Assembly (NCBI RefSeq): GCF_963678975.1
Contig: NC_089281.1
Location: 24,470,765-24,534,764 of the forward strand
Direction: 5' to 3'
Source: Dysidea avara
Lineage: Eukaryota > Porifera > Demospongiae > Dictyoceratida > Dysideidae
Length of the DNA: 64,000 nucleotides
Part shown: positions 1 through 64,000 of the stretch, piece after piece
Numbering within the stretch: position 1 is the stretch's first letter
Layout of the letters: each line of letters opens with the position of its first letter
Program-made: the position numbers and the translations under genes
The notes under the pieces: generated by a model
Databases searched by the model: none
Told to the model about the DNA's origin: nothing
Seen by the model: only the letters and a program-made list of their open reading frames with translations

Positions 1-206
1 TGTAATTGGCAGTTAGGTGTAATCTGTTAGTCTGAATATTGGACTATCAGAGACTCCACAGTTTGTGGTCAGTTTGGTAGAATTGGTAGAAGCATCAGTT
101 TCTACAATGGAAATTAAATGAGTGAATGGTAACTGTCACTTATGTGTACATGAGATTATATACCTCTTCAAGCTAATGTACTACTCTTGTCCTAACTGTC
201 TGATGA

Positions 207-2678
<2,472 letters not shown>

Positions 2679-3276
2679 GGATTTCTACGATTTCATTTTA
2701 TTTGTTGTGAAATTATTTTGCAAAAACTTGTGAAATGACTAATATTATTATGACTGAAAAACTGGATGTCATTAATTTTGAAACAGATGTACGCTGATAT
2801 ATTAGCTAAATGGGGAGAGGAAATTGCATCAGAAATCCAGTAATTTTTTTAAAAGTAAGCAGAAAATTCAGTTAAATAAACTTCATCAAAACTTGCTGGA
2901 AGGGTTTGGGATCACTGATCACACACTTCAGCTATGTAGCTGGATATGTGATATGTACTGGATCCTGAAAAACAGCTAAAAATGATGTTTTTTTGTGGTG
3001 GCAGTGAAAGTGTTACCACACATGGTTTGGCTCCATTACATCATGTTTGGAAATAAGGTTGTAATGGATACTCAATGCATGCATACATAGCTTTCTTCAG
3101 TACTTCACTCTTGATATTTAAAACACTGTACAATAAATCACAAATAGGAAATGTAATTTGAAATATTATACACACAAATACTTTGGGCATACATCATGTA
3201 CAAAACTTGAAACTGGTCACAAAAGTGAATAATAATAATAACATCAATGGAATGAAAAGGAAGTGTTTTTTGTGAA
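2679..3276. other. Convergent intergenic spacer between ATP6V1B and the ASB-like gene
   Basis: Holds the 3' ends of two converging genes. AATAAA at 2875-2880 fits ATP6V1B. Positions 2956-2983 carry a piece (CTGGATCCTGAAAAACAGCT) matching the terminal repeat of the hairpin element at 8897-9247. No coding sequence seen. Confidence 0.6.
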
Positions 3277-6200
3277 TCAATACTGAAATAAAATGTACTG
3301 CCGCAGTCGACCAGGTAAGTTCAATTCAAACAAAAGATTTTCATCAATAGGGACTTTGATAGCTGCACGGATTGCAAGCCTACACTGGGCAGCCAATTCA
3401 ATGGGTCTCCCTTCATCTCTCAGTGAAATAATCAAATCTTGAGTATGATGAGGTATAAAGGACCACCTCTCTCTTGCATAACGTCTGCTGAACACAGGTA
3501 GCTCGCTGATATGACGCCCTGGCCTTGTGAGTTTGGCACCTTTCAGCATCAAGAAGATAATACTGGCTTCACTGATGAATCCTTTTCTCTTCAAATTCAG
3601 GTAACCTCTTAGTACACAGTAGAGAGGCGTCTCATATCGCATGTTCCAACAGTTTATACTAACACCAACACACTGTAACAAGTACTCAGAAACTTTGACA
3701 TGTCCGTAATAGCTGGAGTAATGTAGAGGAGTGTTACAGCCTCCCTCTGGGGCACTGAATAGTGTTGTTGTAGCACCACCTTCTAGGAGGGTTTTTACAA
3801 CTTCCAAGTGCCCATTAGCTGCAGCTAAGTGCAACGCTGCTTCACTGTGGCCATCAAGATTATTGGGGTCCACGCCACATTCTAAAACCAACTTCACCAA
3901 GTCGGCTTTCCCCAGTTGAGCACAATGGTTGAGAACTGATGTTAACTCGTGCATCACAGCAAAGTAACGTGGTCTGTCTCCCTTCTTGATAGCAGGCAGG
4001 GACTGCAATGTGTGACCTAGTAGTCTTGCAGCAATAGAGTACTCTTGTTTCTCAATAGCAATGGCAACTGGTAGATCAGGCCATGTGTTCTTCAGCGGAA
4101 AAGGTGATGCTCCTTTGAAGAGCAACAATTCAACAAGTTCATGATTTCCTGCCTCTGAAGCTCCAAACAAAGCCGTCTTGCCACCAATCCACTTTGAGTC
4201 AACTAAAATACCAATGTTGAGCAAATATTCAACTGACTCGCAATCACCAGTTACTGCAGCAGAATACAAGGAGACTCTATTAGGATACACGTTTGGTGAC
4301 TGCTCAAGTTGTTCAATTACGTCTTTACACCCCACAGACTTGGCAATATCAAGTGGAGTATTATTACTGCTGTTGACCATTTCCACACAAGCTCCATACT
4401 CCAGCAAAAGTCTGATGGCCATTTTATTATTGCTGCTGGTAGCAGCATGTAGAGCTGTGTTTCCATCAGGTTCTTGCAGAGAATGGTGGACACCTTTCTC
4501 CAATAGTTGAGAAAGGACGTCAAAGGCTGCTCGCTGTGTTGATCGAGCAGCTGGGATCAAAATATGACTTCCAAAGTCAGTTTGCTCTATGCAACACTCA
4601 AAAGAATTACACAAAAGTCCAGCAATCAGGAAATGGTCTAAGTGTGCAGCTAGATACGCAAGACTCTGAATGTACGAATTTCTATTTGCAGTCACTTCCA
4701 TTGGAAAATATTTTAGGAACAATTCTGTGGCAGCCAACTGATTCTTTGTAATGGCTTTCTGTAACAAAGACAAAAATGCTGTGTTACTCAACTTAAACTT
4801 TGCCTTCACTGGAAGACTGGAGTTAACTTCAAGGGCTTTGCGGATCAGTTCAATCTTCTTTGTCTGAAGGCCTCTGACAATAGCATTGTATATTGAAGTT
4901 GGTGATGCAGGCAGATTGTTGTAATTCACAAGTTCGTTGAGCTCTTTGGCCGTGCGCACTTGTCCAGAAATATCCTTCATCTTATCAAGAACTCTAACAT
5001 AATGGATGGTGTTTTCCAGTTCAGCAACAGCTGGCTCCTAAATGGTAAGGAAATTTTGCATGACTGATTAAATAATATTGTCACAGTTGCCATTAATATT
5101 TTAAATGACCATACTTCCTGGAACTAAGCAACCATGAAATCAGTACAAAATTATGTTATTTATCTCACACACAAATTCACTTAGAAAAGGAAGAGAAGTG
5201 GTGGGGTGGACACAGACTCCAAATACTTCACAAGTGCCAAAATTTACTGGACAGAACAACGAAAGACATTGTTACAGCATACTATACTCTATGGCAGATT
5301 TACAAGAACGAAGGCAAATAGGCCTTTTGGGACAGGCCTATTTTTTTTTGACAAAACTGCCTCTATATGGCAAGGGTTATTTTCTAGTCCATTGAAAAGG
5401 TGTTCAGTCATACTACTCTCAAGCTCAGAAACTGTTACAAAACAACATGAAAGCCATATTCTCAGAAAGGAAGACGGGTTGTATATTGACTTACACAATT
5501 TTGTTATGTTACACAGAACAATTAAGAGACATTTCCAATACATTAATAAAAAGAATACATAATTATTTCAATGATAACAGAACATACAGGCCAGTATCTT
5601 AGCATTAAACCATTTCACCCTACAGATGTGGGATTCAGCTAGAAACCCTTCATATTATTTACTGCCAAGAATCTTAATACTCTCCTAGCTTGATATACTA
5701 CTCAACTAGTTGTGACCTTTCTACTTTCTGTATGTGAAATTATGCTGGCATAGCAATCTATAAGCTAAAAATGTGCGTGACTAAGTGGGACATATCAAAC
5801 CTCACAAGTGTACCAGTATTCACTATTAATGAAACTGATAAAAAAAAATATTTCACTTGCACCATGTCAAGGCGGTTTGTTCTCTATCATAGTGTCACTT
5901 TAAAACACACACACACACACACACTTTCCACTACGATACATTTCATACGATACATTCCATACGATACATTTCATAACTGCAGACAATTTTGCATTTTTGT
6001 TCTGTGGTAAAATTACTCTGCCAGGCTTACAAAAACATGCGCTAATTTACAGGCTTCTGTGATCTCTAACTCTTTAGTCTCCTCCCACACCCTCCCCCTT
6101 GTTCAATAACTGTTGCCTGTGTGAAAGAATTCAAGTCTTTTTTTACAATACTATTGTACGCCTTAAATTGGTTTATATAATTTCTATTGGTGCCAACTTA

Positions 6201-6387
6201 CTTCGATTGTTTCTCCAAGGTTATCGTTCGAACTGGAGTTAGCACCATCAGTAACAGAAGGGATATAACTGAGGTTGACGCTGCCAATATCGATATGTGT
6301 AGCGCTGGTATCATCTCGAGTCACAATACGAACACTACCTGGATTGAGCTCGCGAGGAACCGGAGGCCTTGAAGCTTCGACTCCCAT
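3277..6387 (-). CDS. Ankyrin-repeat protein with C-terminal SOCS box (ASB-type Cullin-5 adaptor), putative N-myristoylation site
   Basis: Predicted substrate receptor of an Elongin B/C-Cullin 5-Rbx2 ubiquitin ligase. Two exons read on the minus strand: 6387-6202 (62 codons, ending GAA before GTAAGT) and 5037-3277, giving 648 residues. Ankyrin repeats occupy about residues 220-560, with clear units such as GNTALHAATSSNNKMAIRLL, AALHLAAANGHLEVVKTLLE and TPLHYSSYYGHVKVSEYLL. The last 40 residues form a SOCS box: a BC-box-like ELAAQCRLAI, then the Cul5-box-like LNLPGRLRQYILFQY at the extreme C terminus, as in ASB proteins. The N terminus MGVEASRP fits the N-myristoylation rule (Gly2, Ser6), which is unusual for this family and would suggest membrane anchoring; that is inference. 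The start is the first ATG of exon 1, which faces FNTA across 72 bp. Family call is strong; orthology to a numbered ASB is not possible. Confidence 0.85.
5038..6201 (-). other. Intron 1 of the ASB-like gene
   Basis: 1.16-kb intron. It contains an (AC)n run at about 5906-5924, followed by three copies of an ACGATACATTYCAT unit at about 5933-5973. No gene or recognisable element otherwise. Confidence 0.6.
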
Positions 6388-6459
6388 ATCTTCAAAGAAG
6401 TCACGTGATCACTGTTTAGTCAAGTATTCCAAACTTTTTCGTGCAATCTCCACTTAGCG
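6388..6459. promoter_or_regulatory. Bidirectional promoter of the ASB-like gene and FNTA
   Basis: Only 72 bp separate the two divergent ATGs, so both core promoters and 5' UTRs must overlap or extend into the coding exons. It contains the palindromic E-box TCACGTGA (6401-6408), which continues as CACGTGATC. The same nine bases recur in the TMED9/CSNK1A1 promoter. Binding by a bHLH-zip factor is inference. Confidence 0.6.
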
Positions 6460-9400
6460 ATGTCTGATTCAGATTCTGAGACAGAAGCTCAGGTCGAGTA
6501 TATCTTCTACAAGGACAGGCCGGAATGGTCAGATGTAACTCCAGTGCCGCAAGACGATGGGCCAAATCCAGTAGTGGCGATAGCTTACACGGAGAAGTGT
6601 AAGAAACACTGTGATCGTTTGTTTACAGGGTTTTGCAGTTGACAGAGAATTCCCCTCCTAAAAAGAGTAACTGTTTTGTTTAGTTACAAGTGAACTTTCG
6701 ATTTGTTGTTTAAGTTTTCAAAGCAGCGATGCCCAGCTTTTATAATGGTTTTGATACGCGATTGTAAGGCTTCATTATGATTGCTACGTGATCGAGTTGC
6801 TACACAACAAGTTGTTGATAATATTGCGTATTTCCATAACATTGTGTGGCTTCTCAACTTGAAATTTACTGCTATGCCCTCAGTTATATGCACACCTATA
6901 TGGTAAATGGTTCAGTTGCAGGCTGTACATCCAAAACATTACTTTACCATTTCATTGTATATTGGCATGTTTATTATTAGATAAGTTTGATGTGTTCGTG
7001 TACGTAATGACACCTTGGGTTACAGTGCAACCCCTGACAAATTGGCCCCAATTATAACTAAAGTGTACTCATTACCTCATTACTAACTAAAATATTAAGG
7101 CCTTGCCTTGTGGGTAACAAAGTGCATGGACTCCATGGCATTATTTTTTACTAATATAATACAAAGGTGGTCCTATTTGCTGAAGCTGTATTTTGTCTAT
7201 ATGTCTATTGACAACAATTTCCCCCTTGCATCCTGTTATACCAGGCAGTGTTGTTCATAGCAGCCTGATACATTTCCTTGACAGCAGAACTGATAAAATT
7301 TACCAAATAATCACAGATCAGCCTACAAAGTCAAAGGCTCTACACTTACATAATAAACCCCTCTGTTACGTTGCTACACTTGTCGGAAACCTGTTGTAGT
7401 GTTCATAGTGTGTTCTCTTGCATTAAGTGTCTGTGAAGTGTCGAACTACATAACCTTGTACCTTGGCCTTTGTATAGGTGGGATTTCCTAACATGTTATT
7501 TATTTATTAAGGCTTTACAGCACAAGTGCTGAAGGTCTGTAAGACATCTGGTCCTACAGCCTGTTAACTGGCTAAAATACCTAAATGACTGGCAAACTAT
7601 GGAACTCATGGAAAACAATATATCAGAAAGGTCCAAAAAGTGTTAGCCAATGTCAACCGGTTCTTGCCCACAGGTCTCTGGTACAAGACTAGTATTGGGT
7701 TAAACGTTTCTTTGACAACCATGATTGAGTTGTTTAATAATGCACAACAACCCCTACTTCCCTTGGTAGACAGGAAGTAATAATGGTCCATCTCGATGAA
7801 TTCCTTGTCATATCACATAATCAGTACGTGTACATATGTACTGCTCCAGTGTTCCAAAATATGCGATATTGTAGTATCTGGTAACTAGTAGTGATAAAAT
7901 GTAACATCTGTAAGCAGACAAAATGTAAGCTAAACTGTTCGATTAGTTATCACATGTGTAATCCAAAGCTGTCTTTACCTAAAAATAGTAAACAACCATC
8001 TGGTGTAAACATGTAACGCAAGCTTCTATGGCAACATGAGTAGGAAACAGTTTATTACAACACCGTGCAGAGTTTGATTCATATGGTACTTCATTGTAAT
8101 TTATGGGATATTTCCCTTTCCTGACTGCAAGCCAGTACATGCTTCCTTTCTCTGTGAATACTCAATTAGTTAGTGTGAAGAGACAAGCAAAATTTGCATT
8201 TTATCTTTAGTGGGACAACCAAACAAATCACTCCAAAACAAACCAAATGATACTTAGGGTTACTGGATGTTGTAAAGATTCAAAGTGTAACATGTATGTC
8301 CTAATTCTGGCTATGTATTGTGTGTTGTGGTCTTTTATATAATCTTCAAAATCAATGAATAGACTCATATCTCTCAGTAACTGGAACTTTCAAGATTGAG
8401 ATGTCAAACAACTACTGTTCACTCTATCATATACTTTAGCTATTTACTGTGCATAAAATCCTGTGTAAGTACTTTACAGTTTGTTGGTATTATTTTCAGT
8501 CAAGGATGTCTACGACTATTTTAGAGCGGTACTGAAAAACGATGAAAGAAGTGAGCGAGCCTTCGAGTTAACAACAGATGCTGCACTACTGAACCCAGCT
8601 AACTACACTGTCTGGTAAGAGGATACAGCAATTAATTGAATGACATCCACAGGTACTTACTGGTCTATTCATAATGACTGAAAATTGTGTGGATTATGTT
8701 TGTACAAGTGTCTCAATGACTGCATGACACTAGGCTGGTAGTAGCTGTATGGTTTGCTGTACTTCAGGTTTCTGCTTTTTGTTGAGCAGACTGAACCATT
8801 ATTCCAAACATTTCGACATACAATGTACTTTTGGTTATGTATTTACTGGCAATTGAGTGGTCTAAATTTCTGAGTACTGGTACCTTTCTCGTATAGTATG
8901 TACATGTTGAGCTGGATCCTCAAAAACATTTAATAACTCGTGAATGCAATTACACACGATCTTGAAATTTGACTCATTTGTAGTATACTTGACCCGCCAA
9001 AGATATTTTTGTTTAAATATCTGGCATAATATTTACAGCCAACCCAAAAATTCAATATGGGGGAAGCCATAAAAGTATAGTGTCCGTTACTACCCTTTCC
9101 TGAACTTGAAATGGGGCTAAACTGTACGTGTCTGTTGTTGATACTACCACTAATCATCTGGTTGGCTGAAATGTTAACTCTCTTGAGAAAAAAAATCCAC
9201 TTTTAATTTTTAGCTGTTTTTCAGGATCCAGCTCAACTTGGTACATACTTATAGTGATAGGCAGTTTGGCCACTGTTGGTTAGTGTATATTCAGTGTATT
9301 GTATTTTCAACACAAGATCTGTGGTTGACCTTAACTGACTGACTGATGCATTGCAGGGAATTACAGTAGGCTGGTAGCCTGGGAATACAATACCCTAATG

Positions 9401-10354
9401 TCATCTAAGTACTATACCAAATGCCATCATACAACTTATCTGGTTTGTCATGTAATTTGAAGCCAGGTGTATGTTCTATTAGAGTATTTGGCAGAAGACA
9501 TGCCTTAATATACACAGTGTGCAAATAGAATATACACACATACATACAATAGTTCATTCTGTTACACTTGCTGCTTTTTCAAATCACTGCCTTTAAAACT
9601 TTTGGTGTGGTTATTATTTATTTATTATTTATTTATAAATACTCCAATATGGAATGTTAACTAGGTTATATACAAAAGTAGTTCAATGTCCTCTTCTTAA
9701 AAGTCTTCACCATTTGTTGCTTCAATGTACTGTATGTAGCTGGTAAACTGTTCCATTTTTTAAAAGTTGAGGGGGAAAGGAGTGCAAGTAAACATCTAGG
9801 TGAGGTTGTATTTTTCTAAATCTAAACATGACTACACAATTGAATTTGCCGTAAACTGAATGTTATAGGCAGTAATCTTTATTAGGAAGGTTTAAGATAG
9901 TTTGCTGAACCTGCCAAAAAAATTTCTTAATTCTAATGTTTCAAAAAAATTCTCTACCCATTGTGTACTACAGGTGGGAAAGTTGACAAGAATTTCTATG
10001 AACAAGGGAGTACACTTTCAACAATGTTTATTGACAAAAATTAATTTCTCACTGAGTGCATGGTCTCAGTTTCCTGCTTATGATCAAATACAAAGTGATA
10101 TCTCTATCAGGATGTAGGCCATAGCATAAGCTATTGTCTGTTGAGTAAACATTGGGATGTACATTTGTGAAGGCTGCATCCATTGACTCCCCTTTGACTA
10201 TATGTTTGTACACACTTCTTGTTTGTTGTTTTAGGCATTTCCGAAGAGTATTACTTAAGTCATTAAACAAAGACTTGAAAAAGGAGCTGGATTTTTCACG
10301 GAAGATTATCAAGGATCATGCTAAAAATTACCAAATTTGGTATGCATTATTTAC

Positions 10355-10390
<36 letters not shown>

Positions 10391-13300
10391 GTGTGTGTTG
10401 TGTGTGTGTTGACCATCAATAGATAGTTAGTACATACCACAATCTTGTTGAAACAAGCCATAGCAAGCCCCACCATGTGAGAATAGGTAGTGTTGCTTGT
10501 ACCATGTGGTTAGGAAATTTAACTATCAAACATTATAACCAAAGCCACCTAAGTGCTAGCCAAGCAACTTCACTATGTCTATCTAGTATCTACCTACAGT
10601 AATTGATAGCTAGACACAAAGTGTTATAATTTCACTTATACATTAGATCATTTTATTACTTCAGTTATGTGATTATCATTCCCACACGTAGGATTATGAA
10701 CATTTGTTCTTTGCATGATTAGTGACTGATCAAATCTGTGCAAGCAGGAGCTCATAAGCGCCGCAATGCACCTTCGGCGCTTATAAGCTCCTGGTACAAG
10801 CAAGCAAGTCAACCAAATTGCAATAACCATCTAAACAAGGCAATAGGGACTGAAATTGCCTCTAAACTATATTTCCTTGTCATTATGGTATACGGTGTTG
10901 TGGTGTGTCACTCCCATAAACTGTATCTGTGCTTGGGACTTGATGATTGAGTGACAAATGATGAACTGGTATATGTCAAATTCTACACTGTTCAGTGCAA
11001 GATGTAACTTAGTGACCAAGCCAAGCGTGGCTGGGTGATTACCCTGTACAAGGTTGAGTGCTCAGACAGTACTGTAACCTATAATGAACTGACACTGGGC
11101 TGATTAATATTTGTACTTTTCCAACTGGGGTGATTCTAGAAGAGGAAGAACAAAAAAAAGCTATTAAATGGCTTCCTTTCCCTTAAACCTCCATACAGAA
11201 GAATGCCTTTTCTCAACTGGAAGATATCCATCATATGTTTTGATAGGCATATTCACACCAGCCTGTTGTAAATGATTGATGGCTATTTACTAGAGGACCC
11301 CTAGATCTTCCCAAGTATATAACATGTGCTCAAATCCCCTCTAGTTATAGACCTAATCACTACACACGTGCTCAAGTGATATCATGTAAACTTGTTCCTT
11401 GAGAAAAATGTAATGTTAGTAACTGTGACTAGTTACGTTATTGAATTTGCTTTAAGCACTATCTTTGTGTGTGTGCGTGCGTTTGTGATCTGTGGTGTGC
11501 TGTTTACCTTGCCACGTGGTTGCTATGACCAGTATTAGTCTCATACCCAGCTTAGCCCACACTAATATAGCGTGAACACCGTCTGGTGACAATAATCGGC
11601 GGAAGTGTGGTCCAGTCAAAAGTTTGGCTGGCCAATCAGGATTGATGAGTTACATAGTCACAGGAATGTATTGGAAGTTTATACGATTTTATTAGAAGGT
11701 TTCACGAGACGTTTGTTGGCAAGTCATGGTTTCTGATCTCGCCTTATCAAAACTGACAATTGTGACTAATGTTTCACCAGAAATGAAACAACTGCTTCTA
11801 GTAAATTGCCCTTTTCTGAATATAACTTTATCCATTTGGGTCATGTGACATGGTTACCATGTCATACTGGTCTCAGCCTTCGGTAATAGTGCAAATACCA
11901 TCTGGCGACAATGCTTGAATTTCTTGAGCCAAGAAATGCAATCCAGCCAAAATATCGGTATGACAAGAGTTCACAATAGATACTGTTGGCTAGTTTATTG
12001 TTACCATTTAATTAACATATCAAATGTAAAAAAGGCTTTACTTTTTTAATTTAGTTATATTATGCCCTAGCTGTGCCCTATATAATATTAAACTTTGCTG
12101 GCTCTCGTGAATTTTACTGGTACTAAGAAAATGGTACACATAAAATCCTTTGATCTTTGGGAGACAATGAGGTCTTTAAATCACTAAGAGGTTCTCTAAT
12201 ATGGTTTAGAGACCTCAACCCGCAATCAATCAATCCATCTACTAGTATAAATACACTCACACTGTTTTCTAAATCAGTTAGAAACCACCCACTCAGATCG
12301 TGGCTTAAAAACCTCTCGGGTTTTTTAATTCATGAAAATCCTCGTATTAGGTCTCTTACTAATTTCTGTGTTCAAAATTAGTCAAATAGATTTGTGTTGA
12401 TGAGTTGACAGTACACATATATGAATACATGTAAGTAATATGTGTGTTGAAAAATTGGTATTGCAAGTATGAGTTTTCGTAAATGTTAACATTTTTTCCA
12501 AAAGTTTGAGAGCTATACAAATCAACAATGATCAAATCACAGACAGGTAGTGGATGATTTAACAAATATTACAGTGAAAACAGTTTTGCAACTGTACAAA
12601 ATAAAGTTTACCATTACAAGTGGATAGCTATTGCAATCCTGTATGTTTTCTCAGAAGCTTATAGCACTTTGTATTCACTGTACTGTATTGAAATCCTCGA
12701 GCAATAGAACTTTGGAAATTACATACATTGAATAGCAAGAGTACACACACACATACACTGTATGAGCTTACCTGATGTTGTGGTCTTTACAAACTGTAAG
12801 AAATCTTAGTAAAGAAAATTGTGGCTTACTGTAGCTGTGTTGTTCACTTAGCTATTCACTGGCAGCATATTTAATCCTCCATACAAGAATTCTGAGTACT
12901 CATGACTCCATCAATTCACATGCTATAGTGACTATTGCATCAAAAAGGATTAGTCTATGCAATGTCACTTGGTAGGCATGCTGGATTAATTTCTTCAGTG
13001 GTACTGTACTCATCCCTGGTTGTACCAAGTTTGTGGGCTGGTGTGAACAGAGTAGAAAGTACATCCAACCTTCTCCTCACTCAATTTTCTAACAGATTTC
13101 ACACTTGCACACTTTATTCAATATACCACACTGTATAGCGTGGGAGGGGGGGGGGTATTTTCAAGAAGGAAATTTTTGCAATTTTCGTGGATTAGCAACT
13201 TTCCACGAAACCCATCAGAATCCGTAGCTCAATCAAATGAGTATGATAAGATACTGAAGAAGCGAAAATTTCCCCTTGAAATTTTGGGTGGTGGCAATCT

Positions 13301-16140
13301 GCAAAAAATCCCCCCCAAAAATCCTGTTATTTGGTATATTGCAGTAAGTCCATTATTCACTCTTGGTTTTAGGTGTCATAGACAGAAGATAATAGGGTGG
13401 TTGAATGATCCTTTAGATGAATTAACACTGACAGAAGCTGTTCTAGGAGAGGATGCTAAGAACTACCATGCTTGGCAGTACCGCCAGTGGGTGATCACGA
13501 CATTCTCTCTCTGGGACAAAGAACTTGATTATGTACACAAACTGCTAATGGAGGACATAAGAAACAACTCTGCATGGAACCAGCGACATTTTGTGATCGC
13601 TAAAACAACTGGCTACACCAGTGAAGTGTTGAGCACAGAAGTGAAGTATGTGGATAACACTGTGTGTGTACTAATTCAAATGGGGTACAGTTTATTGTGA
13701 ACAAGGAATAGGTTCAGGTTGTAGTCAGAAGAGGTGGGACATGCTCCTGCTTGCTTGAATTGTATATTTCTGTGTGGTATTTAATGTGAGACTCAGTAGT
13801 CATAATGTTAAACTATGTAACAAATCTTCAGTTCTTCTTTGGACTTCAGTTCCACTTATAGTTAAAGGTGACACCTGCAGTATATGAATTTTAAACAATT
13901 TTTATTTTCGAGAATATCCCGGCCCAATAGATTGTCACATTTGTAGTAATACAGGCATAGAATATTTTCTGGATTTGTGGAAGACTTATAAGTCTATACA
14001 CAGTGGTACTGTAATATAGTTAGACGTGCATATTGTGTATATTTATATAACACTGTAGGTATACAATGGACTTTCTACGTAGAGCACCTAGCAATGAAAG
14101 TGCGTGGAATTATCTTGAAGGGTAATAATGTGTATATGTGTGTAAATCATGTGTGTGCGTACATTATGCAAGTGTTTAATTGTTTACTTTGGCAATGGAT
14201 TTACATATGTCTTCATTCAATTTGAATTGTGTGTACAAACCAAACAACCAAAACAGCTGCAAGTTGATCGCTAGGTACAGCCATGCAATGTTTGCCACAT
14301 TTGATTAGCTTTCAGTAGTTTTTGTACATCCTTTACCACAGCTCACTTATTTCAGTTTAGATATCATTTAGCAAGCACCCATATATGGGTACAAATGGGT
14401 TTGGGTTTTGAACTTGCGTTTATTCTGCACTTAACAGCAGTCTGTTTTCTCTGTACTCTAAAACAACACTCGCTTTAGAACTTACTTTTTAAACCAGTGC
14501 TTTCATTGACGGGTGGTAGACAGTGGCTTAATGGGACCTTTGGCATTGTCTTTGGAGGCTTGTACATGTACAGTGGTTGAATCCTCATGGACTATTTTGT
14601 CCATATTTTATTCCAAATGACTGTTCTATTAGAGTATTTTGACCATCACTGTCTTGGTACAGTTGTTTGGTCTTGCATTTGTAATTTTAGAATGTTATAC
14701 TGAAGTTTACTAGGAAATCAGTTAGTTTCTTCCTATAAGGCAGTTGTCCATAATAACAATTGCTTTTTCAAATTCACAAAACATCATGCATGACATTTTC
14801 CAGTGCTGTAACCAAATTAGATGCTTATGTTAATCCTCCATCTTGATTTGGGGTATGTAATTAAAGCATACATGAGTTGCTCTTATGTTGCAAAGAGGAA
14901 TTTGAACAGTACAAAGAAAACAAATCAAGCTATGAAGACACATCTAAGAAGCAGTCAAAGTATAGGAGCTCTAACTACAGTAGTTGTAGAAGTTTTCCTC
15001 ATTTCAACGTTGAATGATCCTTCCCCTTAAACTGCCAAGCGAAGTACGTGAAGCCAAATTTTCTTGAGTGTATCTAGTCAACCATGTATTGTGTATAATT
15101 ATGTAATTCATGGGATTTCTAAATCAAATTTTAACAGTGTGCACACCTAGATATAATTGGTTAATTACCATAGACACCACCAGCCATCCCAGTGGTCCCA
15201 CTTAAACAATAAACACACTATGTGGTATATAGACATAATGCATGTGTCAGTAGTAGAATAACAATTATTGTATTCATACAAATAAACTATTGGGAAATCC
15301 CTGGGATTTCTATTACCTGTGGCTATATACTGACATAGCAAATTGTTCATATACAAAAAAGACTAGGGATTCACCCTTCATTGTCTTCTCAATTAATGGA
15401 TTATTGTAGAATTCCACCTCGAGGAATTTACAAATGCAGTGAAACAGCTGAAGCCTCTTATGTCAAGTACATAGGTCTGCTTCATTAGTAGGACCACCCA
15501 TGTCCCAAACATAGCTAAGATATATAAAATATACTTAACTCATTAATAAGAAGTGACCACATCACCTCATAAAGGCCACCAAATTATCAAGGTCACAATT
15601 TTTTTGGTCACATGGGTATTCGTATTTATATGTTTGACTATATAGTAAATAACTTTTAAACATGTTTCCTTGTAATTCTTTGCTGTAGAATATTTAAGGG
15701 TCACCAAATGAGTACCCATCCTGGACTGAAGGAATTTTGTGCTGAGCTCCAGTCACTACCGGTACCATCACCCCCTCTGCTGTGCTTCATGGTCAGTTTG
15801 TATGAAGAGGAGGCCAGTCTACATAAGGATACTCCACAAGGGAAACAGAGCCTTGACAACGCATTGCAGGTAGTTTTAAAAATACTATCATGGTCTTTCG
15901 TGTGACAGTTGTGAGGTAGCTTTTCTTTACACTGCCTGAATTTTCTTCTTTTTTTTTTAATTGCTATCTTTATAAAGTGATAATTCAAAGCCATACTTTT
16001 ATATTGTGTGTCAAACTTTAATTTCTCTCTCCCTCCAGATATGCCAACAATTAGCTGATAAAGTGGATACAATTCGCAAGCTCTACTGGGAGTACACAGC
16101 TAAGAGGTTGACTGGACTGTTTGGCACTGTATCATCATAA
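6460..16140 (+). CDS. FNTA: Protein farnesyltransferase / geranylgeranyltransferase type I, alpha subunit
   Basis: Alpha subunit shared by the two CaaX prenyltransferases; with a beta subunit it attaches farnesyl or geranylgeranyl to C-terminal cysteines of Ras/Rho proteins and lamins in the cytosol. Seven exons: 6460-6598, 8500-8614, 10235-10339, 13373-13645, 14059-14121, 15689-15869 and 16039-16140. They splice to 325 residues, close to the lengths usual for the family. The PPTA repeats are evident: [71 protein letters not shown] and [10 protein letters not shown], each with the Trp/Arg core. The start [13 protein letters not shown] precedes the conserved [20 protein letters not shown]. The protein ends [20 protein letters not shown] plus a short tail. 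One codon is split at almost every junction and each join restores a conserved residue, which supports the exon model. Confidence 0.96.
6599..8499 (+). other. FNTA intron 1
   Basis: 1.9 kb, AT-rich. Short ORFs on both strands look like chance. No repeat family recognised. Confidence 0.6.
8897..9247. repeat. MITE-like element with ~30-bp terminal inverted repeats
   Basis: The left end TATGTACATGTTGAGCTGGA is mirrored by TCCAGCTCAACTTGGTACATA at the right end. Both arms continue through GATCCT and a run of A's. Length 351 bp with no coding capacity, so a non-autonomous DNA transposon is likely. A solo fragment of the same arm lies at 2956-2983. No clear target duplication could be fixed. Confidence 0.65.
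9472..9488 (+). repeat. Dispersed 13-mer motif copy 1
   Basis: TGTTCTATTAGAGTATT. The core TGTTCTATTAGAGTA recurs at 14622, 31243, 42382 (reverse) and 57823 (reverse). Confidence 0.6.
10340..13372 (+). other. FNTA intron 3
   Basis: 3.0 kb. It starts with a (GT)n tract (about 10359-10411). It includes the GGAGCTTATAAGC hairpin at 10745-10792 and two related blocks around 11510-11640 and 11870-11970 that share the phrases ACCRTCTGGYGACAAT and CAGCCAAA. Near 13140-13320, G- and C-rich ends flank an AAATTTTC-rich segment that may be another hairpin element. No coding exon seen. Confidence 0.5.
10745..10792. repeat. Short hairpin repeat (GGAGCTTATAAGCGCCG family)
   Basis: The arms CAGGAGCTCATAAGCGCCG and CGGCGCTTATAAGCTCCTG enclose CAATGCACCTT. 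Half copies with the same TTATAAGCTCCTG end occur at 32799-32824 and 35853-35878, so this is a dispersed family. Confidence 0.6.
14122..15688 (+). other. FNTA intron 5
   Basis: 1.57 kb. Contains motif copy 2 (14622-14640) and no recognised gene. A region near 15470-15600 resembles degenerate transposon ends (repeated TTCATTARTAGGACCAC-like text) but cannot be assigned. Confidence 0.5.
14622..14640 (+). repeat. Dispersed 13-mer motif copy 2
   Basis: TGTTCTATTAGAGTATTTT, extending the match with copy 1 to 17 bases. Confidence 0.6.
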
Positions 16141-16349
16141 CTCTTCATTTCTCATTAGTGTGAAAATTTAGTTTAATTTTTAATGATATTAATATTCTCA
16201 ACATGTTGCAAGATTGTATTAGAGTAGCTTACCCACTGGAATATACACACAATACTTCTAGCAGCTACTGTGTCATGTACTTGTAGAAGTTTTCAATGAC
16301 CATTTCTTATTATAATTACAAATAATGACTACATGTGACTTGGAAAGAG
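16141..16349. other. Convergent spacer FNTA / TMED9
   Basis: 209 bp between the two stop codons; must contain both 3' UTRs. No canonical AATAAA found on the FNTA side. Confidence 0.6.
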
Positions 16350-19300
16350 TTAAACTAGTTTCTTTGCCTCGAAGAAGCTCTTGAGGTGTCTCATTTGCCA
16401 TATTCCGGTGAGGATAAGGATGATGGTCTGACCCAGTGACCACCATAACACACGAGCATTAGTACTCTCACTAGTAGCTCTGAAACGTTCTTCACGAAGC
16501 TGTAAAAAATACACGCAGTTGTGTACAATTGATGGTTATTATGAGTATATAATAGCCCCAGGCCTTGTGTAACCCTTTCACCTTTAGTGCAAGTGGTTCC
16601 TTTGTCAAGTATATTATTACCCTCACTAAAATACAGTACAATAGAACTACAGGATCATGAAGGTTTGGGCTTTACTTGTAAAAAATATCACCCAAAACCA
16701 GCCTCACAATACATTCATGGCACCTTACCAGTATTGGTTGGGTATAACTAAGCTCAAAAAAGTGCCTTCAGTGTGACCCAAATGCTTCCAAAAACTGCTA
16801 TAAAATTTATTTTGTGCAATAATGTATTCATACACTGCCACTGTGCTATTTCAGATGGGGCATGCTTTCAGACGAAAACAATAGTGTAACAATAAGCCTT
16901 TCTTCTAATGCAGTATGCACGGGTTCACAAGTCATAATAATGTTACAAAAAAGTAAACAAACCAATATAAGGAAAAATTAGGGATCATAGAAATAAAAAG
17001 TAGTTAGGTCTCCTACACCTGTAAATGTCCACTAGTATATCTTAAGGTGTTGTAGGGTTTCACTTTTTTCTATGATCCCTTAAAATTCCTAATTTTCATT
17101 ATACTTGTAATTTTACATCACAGCCTACAACATCACAAACAAATTACAAGGTTGATGGACCATTACTTCAGGTAATGAATGGGATATTTGTAATAGTCAA
17201 TGAAATAATATTGCATAATATTTACAATATATTTTAACATTTAAACATTCATGAATCTATTTCATGGGGTAGGATTCCTGTGGGAGAAACTCAAGCACTA
17301 TAATTTTTTTTAAAACAGTATACGTCATGACAACAATATGGTGATAATTGTGGAGGAGTTACGTAACACACAGTAGTTCAGCCACTGTGTGACAAATTGT
17401 GATTAATTTTTGTGGCCAAATCACATGCATACAAAATTCACAACAGCCCACACTGGTTGCTCACTCTCTGGTAAGCTTGTTCTTTTGATATTTGTTCCAC
17501 CTGATCCATTAGTTGTCTCATTCTCAGCTGAAGATCATTCAGTTTGTCCTTAGCAACAATTTGAGCATAGTCCACAGCATGTTCACCAACTCTGATCGTC
17601 AAGTGAACTCGCTACAATGATCAGAGACATCACCAAAGAAATCAATAAGACTGCATGCATATGCAGGAAGAAGTGTGGGTGTGCTATACTCCAAAAATAA
17701 ATATTAAACAATAATTACATCAGATGACACAACTAAGGTTGACTTTGGGTTACCATGACAATAACTAAAATATCACGTATACAGGAAATACAGACTTCAT
17801 TTTATGTAACACAGGAAGTCACTGGAAAGGCGAGCACTTTTTGGCTTAGCTATTCCATCACAAAACTACACATGCATTCATATCTATAGCACCAAGAACT
17901 CTATGACACATGTGTGACTGAACAAGGAAGTTTACATTATCACCTCAGTCAAGTTCAAGGGTGCAAGTACCACTCTCAATAGAAACAGTTAGAAAGTACC
18001 GTATTTACTTGGTTAAACGCTATGCCTTAAATAGTGGCCAGACTATGTATTTAAATGCAGAGCACAATTGCCACCCTTGAATAAATGCTGTGGTGTTCAT
18101 TTAATCAATTAGTCTATATAGTAAAACCAATAAAAACTACCACACTCCTCTCTGTACACACAAAGTAAAGCCTCTGGCAGCCATGCGAAACACAGCCAGT
18201 GAACTAGCACTGGGATACTCTGGCACTTGAGTCTTGTGCAGGCAAACATGGACTAGTAGGTCTCACAGAGAGAGGTTGCAGAACCCGAAGTTTCATAATG
18301 ACCTCAACACCGCTAGGGTATTTGCCTCCCCAGTTAACACCAGGTATGACATTCATGTTACAACTGGGTGGGCTGCTTCCCCAGTTAACACCAGGCCACC
18401 ACTGGAGCAATGTGAGGACAGTTTCTTGCTCAAGGAAACAAAAAACAACAATTTGGCATAACCAGGCATCAATCCTAGAACCTTTCAATGACCAGGTTGA
18501 TGCCTTCAATTGGCCATGCTGCCTCAGCCTACACACACACACGCACACCACAAATACCATTATGATGTAAGCACAACTAACCATGAAATACAATTAGTAG
18601 TTATTACTAGTTAATGAAGGGTGTGACTATATAAACATACAGCATTATGTCTCCATAGTTAACACTACCTACTTAGCAATGTAATTTACTAGGTACAAAT
18701 CACACAATACATAGTCAGTCAACTGTTAAATACAAGCTCCCAGTCAAATACTACAAGTAACGTGCTTTGCTGGACATACATTATCTTGCACCTACAGGAA
18801 ATATTCAACAGTAAGAATTGGCTTCCTCAACCAACGAAAATAAATGGGTGTATCCATTCACTGGACTGGACTACTGGACTGGATTACTGGGCTGGACTAC
18901 TGGACTGGACTACTGGGCTGGACTACTGGGCTGGACTACTGGGCTGGACTACTGGGCTGGACTACTGGGCTGGACTACTGGGCTGGACTACTGGGCTGGA
19001 CTACTGGGCTGGACTACTGGACTGGACTACTGGACTGGACTACTGGGCTGGACTACTGGACTCAAGTTTTTTGTTTGTTTGTTTGTTTTCTTGTCTTCTA
19101 TCGCCAGATTTCACTAAAATAAGTGTTTTAGAAACTGTCGTGACCATGAGACATACATTGATCACAAAACTACATAAAACCTTGGTGCAGTTCTTTATCG
19201 TAATTTGCCTACTGCTAGCAATGTTTCAAGCACTGTGCACTGTTAACACTGCCGTCTTATCTAATTTAGCCTTCTTTTGTGAAATAGCCACCATATATGT

Positions 19301-21755
19301 TTTACACATTATGATATAGAAATTTCCTGTAGTCTGTGCATTCACTCTAGCTTTGCCGGCTCTTTGGTTATAATGTTTGTAAACAGCGACGAGTATGCAG
19401 TGTTAAAAGAATTGCTTCCCAATGCACACACTTTCAAACAGGAAGGTAAGGTTACACATATTTACAAAAAAATACAGTGAGTGTAACAGGGGTTCAAACC
19501 AAAGTTATAGACCTCCAAAACTATATAGCACCTTTTTCAAACATACTTAATATAACATCTTTAAACAGGCAGGCTGTATTACAGACCTTCGATTCAGCAC
19601 TTGCGCTGTAACACCTAATTTAAAAAAAAGATAGACTACAGTTAGCTGTGTGTGCCTCTTTTTTATGCAAGACAAGACATGGAGAGGAGACCCCTAGCTT
19701 CAAGTGTGGTGTACTACTCTATGAAATCACTTTTAGTGGTTGAAAAAGGTGTTTGTGGCTGAAAAAATGTGTTTGAGCAAATTTTATGTGAGTCCAGTAG
19801 TCCAGTCCAGTGAATGGATATACCCGAAAATAAATTACGTGAAATATGTACGCTCAAGAATATTTTTTACTTGCGAAACATTGTTTGGTGGCTTGTCATA
19901 AAGTATGTGGCTATACTACACAGGTCAACACCAGTTTGAACGCTGAGGAATGAGTATGCTGTTGGAGAAAAGGAATGGCCTACAGGGGCCTCACCACCAG
20001 AATTAGTTTGCACACTATTGTACTAGCTCCGAATAAAGAAGCTGAGGCAGACCTAGCTAGTCACAGCTGCAGCGATTCATTACAATTACTCGTACCACAG
20101 GTACCGGCTTAACATCGTCGTATCTTGATCAACTTTATTTATTGTGTCCTGTGCACCGCATTGCTCACTTATTTCTGGTGCACGAGACTAAGGTAATAGC
20201 ACAGGTATGTAGCGACAACAGTGCTAGCTTCTAATCCCAACGGTATGTTGACTGCAGATATAGCATAGAGGTTAATAGCTCTACATGCAGAAAATTCACT
20301 GGTAAAATATTTTCGCACCCTTGGCTTCCCACAAAAATATAACACATTGAATGTACAGTATTTTGCAACTAAATAATCTCGAACAAAAATTTCCCAATTT
20401 ATGGTATATTATACACTTTGTTCATGCCTATACCACACTGTACCCAATATGCAACTAACCACAAGCTAAATGCATTAAAAAGAAGTAATGTGGTACTATT
20501 TTCAGAGGAAACATCCACTGTTACTTTGTCATACAACACACGGTTACTAAATAGTTAGTAACCTGTGGTCTCTCCGGTGGTCGTTTACTACATTCATCAA
20601 ATAAAAATTGGCAAAGCCAAAAACAAAATGTCCTTACTGTTAGCTTACTTTCTGGACAAGACAAACATCGATCATTAGCATTCAGATCTAGGTGGTCACA
20701 CTAATCAGTGTCCTGTGTGGCGCTGACACAATAAACTCGAAGGATAGATCTTGATGCTAGCATCCAGTTTGCTTCTCAATAGCTTACTTTCTGGACAAGA
20801 CAAGCATCATTCTAGCCGGCATAGTACTACTTGATATATTGGCACTATTGTCACATAATAATGTTATGAATGTTACGCCAGTGCAGTAGCATGTCACAAT
20901 CAACTCAACTTAAGGATAAATTCCAATGCTAGCATACACAGTTTGCCACTTTCTCTCACTCCTTCTTTACCTACTTTGTTCAGGAAAATTTTCTAAATCA
21001 CTTAGAACAAGCTGACATCAGTTTCTATGGTATTTAGAGCCCCTCAGATGACGTGGGTTTGGCTACCCATAATTAATTACAGCCTCAGTAATTAAGTTTG
21101 TTGGTAGCCTCACTCACATCATCCTCGGGTCTCTAAATAGCGTAGTAACAGAAACCTTGTCACCCGTTATAACTAATACATAGACTAATACTATATTGTC
21201 ATTTTGTAACTTACCAATTGACTCCCACCATACCACCGACTACTGTTAGTTCCAATGCATATTGAGTGTTCTCCTGGAAGATGTGAGGTAAAGACAAATC
21301 TTCCCTCCTCTGCGTAGTGACGGGATAATATCACTCGACTTCCTGGGTCTTTTACTTCCACATGCATCCCTATTCCTGGACTGGATGGCATCCAGGCCTG
21401 CGTGCGATCATCGTATAATTGAGTCTTGTACTTGCCTAAAACAAAACAAAGTATTCAAGCAACATCCATTTATGCTGATGTTTTATCTGCAATAAGTTAC
21501 ACACTTTAAAACACCATGCTGCACGAAACAATAAGAAACAGTTCATTTAAGTGGGCACCTTGATTTACTTCATTTCCATATCTTAACACATTTTTACTTT
21601 CTGATACACAACGTACCAACTACCATCGTTTCATCCGGTACTTCTTCGATGAAACATTTTTCCTCGGTCTCTCTAATATGAAAATACAACCCGACCGAAG
21701 GGTATACAGCAATCAATGTAAGTAGCAAAACAGGGAACAAAACTGACGCCTTCAT
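16350..21755 (-). CDS. TMED9: p24-family ER-Golgi cargo receptor, alpha subfamily (TMED9/TMED4-like)
   Basis: Type I membrane protein of COPI/COPII vesicles that forms p24 hetero-oligomers and sorts cargo in the early secretory pathway. Four exons on the minus strand (21755-21617, 21435-21215, 17611-17465, 16499-16350) give 218 residues, the family norm. A signal peptide ([20 protein letters not shown]) is followed by the GOLD domain ([20 protein letters not shown], then [19 protein letters not shown] and [18 protein letters not shown]). After it come a coiled coil ([20 protein letters not shown]), a membrane helix ([19 protein letters not shown]) and a cytosolic tail ending FFEAKKLV. That tail carries the diphenylalanine and dilysine COPI/COPII signals and is the signature of the alpha subfamily. 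Expressed head-to-head with CSNK1A1, 272 bp apart. TMED9 versus TMED4 cannot be separated, since the duplication may be vertebrate-specific. Confidence 0.94.
16640..17115. repeat. Diverged copy A of the CCCAAAACCAGCC foldback repeat family
   Basis: Lies in TMED9 intron 3. Shares with copies B (29975-31092) and C (51154-52316) the phrase ATATCACCCAAAACCAGCCT, then GGTTGGGTATAACTAAGC and a right part ending in a TAGGGATCATAGAAATAAAA hairpin closed by TTTTTTCTATGATCCCTTAA. Clearly older than B and C. Confidence 0.6.
18846..19825. mobile_element. MULE-like non-autonomous DNA transposon with 10-bp target-site duplication
   Basis: Bracketed by GAAAATAAAT at 18836-18845 and again at 19826-19835. 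The ends are 35-bp inverted repeats differing at one base: left GGGTGTATCCATTCACTGGA, right end complementary through GGATATACCC. A 10-bp duplication fits Mutator-like elements (9-10 bp by family knowledge); no transposase is encoded. It sits in TMED9 intron 2, and most of its left part is the 13-bp minisatellite. Confidence 0.75.
18861..19062. repeat. 13-bp minisatellite (CTACTGGGCTGGA)n inside the MULE-like element
   Basis: About fifteen head-to-tail copies of CTACTGG(G/A)CTGGA. The unit equals the inner part of the element's terminal repeat (CTGGACTGGACTACTGGACT), so the array was evidently seeded from it. Because 13 is not a multiple of 3 and the unit lacks stops, all three forward frames stay open; these ORFs are not genes. 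Confidence 0.9.
20640..20810. repeat. Direct repeat pair in TMED9 intron 2
   Basis: TAGCTTACTTTCTGGACAAG followed by ACAA(A/G)CAT occurs twice about 140 bp apart (near 20641 and 20780). Each copy is followed by related GGATARATYYYRATGCTAGCAT text, and a third fragment lies near 20910. Function unknown. Confidence 0.5.
21021..21155. repeat. Hairpin element of 135 bp
   Basis: The left arm GTTTCTATGGTATTTAGAGC and following GATGACGTG pair imperfectly with CACATCATCCTCGGGTCTCT then AAATAGCGTAGTAACAGAAAC. Likely a small MITE in TMED9 intron 2. Confidence 0.55.
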
Positions 21756-22027
21756 TCTAAAAGACGTTCTTTCTTGCTTTCAAACAAAGGGTCTGTGAGA
21801 GCGCACGTGATCTATTTCGCCCACAAAGGGTGTCTCACTTTTCTAAGTGTGTATCAAGTTTCTGTAGTGGTTTAGCGAGGAAGCACAAGCGATCCTTTGT
21901 TAAAGTAGAGGTGTTCAAATTGTGAAGAAGATTGACGAAGAGTGCTGGGTCGCATACGGAATGTCATATTTCTGACGCGTAAATATATTTAAAGAGAAGA
22001 GCACTTGAGAACAGCCCGAGGAAAGTC
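21756..22027. promoter_or_regulatory. Bidirectional promoter of TMED9 and CSNK1A1
   Basis: 272 bp between divergent ATGs. Contains GCACGTGATC; its CACGTGATC (21804-21812) is identical to the nonamer in the ASB/FNTA promoter. No TATA box at a convincing distance on either side. Confidence 0.55.
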
Positions 22028-25000
22028 ATGGCATCAGGAAACGCCTCACAGATGCCTTCTGGGAGTGGAACTTCTGGAGGCAGTAAAACTGAATTTCAAG
22101 TCGGCGGTAAATACCGCCTAGTGAGAAAAATAGGTAGCGGTTCTTTCGGAGATATTTACCTAGGAGTGAACATCACGAATGGAGAGGTAAATTGTGTTGT
22201 CTTCCTTCACATAGCTACATACACATTCTTAGGAGGTAGCTGTGAAACTTGAATCAGTAAAAGCCAGGCATCCTCAACTATTGTATGAATCTAAACTATA
22301 CAAGATTCTTCAAGGAGGAGTTGGAATACCTCACATTAAGTGAGTAGTCTTTTGTGTTGAAAGGTGACAGCCTTTACTTGTTACATCTTTGATAAGGTGG
22401 TATGGAATTGAGCGAGATTACAATGTATTAGTTATGGATTTACTTGGCCCAAGTCTTGAAGATCTTTTCAACTTCTGCTCAAGAAGATTTACAATGAAAA
22501 CAGTTCTAATGTTAGCCGACCAGGTGTGTTACCTGCTTTTGAATTTGATGTGTTGCACGTATATGCTAAGATGCTTCATTTGTTACTTTAATGGTTTATG
22601 CTACAGATGATTGGGAGAATAGAGTATGTACACAATAAAAACTTTATTCATCGTGATATTAAACCAGATAACTTCTTGATGGGAATCGGTCGGCATTGTA
22701 ACAAGGTGGGTATGTCACACACACACACATATACACACAGTATTACTACATGGATAGATGTATTGAGCATGCACATATTATGTTGTACACAAGATTATAT
22801 AGTTTATTTACCATCCTTTTAGTTGTTTCTGATTGATTTTGGCTTGGCCAAGAAGTATAGAGACACACGAACTAAACAACACATACCTTACAGAGAAGAT
22901 AAAAACCTCACAGGCACTGCTAGATATGCTAGTATAAATGCCCACCTTGGCATCGAGCAATGGTAAGAATAATATATACAGTAGAACCTCTATATTATGG
23001 ACACTTTGGGACCTACTGGTTTTCGCAAAATTTTATTGAGGTCAGGAGATTGTCCTTTTCAGAGTGTAACATTGTATTGGTAGAGGTCTACAGAGATTAG
23101 GTCTAACAGGGACTACAGAAAGTCATTCTTACAGTGTCCTTTATGCGGAGGTTATTTATAAAAGATTCAACTATACTACGTGCGTGTGTGTGTGTGTGTG
23201 TACTGGGAAATACTGTTGGGTTAAATTTTGCTAAACGTGATTGAAAATGTGAGAATGCATATTTGGGATTCAGTTTTCAAAATTTGAATTCCTCTGCAGT
23301 TGTGTCTACAAGAGACTGTATGTTTGTGCGTATGTCCTTGTTGCTATGTTTGTTTGTCATTATTACATTCATGCACACCTGTGAACAAAAATACAGTAGT
23401 GTTTTTGTTCTGAAACGTGATGATAATTGAAGCAAGGAGCTTGGTTACTCTCTTAGTCAAAGATACACTATCACCTTGACTATTTTGACTTCTATTTATG
23501 TCAACATTCGGTGATAATTAGAGCTACTAAAAACACCACAATTTACAGGAACAAAGGCAAGGCTGGCATTCCTAGACTGTGTAGATGTTTTGCGTGCCAT
23601 CTGTCTAGCCCGTATGTACATGATTGGTCTGAAGTGATGAAAGGGATTGGGTAACATTTTACTAACTAGTCTGGTCTTTGAAGTCCCCATGACGTTATGT
23701 AGTTTGCATCTGGAGTGTGAGGTGTTCTGTAACAGGAGCTACGTTTGTGATGGGAGCTGCTATTAAAATCTATTATATTTATAGCAACACTTAATGTGTT
23801 AAGTGAAGATACACAACAGTGTTTGTCCTCTCAAATTGACAAGAAATGTTCTGCTATTGTTGAATATACTCCTCCAGAATGTTTCTGTGCTGACGTTTTT
23901 CCTCTCATCCTGATCTTGTCTGCATCATGACGTTGCTATTCTCCCTAATATGTACATATGTATGTAGTACAATATAATTCATCACTTAGTATCACTGTGC
24001 ATCTTCCCAGGTGTCATTTCATGAATAATGTGACATCATGAGCATTTCTTTAATAGTAGAAGATTTAGTAATGTCTTGATGGTGTGATGAAATGATACTT
24101 TGATTTTCTTGGCATTGACATATGGTGCTCTCTTTATTCACTTCCATTCTACCTACATGTATATATTGTAATAGGACCGACTGATTTTGATGAAATTTTG
24201 TGGTTACAAGGCCGCCCTTTCTTTTCATAAGTAAATTCTATGGCAGAGGTCTACAAGACTTCAGGTTAAACAGTTCTTTGTAGAGAGTGTCTGGGTACTA
24301 AGAAAAGTTCCACTGTATGTACATGCTTGGTGCACATACAGTATGTTAATAGTACACGCAGTCCCATGTTGTGTATAGGAAGTTGTTGATGACCATCTAG
24401 CAAATCAGTTGCAATAACTACAGAATTTGTCAACCATATATCCCCATGTTTACATGAAAACCACAATCAAAAGTTACAGCAAACATGTTGCCAGAGTGGA
24501 GATAGCTTCTTGACAATATACCATATGACAACAAATATTGGCAAAACGAATATTTGGCAATTTGCTATAAAATTGCAGTTGGCAAAATGCTCTCACTGAA
24601 AAATTGGCGAATGGCGTAAGTACGATGTTGTACTGACTCGCTTTAAAGAATATTCGGGTCCTGTTTCCATCATAGATATTTGCTTCCATAGATGCCTACT
24701 GTACTCGAATATTGTGGCCACATCCACTTTCAGGATTATTTGCTGTCTGTAGGCATACTCGCCCATTTATCAATGGCTGTGCACAAATTCATGTCTACTG
24801 CTGTCTGAAAGCTTACGTGGAGCCACGCCCACTAATCGAGTTCTAGTCTAGTCAGTAAGCCACACCCATTTGCATGCGTGGAACCACACTAATTTATTAG
24901 TTTCAGCAGTGATCCACGAAGGTTTGTTGAAAACCTATTATACTTCAACAACTGCTTGACCCAAGGTTTGAAAATAATATTGACGAAATTTAAATTTGGC

Positions 25001-28000
25001 GGTTTAGTGACAATCGCCAATTCGCCAAATTTAGTTCACTGCCAAATTTAATTGATATATGGTAATGCCATCTGTTGCTTAAGTGTGGGCCAACATTCTC
25101 TTGTTTCACACCACTTTCTTGTTTCGTTGCCTTTTATAGAAATGATATAATGCATCATCTATAGGAGCCACATGTATATATGGTGCCAAATACAGCAGCC
25201 ATCTCACCTGAATGATCACTGAGATTGCAATCGTATTTTGAACATGCATTATTAAAAGCTAGGGTAATTAAACGGAGTCAGCCCCTGTATGGATTTTAAT
25301 TTTTGAAAAGCAATTTGTTCATTACTTGATAATAGTACATAGATTGCTCTTTGTCGAGAAAAGTTTTTTGTGAGTATGCTCTTTTAATGCCAGATAAACC
25401 ATCTGGTATCATTAATTGGTATTGTCATTACTATATATGCTTTGAATCATATGGTAGTGTTGTGTGAGGTTCATTCACACAGACAAACAGATGTAACAAG
25501 CCACCATTATTCTCACCTTTGAAAAGGTGTGCTTATTATATAATGTGTCCTTTTCAGTACTGTGACACAATTTTGCACAATCCATATTTGGGTATTTTTA
25601 TTTTTAGTTTGGTAGTAATTGCATTAGTGTGGTATAGAGCATTAGAAAGAATACTTTAGGTCAGCATTGTCAGTGTATCTAAGAAGGGTGTGTGTGCCTT
25701 TCCTTTGGTTGTGTAATTCATCCATGAATTATAGCACTGTCTCTACATGCTTTAAACTAAGGTGACATTGGTCATAATTCCGTGATTTTTATGTTACTCC
25801 AAACTGGATGCATAAATTGTAAATAGAATTTTTACAATATTGATTTTTGAATAATATTACATACAATAGAGTCTGTTATTCTTGAGTATAAATCTTTTAG
25901 CAAGTTAACAAAAGTTGAAAAGTAAATTGAAAAAGACTCTGTATTGCTGTGTTTGACTGCTTGTTTGTTCCTGCTTCATAGGGAGTTTTTAGAAGAAGGA
26001 TTAGAGATCTTTGTAATTTTAAAGTTTTTGTATTTGTGTCCATGTATTTGTTTTGTATCCATGTTTTAAGTTTTGTACTTGTTAGCTAGCTACATGTATT
26101 TGTAGTTGTCTGTATACTACTCTGAGAACCATAGTTGCTGATTGCCAGAGGGTAATTTATCATTCAAATCAACCAGTCGAATCACTCATCTCCATCCTTA
26201 TGTAGCTGTACTGTATGCTTGTCTAGTTCCTATGGCTAGCGACTTGTTCATTTTTTAGAGTACACGAGGTGAAGAGTGATTGTGAATAAAGAGAGTGCAT
26301 ATAATCGACATACAGTTTGGAATTTTCACTTGAACAATGAAGTACACTTGTTACTATATGCACAGGAGTAAAAATTTTGCTAATTGTGGCTTTGAGTGAA
26401 AACCTATCAATTCAAAGCCACAATGTGCTAATTTTCACAGTTGTTATAATCACCATCAACACCATGCCCTGTAAACTCAGAAGCTCTATCTCTCAAGGCG
26501 ATCCTTGTTTTTCCATTTAAAAAGCCTACCAATAATTGTACTTTGTATTGTGGTTAACTAGTAATTATGTGCCTGTAAATTAGTGGACACATGACAATTA
26601 ATATTGTCCACTGCTAAATATGGTGTGTGTTGTGTTCGCTGGACAATCACATGACCTGGCTATCTTCCTGGAGGTGAAGGAAGTTCTTGTTGCAGTTGTG
26701 TAATGTTAGTGGTTTTGTATTCTTTCCCAACTATGAGGAGGTTTGATATTGGGTCTACTATGCTCAATGAAATATGCATACAGAGGCCATTTAAGTTACT
26801 AATAGTGGAAGGTTTTCTCATGAAGTCAAATTACAGCTTCATTTCCAGTCAGAAACCAACAGAGCAGTTACTATAAATGTTTTGACATGTTTTTGAAAGT
26901 GACACAAAGCACTACTGAAGGAGGTAGTATGGCATCACTTCAGCAGTGCTAATGGTCAAGTTTTTCCCTCACTGTATTAATGCTTGCATTCAATTCAAAG
27001 AAAGTTGCTGTTTTCTCTGAGGGCTTTTGCAAATGATTCTACTTCTATAACATGAACTACATGTCTTACTGTGAGATTTTATCAAGAATTTTCCCAGCTG
27101 TTGAAAGTGGAAATGGTGTCAGCGTCTTCAAAGAATTCTGTCTTTCCTTTTTATTCTCTTTCAATACATTTTACATATCTTATTACACCTCCTAATGTGA
27201 TTCTCTAGAGTCATTGTTTGTGTGATACAGTTCTTTACTTGGAAGGGTTTTGTTTACTGTTTCTGTCTTCACATATTATGATACAGTAGTTACTATACAT
27301 AGTGTAACAGTATTTGGCCATGATGATGTAGTAGGTTATCTTATGTGTTCTGATGACATCAAAGATGGGAGGCCAAACCACTTTCAATAACACTATTTCT
27401 TACCAGCATCTTTTGGCATCCTGCACAGAAGTACGTATCCATGTGTAACCTCACAGTCAGGGGAGAATAACCTTTGATATTATAAACTAGCCCACAATTT
27501 ACACCAAGTAACAGTTTGGTCAGGTGGCTGGATAGGTCACAAGGTGGACACAACTTGTGTGATAGGAAGTGATAAGTGATCTCACATGATCAATACCATC
27601 ATGACATAACTAACTGCCTTACCTTATGGATGAGTATGGCTAAATGAATAACATCAGGAGTTCATAATATACTGAGTTCATAATATACTGATGAGAGTAT
27701 CCTACTTCTCATATACTCCTGCAGAAGGATGTATCATGAAGTTATGACCTAACAACAAGGTGGTGTTGTGGTTTGTGACGTATGGGCAGCCACGATAGTA
27801 CAAGCACTGTGAAACACTTGCATATTAACGAATGGCCTGGCAATTGTCTAACCTATGAACACTTGTAGTTCGGTTAAGAAGTTCGGTTGCCAGAGATGTT
27901 GTTAGGGATGCATAAATCAACATTATGTTACATACACAGAAAAATGGGTGAACTCAGAAATGCTACATCATGACTTTACGATATACCCTTCTACAGGGGT

Positions 28001-31000
28001 ATATGTATATGTGAGTAGAATACTCTCCTCAGTATATATTAAACTCTTTATGACATCGGTTGGCCATATCATGTGGAACATCAATTGTTTTATTTATGGG
28101 AGGATAAAACCTATGCGCTCAGTTTTTTTTCCCCTTGGAAAAGGTAAGACACACCTTGCCTGTACAATATACATATATATATATATACAGACACTGATAG
28201 TCTGATTAAAGTGAAGCTATTCTCAAGGTAACATCAAGTACATGAAGTTGGGCCTTGGGCATGTTAACATTCTTTTGCTATGACATTTTCAGGTAACTAT
28301 TTTGAGTTCAGGGACTGACTACACATAACACTTGTTGAATGACAACTATTTATTGTCAAACACCTGCCTCTTTGCTAAACTTCCTGGTGATTACCTTAAT
28401 GTTTCATGTCATTGGTGGTTGCCATGCAATGTGTCTATTTAAAGTTGATGGATCATTACACCTACAAACAGACTACACATCTGGTATACAGCATAATATA
28501 TGATGACGTTGTGATGTGTATGTATGTACATGTATCCCGTAGGACCATGTGCATTGTAGGAGGTAAACCTTCTATCCAATCAAGGCATTAAGGTGTCATT
28601 ATCCAGCTCTTTTAATGCTGAAAATTGATAACATAAGGAAAAACATGTTTAGCTCAATAATGACATCTCCAGTATTACAAGAGCTGGATAATGCCTGGAT
28701 TTTTGTAAGAAGCTGTTTCCAGTTCAGTCAGTAAGTCCAGCTAGTCCACGAAGTGTATCAAGCCTATGCAATCTAAGCGAGTGTCTACACTATAATATAG
28801 TATAGACACTCGCATAGATGTGAGTATAAACCTAAAACTAATAACAATTGTATTCTCATTTACCAGCTGTAGATCATTATGCTATTGCTATACATTTTTT
28901 CTCTGTAGAGAGAGTGCTGGATAGCAGATTAAACCGTAAAACCCCTTGATTCAGCACATCTCTTAACCAAAATTTTTTCAAAGTTATATGTATGTGGGAG
29001 TATCATTGACTATAATCACTTTATATATAGTTAGCAGCAGACATGAAATGTGTCCAAGTTCATTAGTTCATTATGGACCTTTCAATGTTTGTAAATTTTG
29101 TAGTTAGTATGAATTAAGAGAAAATGCTATATAGCCAGTTATTTTCAAAGGGTTTTTATTTTTCAAAGAGATTGTCTCTTAGAAAATAGATTCCCAATAC
29201 CTGCTGTTCTTAAAAAAATATATTCCCACAATTAATAGTAACTTAATTGCCTCACTGTATAGTGGGTTATTTTCTAAGCAGTTTGAAGGTTTTAATTTTG
29301 AATATTTTGAAGTGCAGGTGGATTAGTGTCACAATTTACGAAAGATGCGCATGCATGCTTGCCAACAACTGCTTTACTGATGGAGTAATCCCCATCCCTA
29401 TGAAGTGGAGGAAAACTGGAAAAATCTCTCGTCTCGTCTTGAGTGGAACAAATTCTAATCAGCCACCAGCTTGATCATACCTATGCTAGAATTGCAGCAG
29501 ACAGTGTCAATTCCCAACAATGTGACAGTTTTTGGATCAGCTGCTTAATTATCACAATTAACCATCACTAATACAAATGATTACGTGTTCATGCCAAATA
29601 TTTGGTATGTGAGTTAAAAGATAAAATTCCCTGTCACCGTATCCTATAGTATTTTTAAAAATTGTTAATTTAAAAATGAGGTAGAGATCTATGCAATATA
29701 GAGTAGTGAAACTAGAGATGAATGATGGTATTACAGCATAGCTTGGTGGAAAAGTCCCTACTTTGGCACATTACTTTGGCATTGAACAAAATAATTGTTA
29801 TATATAGCTAATATGTCAAAGTAGGGACTTTTCCACCTGGTGAGTTTGTTATTGTGGCATAAAATGGTGGCCTTGCGCTGCTTCATTTGGCCTCTAGTCT
29901 TGCAACTGTGGTCTGGCAGTGAGACTAAAATTCAAGTTTTGGCATATACATCTGGCCACCTGTAAGTGTTTTGTTATCATACAGTACAATAGTAACTGTA
30001 TAGTAGGGACCACAAAGGAGTAGGCATGGCCCACAAAATAATATCGCCCAAAACCAGCCCTGACGACGATGAGGCAGTAATGGTTGGGTAAAACTAAGCC
30101 CAAAAAAGCTTTCAGATCAACCCGAAACGCTTTCAACAAGTTGCTATGGAATTTTTAAAAAAGTTTATTCAACGGAATTTTCTACTGACTGAGTAACTGA
30201 CTGATGCCTTCAGACAAGCGTAACTCGATAACGGCTAAGACTATGGGCTTGATTTTTTTACTGTTCGACGCCGCTTCGGCCCGACAGGTGCCTTTTGGCA
30301 TACCACAGTACGTACAATGCATTCTTCATGGACTTACCAGTGTTCTCCTATGTGTCCCATTCATCTTTGCTGACAGCGAAAGGTAGCAGTAGCATGTGAT
30401 GGCTTCCCTTTGTAACCGAAATCGTCCGTATTTTTCATAGTGGCTATTTTGATTGCAGAGGTGCTTTTCAAACAGTTCTTGATTCATACTGCTGTGTAAC
30501 AGGTTGAACATAACCTACAGCGAAGCGTAATGGATACTTCACTTTTCAGACGATAATTAATACAATTGGGGCACGCGGCACGATTTCTTTCTTTTGGTAT
30601 GCGTGGATTGTAGAAGTGCTTTTCGAACATTTCTTGATTCGAAATGCTGTGTAACAGGTTGAACATAGCTGACAACGAAGCGTAATGACGATAACTGATA
30701 TAGCTGGGGCGCGCAGTGCCATTTCAGATGCGATATGCGTGGGTTCACCAGTCCTAATAAAATTATTTACAAAAAAAGTTAACAAACAAGTACACGAAAA
30801 AATTAGGAATTTTCAACTAGAGTAGGGACCATAGCACATCCATAAAAAGTACTGAAACAAGTTGGAGTAGTCCATGATATTAAATCACCGTAAAACAATA
30901 AGAAGTGTTATATCCCTACTGTGCATTTCCGTTATGGTATCTTGAACACAGTAGGGATATTAGTGATAACACTTCTTATTGTTTTACGGTGATTTAATAT

Positions 31001-33571
31001 CATGGACTACTCCAACTTGTTTCAGTACTTTTTATGGATGTGCTATGGTCCCTACTCTAGTTGAAAATTCCTAATTATTTCGTGTACTTGTATTTAAAGC
31101 TGTATGTATACTATATGGACTATTCCGTAAAGGTGATTTTCATCGTGTAAGATGTCTCTAGGATGATTTTCAAAGGCGGAATTTTGGGATAGTGCACAAA
31201 ATTTTTGGGGTTATCCCTACTGTACGTACCATTTGATATGTATGTTCTATTAGAGTAGTAGTAGCAGGAGTAGCAGGAATGAAGTGGTACCAGACCCCTT
31301 CAATATTAGGGTTGAGACATATAGTTCGAAGCTTCATTCACATAATATTCAGATGCTGCTTTACCCCACCAAAGCTTCGTTATCATGGATACTAACAAGT
31401 TAAACCAGTTGCACAAGTACTATCACTCCTTGTGGAGCTACCATTTATGTATTTTTTTGGTGTAGTTATAGTTTAAACAATGGTTATACTGGAGGGACAT
31501 GACTAAAACACGGAACGGACTGGGAAAACGGACTCACAAACGGACTGGAAGGAACTTCCCTGAAAACGTTTTTTTGCCATAGAAACTCACTAAATTGCTG
31601 CTACAAAGAATATCTTAGTAACACGTAACAACAGCCTTAAACAAGCCTCTACACATGTGCTCGAGCTGCCATTAAACCCTGGGATAATTTACAAAGCACC
31701 AGTCTGCCAATGTGAGCGCTTGTGACAGCGAAGTTGTGGGTTAGCTACAGTGTAAACAAACAAAACAACACAGACTGTATTTGTAGTAGCCAGTTCCTTG
31801 CCAGCTGATCCACCACGAAGCCTACCTGTCATGAGCTGTCACCTGTAAAACTGAAGATCAGCAGTCAAACTAATTGCAGCAATTAACCAGACCTGAATTC
31901 CAAGTAACATAGTGTCTTAACTGGCTTAAATCTTGTTTCTTGTCTTGTTAACACATGCGAAACGAAAGTGCGCTTTTAATTAAACACAAAATGAATTTAA
32001 TTTCAGACTATCTTTAAGCGCAGGGCTTAATATCAGCTTGAGCACACTTCGACATCGTGTTCAGAGGTGTGTTTCAGGTCGTTGTTGTGTGTTATATTCT
32101 TTCTAGCAGCTATACAGTGAATTTCTATGGCCAAAAAACGTTTTCAGGCAAGTTCTTCCCAGTCTGTTTGCTAGTCCGTTTTCCCAGTCCATTCCGTGTT
32201 TTAGTCATGTCCATACTGGAGCTATAACAAAGTGTAGGAGTTTGTACTACAGTGTACAACCTAATAACCATCAATTGTGGTTATTAATTGTTGACATGAC
32301 ATGTGTAACAAAGCTTCGAAGTTTCGGTAACATTTTCAAAAGAAGCTTCGGAGGATGTATTTGTACATTCGTTCCAACCCTATTCAATATGTATATGTAC
32401 ACTTTAATGGCAGCTCTGAATGAATTATTATATCTTAAATGTTTATCATGTAGTCGTCGTGATGATATGGAGTCACTGGGTTATGTACTAATGTACTTCA
32501 ATCGGACCAGTCTACCCTGGCAGGGACTAAAAGCTGCCACTAAGAAACAAAAATATGAGAAAATCAGTGAAAAGAAAATGTCAACACCAGTAGAGGTGCT
32601 ATGTAAGGTACGAGAATGTATTCTATTGTTTTGGGACAGTAGAAGTTAAGTGTTGTTAATGTACTGTATTATGGGTTATTTGTGGAAGTTCAACTTTTGT
32701 AGAATTGTATCATACACTAGAAGACTCGAGTTGAGGTTTTGTATTAAGTTTTTGGGGAAGAAATTCTGCGCTCTAATAATTTCATCACATTTTTGTATTG
32801 CACCTTGGTGCTTATAAGCTCCTGTTTACATAGTACAAAATTTTTTTGATGGTAGTATTGACCGAGTCTTTTTTTAAAACCTGTCAGAGGGAAGTCAAGA
32901 AATTTACCGTATAGTAAAAAACTTTGACGGTAAAAACTGTTGGTGAAAACCCACTATTGCAAAATTGACAAAAAAAAAAAAAAAAAAAAAACTTTGGCAA
33001 ATGGGGCTTCACCTGAATTTTTTTAGCTACCACATACTGTACCGCTCGACATCACTACACGTGAGTGATTAAACAACCCACCAATTAAGGGGCACGGCAG
33101 CCATTTTGATCACAAGTCTTTATCCCTTGCATTGAGGGATGACGACTCATAATGGAAACAGCTGCCTCACCCCTTAATTACAAGTTGTAGCAAGTCTTTA
33201 ACTATACAGTATACATTCTTTTGTTTTGCCATGGTGCAATCTACTATTTGATGCATATTTTATTGTAGGGATTTCCAGCAGAATTTGCCATGTACTTAAA
33301 TTACTGTCGGGGATTAAGATTTGAAGAGGCACCCGACTACATGTACCTGCGCCAACTATTTAGAATACTCTTCCGCACACTCAACCACCAATATGATTAC
33401 ACATTCGATTGGACTTTGTTAAAACAAAAACATGCAGCGTCACAAAGCTCAAGTCTAGCACTACCAACAACAAGAGAGGAAGTGGCCACCAAAGATGACC
33501 ATCATAAAGATGACGACCATCACGGAACAAGCAAAAAGGTATCAAAGAAAAGAGATGCAAGTGCCCACTAA
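22028..33571 (+). CDS. CSNK1A1: Casein kinase I alpha
   Basis: Ser/Thr kinase acting on primed substrates, including beta-catenin (destruction complex), Ci/Gli and PERIOD. Seven exons: 22028-22186, 22233-22339, 22397-22523, 22607-22705, 22823-22962, 32454-32607 and 33269-33571, spliced in frame to 362 residues. Kinase landmarks: glycine loop [12 protein letters not shown], catalytic Lys in [16 protein letters not shown] catalytic loop, [10 protein letters not shown], and the CK1-specific activation segment [17 protein letters not shown]. The substrate-anchoring region [19 protein letters not shown] is near-identical to animal CK1 alpha. The C-terminal tail ([18 protein letters not shown] to [12 protein letters not shown]) is lineage-specific, His/Asp-rich then basic. 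At the exon 5/6 junction the usual EQSRRDD reads EQCRRDD because the split codon is TG|T. Intron 5 is 9.5 kb and full of transposon remnants. An AATAAA overlaps the stop codon (33570-33575). Confidence 0.97.
22979..23175. repeat. Possible pogo/Tigger-type MITE remnant
   Basis: CAGTAGAACCTCTATATTAT followed by GGACACTTTGGGACC resembles the terminal repeat of pogo-like elements. A degenerate reverse match (GTGTCCTTTATGCGGAGGTT) lies about 150 bp downstream. A TA precedes the left end. The identification rests on memory of that terminal-repeat style. Confidence 0.4.
23180..26370 (+). other. CSNK1A1 intron 5, proximal part
   Basis: 3.2 kb of AT-rich intron with a short (GT)n run near 23186-23200. 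Small ORFs on both strands show no family resemblance. A TTGGCAAA/TTTGGCGAATT-rich zone at 24530-25040 may be a degenerate repeat. Confidence 0.5.
26371..26436. repeat. Short palindrome in CSNK1A1 intron 5
   Basis: AAAATTTTGCTAATTGTGGC then TTTGA pairs with TCAAAGCCACAATGTGCTAA then TTTT around a 16-bp loop. Confidence 0.55.
26437..28583 (+). other. CSNK1A1 intron 5, middle part
   Basis: 2.1 kb. Contains a duplicated GAGTTCATAATATACTGA (27658-27695), whose core reappears near the satellite end at 43925 and inside foldback copy C. Nothing coding recognised. Confidence 0.5.
28584..28698. repeat. Hairpin element, 115 bp
   Basis: The arms GGCATTA...CATTATCCAGCTCTT and AAGAGCTGGATAATGCC enclose about 70 bp. 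MITE-like. Confidence 0.5.
28777..28813. repeat. 37-bp palindrome
   Basis: GCGAGTGTCTACACTATA runs into its own reverse complement (TATAGTATAGACACTCGC) with almost no loop. Could extrude a cruciform; origin unknown. Confidence 0.6.
28814..29744 (+). other. CSNK1A1 intron 5 between hairpins
   Basis: 930 bp, no gene or repeat recognised. Confidence 0.5.
29745..29837. repeat. 93-bp foldback (GGTGGAAAAGTCCCTACTTTG arms)
   Basis: Arms of about 29 bp pair almost perfectly (left GGTGGAAAAGTCCCTACTTT, right AAAGTAGGGACTTTTCCACC). The GTCCCTACT core also occurs in the arms of foldback copies B and C, suggesting common ancestry or shared transposase recognition. Confidence 0.6.
29975..31092. mobile_element. 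Foldback repeat family, copy B
   Basis: About 1.1 kb. The left ~800 bp (from TATAGTAGGGACCACAAAGG) align with copy C, including internal tandem blocks of the TGTAACAGGTTGAACATA phrase. The right ~300 bp (30786-31092) form a near-perfect hairpin: left arm AGAGTAGGGACCATAGCACA, through AAAAAGTACTGAAACAAGTT and AAATCACCGTAAAACAATAA, mirrored to ATGGTCCCTACTCTAGTTGA. Open frames on the minus strand (for example 30484-30675) encode similar short peptides in copies B and C, but I see no known domain. Confidence 0.7.
31243..31257 (+). repeat. Dispersed 13-mer motif copy 3
   Basis: TGTTCTATTAGAGTA, about 150 bp beyond the right end of foldback copy B. Confidence 0.6.
31495..32212. mobile_element. 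MULE-like non-autonomous transposon, 718 bp, 9-bp target duplication
   Basis: Direct repeats ATACTGGAG at 31486-31494 and 32213-32221 flank inverted repeats of about 95 bp. The left end starts GGACATGACTAAAACACGGA and the right end is its complement (TCCGTGTTTTAGTCATGTCC), with scattered mismatches through AAAACGTTTTTTTG and CCATAGAAA. No transposase. Long inverted repeats with a 9-bp duplication fit Mutator-like MITEs. Lies in CSNK1A1 intron 5. Confidence 0.8.
33083..33180. repeat. Hairpin element in CSNK1A1 intron 6
   Basis: AATTAAGGGGCACGGCAGCC...ATTTT pairs with AATGG...GGCTGYYYCACCCCTTAATT-type sequence. Related in arms and in the central ATCCC...GGGATGA loop to the element at 52336-52450. 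Confidence 0.55.
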
Positions 33572-33894
33572 TAAAAACTGCTAATCAAGAAGTTTCTTGA
33601 AATGTTTCACTGTGTATGACAACTATATTCTTCCATCCTCACACTAGAGTATTCCCATATATCCACTACACACACAACTTATTATTGTTACTACTCTATA
33701 CTGTTCAGTTTTTTGTACGTTGTTTTTGTCTTTTTTCTACCATGTCTTCTTGTGCAGGCCATATTTATAATATATACCTAGTGGTTCACCATATAATATT
33801 ATTTAACTTGGCAGTAATCTGTAATTAGTATTATTATAAATACACAGTATTGTATATACATAATTATTATAATTTAATGCAAGATAAAAATAAT
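33572..33894. other. Convergent spacer CSNK1A1 / SUPV3L1
   Basis: 323 bp, AT-rich. AATAAA at the CSNK1A1 stop is the only canonical poly(A) signal noted. No gene. Confidence 0.6.
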
Positions 33895-36800
33895 TCAGTT
33901 GTGTCTGTGGCGATGTCTTTTGCGATGTGATTTAGAGTGTGGTAGTAGAGATTGGTTCATTGTGGAGACCAAGTGTTGTTGTAGTACACGGGCAGTTCCT
34001 GGGTGAATAAACATCTCTGGCCTCCTCATACTATTGGGGGTACACACCCTTGTTAACACGATTTACAGCAAATGAGGCTATTTCAATGTAACACAATGAT
34101 TTACAGCAAATGAGGCTATTTCAATGTAACACAATGATTTACAGCAAATGTGGCTATTTCAATGTAACACAATGATTTACAGCAAATGAGGCTATTTCAA
34201 TGTAACACAATGATTTACAGCAAATGTGGCTATTTCGATGTAAGTTACTGCCATACTATATGTGTCTCCCATAGTTTTATTGGTTGCTATTTTGAGTATG
34301 GGTAGATGAGAGGAATTATAGTGACCATGTCAAGTAGATCTAAGTAGCACTTCAAATTATATTATGGTCTCAAAGGTGGTCTATTGAAGTTTCATAAAAA
34401 GAGACTTACTGTAGCCAAAGATACAAGTCGGTGATTTCATGTGCTAGTTCATGAAGTTTGAGACCAGCCACAGCTGTAACTGAAGGTAGCGGCCAGCCAA
34501 TAGCTTTACGTAGAAGACCTCCAGTGACAGGCTTGCCCTCACTATAACACCTAGCAAACTGGTAAATAACAACAATATAACATGCTACATATCTGTACAA
34601 GAACCTATAAACATTCAAAACATTTATTCCCACCCAAAACTACTAACTACATAATTATCTGGCAGCACCCCCAATCATAATTGGGGTGTCTCAACTTCCT
34701 TCTTAGAAATTCAAATTCCATTTCCTCCTGAGACCACACAATGCATCTAATCTGTCATGTGACTAAACAACATGTTAAATTTATGATTGATACTGAGGAT
34801 TCTAAAAAAAATCTTTGTGACATATCTGAAGAGTAAAGCAGATGTGACTGACAAACCAGAAACAAGCTTAGTACTTAATGGGACAACACAGGAACACCTC
34901 CTTAATAAACACAAGAAAAGAAAGACCTCAACTTTGAAAATTATGCTGTAAGGCAGATTCTTGGAGAAATGTGTTTAATTCTCTAGTAAAAGTCTACATA
35001 CACACGGATATGAAAAACACTACACCACTCATACCATATGCAAGGCCTCCGTGCATACAAAACTGTTATAATTTACTGGAGCAAGAGAGAACATGTACAG
35101 ATCCTCCAATGAAAGACCCATATTCCTCAGAGCATACGAGATCTCCTACAGCACAACATGACCACTATAAACAGCACAGCTGTAGAATACCTTTTGTTCG
35201 TCTAGCTTGCCATTACAAAGGAAATAATTGTTATCAAACTGGTGTACGTTCTCAAATACTTTTAGTAGTTGGTGCATTGGGGTCTGTGGGAACTCTTTGG
35301 CAAACTCTTCTAACAGTTCCAGTGAAACACTAATACCAGCTTGCTAAAAGAACATGTAAATCACCATTAAAATCTCTGTGTGTGGTGTGTGTGTGCATGC
35401 GCATGTGTGTGTTTATACGAACATGCATATATATCACTGGCAACACACAACCACTGCACACATGACACACACGCAACACCAATACCTTTATATTATTATC
35501 TTTTTGAGACAGCAACTTTTTCAATATCGGCATGTGTTTAGGAAAAAATCTGTCACAAAACACACACCTTAATCGGCATGTGTTTAGGAAAAAATCTGTC
35601 ACAAAACACACACCTTACCTACCCACCCCACTCCAGCACAACACAACTATACTCACGTGGTCACTTCACCGTGATCATACTGAGATTGATACCGGCCGGC
35701 CCTGCCAGCAATCTGTTTGGCATCAACAGATGACAAGATACTTTTCTCTCCCTCGCTGAACTTCTCAACTGAGTAGAAGACAATCCGACGAATGTTCCTG
35801 CCAGAAAAATAAAGCTGTGTAGTACAGACCCTTTAATGTCTTATACATACACACTTCAGCATTTATAAGCTCCTGGTATCCCATTGCAAATATATACGAT
35901 TACTCTGCCTTAGGGTATATGTATTTACAGCACATCAAGCTGGAATAATAATCCCTGACCAATCTGCTTAAGGTAAACAATACATTATCTATCAGCTTCC
36001 ACTTTCATGTTGCATGCTGTAATAGAGGTACACCTGTACTATATACGCTAGTTAATAACTAATCTAACACTGCAACTATATTCTACTTGATATATTACAT
36101 TATATGGAGAAGATTCTTGCAACAGAAAATAATGTGCACACACACACGCACACACAAACACTCTACCCACTGTTGTAATGTAGTATAATGTACTGTCACA
36201 AGTTAAAAATATGGGTACTACAGTATATATCAAGGAGAATATAGTTGCAGCTGTACACACATACTTAAAAACACTACATATAAACTTTGGTTCATAGCCA
36301 CACCTACCCAGTTAACAATAACTGGGACACCTGTGTGCTACTTAGGTGCTTTTGCAGGTAAATTCTGAGCCAGGGTAGGGTCAGTAATCCACAGGAGGCT
36401 GAAGGTTACTAGGAAGGTTACTGGGCTCAGGATATGAAGCGGTGTCAAGTAAATAAGTAACCCAGTGTGTATAGTTATGTAATTCTTGTGCATTTATTTC
36501 CTTAGTTGTTGTTTTGTTGTGTTGTAAGTTGCTGTTTCATTGTTTACTCCTGCGTCATGTCTAAAAATCTTTCTATAGCTGTTTTTTTTTTTTTTTTTCT
36601 TCTTTTTCTGATCTGCCTCATACAGCTGATAAATTGTGTCAGGATTTTGAAACAATTGCAGTTTTGTTTTATTTTAGAATGTTTTTTTTCACTGCATATG
36701 AACAGTTATGCTAGTCCTTGATTCTGATCAGCTGGATTGCATTTCCAGGCCCAGAAAACTTTTCCACACTACCAGTGTGGGCCCAGCTAGGGACGAGACT

Positions 36801-39800
36801 ATCCGCCACTAGGAACTGATTCGCTGATAATTTTTACGACATCACTGAATCATCAGTAGTGCCATAGAGTAGAAGAGAGCTGAATGGATAAGCTCACATA
36901 TTTGTTGATTGTATCATGTATCCAACATTTGCTAGCAAGAAGTATTGTACAAACAGTATGTACATTTTTGAATGGATTGTTTAAGCAATTTGCACTCATG
37001 ATAGTGGCAATGAATGGCAGGAGGACTGCTTTGAAATTACTGGACAGATCACTCACACACTATCTGTGAAACATACAGCCTAATCAACTACACTCTTTGC
37101 TGAATGCAGAAGTACTACATATTTTGTATACAAGTTTTTGAACTTTCCGAGGTATAACAGTATAATCTATCCATAATACAAAAGGTCTTTGTTCTACATG
37201 ACAGATTCTGGACTTAGATGATGTGAGTGACGATGAATGTTAACAGTGTGTTTCCCGCCAGTTTAGATAACTGCTACTAAGTATCATACTTCTAGGCCAC
37301 ATTAGAAATCATTTCAGTTTTACATACACAATACACATTCATATATATTCAATTTCTTTTTGTTAATTATTGTAGTACTTTTAGTACCTAACATGTCAAC
37401 TAGTTATGACTACGATACTACTGAACATGTATGCTGACACTGCATGTCAACATCATTCAAATGGTAAACTGTTTGCGCATGTATAAAGTATTTATACCTG
37501 CTTGTAAACACACACAATCTTACTAATACATATGAAATGTCAACTGTTTCAATACATTATAAAATATTATTTTCTGTGTATCACAGCTTGATACTTATTA
37601 TAGTCTTGTAGCCAATCAAATGACTTGTAGCTATAAGAGATTCACCACCCACACAATCTCTTCATCACAGAACACCAACTTTTCTTTGCTAGTTCACCAA
37701 ATGAACAATATCTGCATTGATGTAAACAGTTGCCACAACGGTATACACTATACGCAAGACTGTCAGAGATATTGCAACAATAAAAATGAAATTGAGCATT
37801 CACTGTGGTTTGAACCACAAGAATATGATAACTCATCTGCCAAATGCAACACTGGATTCCTAAAATGCATTGCAAGGTATATATTATGCAATGCTCCTCC
37901 AAATTTACATACAAATTATTTATTTATTTATTACTGTGCAAAGCCTCCAAGTAGAGTATAAAAGCACAGGTAAAAGTTAGCTAGTTTACAATAAACTGAT
38001 TAGTTACTCATGTCTAGTTTCTCTTTAAACTGTTCATGATAATTATGATCATCACTTTGAGAATTCCAAATTGTAATTGAAGAGGGAAAAATAGGAATTT
38101 ATTCTTATCATTGGTTGTTGAAATCTCATTTGGTGACCTCTGGTGTAGTGGTCAGATGAAAACGGTATAAGATCAAGACACACAGTAGTGTGTCGTGCGG
38201 CCCAAGAAGCCGACGTGCCACCCGTGAGTATATTAACAGGAAGAAAGAAAATGCAATTTTCACACCTATGTAGCTCTGTGATCCCTTATCCGATTGATCG
38301 TCTTTTGATGGAGATCACGTGACGTGGTGAACATGGCGTCTCCTCATCGCCCTCAAGAGCAATACGCTAAACCGCCGCCGTGTTGGCCACGTTTGGATGA
38401 CATTCTTCGTAACCGTTTAGCCTGGCTACACCACTCGATCGGCAGGGATGTGTTGAGTCCTGCTGAAGGTGCTGGAGAGTTTTCTCACATTGTGAGTGAC
38501 CTTCTATTGGAGTATGAAGTGATAATTTTGCCAACCTGTAACGGACGCCATCGTCCTCGTAGAATGGAAACAATTTTGAAGAACCTTACTGACATGAAGA
38601 ACGCTTCTCGTAGACATATGGAGGGCGATGACGGGAATTTTATTACACTGGTGCGAACGCACAATAAAGTTTTAAAATGCCATCGCCGCCAGCAGATCAC
38701 TAGGGAAATGTGTAAGAATGAGCAGGAGTTCCGAAAGAATCCCTGGCAGTATGTTCACAAGAAGTTACAACCATCTAATAATCCTGATCCATCTTTCGAT
38801 CATAGTTCTGCTACCAGTTACTTTAAGGAAACTTACTCTGATAGTACAGTTACTTACAACAAATTACCGGATTGGACCCATGAATTTATACCTGATTGTG
38901 ATCCGTCATTATTCAACACAGAGAAGATCACTCCTGGATTAGTGAAATCTACATTGAAACACTGCTCTATGCAGTCTGCTCCAGGAATGGATGGCATCAC
39001 CTATTACCATCTCTACCACCTTCCGTCAAGTCATCATTTCATGGCTACCCTGTTTAATAAATTACTTGAGACAGGAACTGCTCCACCTAACTGGGGAGTT
39101 GCCCGGTTAAGGCTTATCCATAAATCTGGTGATACCAGTGATCCATCTAACTTCCGTCCAATTGCCCTTACTTGTGTGGTAAGGAAGTTATTTCATAAGA
39201 TTCTGAGCCGCCATCTTGAGATTTACTTGAGAGCAAACAATGTTATAGATACTAGTATTCAGAAGGGTTTTGTTTCTGGCTTGCCGGGTGTGTTTGAGCA
39301 CATATACTCTCTATCTGCTATCATGGAAGATGCTTTGACAAATAGAAAGCCACTGATGATGACTTTCCTCGACTTGAAGAATGCTTTCGGCTCTGTGTCC
39401 CACCAACTGATTTTTGATATGCTGGAAGCAGTAAAAGTACCACCTTCTTTTAAAGATTACGTTCAATCTTTTTATTCACAGTTGTTTGTCATCGTTAAGG
39501 GTAATTCTTGGGAAACAGACCAGATACCTTTTAAACGAGGTGTTTTTCAGGGAGACACACTCTCTCCTATAATCTTCCTACTTGTGTTCAACCCTGTTCT
39601 CAAGCTAGCAGAATCATTGAACTCCTCCCACGGCTATCAGTTTCAGTTGAAGATCAAGGACACTGAGATGCTTCCACCTGTTGGTACCTATGTGTATATA
39701 AAATGGACTGAAGACAATGGAGAATTGCCAGGATGGTACAAAGCTTATGTTGATGAGTACTACACAGATGGATCTTGTAAAATTGTGTATAGTGAAGATA

Positions 39801-42800
39801 ATGGACAAGTGGTATATGAAACAGTTGATCTCAATAGGACGCAGTGGCTACCCTGTTCTAAAAGAGCTAGGAAATTCGTTCCTCTTGAGACAGATCCGGT
39901 CACCAGTAAAGCTAAATGGAGGCCTTCATTGAAAGTAGTTAACTCCAGTGAGCATTCAGTGATGGGTTATGCTGATGATGTTACGTTGGTTTCTGATAAC
40001 TTTGATATACATGTTAGTGCTCTTCAAACAGTTGACCGTAGAGCATGTGACTTGGATCTATCTTTCAAACCTGTGAAGTGTATATCGTACTTATTCGACG
40101 GCTCTAAGTGTTTGCAGAAAGGAATAGTTTTATCTAAAGGTGTTACAAGGTCAATTACTAAAGGCGGCACAAAGTTTTTAGGAAAGCTTATTGGTGTATC
40201 ATTAAGTACTACAAAGAGATCTGCTAATAAACGTATGGTAGGCCGGATAACAGAATTACTATCAGCTACTGACACCCTGCGCATACGTGGAGAATACAAA
40301 CTTTGGATTTATCGAAACTACATTTTATCACTGTTGCGTTTCCACCTTAGTGTGGATGCAGTTACACCTACTGCCATATCGAAGATGGAGTCTATGGCTA
40401 CTCGCTACTTGAAAAGATGGCTACATCTACCAAGAAGTGCAACACGTGTAGTCCTTTATTACCCGGGGATATGCTGCCCAAGTGTATCTAATGTTACAAG
40501 AGAGGCCAAGATTAGCTTGTTGTCATGTATCAGTGCTTCCTCAGACCCTAAGCTCCAAGAGCTGGGCGTACATCTACATTTAGGGCAAGAATTTCTGCAA
40601 TTTCAGGATTGTGATTATTCCATCCTATCTACAGCCAGGAAGCAACTCTCTTCATTACCTACTGCGAGATCATTGTATGTGACAGCTAAGACTCAACTAC
40701 TTAGTGAGGTTAAATCTACCTCTGAGGATCATCTTCAAACACTTTCTGTTCAGTGCAAGTTTGCAGACTCTGCCAAGCTTGAGACCTCTTGTCGAACTTG
40801 GAACCGATTACTATCCAGTATGCATCCTGGTCAGCTGTCATTTCTTTTGCGGGCGGCTTCGGACACTCTGCCAACTGCCATGAACTTGCGAAGGTGGAAT
40901 ATACAATGTCATGCAAAATGTGTACTTTGTGATTCCTCACGTCCAACTACTGCTCATGTCTTGGGGGGCTGTCCGGTTGCGTTATCTCAGGAAAGGTACA
41001 CTTATCGACATGATTTAGTCATTCAGTCTTTGGTCGACAGTTTCATCAGGGTTTACATTGACTTGCCCTATATCCGGGTTTATGCTGACCTTCCTAACTT
41101 GCGAGCCAGTGAGTCACCCCCATCTACACTTCCACCTAATGTGATTGTGACCCCCTTTAGACCAGACATTGTTATCCATAATACCGTCACTTCTAGTATA
41201 CTTTTATTTGAACTGACATGTCCATTGGACAGTGCCCACCATCTTGAGCAGGCTAGATCTCGCAAACAAAATAAGGCTGAATACCACCAAATTCTATCAG
41301 AGCTAGATCGGTTAAATGTTACCAACTTTTATGAGACTCTTGAGATCAGCGTTTTAGGTCACTTCCAGCAATTTTCAGTCACTAACACTTACAATGTACT
41401 ACATTTTATTGATAAGGACATCAATATCACAAGGTCACTGGTTCGACGGATGCTGGATGATGCCTCGAAGGTTTGTATGACTGCATCCCAGAGGATTTTT
41501 ATGGCAAGGGATTGCCGAGATTGGTTGTGATAATGTACTTGTAATTTAATATTTTTGTTTTGTTTTGTAATCGTTGTTTTTGTTTGTAATTGTAATTACT
41601 TTTCTCCCTTGCCATGCCCACGTTGGTATCACTTGATCACCAGCCTTGTGGTCGCATGTGACCGAGGGTTACTGAATTTGTAAATGTATATACATGTCTC
41701 ATTTATTATGATGGTTTCAACAACATGCTAGAGAGGTGCCGGCCAGCAAGGGGAGTCTACACACCAAATTTGAAGAAAATCACTCCAGCCATTTCCGAGA
41801 TACGAGCGAACAAAATTTCGTTTTAATTTCTTCGTTTTTTTCTTCTTCTACTTCATTTCGCACACTTCGCAAAATCCGCCATAAAACATGAATACATGCT
41901 CGGATCGGGCTGAAATTTGGCACACTTAAAGGGCTCATTAAGGCGGATCTCCGTACCAACTTTGGTAGGAATCCGATGAACATTCATGGAGTTATGACCA
42001 ATTATTTGCGTAAAATAAGGTCGAAGGTCTGTCACGCCTACAGGGTAAACTCCTTTGAGGAATCAGTTGAAAATTGATATGTAGATGGAGCAACCATCGT
42101 AGGAGTGCCTTTTTGTGGTTTGAAAGGAATCGGGATAAAGACCATGGAGATATGACACAAAACCCGACCTGTGTCAAAATTATGCAATCGATTTTTATGA
42201 ATAAAAAAAACTATTAGATTCCGTGTCTACCAGGCAAACCGCTTAGAGCAACGAGCTGAAAATCAGTATGTAGCTGGAATAATCCTCATAGAAAGTCCTT
42301 GCAGTAGTACAGAAGAATCGGATTACAAACCACTGAGTTATGATTCGAAAGACAACTACATGTAACAAATGCGAGATCGAGATACTCTAATAGAACAGTC
42401 ACCCTAATAAAGTATTCAGCTGCATTTATAATTTACTCAATTATATTACATTACAAGTTATTCTGTAGGGAATTCAGCTACAAACAAGTCACGCTGTAGT
42501 CAGATCAGCCAGAAGAAGGTACATAATAGAGAGTTCAGCTACAAAGAAACCATCATGTAGAGAGTTCAGCTCAAACAAATTACCCTGTAGAGAGATCAGC
42601 TAGAAGTTATCTTGTAGAGAGTTCAGTTACAAAGAAACAATCATGCAAAGAGTTCAGCTGCAAACAAATCACCCAGTAGAAAGTTCCGCTATGAACAGAC
42701 CACACTGTAGAGAGTTCAGTTAGAAAAGCTGAAGTCACATTGTAGAGAGTTCAGCTACAAAGAAACTACCATGTAGAGAGTTCAGCTGCAAACAAATCAC

Positions 42801-45800
42801 CCTGTAGAGAACTCAGCTACAAACAAATATGCCCTGTAGAAAGATCAGCTAGAAGAAGTTACCTTGTAGAGAGTTCAGCTACAAAGAAACCACCATGTAG
42901 AGAGTTCAGCTGCAAACAAATCACCTGTAGAGAGTTCAGCTAGAAACAAGTCACCCTGTAGAGAGATCAGCTAGAAACAAGTCACCCTGTAGAGAGTTCA
43001 GCTAGAAGAAGTCACATTGTAGAGAGTTCAGCTACAAAGAAACTACCATGTAGAGAGTTCAGCTGCAAACAAATCACCCTGTAGAGAACTCAGCTACAAA
43101 CAAATATGCCCTGTAGAAAGATCAGCTAGAAGAAGTTACCTTGTAGAGAGTTCAGCTACGAACAGATCACCCTGTAGAGAGTTCAGCTACAAACAAATCA
43201 CCATGTAGAGAGTTCAGTTACAAAGAAACCACCATGTAGAGACATCAGCTGCAAAAAAATCACCCAGTAGAAAGTTCAGCTATGAACAGATCACCCTGTT
43301 GAGAGTTCAGTTAGAAACAAGTCATCCAGTAGAGAGATCACCTAGAAGTATCACCTTGTAGAGAGTTCAGCTACAAACAAATCACCTGTAGGGATTTCAG
43401 CTGCAAACAAATCACCCTGTAGAGAGTTCAGCTACAAAGAAATCATCATGTAGAGAGTTCAGCTGCAAACAAATCATCCTGTAGAGAGTTCAGCTATGAA
43501 AAGATCACCCTGTAGAGAGTTCAGCTATAAGAAGTCACCTTTTAGAGAGTTCAGCTACAAAGCAACCACCATGTAGAGAGTTCAGCTGCAAACAAATCAC
43601 CCTGTAGAGAATTCAGCTACAAACAATTCTCCTGTAGAGAGACCAGCTAGAAACAAGTCACCCTGTAGACAGATCAGCTAGAAGAAGTTACCCTGTAGAG
43701 AGTTCAGCTGCAAACAAACCATCCTGTAGAGAATTCAACTACAAACAGATAACCCTGCAGAGAGTTCAGCTAGAGTCAAGTCACCCTGTAGAGAGAATCC
43801 TGTAAAGAGTTCATCTACGTACAAGCAGATCACCCTGTAGAGAGTTCAGCTACATTTCAAGCCACCCAGTAGAGAGATCAGCTGTAAATTATCCTGTGGA
43901 GATTAATTGACATGTAATAAATATATGCAAGAGTTCATAATATAATGAACTCTTGATATATGCATTATATATATAATTTGTACATTTACTGATAAAATCA
44001 GAATGAGTTAAGTATTTATAAAATCTGCTTCATCTTTTTCTTTTTCCTGTGATAAAGAAACATATATAGGTTAAAAAGCCCCAAAGCTGGCCATAGGCCG
44101 GCTTTGGGGTATACAAATACAAAAAGAAGTGAAATCTAATCAAAAACAGCCAAGCTATAAAAAAAGGAGTGCGGCCCTTGAAAAGGCTATAATGAAAAAA
44201 GATGTGAAATCCAAGGTGGCGGCCAAGAAATGGCTGTGATGGTAGGTTAATGGTAAAAATTTTAATAACAACAATTCAGGTGAATTTGGTGCCGCTTGGT
44301 CTTGGCACAAAATTCACCTGAATTGTCATTATTAAAATTTTTACCATTAACCTACCATCACAGCCATTTCTTGGCCGCCACCTTGGATTTCACATCTTTT
44401 TTCATTATAGCCTTTTCAAGGGCCGCACTCCTTTTTTTTACAGCTTGGCTGTTTTTGATTAGATAGGTATTGGCAGGTATGTCGATGAGGTTGTGTATGA
44501 TCTAGAGTAGGGCATGAACAAATGTTAAATTTTAACATTCGAACATTCTTTAATTTTCCTTAACAAATGTTCGAATGTTGTTACACCCACTCAATTAGTA
44601 CAATAGTAATAATTTTACATTATGAACATGTACCAAAGATAGGTTTGCATACATTTCTGAAACCTTTTACCTCAAATTAATGTTAAAAACAATCATATAA
44701 AAGTAAACCTACTCTTACAATGATAATAATTGAGTGTGGGCGAGATAACCAAATGTTCGAATGTTGAAATTTACATTTGAATGTTAAGCTTATCGAACAT
44801 TCTAACGAATGTAGAGGTGTGCAATGACAAATTTAGACTTATCTCGATATTTCCTTTTGAACTTATCTCGATTATCTAACATCTATATTATAAGACTGAA
44901 AAGCCGTCCGTCCGTCTGTCTGCATTCCATTTGATGTCAGGCATGTACTCTCGAACCGCTGCGCGTTTGGAAGCGTCTTTGGCGTCACGGAAGCGCTGAT
45001 TATTGAGCTCAACAATGACGTTTTCGAAAAGTTCGTGCGAGCTATCGTTAGTCGTCTAGGGGCCGTTGAAGGCAGGTGTGTAGACTAAAATTCGCTTGAA
45101 TTCTTTCTATAAACCGCATGCAAACCGCAAGTAAACACCTATCTCAGTCCATTTGTAAAAGTCTTTATAATACTAAAATATTGCTGTAACAATGTGGTGA
45201 AGTAGATGGGTTAATGGTTTAGGTGCCTGCCTTACGTGCGCGAGGTTGTGGGTTAGAGTCCAGCTGGTGTTAATTTTTTTTTTCCGTTTTGGGCACCTTT
45301 TCAGTACACCTTTTTTCGCACTGTACTGCATGTGTTTTTGCCAACTGTACACACGTGATATTTCTAATTCAAATTCATTTGATGTGCTGTGTAAGCATGC
45401 CGGAGCATGCCGCCTAAGCGAAAACGATCGTCTACTTTTTGTGCGTTTCAAGCAAAGAGACGCAAGCAGAACCAAAGATTGGATCCAGAGAAGAGACGGG
45501 AAGAAGCATAACGACAAATACTGCGCCGCCAGGAGGCTTCAACTGGAGCTACCACCTCATCCAGTGCTAGGTGTGAACTGGACTCACAACAGAGACGACG
45601 ACAACGTGACGCAGAAGCCCATCGTGTGGCCCGCCAGGACGAAGAAAGAAGATCACAGGAACGGATCCACGATGCAGCTGCCCGTCGACTTGCGCGTGCG
45701 GACCCGGCCAGAGAAGAACAGCAGCGTGATACAGCTGCCCGTCGACTTGCGCGGAGGGAGGAGCAACAACAAGATACAGCTTCCCATCAACAAGCTCGAG

Positions 45801-48800
45801 CTGATCCACTCTACAGAGCTCTGGAGCAGCAGGCTAACACAGCACGCAGACAACAGGTACGTGCAAGCACACACCCAAGCCTTAGGGGGCTTAACTATCA
45901 GCCACACAACTTCTTCAACACTACAGATGTAGGCACACTTAGTGTAGAATGCACACACTGCGGCGCATTAAAATTTCCCCAGGAGACCGAATCCCTTTGT
46001 TGCTTGAAGGGTAATGTCCAGTTAGAGGCATTTCCACAGCCCCAGTCATTCTTGAGACACCTGTATGAAGGTACAAACACAGCAGGTAAACATTTTCTAG
46101 CTAGCATACGTAAGTATAATAGTGCATTTCAAATGACAAGCTTTGGCTGTAACGAGATAACTATGGCTGGCTTCAATCCTTCTTTTAGAGTACAGGGTCA
46201 AGTCTATCATCGTATAGGTAGTTTAGTTCCATCAACAGGTGAGTCTCCTAAATTTTCCCAAATTTATTTTATCGACAACCAGCAAACTGAAGTAGCTACA
46301 AGATGTGGGATAGTTGATGGGTTAAGGCTTGACATAGTTAGGGGTATTACTGAGCTTTTGCATGACGATAATCACTATGTTCAACTTATTAAGGTAGCTA
46401 AAGAAATATTTGAGCAGCATGATGAGCCAGCAAATATTAGGGTAGTGATTAATGAGAACAAACAGCCTGTAGGAGAGCATGCTAGGAGGTACAATAGCCC
46501 GATGTGTGATGAGGTAGGAGTGCTAATGCCTAATGATAATGTAAATAATAGGGACATAGTTTTGCACTATAGGGATGGGTCTTTGCAGCACATTTCTGAA
46601 CTTCATAGGGGGTATGATCCTTTACAGTATCCTTTACTCTTTTCTTATGGCACCGATGGATGGCACATCAACCTGAAATTGGCTAATGGTAGGAAATTGA
46701 CAGCCATGGTGTATTACCGCTACCACATCATGGTCAGGCAGCAAGTGCCTGTATTGCTTAAGGCTAAAAGGCTTTTCCAGCAATTCCTGGTTGACGCCTA
46801 CTGTAAGATTGAAACTGAGCGCTTACAGTTTCTCAGGCGTGAGCAAAAGGCACTACATGCTGATTGCTACCAGGATTTGCGGGATGCAATGGTAGATGGG
46901 GATGGTGACCCCAGGAATGTTGGTCGTAGGGTGATCCTACTGTCGTCATTTACTGGTGGACCACGCTACATGCATGAGCGTCAGCAGGATGCAATGACCT
47001 ATGTTAGGAAGTATGGCCACCCCGACCACTTTATCACCATGACCACCAATCCTAATTGGCCAGAGATTAGGAACAATCTACTACCAGGTCAAGAGCCTCT
47101 GGACCATCCAGACTTAGTGGCCCGTGTGTTTAGGCTTAAGGTGAAGAAATTGTTAGAGATGCTCACAAAGGAGATGATTTTTGGGAAACCACGGGCTTGG
47201 CTCTACTCAACAGAATTGCAAAAGGGAATGATAATCCAATGGGAGGCAAGTGCATGCTACTGTGTGGTGACTTCAGGCAGATTCTACCTGTCATTCAAGG
47301 TGGCATTAGAGGTAACATTGTTGATGCTTGCCTCAAGCGATCTCATCTGTGGGACAGTGTGGTGGTTAAACAACTACACACTAACATGAGAGTGCACCTG
47401 TGTGGGGATGTGGCAGCTGGACAATTCGCTGAAGAACTATTGGCCATTGGAGATGGGAAGTTTCCTATTGACACTCTACCTGATGTTGTCCAGCTACCTG
47501 ACACCATGGGAACCTTTGTGGATAGCAAGGAGGAACTGGTTTCCAGGGTGTATCCAGATTTGTTCTCTAACTTTAGGGACTTGGCTTTCTGAACACTGCA
47601 TTCTTGCTCCTCTTAACAAGACCACTCATTCCATCAACATGACTCTGGTGGAGCAGTTACCTGGTGACTGCTGTGACTACAGGTCCTTGGACACCATACC
47701 TGATGAATCTCAGGCTGTTCACTTTCCAACAGAATTCTTGAACTCTTTAGAGGTATCTGGACTACCTCAGCATCTTCTCTTACTTAAAGTAGGCGCTCCT
47801 ATTATTATTCTACGCTCTCTAGATCCTCCAAGGGTTACTAATGGCACTAGGTGTGTAGTTACTAAACTGTCGGCTAACACAGTAGAGGCCAAGATTTCTC
47901 ACGGTAGATATGCAGGACATGATATTATAATACCACGCATTCCTCTCATTCCGAGTAACTCGGTTTTGCCTTTTGAATTTAGACGGCTTCTATTTCCAAT
48001 TGCACTTTGCTTTGCCATGACCATTAACAAAAGCCAGGGTCAAACTTTTAAGGGTGTAGGATTAGATTTGACGGACGAAAGCTTCACACACGGCATGCTT
48101 TATGTGGCACTATCTAGGGTAGGTTCAGCAGATAGATTGACACTTTTAATTAGAGGGGATTGCAAAACACGTAATGTAGTCTATAGTGAGGTTTTTAGAT
48201 AGGCAAACACATGCACTTTAGTTAGGTATGTCTGCTGCTACTGCTGCTTTGTGATGTTGTGGATCAGCACCTGTGGATGGTGGTAAGGAAGGTATTATGG
48301 TAAAAAAAATGTATCAGATGGTTGCTTTGTATATTTATGTATGTGTGAAACTATTTATCTTTTCTATTCTTTTGTCTTTATGCATATCCTGGATGGTTTG
48401 CTCGGATGAGGGATGACTGCAGCTACACAGGGAAATGACACGGTCCCGTGGCAGACTGTTCTTCACAACGTGGGGCACGTTGTGAAAATGGGAGCTATTT
48501 ATAGACTTTGCAGCAATGATTTGAACTCTTTCTACACATGCATACAAAGCAGAGTGGAGCATTTTTCGCCTTTTCCTGTGCAGCAAAACAAAAGAAAAGG
48601 CTGGCAGGTTTTTTCCATGAGCTGTCTTGGGCTGGATGACTCAATTTTTTTTGTTTTCATTTATTATTATTTCTTGGTAGCTCCGACTCTGTGCCCATGC
48701 TGTTATATTTTATAAAGCCGTTATATTTTGTCATAACAGAATCGTTGTAGTGCAGATTACAGTAATTCATGGCATGTTTGGTTGATGGTAGAATTTGAGC

Positions 48801-51800
48801 AACTTAAGTCACAAAATATTCCAATAAGAATGCACTTCTCCACAATTATTGCATTCATGCAATCCTTACCTTACACCACATTGTTTCCTTAGTCTTTTAT
48901 AAAGTATCTATAATAGTATATTACCAACTGTAATTTCATTTAATTTCCATGTCATTGTACATACTGCCCTGCACGATAGGGCAGGTACTACAGCTAGTAT
49001 CTAGATAATTGAAACAAGTATTTTTTAGTTAACTATATACTCTGGTGTACAAATAATTTACGGAAGTTTACTATCATCCTTATCTCGATAAGTCTTATAA
49101 TATCTTGATAGTCGGATATATCTAGCACACCTCTAGTATGATCTTAAATATGGTGACTGCTTTTAGTTGGTTTCAGTGATGTACCAGTGGCTTCCAGTTT
49201 AGTCTTTGTAACATTTCAGTAACACTTGAAAAGGGGAGTAATTATTAAAATCTTTCAGCACACCTCTGAACTGATTCAATCAGAGTAGGGTGCTTGGTCA
49301 TTATGATGTCAGCACAGATATTGTCCATTAGCTGGTCTCCAGATATTGAATAGAGGCACAATATCTGCAATATTATATGAACAGTATTAAAGCTGAGCGA
49401 TTGTGACACTTTGCTACTTTCACGATTGTAGGATGCAACATATCACAATTATGATAACTATCACGATGTTATCACTTACATGCATCAATGAATGAGGTTG
49501 GTGCAGTGATTGCACAAGCTCAGGTTCTGCCAAAAGGTGCCAACAGGGTGACCAGAGTGTCCCCTGGCATCTGCCAGAGGCAGAGCCATACTCCTCGTGA
49601 GCACGGACCAGCGGCAGTTGGAGTGGGGCCAGCAGCATGTGTGTATACTACTTTGTATGAAATATTTATATTAACAAAACAATGTACAACTGATTAAGGC
49701 CATAGGCAGTTACAGTGTAATACAACAGGATAATGACTTTCTAAAGGTAAGCTTTTTAACTACGAAGTAAGATTTATTTACACAATGAACTGTCTCAGAA
49801 GTGTAGGTTTGTTTTCTGGATCGTGTTCTTCTACAACAGTATGTGCTAGAGAAGGCTGGACATGGCACATGTGAGCGCATGTATTTGTATTGAAAGTATA
49901 ACTAAGCCTTCAGCAAAGTTTTAACAAGCACCATTCAAAAATACACCTCAAGTTTAGTATTTTAGGGCAATCTACCCCATTAAACCCCACTACTCCAAGC
50001 CCGTAAATCACTGTTGAAATCTTAAGGGATCACGTGTATTGTAAGTTTTGTCAGTTATCTACGGATAAATCGATGGGTAGAACTATAAGGACACTTCATG
50101 TGTTTGTAGTTGAGCTGAATAAACATTGAAGAAAGTAATATGGATGCTGAAATCGCCTCCAAGTAAACTGAAAAAAAGAAGTGGACGCAGCCACCTGGCC
50201 TCATGGAAATTGATTAGAGAACGGGAAACTTGAGCACTAGTGTTTCAATAAGAATTTTGTTGTACATCACAAAAAACCAGGTGTGTCTGTTGCTAATACC
50301 TTCTTTATCACTTAATCTTTGTCTTGGTATTGGAAATATGCAATTAACGGTAATAGTTTTTAGTAGCACTTATATCGTGTCCAACCTCCTCTGAGTATGC
50401 GCCACCATTTTGAATTAAATAATATACATCTGCATGTTATGTCACAACATCACGACTATTTATAATTCATATCAACATCACAGTGTTCAGAAACAATCAT
50501 GATTAATCCCACAATCGATATAATCTCCTAGCCTTTAACCATTATCCACTCTATTTACAGTTCTGCTCAAACATAACGTCATCTTGTGAGAGTACAAGCA
50601 ATAGACAAATTTCATAATAAGGAAAATATTAACTATTGCCTATACAACCTATGTCTAAAGTAACTCTCCAAGTTATAAAAGGACAGTATAAGTCATGAGA
50701 TATCACATTTTGAAGTTGTAATGAGAGGACAACAGTTGCCCCTTCTCGGTAATCACACAAATCATGGGATTCAAAGAATGTCATATCTTAAGATCTATAT
50801 ACACTATCCATTTAAAACTTGGAGAGATTATTGTTGACATTCACACCTACAAATTATGTAAAATCGATATATGAATTCTTTGGAATTTTGGTTTCTCCAT
50901 ATGTTGAAACACCTCATTTATGTGATTGCCCAGAAGGGGCAACTGTAGACTTCTTACATAGATATGTATGAGAGAACCACAAATTTCAAAATGTCATATC
51001 TTATGACATATATATGCTATCCTTTCAAAATTTGGAGAAGTTACTTCAGACGGTATCACCTAAAAATAATGGGAAATTCCGGTTGCTATAGGCAACGGTT
51101 ATTACTATTATGCACTATCATCAAGAGTAAATAATTCCCATTATTTACTCTTGCTATCATACAATAGTACTGTATAGTAGGGACCACAAAGGAGTAGGCG
51201 TGGCCCCTAAAATAACATCACCCAAAACCAGCCTCAATTTTCCCTGACGACGATGAGGCATTATTGGCTAGGTAAAACTAAACCCAAACAAGCTTTCAGA
51301 CCGACCCAAAACGCTTTCAACAAGTTGCTACGGAATCTAAAAAAAAAATTTAATGGAATTTTCTACTGACTGAGTAACTGACTGACTGATGCCTTCAGAC
51401 AAGTATAACTCAATAACGGCTAAGGCTATGGGCTTGATTTTTTCACTGCTCTACGTCGCTTTGGCCAGAGAGGTGCCCTTTGGCACGTACATACATTCTT
51501 CATGGACTTACCAGTGTCCTCCTTTGTGTCCCATTCATCTTTGCTGACAGTGAAAAGTGTCGATTTGGCGGTAGCACGTGATGGCTTCCCTTCATAACGG
51601 AAATCATCCGTATTTTTCATAGCGACTATTTTGATTGCAGAGGTGCTTTTCAAACAGTTCTTGATTTGTACTGCTGTATAATGGGTTGAACATAGCCGAC
51701 AATGAAGCGTAATGGATACTTCACTTTTCAGACGATAATTGATATAACTGGGGCGTGCGGCACCATTTCTTTCTTTCGGCATGCATGCATTGCAGAGGTG

Positions 51801-54800
51801 CTTTTCAAACAGTTCTTGATTCGAAATGCTGTGTAACATGTTGAACATAGCTGACAATGAAGCGTAATGGATACTTCATTTCTCAGACAATAATTGATAT
51901 AGCTGGGGAGCGCAGTGCCATTTCAGATGCGGTAAGCGTGAGTCATAATAATTATCTACAAAAAGGTTAACAAACAAGTACACAAAATTTTTTTTTGAAT
52001 TTTCAACTACAGTAGGGACCATAGCACATTGATAAAAAGTACTGAAACAAGTTGGAGTAGTGCACAATATTAAATCACAGCAAGGGGTCATAATAATATA
52101 GATTATGAACTCTTGATCACAGTAAAACAATAAGAAGTGTTATGTCCCTACTGTGCTCAAGATACCATAATGGAAATGCACATTAGGGACATAACACTTC
52201 TTCTTGTTTTACTGTGATTTAATATCATGCACTACTCCAGCTTGTTTCAGTACTTTTTATCAATGTGGTATGGTCCCTACTCTAGTTAAAATTCCTAATT
52301 TTTTTGTGTACTTGTAAATAAAAAGCCTTATTACGAAACTCGCTAATTAAAGGGTGTGACACCCATTTCACTCTTGAATATTCATCCTGTTTCGTTTGGG
52401 ATGAATGCTCGCAAGCAAAATGGGTGCCACGCCCTTCGATTAGCAAGTTTTTTAATAGCTTGCACTCTCGTGAGACAACCTTGTGTTTCAGCGGTACGTA
52501 CTGTAGGATATCTGCATGCAAACCATGTATATAGTAACCAGCATCCTGTCAGCTCTCTGAATAGTCATCAGTAGTAGCACTGCTATACTGGGATAAATGG
52601 TGTATGTACCATAACACTGAATGCTGTCACATGTGAGCATATATCATATGCTAGTGATGCTACAATACCCGCTATTGTGTGGGGTCATCACTGTATTCAT
52701 TCCATTTAGTGTTATACTCAGCAGTAGTCATTTGTGATAATCACTATAAGCCTTTCAGTTCTGTTCATGAAGACATTTGGGTTCACATGTACACACACAC
52801 GCACGCACACACGCACGCACGCACACCTACTGTATACAATACAGTATAAAGTACATAAATACACGTATACGTATGTATCTGCAGCACTTACAGGTTTAGA
52901 CCCATTCCAATGGCATCAGAAGCGACCATCACTGGAGACAACTTATCATTAAACATGGCAGCTTGCTTCAACCTCATCACTAAAGTACAGTCAGTAAACA
53001 TGACATAGTACAGTTACACACAATATAGTCCTTTACTCCCTACCAGAGGGTAGTCCACCATAGACCACAGCACAGTGATAGCCAGTATACTGCTCAACTA
53101 GTGCCTTTAGCTGGAATATGTTATTGCGGGAGAATGCCACCAGACAGTCCCCAGGTCTCAATTTAGAAAATTCTCCACCTACAATCAAAACAACCCACAA
53201 CATTATAATTCTCACAGAAATATAAAGTGAAAGCAAGAGTTAGGTAATACGGTGAAAGGGATTACTTGTTACAAAAGAATAGATTACAATTTTAGGCAAA
53301 AAAAAATGAGCAAAGAGTAGGCAATATGGATGCAACGCATGCACACTAATTTACTTATTATTACTTTACAACAAAATTACAATTAGAATACATGTATTAT
53401 ACAAAAATAGTGTGGTGGTGGTGCTGCTGAGGATTTTGTGAACAGTTGGTACACATTTGCTTTATTCTCTAGGGAATAATTCACATGGTCCAGTCTATAC
53501 AGTATGCATGTGGAACTAATACATGTAAAAAAGGCTATTTATCTTAGCTGCTTCATCATGCACAGAAACTAAAGTTTTCATTGATTATAGCAACATAATG
53601 GCTCAATTTGAAAGGTACATAATTCTTCTGTGTCTTTTATTTGAAAGGAACTTTACAGTAGTTTATTTCTGTTGTTGTAGTTCATGTCCCACTTACCTAA
53701 GCTATCCTTCAGTGTAACAAGTGGAAGAAGACGATCATAATATTTCACTTCAATCTCTTCTCCTATTGAAGTCACTATCTTCTTCACCACGTCTACAGCA
53801 ATCTTGGAGCCACACAAGTGTATCTCCTTAGCAGGGAGACCTACAGGTAAATGAGAACAAAACTTTGGTAAATACCATTTTTTATATTATATCAAATAGG
53901 AACCCAATAAGAAATATACAAAATTGGATGTTAATCTCAATTTTTGCGTAGTATGACTATTAACTGATCTCGCCTACCTAGAAGCACTCTTGTCCAAGCA
54001 AACCCTCTCTCGCTATTTCCAATCATCTGGGCTTCATCAATAACAGCAACATCATCTGCACAACATTCATAATATAATCTAATAGTAGCAACACTACTTT
54101 AACAAAAGGACACTGTAAAAGCCAAGCACCTAGGAATGTTAGCTGCATGTCCTACTGGGACACTGCATTTTGGAACTTAAGAACCATTATATACATGACC
54201 TTGTTTAGCATGTCCTTCACTTACAAATTTCATAACCAGAACAGTCTGCCATTTCTACAGTACATGACAAGTGATTGGCTGGTTCATCTGGACTACCACT
54301 ACCAAACAACTGTTCCTCTCCAGTTAGCATGTCACACAATACTCCCTATGGTGTGTAAGGATGGTAGTTATAGTTAACTGTATAGTGTGTGTATGTGTGG
54401 TGTAGTGTGTGTGTAGTGTAGTGTGTGCACATGCGCATGCATGATTACACATAAAACTTCCTTTTAGTACACACACACACTATATCTACACATTCACCTT
54501 AGCATTACATCTCTGATAGATCTCAGCAGCTAACATTCTCAACGGTGCACAATACACAGCCTTTTCTGCACTCATATATCTCTCAAGAGCCGCATGGGTT
54601 TTGCCAGAATTTGTCGGACCAGCATGATATACAAACCGTCGCTTCAACTTTCTAGTCCTAAGATACCACAGTGGAGGACACGACAGCTTGTTATTGGACA
54701 GCAGCTCTTCACACAGCTCATCAGGATATATTGACTTAGCACAGTCCAGAAAAAATGGGAACAAGTCATCAATGCTTCCTAACAAAGATTGTATTCTGTA

Positions 54801-55826
54801 TTGTTCTTTGTAATAAAATCTTACTCTTTTTATTATGAATATCAAATAGCACAGAAGAAAGATTGATGTCAATTGTAGGGAACTGTTGAAGCACGTCTTT
54901 GTTAAAGGTTTTCAGGGCAGATTTGATCATATTGTCTGAAAGACTCTGTTCTGCTGCCAAAAGTTTCCATGACTTCTTACCAAATTTTTCCAAGATACTT
55001 CGTACCTGCTCTAAAGCAAAACACACATAACTTTCCATATACTATTACATATTCTTACGTCTAGTAAATGATGATATAATTCTATCTCTTGACTTCTAAA
55101 TGACAGATAAAAAGCATTTTAATTTTAATATAGTTATTTCATTAGCTATGTTGATTATAAAAATGCAAAGTAATACTTCTGTGGTTCAACATGTGTCATG
55201 ACATGAAAGTGAAGTTGAAACATCCAACACGCCTTGTGTCTAGCTATTGATGTAGAAATTTGATAAAGAAAAGCCATCCTGGGTAAGGTAAAGTGAAAGA
55301 TACATTGAAATTATCATTTCCTTTAACCATACAAATGCACAACATACCACTATCCCTCCAGATCATCACCTCCACCCCAATCCTCCATGGAAAGTACACA
55401 CTCACCCAGCAAGGAGATGCTGAATATTTAGGCTGGGAGAGCTCACATAGTCAGGGGACACTGAATAACCTATTTACAAGTTATCAAGATTTGGGCCAGG
55501 TAAGAAGGCTGAATAGACCATAGACAATTGCGGGGATCCAAGTTAGCAACTTGAACGCCTTATGTAAAGCATGGTGCATGCATGATGAAAAGCCTTCTTG
55601 TTAGAAAAGCCTTCTTGTTAGCTTGTAAGGTCAATGCAAGAGAGTTCTGTGATCAGCAGTCAGGGTGCTCATAACCTACAGGTGATGTATTACCACACAA
55701 CACGCACACACACACCACTTTCTCATAATGAGCTCGATATAATGGACCTCCATTAGCAAACAGTTGTCTCCTCACAATATAGAACGCTTGTATTCTAGTA
55801 ATGTGCCAGCGGACGACTTTCCACAT
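33895..55826 (-). CDS. SUPV3L1: ATP-dependent RNA helicase SUPV3L1/SUV3, mitochondrial
   Basis: DExH/Ski2-like helicase that unwinds structured mitochondrial RNA and works with PNPase in the matrix degradosome. Fourteen minus-strand exons: 55826-55719, 55008-54825, 54778-54498, 54345-54225, 54055-53978, 53840-53697, 53178-53044, 52979-52892, 35797-35657, 35549-35486, 35343-35191, 35145-35035, 34558-34410 and 34030-33895. All joins are in frame; product 630 residues (vertebrate forms are near 780, with a longer N terminus and tail). Exon 1 encodes a basic, hydrophobic, acid-free start (MWKVVRWHITRIQAFYIVRR), a likely mitochondrial presequence. Motifs: I GPTNSGKTHAALERY, Ib TGEEQ, II VIDEAQMIGN (human DEIQ), III/IV RPGDCLVAFSRNN, V ASDAIGMGLN, VI QIAGRAGRYQSQYDHGEV. 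The C-terminal SUV3 region includes WPLPSVT and LYLWL. The exon 1 to 2 join is the least certain. Intron 8 is 17.1 kb. Confidence 0.93.
34054..34243. repeat. 38-bp tandem repeat, five copies
   Basis: Unit CACAATGATTTACAGCAAAT then GAGGCTATTTCAATGTAA, copies differing only by single substitutions (GAGGC/GTGGC). It begins 23 bp upstream of the acceptor of the last SUPV3L1 exon, so it occupies the branch-point zone of that intron. Confidence 0.9.
35527..35617 (-). repeat. 46-bp tandem duplication spanning the acceptor of SUPV3L1 exon 10
   Basis: Two near-identical copies start at 35527 and 35573 (TCGGCATGTGTTTAGGAAAA then AATCTGTCACAAAACACACA). Read on the minus strand each carries the GTTTTGTGACAG acceptor plus the first 23 bases of exon 10. 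Using the proximal site (exon from 35549) keeps the frame; using the duplicate at 35595 adds 46 nt and soon meets TGA. Confidence 0.85.
35853..35878 (+). repeat. Solo end of the TTATAAGCTCCTG repeat
   Basis: CTTCAGCATTTATAAGCTCC then TGGTA; same end as 10774-10792 and 32799-32824. Confidence 0.45.
35879..38332. other. SUPV3L1 intron 8, before the RT ORF
   Basis: 2.45 kb. Contains an (AC)n run near 36137-36158 and T-rich stretches (36582-36605). A 113-codon ORF at 37620-37961 has no recognisable features. The last ~200 bp before the RT ORF (from about 38130) are less AT-rich and may be its 5' UTR; ATCACGTGAC lies 14-23 bp before the ORF's ATG. Confidence 0.45.
38333..41530 (+). CDS. Non-LTR retrotransposon polyprotein: reverse transcriptase with a Tudor-like insertion, CCHC knuckle and restriction-like endonuclease
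   Basis: Intact 1065-residue ORF, antisense within SUPV3L1 intron 8. ATG at 38333 is chosen over upstream GTG codons and has good context (GAACATGGCG). Palm motifs: GMDGITYYHL and FRPIALTCVVRKLF (fingers), motif A FLDLKNAFGSV (about residues 345-355), motif B RGVFQGDTLSPIIF (402-415), motif C MGYADDVTLV (544-553). Between B and C sits a ~70-residue Tudor-like module (446-509). The C-terminal part has a knuckle C-x2-C-x8-H-x4-C (863-880), then RPDIVIHN, LLFELTCP and a Lys-rich RKQNKAEY. That is the PD-x14-E...K..Y layout of the R2/R4/NeSL-type restriction-like endonuclease. No N-terminal zinc finger or Myb domain is seen. The catalytic Asp and YADD residues are present, so it may be active or recently so. 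Element boundaries were not resolved. Clade assignment is inference. Confidence 0.9.
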   Translation: MASPHRPQEQYAKPPPCWPRLDDILRNRLAWLHHSIGRDVLSPAEGAGEFSHIVSDLLLEYEVIILPTCNGRHRPRRMETILKNLTDMKNASRRHMEGDDGNFITLVRTHNKVLKCHRRQQITREMCKNEQEFRKNPWQYVHKKLQPSNNPDPSFDHSSATSYFKETYSDSTVTYNKLPDWTHEFIPDCDPSLFNTEKITPGLVKSTLKHCSMQSAPGMDGITYYHLYHLPSSHHFMATLFNKLLETGTAPPNWGVARLRLIHKSGDTSDPSNFRPIALTCVVRKLFHKILSRHLEIYLRANNVIDTSIQKGFVSGLPGVFEHIYSLSAIMEDALTNRKPLMMTFLDLKNAFGSVSHQLIFDMLEAVKVPPSFKDYVQSFYSQLFVIVKGNSWETDQIPFKRGVFQGDTLSPIIFLLVFNPVLKLAESLNSSHGYQFQLKIKDTEMLPPVGTYVYIKWTEDNGELPGWYKAYVDEYYTDGSCKIVYSEDNGQVVYETVDLNRTQWLPCSKRARKFVPLETDPVTSKAKWRPSLKVVNSSEHSVMGYADDVTLVSDNFDIHVSALQTVDRRACDLDLSFKPVKCISYLFDGSKCLQKGIVLSKGVTRSITKGGTKFLGKLIGVSLSTTKRSANKRMVGRITELLSATDTLRIRGEYKLWIYRNYILSLLRFHLSVDAVTPTAISKMESMATRYLKRWLHLPRSATRVVLYYPGICCPSVSNVTREAKISLLSCISASSDPKLQELGVHLHLGQEFLQFQDCDYSILSTARKQLSSLPTARSLYVTAKTQLLSEVKSTSEDHLQTLSVQCKFADSAKLETSCRTWNRLLSSMHPGQLSFLLRAASDTLPTAMNLRRWNIQCHAKCVLCDSSRPTTAHVLGGCPVALSQERYTYRHDLVIQSLVDSFIRVYIDLPYIRVYADLPNLRASESPPSTLPPNVIVTPFRPDIVIHNTVTSSILLFELTCPLDSAHHLEQARSRKQNKAEYHQILSELDRLNVTNFYETLEISVLGHFQQFSVTNTYNVLHFIDKDINITRSLVRRMLDDASKVCMTASQRIFMARDCRDWL
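39668..39859 (+). other. Tudor-like domain coding segment inside the RT palm
   Basis: Encodes VGTYVYIKWTEDNG, GWYKAYVDEYYTDG, CKIVYSEDNGQ and a closing NRTQW. This is the pattern of Tudor/PWWP-superfamily barrels (V.V.W..D..WY.A.V..Y......I.Y.DG.....L....W) found in chromatin readers such as PDS5-type Tudors. It falls between RT motif B and the YADD box, where related elements have only a short linker. Family call is by pattern, not by search. Confidence 0.75.
41531..42396. other. 3' flank of the RT element and an unclassified repeat-like block
   Basis: 41531-41700 is probably the RT element's 3' UTR (T-rich, then the loose hairpin CACCAGCCTTGTGGTCGCATGTGACCGAGGG). From about 41702 to 42370 the composition shifts, and two or three related sub-blocks contain variants of AGTTATGA..GAAA and GAA..AATCGGAT.....ACC. 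These look like repeat copies of unknown type. It ends at the dispersed motif (42382-42397), directly before the satellite. Confidence 0.45.
42382..42397 (-). repeat. Dispersed 13-mer motif copy 4 (reverse)
   Basis: ATACTCTAATAGAACA, immediately preceding the first satellite unit. Confidence 0.6.
42398..43915. repeat. 31-bp satellite array, ~48 units, with higher-order duplication
   Basis: Consensus GTAGAGAGTTCAGCTACAAA then CAAATCACCCT. Units vary mainly in the second half (CAAATCACC, GAAACCACCAT, AGAAGTTACCTT, AACAAGTCACC). A ~150-bp block starting GAAGTCACATTGTAGAGAG at 42731 recurs at about 43008, a spacing of about nine units, so part of the array was copied as a higher-order block. No spacers, no coding sense, not a CRISPR. 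Confidence 0.93.
43916..44133. other. Segment between the satellite and the hairpin
   Basis: Holds an ATATGCAAGAGTTCATAATA / TATAATGAACTCTTGATATATGC palindrome (about 43922-43965) and a small GCCCCAAAGCTGGCC...GGCCGGCTTTGGGG hairpin (44079-44108). Confidence 0.6.
44134..44464. mobile_element. Near-perfect 330-bp foldback element
   Basis: Two arms of about 160 bp (left from ATCTAATCAAAAACAGCCAA, right ending TTGGCTGTTTTTGATTAGAT) enclose a loop of about 15 bp (GCCGCTTGGTCTTGGC). Differences between the arms are few (one A-run length, one inserted ACA). Such symmetry implies recent origin or strong self-conversion. No target duplication seen. Confidence 0.85.
45192..45268 (+). other. tRNA-like sequence in the Helitron 5' region
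   Basis: GGTTTAGGTGCCTGCCTTAC, then GTGGGTTAGAGTCCAGC, resembles the D-arm (A box), a TAC anticodon context as in tRNA-Val, and the T-arm (B box GGTTAGAGTCC, with AG in place of the usual CG). Stems are imperfect, so it is not a working tRNA. It could be a SINE head or captured Pol III promoter. Confidence 0.4.
45407..47240 (+). pseudogene. Helitron Rep (N-terminal and part of the Rep domain), broken
   Basis: ATG at 45407 opens a basic leader (MPPKRKRSSTFCAF, a nuclear-signal type). Codon 35 is TAA (45509-45511); the frame then continues open through Arg/Gln-rich repeats (AARRLAR, EEQQ) to 47389. Helitron Rep hallmarks follow: CTHCGALKF, PLLFSYGTDGWH, FLVDAYCKIETERLQFLRRE, SSFTGGPRYMHERQQDAMTY and DHFITMTTNPNWPEI. 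The frame reaches AWLYSTELQKG, where the catalytic HUH motif and Tyr region should follow, but the sequence jumps into helicase code. So the nuclease core is lost. Confidence 0.85.
47200..48202 (+). pseudogene. Helitron Pif1-type helicase remnant, Walker A deleted, frameshifted
   Basis: Starts mid-domain: NDNPMGGKCMLLCGDFRQIL (motif III region), then HLWDSVVVKQLHTNMRV (motif IV), in the frame open to 47592. Near 47580 the frame shifts to WLSEHCILAPLNKTTHSINM and runs to a stop at 48202, with FAMTINKSQGQTFKGVGLDL (motif V) and MLYVALSRVGS (motif VI). Motifs I and II are missing, removed by the same deletion that truncated Rep. The 5' end overlaps the Rep frame across the junction. Confidence 0.85.
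48203..48963. other. Helitron 3' non-coding part
   Basis: 760 bp after the helicase stop. Includes an imperfect GTTCTTCACAACGTGGGGCA/CGTTGTGAA palindrome (48459-48486). No gene recognised. Confidence 0.5.
48964..48997 (+). other. Helitron 3' terminal hairpin and CTAG end
   Basis: A seven-base stem CTGCCCT/AGGGCAG with a GCACGAT loop, then GTACTACAG and CTAG: the termination signal of rolling-circle transposition. Confidence 0.85.
49144..50730. other. SUPV3L1 intron 8 between the hAT composite and a hairpin
   Basis: 1.6 kb. The minus strand at 49380-49260 has a stop-free stretch after a TTGCAG acceptor (peptide with DNICADIIMTKHPTLIESVQ) but no recognised family. Otherwise AT-rich, no repeat identified. 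Confidence 0.4.
50731..50946. repeat. Hairpin element, 216 bp
   Basis: AACAGTTGCCCCTTCT...GGTAATCACA pairs with TGTGATTGCCCAGAAGGGGC then AACTGT. MITE-like, in SUPV3L1 intron 8. Confidence 0.55.
51154..52316. mobile_element. Foldback repeat family, copy C
   Basis: Colinear with copy B over about 1.1 kb (TATAGTAGGGACCACAAAGG; CATTACGCTTC-type blocks; right hairpin with AAAAAGTACTGAAACAAGTT and ATAACACTTCTTCTTGTTTT). Its left hairpin arm is interrupted by a 35-40-bp insertion around 52082-52120 (GGGGTCATAATAATATAGAT then TATGAACTCTTGATC), absent from copy B and related to the palindrome at 43922. The minus-strand ORF 51426-51857 (143 codons) has weak cysteine-rich character but no known domain. 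Confidence 0.7.
52336..52450. repeat. Hairpin element related to 33083-33180
   Basis: AAACTCGCTAATTAAAGGGT then GTGACACCCATTT pairs with AAATGGGTGCCACGCCCTTC then GATTAGCAAGTTT, around a GAATATTCATCC...GGGATGAATGCTC loop. Confidence 0.6.
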
Positions 55827-55895
55827 GGCACTACTACCCTTAATAATGCGCGCTTATTATCTAAACAAAGCGCACCATAATTACCAAACGGGGTC
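55827..55895. promoter_or_regulatory. Bidirectional promoter of SUPV3L1 and KTI12
   Basis: 69 bp between the divergent ATGs. It contains AATGCGCGCTTATTATCTAA and no CACGTG. Core elements presumably overlap the 5' coding exons. Confidence 0.6.
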
Positions 55896-56723
55896 ATGCC
55901 TTTGTTAATGATGTGCGGCTTTCCTTGCTCAGGAAAAACTCGACGAGTGGAGAAATTCGTAGAACACGTACGTACGAGCACTGATTTGCAAGTAAACGTT
56001 ATTTTCGACGAGTTTACTACTTTTGATAAGAACACGTGCTACTCTACGCCCAGTATGGAAAAGGTTGTAAGAGGTTCACTCAAATCAAACGTTGAAAGAT
56101 TGTTAAGCAAAGATTGTTTAGTGATTGTTGACTCTCTCAACTACATCAAGGGGTTCCGATATGAGTTGTACTGTGTAGCTAGACAACTGAAAACAACTCA
56201 TTGTGTTGTTCAGTGTGAGTGTGCTGCACCACAGGCCAAGGACTGGAATAAGAGTCGTGACAATAAAGATGACTGTTATACAGATGAAATAATGGATGCT
56301 TTGATCATGAGATTTGAGCCACCTGATGATCGTAACAGATGGGACAATCCTTTGTTCATTGTTCTGCCTGAAGATGAGTTCCCAAATGGAGGAATCTTAG
56401 ATGCATTACTTAAACGAGTGGCGCCTCCACCAAATCAGTCAACACAATCAAAGCCACTGTCTTCAGCTGGATTTTTACATGATCTAGATCGTAGAACTCA
56501 AGAAGTGATATCTGCAATTATGGAAGGTCAACGGACAAGCTTTGTTGGTGATTCTATCAATATTCCAAATTGCTCAGAGAAATTAACTCTTAATCGACAC
56601 CTCACCATGGGAGAACTAAGTAGATTACGACGACAGTTTATAACTTATAGCAAAATGCATCCAGTAGATGATTCAAATAAAATACCTACTCTATTTGTAC
56701 AGTATCTTCAAAATACATTGTAA
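55896..56723 (+). CDS. KTI12: KTI12 homologue (Elongator regulatory ATPase)
   Basis: P-loop protein that binds tRNA and Elongator and is needed for wobble-uridine (mcm5/ncm5) modification; related to the kinase PSTK. Single-exon gene of 275 residues, shorter than yeast or human forms (310-355). The P-loop lies at the N terminus: LLMMCGFPCSGKTRRVEKF. Then come VNVIFDEF, a LSKDCLVIVDSLNYIKGFRY block (Walker B-like, D-S-LNY-KG-RYE signature) and CVARQLKTTHCVVQCE. The tRNA-binding C-terminal part follows, with MRFEPPDDRNRWDNPLF, DRRTQEVISAIMEGQ and LRRQFITYSKMHP. The first ATG lies two codons before the conserved LLMMCGFP, so it is the natural start. Shares a 69-bp promoter with SUPV3L1. Identification is firm. 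Confidence 0.95.
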   Translation: MPLLMMCGFPCSGKTRRVEKFVEHVRTSTDLQVNVIFDEFTTFDKNTCYSTPSMEKVVRGSLKSNVERLLSKDCLVIVDSLNYIKGFRYELYCVARQLKTTHCVVQCECAAPQAKDWNKSRDNKDDCYTDEIMDALIMRFEPPDDRNRWDNPLFIVLPEDEFPNGGILDALLKRVAPPPNQSTQSKPLSSAGFLHDLDRRTQEVISAIMEGQRTSFVGDSINIPNCSEKLTLNRHLTMGELSRLRRQFITYSKMHPVDDSNKIPTLFVQYLQNTL

Positions 56724-57822
56724 ATTTAAAAATGCTTTAAATCAATTAATTAGTAAATCAATGCGCACAGGTCTTCAAAAAATTTTACGTGTGGTGTGCG
56801 TTGTTTGGAGTTTTCTCGATTGGTGCAGCAATGTTTTATTTCTGGTAAGTTTTTACAAATAGTCTATTGTTCATTATGAATACAGATAATTTATCAGTTT
56901 CGTTAAGCCTGCTAGCGTAAACAAGTAAGCCAATGCCTTACCGAACTTTGCAAATATTTTAACACCTGGTCTTAAAAGTACTGAAACAAGGTGATATCGG
57001 TTATCTGTATTTCCGAGGTGAATTTTGAAGGAAGCTTGTGTATGCGACGCCTTGCAAATGTGAGTAAAACGAATCCTATACCGCTGTGTAACAAAGCCAT
57101 ACATACAGTAGTTAAATTTTCTTTTTTTTACGCGTACTGTTGCAGTAATATAATATACTGTTTCATGCTTCAAGGGATTCTGTATGTATTTACCAACCTG
57201 TGCAATTTTCCAGCTTTTTGTTGACCCATTGTGGAATGTGTGTATGGTGTGTTGACACCTTAGTATACACTATAAATATTTTGTAAATCATGTGTCAGTT
57301 TTGTTATGCTGGTTGTTTACTTCAAGCTGTGTTAGAAAAGTTGGGATACAGCCCATTTAATAACCATTACACTTGTGTGTAGTTTGTAACATAAAAACAA
57401 GCTTGTTTGCAATGGTTTTTCCCAACTTTACTTTGCAGTTACCTTAGTGATCGTTTAGAATTTGCTTGTTTTTGTTGTTTTGCTAGGAATTGACTCACAG
57501 GTGCAAGCATTTACTTTGTTTAATGTGTTTTTAAATACAACATCCCCCAAGAGTAAAATTAATATCTTGAAAACTTCTTAATGTATAGGCACTATGGAAC
57601 CCAGGGTTTGTGAGGAGAGAGATTGTAAAGATTACGTACGCTAAGCCAGCTACCTGTTGAAAGGGAGCCTTACTGTAGTTGAAGTCTTCATGTTTCATAA
57701 CTTTGGGGGTCCTTTGGAAAATGTGTTACAGTGAAGTGCTACTTGTTTGTGGTATTTAGTGTGTATTGGCACAAATGTATGATATGCAATGTGGTTTGTT
57801 GAGACCTTATAGTTGGTTAGTC

Positions 57823-57841
57823 AAAATACTCTAATAGAACA
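57823..57841 (-). repeat. Dispersed 13-mer motif copy 5 (reverse)
   Basis: AAAATACTCTAATAGAACA; matches copies 1 and 2 over 17 or more bases. Confidence 0.6.
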
Positions 57842-59762
57842 ACCAGTTTATCTGAAGACTTAGTAGCTGCTTTAGTTTATCTAATGGTCTATATTTTTAG
57901 TGTAAATTACTAGCTTACAAGTGTTGCCAGTCTATATTATGATGATTTGATTGATTTCCCTATTCTAACAATACTGGGTCATTTGTTATTGTAATGAAGC
58001 TTATCCACTGGCTGAGCTCCACTCAATTATATATAAGGCTGCTTGTGAAGGGCTTAACAAGATGATATGGAAACAATTTCTGTATCATTGGTATGGAATG
58101 TATATTTACATTGCATACTTAAGTAATCACACAAAACTTCGATAGCCATTCACTATAAAAGCAACTATATATAGTGTGTGAGACACAATGGCTTTATATG
58201 ATGTTAAGTGTAAGGGTTTTAACTGTGAGACATGTATTTTTACTGTGTGCTCTCTGATGTAAGGGTGTGTATGTGGTGAATGGTGTTTTGATGCATTTGG
58301 CTCCATTCAGTAGACTTGTAAGAGACAACATTCTCAGGTGCCTAAAGTATTCCTTATAGTTGTTAACCTTTAACATCTTGTTTGTCACTGTTGCTATGAC
58401 AATGACAATGTGCACCCTAATAAAAGTTCACTTGATACTATAAACACTAAACAATGAAACCTGTCTGTAACAGACGGTATGGAACCAACTGGTTTCAATG
58501 AAAACTTCATAGTTTCTCCTCAGAGGTAAAACCTTGTTGGCACAAAAACTGCATGTCCTTAGCATAGTGGTTGTTATTGTGTATCCGGAGATCCTTTTTA
58601 GTATGGCAGCAAAAAAGACCCTAGTTGTACAATTTTGGTAAGGACTTGGTTGATATACATTTATGACAAATCTGTTTGTAATAACCAGGCCCTCAAAGGT
58701 TATAAAACTTCCTTCATTATTAATAGTATGAATCTTATTCATAATAACCATATTAGGTTGGGTACATGGTAGACATAATGAGATTACAAATTATGTAGTT
58801 ATCAGTAGCTCTACATGATCTACTTTTATGGCTATGTAGCTGGTCAGCACCTTAGCGGTTTCCTGTTCTTGTCATGTATGTCACCAACCAAACACCCACA
58901 CATGGAAACAAATAATAAATTTGCTTAAAACATTTCATTAACACAATACCACAAGATTTATTTACTTTTTGTGTAACTTTAACTGCTAAGTAACTAACTA
59001 TTTAAGCCTGTAATTACATTTGGTAGTTTAATAATTTGTTTACTTGTGGAACAGCTGTTTGGTTGCCTCTAGACTAATAGGGTATTTGTGGATAGTAAAG
59101 TGAATTGGTGAAGTTTGTACAGTCCCAGATTAATGGCTCTACAAGTTTTTGTGTTACACAAGTTTTATCATGAGGTTATATCATGATGCTTGGATTTGAT
59201 TAAATACTGCTCTCTCTGTGTATTATTTTATTAATAAACAGTCGTGAACCTGGTGACCCACATAATGCTATTAACAAATTGGGCTATACTACTTGAGAAG
59301 GGATTGCAAAAGTAGTGTGAGGCTTGGCAGGAAGATGTGATGAAATGTTAAACACAAGAACAGTACCCTCCAAATAATCTAATATTACTGTTAGTGTGTC
59401 ATGGTTACAACATGCAGTGTAGAGTAATGTGGTTTCAATGTTGTCCTACTTGATTGAAGACCCATGACTTAGAACACACAGGTGGCTGAAATGATACATA
59501 ATGGTATTAAAAAATAATTGGGAAGATTGGTGCAGGTATTTTCACATTTTTTTGCTGTGGCTACACTCTCACTTGTCACCTTGTACGAATGCCCTGGTCT
59601 CTTGTCGTACAAGGGTCTTGATGGGAAGGAGCCTGGTTGTATCTTTTTTGTGTCTTCTCTTTTTTAACCTGGTACATTTTGAAGCCTTTGTTCTCACAGC
59701 TGAGATTTGTATTGTTGACAGATTTGGTATATACTATGTCCAATGAATTTTGATAGTCTACG

Positions 59763-59960
59763 TATGTGTGTGTGTGTGTGTGTATAGTGACATGTGTGTG
59801 TTGTGTGTGTTGTTTGTGTGCGGTGACGTGTGTTGTGTGGTGACATGTGTGTGTGCAGTGACATGTGTGTTGTGTAAATTGGTGCTGTATGTGCAGCCTG
59901 TGGTGCTGTGTGCATGTGTAGTGTAGTATGTGTATCTGTGATGTGTTGTCATTCAGTAGC
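59763..59960. repeat. Imperfect (TG)n microsatellite with a GACATGTG sub-repeat
   Basis: (TG)n followed by several units of GTGACATGTGTGTTGTGTG. Long ORFs on its minus strand (His/Thr-rich) are artefacts of the repeat. Confidence 0.85.
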
Positions 59961-62506
59961 CACAGTTGCCCACCAATACAGTAATGACATTCAATCATTG
60001 TCAATAAAACTTTTTTCTTGGGGCAGATATTATCAGCCATGGTGGCTCTTCCCTCCACCACTTATTTATGAAAACAGTTATGAAGTCACAAAGCAGACTA
60101 ACTGTGTTGGCTAGCCACACTCCACACTCAATGGTGATCTTATGTAACCTAGTGGTTTACCTGTACTTTAATTTATTTGCAACACATTGGTCAACCAGTG
60201 ACTACCTCTCAATAGAGACCAATTTCTAACCACTACTCACAAACACTAAATTTTTCCCAAGCATTTTTAATGAGTAGGTTTGGTTGTAATTAGTTTAGGA
60301 CTTGACCAATCATCTACCATGTCCTAAAGAACACAAACTTGTTATTGTAACGGAGACTCTGTTCCTTACTTGCCATCTGTGTTCACTTATTTTTATCAGT
60401 TGAATGTGTGGCTGTCTAGTTTGTTATTCCTCTTGATAGGCCATCAGCATTCCTAACATTTGTGTAATGATAATTTAAAGTTTATTAGTTAACATTAAAC
60501 CAGTATAGAAGTGCTCTGAAGCCTTCAGATATGTGTTTTGTCCCATTAGCCAAGTGTTCCAGTGTAGCCATGCATTAGATGAAAATGAAACTGTACGTGT
60601 GTTTCTATAGTGTTTTAACTGATGTTAATCACCTACCACAGTTATCCAAGTGTTGACAAGGTTTCTTTTTACAACTTGGTGGTGAGTTATATAGCATTGC
60701 ACAAGAAGCCTTTCGTTGCTCAGGACACTTGCGCTATCAAAACTCGTATCATGGCTTCTAGCAAAGATATGGCTTGGATAGCAAACTGGTGGGTCAGGTA
60801 TTTTGTTTGACTTTAAACAAGTGCATATAGTTGGAATTTAATGTTCCATAAATAGTTAAAAGCATGATCTCCTTGGTTAGTTTAAGTTAGCCATGTTCTG
60901 CATACATGGAATGAAAGAGTACACAAACACAGTGTCAGAAAAAAGTTTTTTTGGAGGGATTTTTATGTTGTACCTAAATCTAATGCCAACATGTAGCTAG
61001 CTTTGCCACAATCACATCTGATGATCTGATGTGGCTGGCAGTGATAATCTCTTAGCTCACTTGCGGGTGTTCACCTATTATGTCTTTTGTGACCAGCAGG
61101 TGATTTGAGGTTGGCGGTAATCCAATCAGGTCCTCTAAGCTGAGACCAGAGTAGACAATGGGCTGTGCGGCTAATTCACCACCATTCATGAATACATTTA
61201 CTACATTGACAGATCTCATTCTGCTTCATTGCCAATATGTGGGTTGGCGGCTGTCCAAACAAGACCATAGTACTGTAAGAGAGGCCATATCATACTGACC
61301 GGAGAGTGAATCATGTTACATCCTCTATAAGTGTAATACCTTTAGTTTTGATAGCAGCCATTGTATGGTGTGTGTGTACCAATGGACCATATGCCTAACT
61401 GTTTGTCGTTGAAGTCCATTATGTGCTCCACTCATGTACATTAGATGAAAATCACTTACTATCCCTTTGTTTGAACTACTGTAGTCTTACAAATACAGTG
61501 AACTGCTTAAGGGCTCAACTGTTTGGAATGTGATTTGCCTGACCTTGAGTTATTGAATTATCTGTGTGTCTTTATGGACCATTGACACAATCTCTGAAGT
61601 GAACACCGCCAGCAAGGTCAGCAGACATCAAGGATGCTGGACAATTTACAAGGGCCCCCTTGCATGATTCCCCCCTATGTTGCTTCATTGCTTACTATCG
61701 ACACAGGTTACAAAATAATAGGCCTGGACAAAAGACATTGGCAGATCAAGCGATGCACACAATTTGCACATAAAACTTGGGTCACTGTTAACTTGTTTGT
61801 TGAGGTTTTTTGGTAAAGCATGTGATGATATTGAATGAAATTGCTGACTCTAATGACTACATGGTGAATAGCTCACTGGCCTGTGGGATGCGTACGCTGT
61901 TTGTAGCCAGGGAAAACAAGTAATAAATATTTTTTCATGCTCTATTGAGAATTCTAATGGCGGAGAATGACATCGTAGTGTAGAAATTAGTATGTCCATT
62001 ACAAGCAAATGTCAATCGGAATGCTATTTTTGCATATGGTGTGTTGTTCCCTGTTACAAGTGTGTAGTCATCCATAGGTAAGCCTATCTTCCATATTGGA
62101 TGACTGTTGTGCCTTCTGTGACAATTGCTTATCTCATTTTTGATTACCCCATTTTAACAGCAGTTTTACCAACACAGGTTTTTAAACCCAATGTTTGTGT
62201 ACCATGTCACATGCTTTTCTCACATGTTATATTCTTATACTTGACCTGTGGGACACATGAAAGGGATGGTATATGGTTTGTGTATGTAGCTGCTGTGAGG
62301 GTATGGCCTTGACATACCAACCCACATGTTCTGGTTAGTGTGGTTTGGACAATAGTTGACTGTGGTCATAGCAATGGACAGATGGGTCAGGCTTCTGTCC
62401 GCAACCATAGCAGTGATTTTGATATTCAGTGACCACTTGAGTAAACTGTGCAATTGAGGTATTCACTAATGCATCAATTACCTTTACAGTGTCAGGTCTT
62501 TATGAA

Positions 62507-63643
62507 ATGGAGTTGGTGAACTTTGCTAGAGAGGACCTAGGTACTACCATTACCTCAAGCTGTGTGTATGATGACAATTATCCTCCTTCTAACCTCATTG
62601 CTACCGATCGATCACTGCGTTCTAGGGGATATCGGGTTGAACATTTTATCCGTCCACCTATCCAGCTACAGCTAGACTTTGCTGTTCCCATTCGCTTACA
62701 GTCAATCTGTATTCAATTGGGTCAACTTTCTGAGTACTCTACCTCCGTCAACTTGTTCCTACCTAGAACCACAGTGCCTATGAAGATATGTAGTGATATT
62801 GTTCTCAAAGGGAACTCAGTGATTAGATTAATTAATCGAGACTTATCGGATGAACTTATTAAACCACAGACAGCTCTTGGAAGTTTTCTTCATTCTGAGA
62901 AGGAAGAAGGGAAATTAAGTAACCCGCACACACTACTAGGTGTAACCTCACTCATACTGAAAATTGTACATTCTTCCAGCTACCAGCCTCCAGCTGTTAA
63001 GAACCTTGAAGTGTGGGGGTTGTTTGACCACCAGAGAAGATATAACAAAGAGAAAATACAGAAATATTATGCTGTGGTCAAAACGTGGCAGAAGATAGAG
63101 AGGAGTGAAGAATACTTTGTTTCCTCTATGTATATTAGTGGTGCCAAGCCTACACATTCGAGTCAACAGTTAGGCCACCATAGCTCCACCTTGGACACTT
63201 CCCAACATATCAAGTCACTCACCACAGAAGCTAACGACAGAGGTCAGAGTTTCAGTGATAGAATTCCAGATAAGTACTTAGATGAAATCACTTATGAGAT
63301 AATGCTAGTGCCAATGTTGCTACCTTCTGGACATTATGTGGACCAGAGCACAATTGACAAATTTACAAGCACCGAGAACGCTTGGGGAAGGCCAGGCGCC
63401 GATCCATTTACAGGAGTTCCATTTAGCTCAGCTGCCAAGCCGAAATTTTGTGCCAATCTCAAAACTCAAATAGATAAATTTGTGACTCAAAACAGACATG
63501 AGTTATCAAATCTCGGCAACACATTAGGCGATGCTGACCAGATAGAAAAACATTTACACAAGAAAAAACGCCAAAGGGTAAATATTGATGGTGATGAAAC
63601 TCCAGAAAGGAAAAAGCAGAATTTACCTCAATCAGATGATTAA
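62507..63643 (+). CDS. UBOX5: U-box E3 ubiquitin ligase, UBOX5/RNF37-like
   Basis: Predicted nuclear E3 ubiquitin ligase. Single coding exon of 378 residues, opened by an acceptor at 62489/62490. ATG at 62507 is preferred because MELVNFA aligns with the start of vertebrate UBOX5. The N-terminal domain (SRGYRVEHFIRPPIQLQLDF, later KNLEVWGLFD) matches the conserved RNF37 N-terminal region. The U-box is at about residues 252-326: IPDKYLDEITYEIMLVPMLL, PSGHYVDQSTIDK, then WGRPGADPFTGVPF and LKTQIDKFV. A basic KKKRQR cluster (about 352-357) is a likely nuclear signal. Vertebrate UBOX5 (near 540 residues) also has a C-terminal RING finger; none is present here. An AATAAA poly(A) signal lies at 63827-63832. 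Confidence 0.92.
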   Translation: MELVNFAREDLGTTITSSCVYDDNYPPSNLIATDRSLRSRGYRVEHFIRPPIQLQLDFAVPIRLQSICIQLGQLSEYSTSVNLFLPRTTVPMKICSDIVLKGNSVIRLINRDLSDELIKPQTALGSFLHSEKEEGKLSNPHTLLGVTSLILKIVHSSSYQPPAVKNLEVWGLFDHQRRYNKEKIQKYYAVVKTWQKIERSEEYFVSSMYISGAKPTHSSQQLGHHSSTLDTSQHIKSLTTEANDRGQSFSDRIPDKYLDEITYEIMLVPMLLPSGHYVDQSTIDKFTSTENAWGRPGADPFTGVPFSSAAKPKFCANLKTQIDKFVTQNRHELSNLGNTLGDADQIEKHLHKKKRQRVNIDGDETPERKKQNLPQSDD

Positions 63644-64000
63644 ACCACGACACCAACCACAGTTTACTAATGTTTACACTGTGGTTTCTGACTGTTTTCC
63701 TTGTTGGTGTAAAGGCATGGCCACTGTGGTATAAGTAGTTTAATTGTGAAATGAATCAGTACAACAAAACACAAAGGAGTATGTGTAACATTATAATCAC
63801 TAATCTACACCTCCTATAAGGTTCTTAATAAACCTATTACCACCCTGTGTGTTTTAAGGGCTTGTTTGTTGTGTTTGCTTTATGATGGTTTTTGTGTTAA
63901 AAAATTAATGCTGTTATTTGGCTGCCATTTGGTGTCAGTATGGCTTTAGTGTTGAAAGCTACTTAGTGATGCTGTGTATGGCTGCAATGTCTGGAATGGA
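63644..64000 (+). other. UBOX5 3' UTR and downstream
   Basis: Contains AATAAA (63827-63832) 184 bp after the stop. No further gene begins before the window ends. Confidence 0.65.

What the first reader, a model, noticed from the sequence alone, without database searches (positions are those of the whole stretch)
38333..41530. Intact non-LTR reverse transcriptase with a Tudor-like domain inserted between palm motifs B and C
Seen directly: one uninterrupted 1065-codon frame with RT motif B (RGVFQGDTLSP), then about 130 residues, then YADD. Within those residues, about 446-509 read as a compact Tudor/PWWP-type barrel (VGTYVYIKW...GWYKAYVDEYY...IVYSEDNGQ...W). In the RLE-type elements I know, B and C are linked by a short loop. 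A chromatin-reader fold inside the polymerase palm would place target recognition (methyl-Lys/Arg binding) next to the active site. That would be an alternative to the N-terminal zinc fingers/Myb of R2-type elements, and no such domains are visible here. The role is inference; the position of the insertion is not.
Basis: partly seen in the sequence, partly recalled or inferred. Interest (0 to 1): 0.88.

Follow-up and report, generated by a model that had tools for sequence, protein, structure and literature searches.

The report
Sponge retrotransposon with built-in Tudor domain
A family of jumping genes in a marine sponge carries, in the middle of its copying enzyme, a small domain of the kind that other proteins use to read chemical marks on chromatin; the enzyme may use it to choose where to insert, but that has not been tested.

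Summary
Window 38333-41530 is an intact 1065-aa ORF of an R2-like (RLE-type) non-LTR retrotransposon, with 133 residues between motif B (QGDTLSP) and YADD. Residues 446-510 form a Tudor/Agenet-type domain: the family profile matches host Tudor domains (HHalign probability 96%, score 49.9; best of 200 column shuffles 20.1), and AlphaFold2 gives a five-strand barrel (pLDDT 92) whose top-ranked structural match is the H3K4me1-bound RDM15 Tudor (1.6 A over 55 residues; tied with Spindlin). RDM15's cage aromatics W-Y-Y have counterparts W458, Y469 and Y486, aromatic in 44, 46 and 46 of 46 non-redundant relatives. The 32 insert-bearing sequences in the tree form one clade (100/99); insert-less relatives have 33-39 residues there. 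All 23 genomic loci read (of 45 matches) carry the insert, which shows purifying selection. Methyl-mark reading and targeting remain inference. I found no report of this arrangement in the open-access papers searched; Repbase was not searchable.

The parts
38314..41725 (+). Full element (about 3.41 kb): 5' end ATCACGTGA, very short 5' UTR, single ORF, 3' UTR of about 195 nt ending ATGATGGTTTCAACAAC(A)
   Evidence: Shared limits of near-identical copies L001-L008, four of the eight 5'-truncated; unlike flanks
38333..41530 (+). Single intact ORF, 1065 aa (P0001)
   Evidence: AF2 mean pLDDT 89.9
39116..39613 (+). RT domain up to and just beyond motif B (Pfam RVT_1 262-427); motif A FLDLKNAF 39365-39388
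   Evidence: Pfam E 2.6e-23; coordinates
39536..39568 (+). RT motif B RGVFQGDTLSP (residues 402-412)
39668..39862 (+). Tudor/Agenet-type domain inserted in the RT (residues 446-510); five strands; candidate cage W458, Y469, Y486; invariant W505
   Evidence: HHalign to host Tudor domains; AF2; structural matches; conservation in 46 non-redundant relatives
39863..39955 (+). Linker between the barrel and motif C (residues 511-541), basic in 44 of 46 relatives (mean net charge +3.5, counted over 512-538)
39968..39979 (+). RT motif C YADD (residues 546-549)
40799..40984 (+). zf-RVT / CCHC gag-knuckle-like motif (residues 823-884; Cys-His pattern 40907-40972)
   Evidence: Pfam zf-RVT E 5.7e-8
41159..41284 (+). 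Restriction-like endonuclease core: RPDIV...FELTCP (943-964) and KQNKAEY (978-984)
   Evidence: Pattern found in insert-bearing and insert-less relatives; whole model matches R2 structures best
41531..41725 (+). 3' UTR with terminal TGATGGTT, shared with three other subfamilies, followed by a family-specific simple tail

Best explanation
This is an RLE-type non-LTR retrotransposon of Dysidea avara whose reverse transcriptase carries a Tudor/Agenet-type domain at the turn between the motif-B helix region and the motif-C hairpin of the palm, most simply acquired once in the ancestor of a distinct lineage. SHOWN: the domain's presence and position, homology to Tudor at profile level, predicted five-strand barrel, one clade of carriers, purifying selection (I put the identity at about 0.93). 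INFERRED: the barrel is a separate module on the palm that binds a methylated basic peptide, most likely methyl-lysine on a histone tail, through W458/Y469/Y486. That would hold the RNP on marked chromatin while the endonuclease nicks and the palm primes reverse transcription; the element would be steered by chromatin state rather than DNA sequence. The stated confidence is for this mechanism as a whole.
Confidence: 0.43

Rival explanations
1. The barrel is Tudor by descent but now works as a nucleic-acid or structural module: with the basic linker it extends the palm and grips target DNA, template RNA or the 3' UTR, with no methyl recognition.
For: The linker after the barrel is basic in 44 of 46 members (mean +3.5). 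An RT insertion named 4a is listed for Prp8 and group II intron RTs but not for LINEs (passages of PMC5678591), so this part of the palm may tolerate additions; that 4a lies between motifs B and C is recalled. Barrels of ribosomal proteins and a PWWP with ssDNA are among the structural neighbours.
Against: The barrel itself is net acidic in 38 of 46 members, and the cage-position aromatics are among its most conserved residues. The top-ranked structural matches are histone-mark readers.
Confidence: 0.29
2. The domain reads arginine methylation on a host RNP protein (Piwi, Vasa, Sm), tying the element's RNP to germ granules or the piRNA pathway rather than to histones.
For: The HHalign match is to multi-Tudor proteins of the host, open frames of 3584 aa on C13 and 2134 aa on C10, and TDRD1 appears in the PDB profile and Foldseek lists. 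That such proteins bind symmetric dimethylarginine on Piwi is recalled knowledge.
Against: The DYGN motif seen in most of the host Tudor domains is not kept: position 489 is G or D in 29 of 46. The top-ranked structures are histone readers, mostly of methyl-lysine. Host single-Tudor readers could not be fetched for comparison.
Confidence: 0.18
3. The segment is an ordinary elaboration of the RT palm (expanded hairpin), with no relation to Tudor.
For: No single-sequence similarity; generic SH3-like barrels are common in structure searches.
Against: HHalign score far above all 200 shuffles and all non-overlapping ORF windows; agreement of Pfam, PDB profile, AF2 and structure alignment on Agenet/Tudor; cage positions nearly invariant.
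Confidence: 0.06
4. A neutral insertion carried along without function.
For: Insert-less relatives persist, so it is dispensable in the wider group.
Against: No insert-less tip lies inside the clade of 32; residues G467, W468, Y469 and W505 are invariant in 46; dN/dS like that of the RT; none of the 133 scored proteins has an intermediate gap.
Confidence: 0.04

Closest known systems
R2 retrotransposon protein (R2Tg 9nl3/9dou, R2Bm 8gh6)
   Same: RT, CCHC knuckle and C-terminal restriction-like endonuclease in one ORF; best sequence and fold match of the whole protein among solved structures.
   Different: No N-terminal zinc finger or Myb found; no common insertion site; about 100 extra residues between motifs B and C forming a Tudor-like barrel.
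Insert-less RLE relatives (such as P0038, P0039, P0043), possibly the HERO clade
   Same: Similar overall length, C-terminal PD...ELTxP pattern in most that reach that far, no N-terminal zinc-finger pattern; one named member, from Branchiostoma belcheri (P0083). HERO is described as an RLE clade with many non-specific elements (passages of PMC4640811) and has a Branchiostoma member (passages of PMC5678591).
   Different: 33-39 residues between B and C, mostly with QGDPLSP rather than QGDTLSP. The HERO assignment is inference: no named HERO sequence was available. Whether they are the sister of the insert clade or a grade around it is not resolved.
Single Tudor histone readers RDM15, PHF1/PHF19, SGF29; Agenet of ADCP1/AGDP1
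   Same: Five-strand barrel and W-Y-Y cage order.
   Different: Modules of host chromatin proteins; here the domain lies inside a polymerase palm. W-to-Y spacing is 11 residues against 7 in RDM15, and RDM15's Asp643 has an acidic counterpart in only 22 of 46 relatives.
Chromodomain LTR retrotransposons
   Same: In outline: a methyl-mark reader type domain carried by a retroelement. The chromodomain as an accessory domain of LTR polyproteins is in passages of PMC6338049.
   Different: Different element class, fold family and position: inside the RT here; appended to integrase there (recalled).
BLAG non-site-specific R2-like elements of Blattella
   Same: Dispersed R2-like elements with a lineage-specific extra domain.
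   Different: Their extra domain is placed between the zinc fingers and the RT (legends in passages of PMC7650587), not inside the palm.
Telomerase IFD insertion (recalled)
   Same: A functional domain inserted inside an RT domain.
   Different: Located between motifs A and B, unrelated fold (recalled).

Membership tests
RLE-type non-LTR retrotransposon | RT with motifs A, B, C intact | tested here: met
   RVT_1 E 2.6e-23; motifs read directly
RLE-type non-LTR retrotransposon | CCHC knuckle then C-terminal PD-(D/E)xK-like endonuclease | tested here: met
   zf-RVT hit; RPDIV...FELTCP and KQNKAEY; whole-model match to R2. Enzyme activity not tested
RLE-type non-LTR retrotransposon | Dispersed copies with 5' truncation and a constant 3' end | tested here: met
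   Copies L001-L008, four 5'-truncated, common 3' end
R2 clade | N-terminal zinc finger(s) and Myb | tested here: not met
   No Pfam match in P0001 at E<=10; no zinc-finger pattern in any of the 21 insert-bearing proteins tested. Myb judged by Pfam only
R2 clade | Insertion at one site in 28S rDNA | tested here: not met
   Flanks of the 14 copies inspected all differ
HERO clade | Grouping with named HERO elements in an RT tree | not testable with these tools
   No named HERO sequence was found in the collections used
Tudor / Agenet (Royal) superfamily | Five-strand barrel | tested here: met
Tudor / Agenet (Royal) superfamily | Significant profile similarity | tested here: met
   HHalign 96.2% with shuffle controls
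Tudor / Agenet (Royal) superfamily | Pfam curated cut-off reached by the window's own sequence | tested here: not met
   No Tudor or Agenet match for P0001 or its segment. For other members only best E-values are printed (Agenet 0.0022)
Tudor / Agenet (Royal) superfamily | Aromatic cage residues at the canonical strand positions | tested here: met
   W458, Y469, Y486 aromatic in 44, 46, 46 of 46, order as in RDM15; geometry not seen
Methyl-mark reader | Binding of methylated peptide | not testable with these tools
   Needs a binding assay

The most novel reading that the evidence does not exclude
An ancient animal lineage of LINE-like elements senses histone methylation with a reader domain built into the polymerase palm itself, so that chromatin state, not DNA sequence, positions or even gates target-primed reverse transcription beside the active site.
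Probability: 0.35. Interest if true: 0.92.

Novelty: new variant of a known kind. Interest (0 to 1): 0.77.

Why it matters
How LINEs without a fixed DNA target choose their place in chromatin is, to my knowledge, largely open. Here a candidate reader domain is built into the RT itself, is conserved across a lineage, and can be expressed alone and disabled by point changes at three positions. If it reads a histone mark, it would be a retrotransposon polymerase with a chromatin sensor in its catalytic domain, and a natural starting point for RTs steered by chromatin state. Even if it binds something else, a Tudor domain inserted in a palm between motifs B and C shows that this site tolerates a whole folded domain.

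Tried and rejected
Rejected: chance frame or chance insert (stop-free copies, family-wide conservation). Rejected: palm elaboration unrelated to Tudor (shuffle controls). Rejected: a simple swap of N-terminal fingers for Tudor, because insert-less relatives lack fingers too. Rejected: R2 membership (no fingers found, no common site).

Led nowhere or against: single-sequence Pfam and PDB searches with the window's segment; NT-C2, LtfC and DUF4225 are weak, unrelated-looking hits. PDB profile search A4: the six best-ranked hits are designed TIM barrels, eight in all, whose repeated short matches add up; set aside as a repeat artefact; 11 of 29 are Tudor/Agenet and ten others are CD47, pIgR, NKG2-D, an adhesin and one unnamed chain. 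In the earlier profile search with A2, 14 matches included catenin and NKG2-D beside Agenet and TDRD1. Target-site duplications: longest shared strings of 4-7 nt, plus 10 nt in L012, which lies inside a tandem repeat; the mean was above that of mismatched pairs (5.36 against 4.72; 5 of 500 shuffles as high), L012 contributing much of it; I do not count this as duplications, but short ones are not excluded. The region search with P0009 returned ten proteins, all RT proteins of the same lineage as far as the B-C gap could be scored. Fetching SH3, PWWP, chromo, PTM-type and Agenet sets of the host as further profile controls failed (machine not answering), so HHalign was controlled by shuffles and ORF windows only, and the 20 Tudor domains come from two host open frames. 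Structure rows not of Tudor type: 14 of 50 (MazF, ribosomal proteins, chains of cyanobacterial NDH-1, Ssl0352). No member was compared with Repbase. The zinc-finger pattern test had no natural positive control, only a made-up string; Myb was judged by Pfam alone. P0081 (Lytechinus) could not be scored for the B-C gap and is not counted.

Dropped rows: one search used 83 of the 126 proteins then held (others lacked a recognised motif B or C, or enough sequence); one search used 52 of 162, reduced to 46 non-redundant; one search left 20 without motif B and 9 without motif C unscored; A1 took 56 of 121. In one search, 3 of the 54 long-gap proteins did not fit the strict Tudor pattern (P0122, P0127, P0136). 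dN/dS: most deeper pairs are saturated in dS, and L018 is a broken copy. In the mixture tree P0037 and three outgroup rows are long branches, and the insert-less group is not one side of a branch.
Full report
WHAT IS THERE. The ORF at 38333-41530 (+) is intact, 1065 aa. Pfam finds RVT_1 at 262-427 and zf-RVT at 823-884. The best solved relatives by sequence are R2 proteins (9nl3, E 5.5e-28), and the AlphaFold2 model of the whole ORF (56 sequences, mean pLDDT 89.9, pTM 0.82) again matches R2 best (Foldseek 9nl3, E 3.3e-35, TM 0.60 by query). The C-terminus carries RPDIV...FELTCP...KQNKAEY, which I read as the restriction-like endonuclease (RLE); the PD...ELTxP pattern recurs in insert-bearing and insert-less relatives. 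So this is a single-ORF RLE-type non-LTR retrotransposon.

HOST AND COPIES. The window lies in a 551-Mb assembly. A published D. avara assembly is 575 Mb (passages of PMC12909245). I take the host to be this demosponge. The protein search of the genome scored 45 matches, a lower bound: some at 91-99% identity, two at 79 and 89%, others at 60-64% and 51-52%. Four copies, this one included, match over all 1065 residues without a stop at 98% or more. Near-identical copies define the element as about 38314-41725, with a very short 5' UTR; four of the eight compared are 5'-truncated. Flanks of the 14 copies inspected (8 of this subfamily, 6 of the 51% subfamily) share no sequence that I could see and no convincing target-site duplication. 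Three other subfamilies end in the same TGATGGTT followed by their own simple tail.

THE INSERT. Motif B ends at residue 412 and YADD begins at 546. Of 162 proteins collected in three searches, 54 have a B-C gap above 90 residues, 79 below 60, none between, and 29 were not scored (looser motifs add one long and ten short). All 23 genomic loci that I read, of 45 matches, have the insert. In trees of the RT core with the B-C linker left out, the 32 insert-bearing sequences among 83 form one group: bootstrap 100 and SH-aLRT 99 under a mixture model, SH-aLRT 95.3 and bootstrap 99 under LG+R4, 0.954 by FastTree. The outgroup rows lack the insert, so one gain is the simplest history, but counts of changes cannot by themselves tell gain from loss, and whether the insert-less relatives are sister or a surrounding grade is unresolved (51.6/81; two changes). 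Members named by their source are D. avara and the brittle star Amphiura filiformis (P0037, a long branch); a named insert-less relative is Branchiostoma belcheri P0083. Most others are unnamed, so breadth and mode of inheritance are open. Between L001 and the 79% copy L018 (itself broken) the insert has dN 0.102 and dS 0.928 over 66 codons, like the RT segment after motif C (0.095 and 0.930); most deeper pairs are saturated.

IS IT TUDOR? The single sequence says nothing: no Pfam Tudor match, no PDB match (four unrelated weak ones). The family does. Members match Agenet most often (8 of 27 segments; 13 of 26 trimmed cores, best E 0.0022), with TUDOR in 1 of 27 and 2 of 26, PTM_DIR17_Tudor in one of each and Tudor_KDM3B in 1 of 26; most other families listed there, matched by one to three members, are unrelated. 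A profile search of PDB sequences gives 29 matches: eight designed TIM barrels (repeat artefact, best E), 11 Tudor/Agenet chains (5zwx, 6ie4, TDRD1, RDM15 7de9, PHF20, TDRD3, FXR1/2; E 0.027-0.99) and ten others (that FXR1/2 and some others are Tudor proteins is recalled). I built a Tudor profile from 20 Tudor domains of two host open frames and compared it by HHalign: probability 96.2, score 49.9. The best of 200 column-shuffled controls scored 20.1, the reversed profile 8.7, and of 25 windows along the ORF only 441-520 and 401-480 matched. Rival barrel families could not be fetched as controls.

CAGE. RDM15 holds methyl-lysine with Trp616, Tyr623 and Tyr641, with Asp643 and Asp645 binding the free protons; PHF1 has a four-residue cage in which Tyr47 and Phe65 lie as Tyr623 and Tyr641 do, and Trp41 stands for Trp616 with another torsion angle (passages of PMC8184781). 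In the insert, W458 ends strand 1, Y469 is near the start of strand 2 and Y486 is in strand 3. Across 46 non-redundant members position 458 is aromatic in 44, 469 in 46 and 486 in 46; G467, W468 and W505 are invariant; the core is net acidic in 38 of 46 (mean -3.6) and the linker after it basic in 44 of 46 (mean +3.5). E488, placed as Asp643 is, is acidic in only 22 of 46, so RDM15's choice of monomethyl-lysine should not be read across. This is what a reader of methylated basic peptides would look like, but no coordinates were available to see the pocket, and no ligand was tested.

HOW IT MIGHT WORK. Shown: domain, place, one clade, constraint. Inferred: the barrel projects from the palm hairpin and holds the RNP to a methylated tail while the endonuclease nicks DNA and the palm extends the primer. 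The absence of a shared insertion sequence fits a non-sequence cue but does not show one. If the domain affects targeting, it was most likely added to a lineage that already lacked the fingers.

LITERATURE. R2 and Utopia elements are described with N-terminal zinc fingers (passages of PMC10499050, PMC4640811, PMC13188248). LINE RT insertions listed are 0, 2a, 3a and 6a, while 4a is listed for Prp8 and group II introns (passages of PMC5678591). The extra BLAG domain of cockroach R2-like elements lies before the RT (PMC7650587: section 17 and passages). A paper on accessory domains in retroelements names chromodomains and does not hold the word Tudor (passages of PMC6338049). Searches for Tudor with retroelement terms gave 0, 1, 5 and 3 papers; apart from PMC6338049 and PMC7650587 I saw these as listings only, so a passing mention in one of them (for example PMC3441728, which holds the word once) is not excluded. 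More general searches on RLE clades and RT insertions listed no title or abstract start on such an element. These cover open-access papers only; Repbase and most subscription journals were not searched.

VERDICT. The finding is real and the domain assignment holds. It is a new variant of a known kind of element with an unusual and testable architecture; the function is inference.

Noticed in passing
window 42527-43795: Tandem array of a 31-bp unit, about 41 copies, some 800 bp downstream of the element. One copy of the 51% subfamily (L012) has the same repeat family on both sides, and L014 and L015 have it nearby; whether this reflects target preference was not tested.
   Followed up: partly
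window 44159-44438: Near-perfect inverted repeat, 135-nt arms 98% complementary with a 10-nt loop; related sequence also occurs near L015. Possibly a foldback or MITE-like element.
   Followed up: no
window 45626-48202: Two ORFs (587 and 266 aa) that read like a broken Helitron-type helicase; the label is recalled from the sequence, not tested.
   Followed up: no
3' ends of this element and of L009-L017, L019-L023: The terminal TGATGGTT is shared by four subfamilies whose proteins are about 51-63% identical to this one, while the tail after it differs: CAACAACA, A-run, CT-repeat, ATCTTCTTC (L018 not examined). Possibly a recognition element for the RT at the 3' end.
   Followed up: partly
P0087 (1426 aa relative): An RT relative with a short B-C gap whose precomputed Pfam domains include PF00443 besides RVT_1; PF00443 as a ubiquitin C-terminal hydrolase is recalled. 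Another accessory domain worth a look.
   Followed up: no
window 3277-4980, 13140-13700, 55896-56723, 62489-63643: ORFs that look like host genes: ankyrin-repeat, geranylgeranyltransferase-like, Kti12-like and U-box-like proteins (labels recalled, not searched).
   Followed up: no
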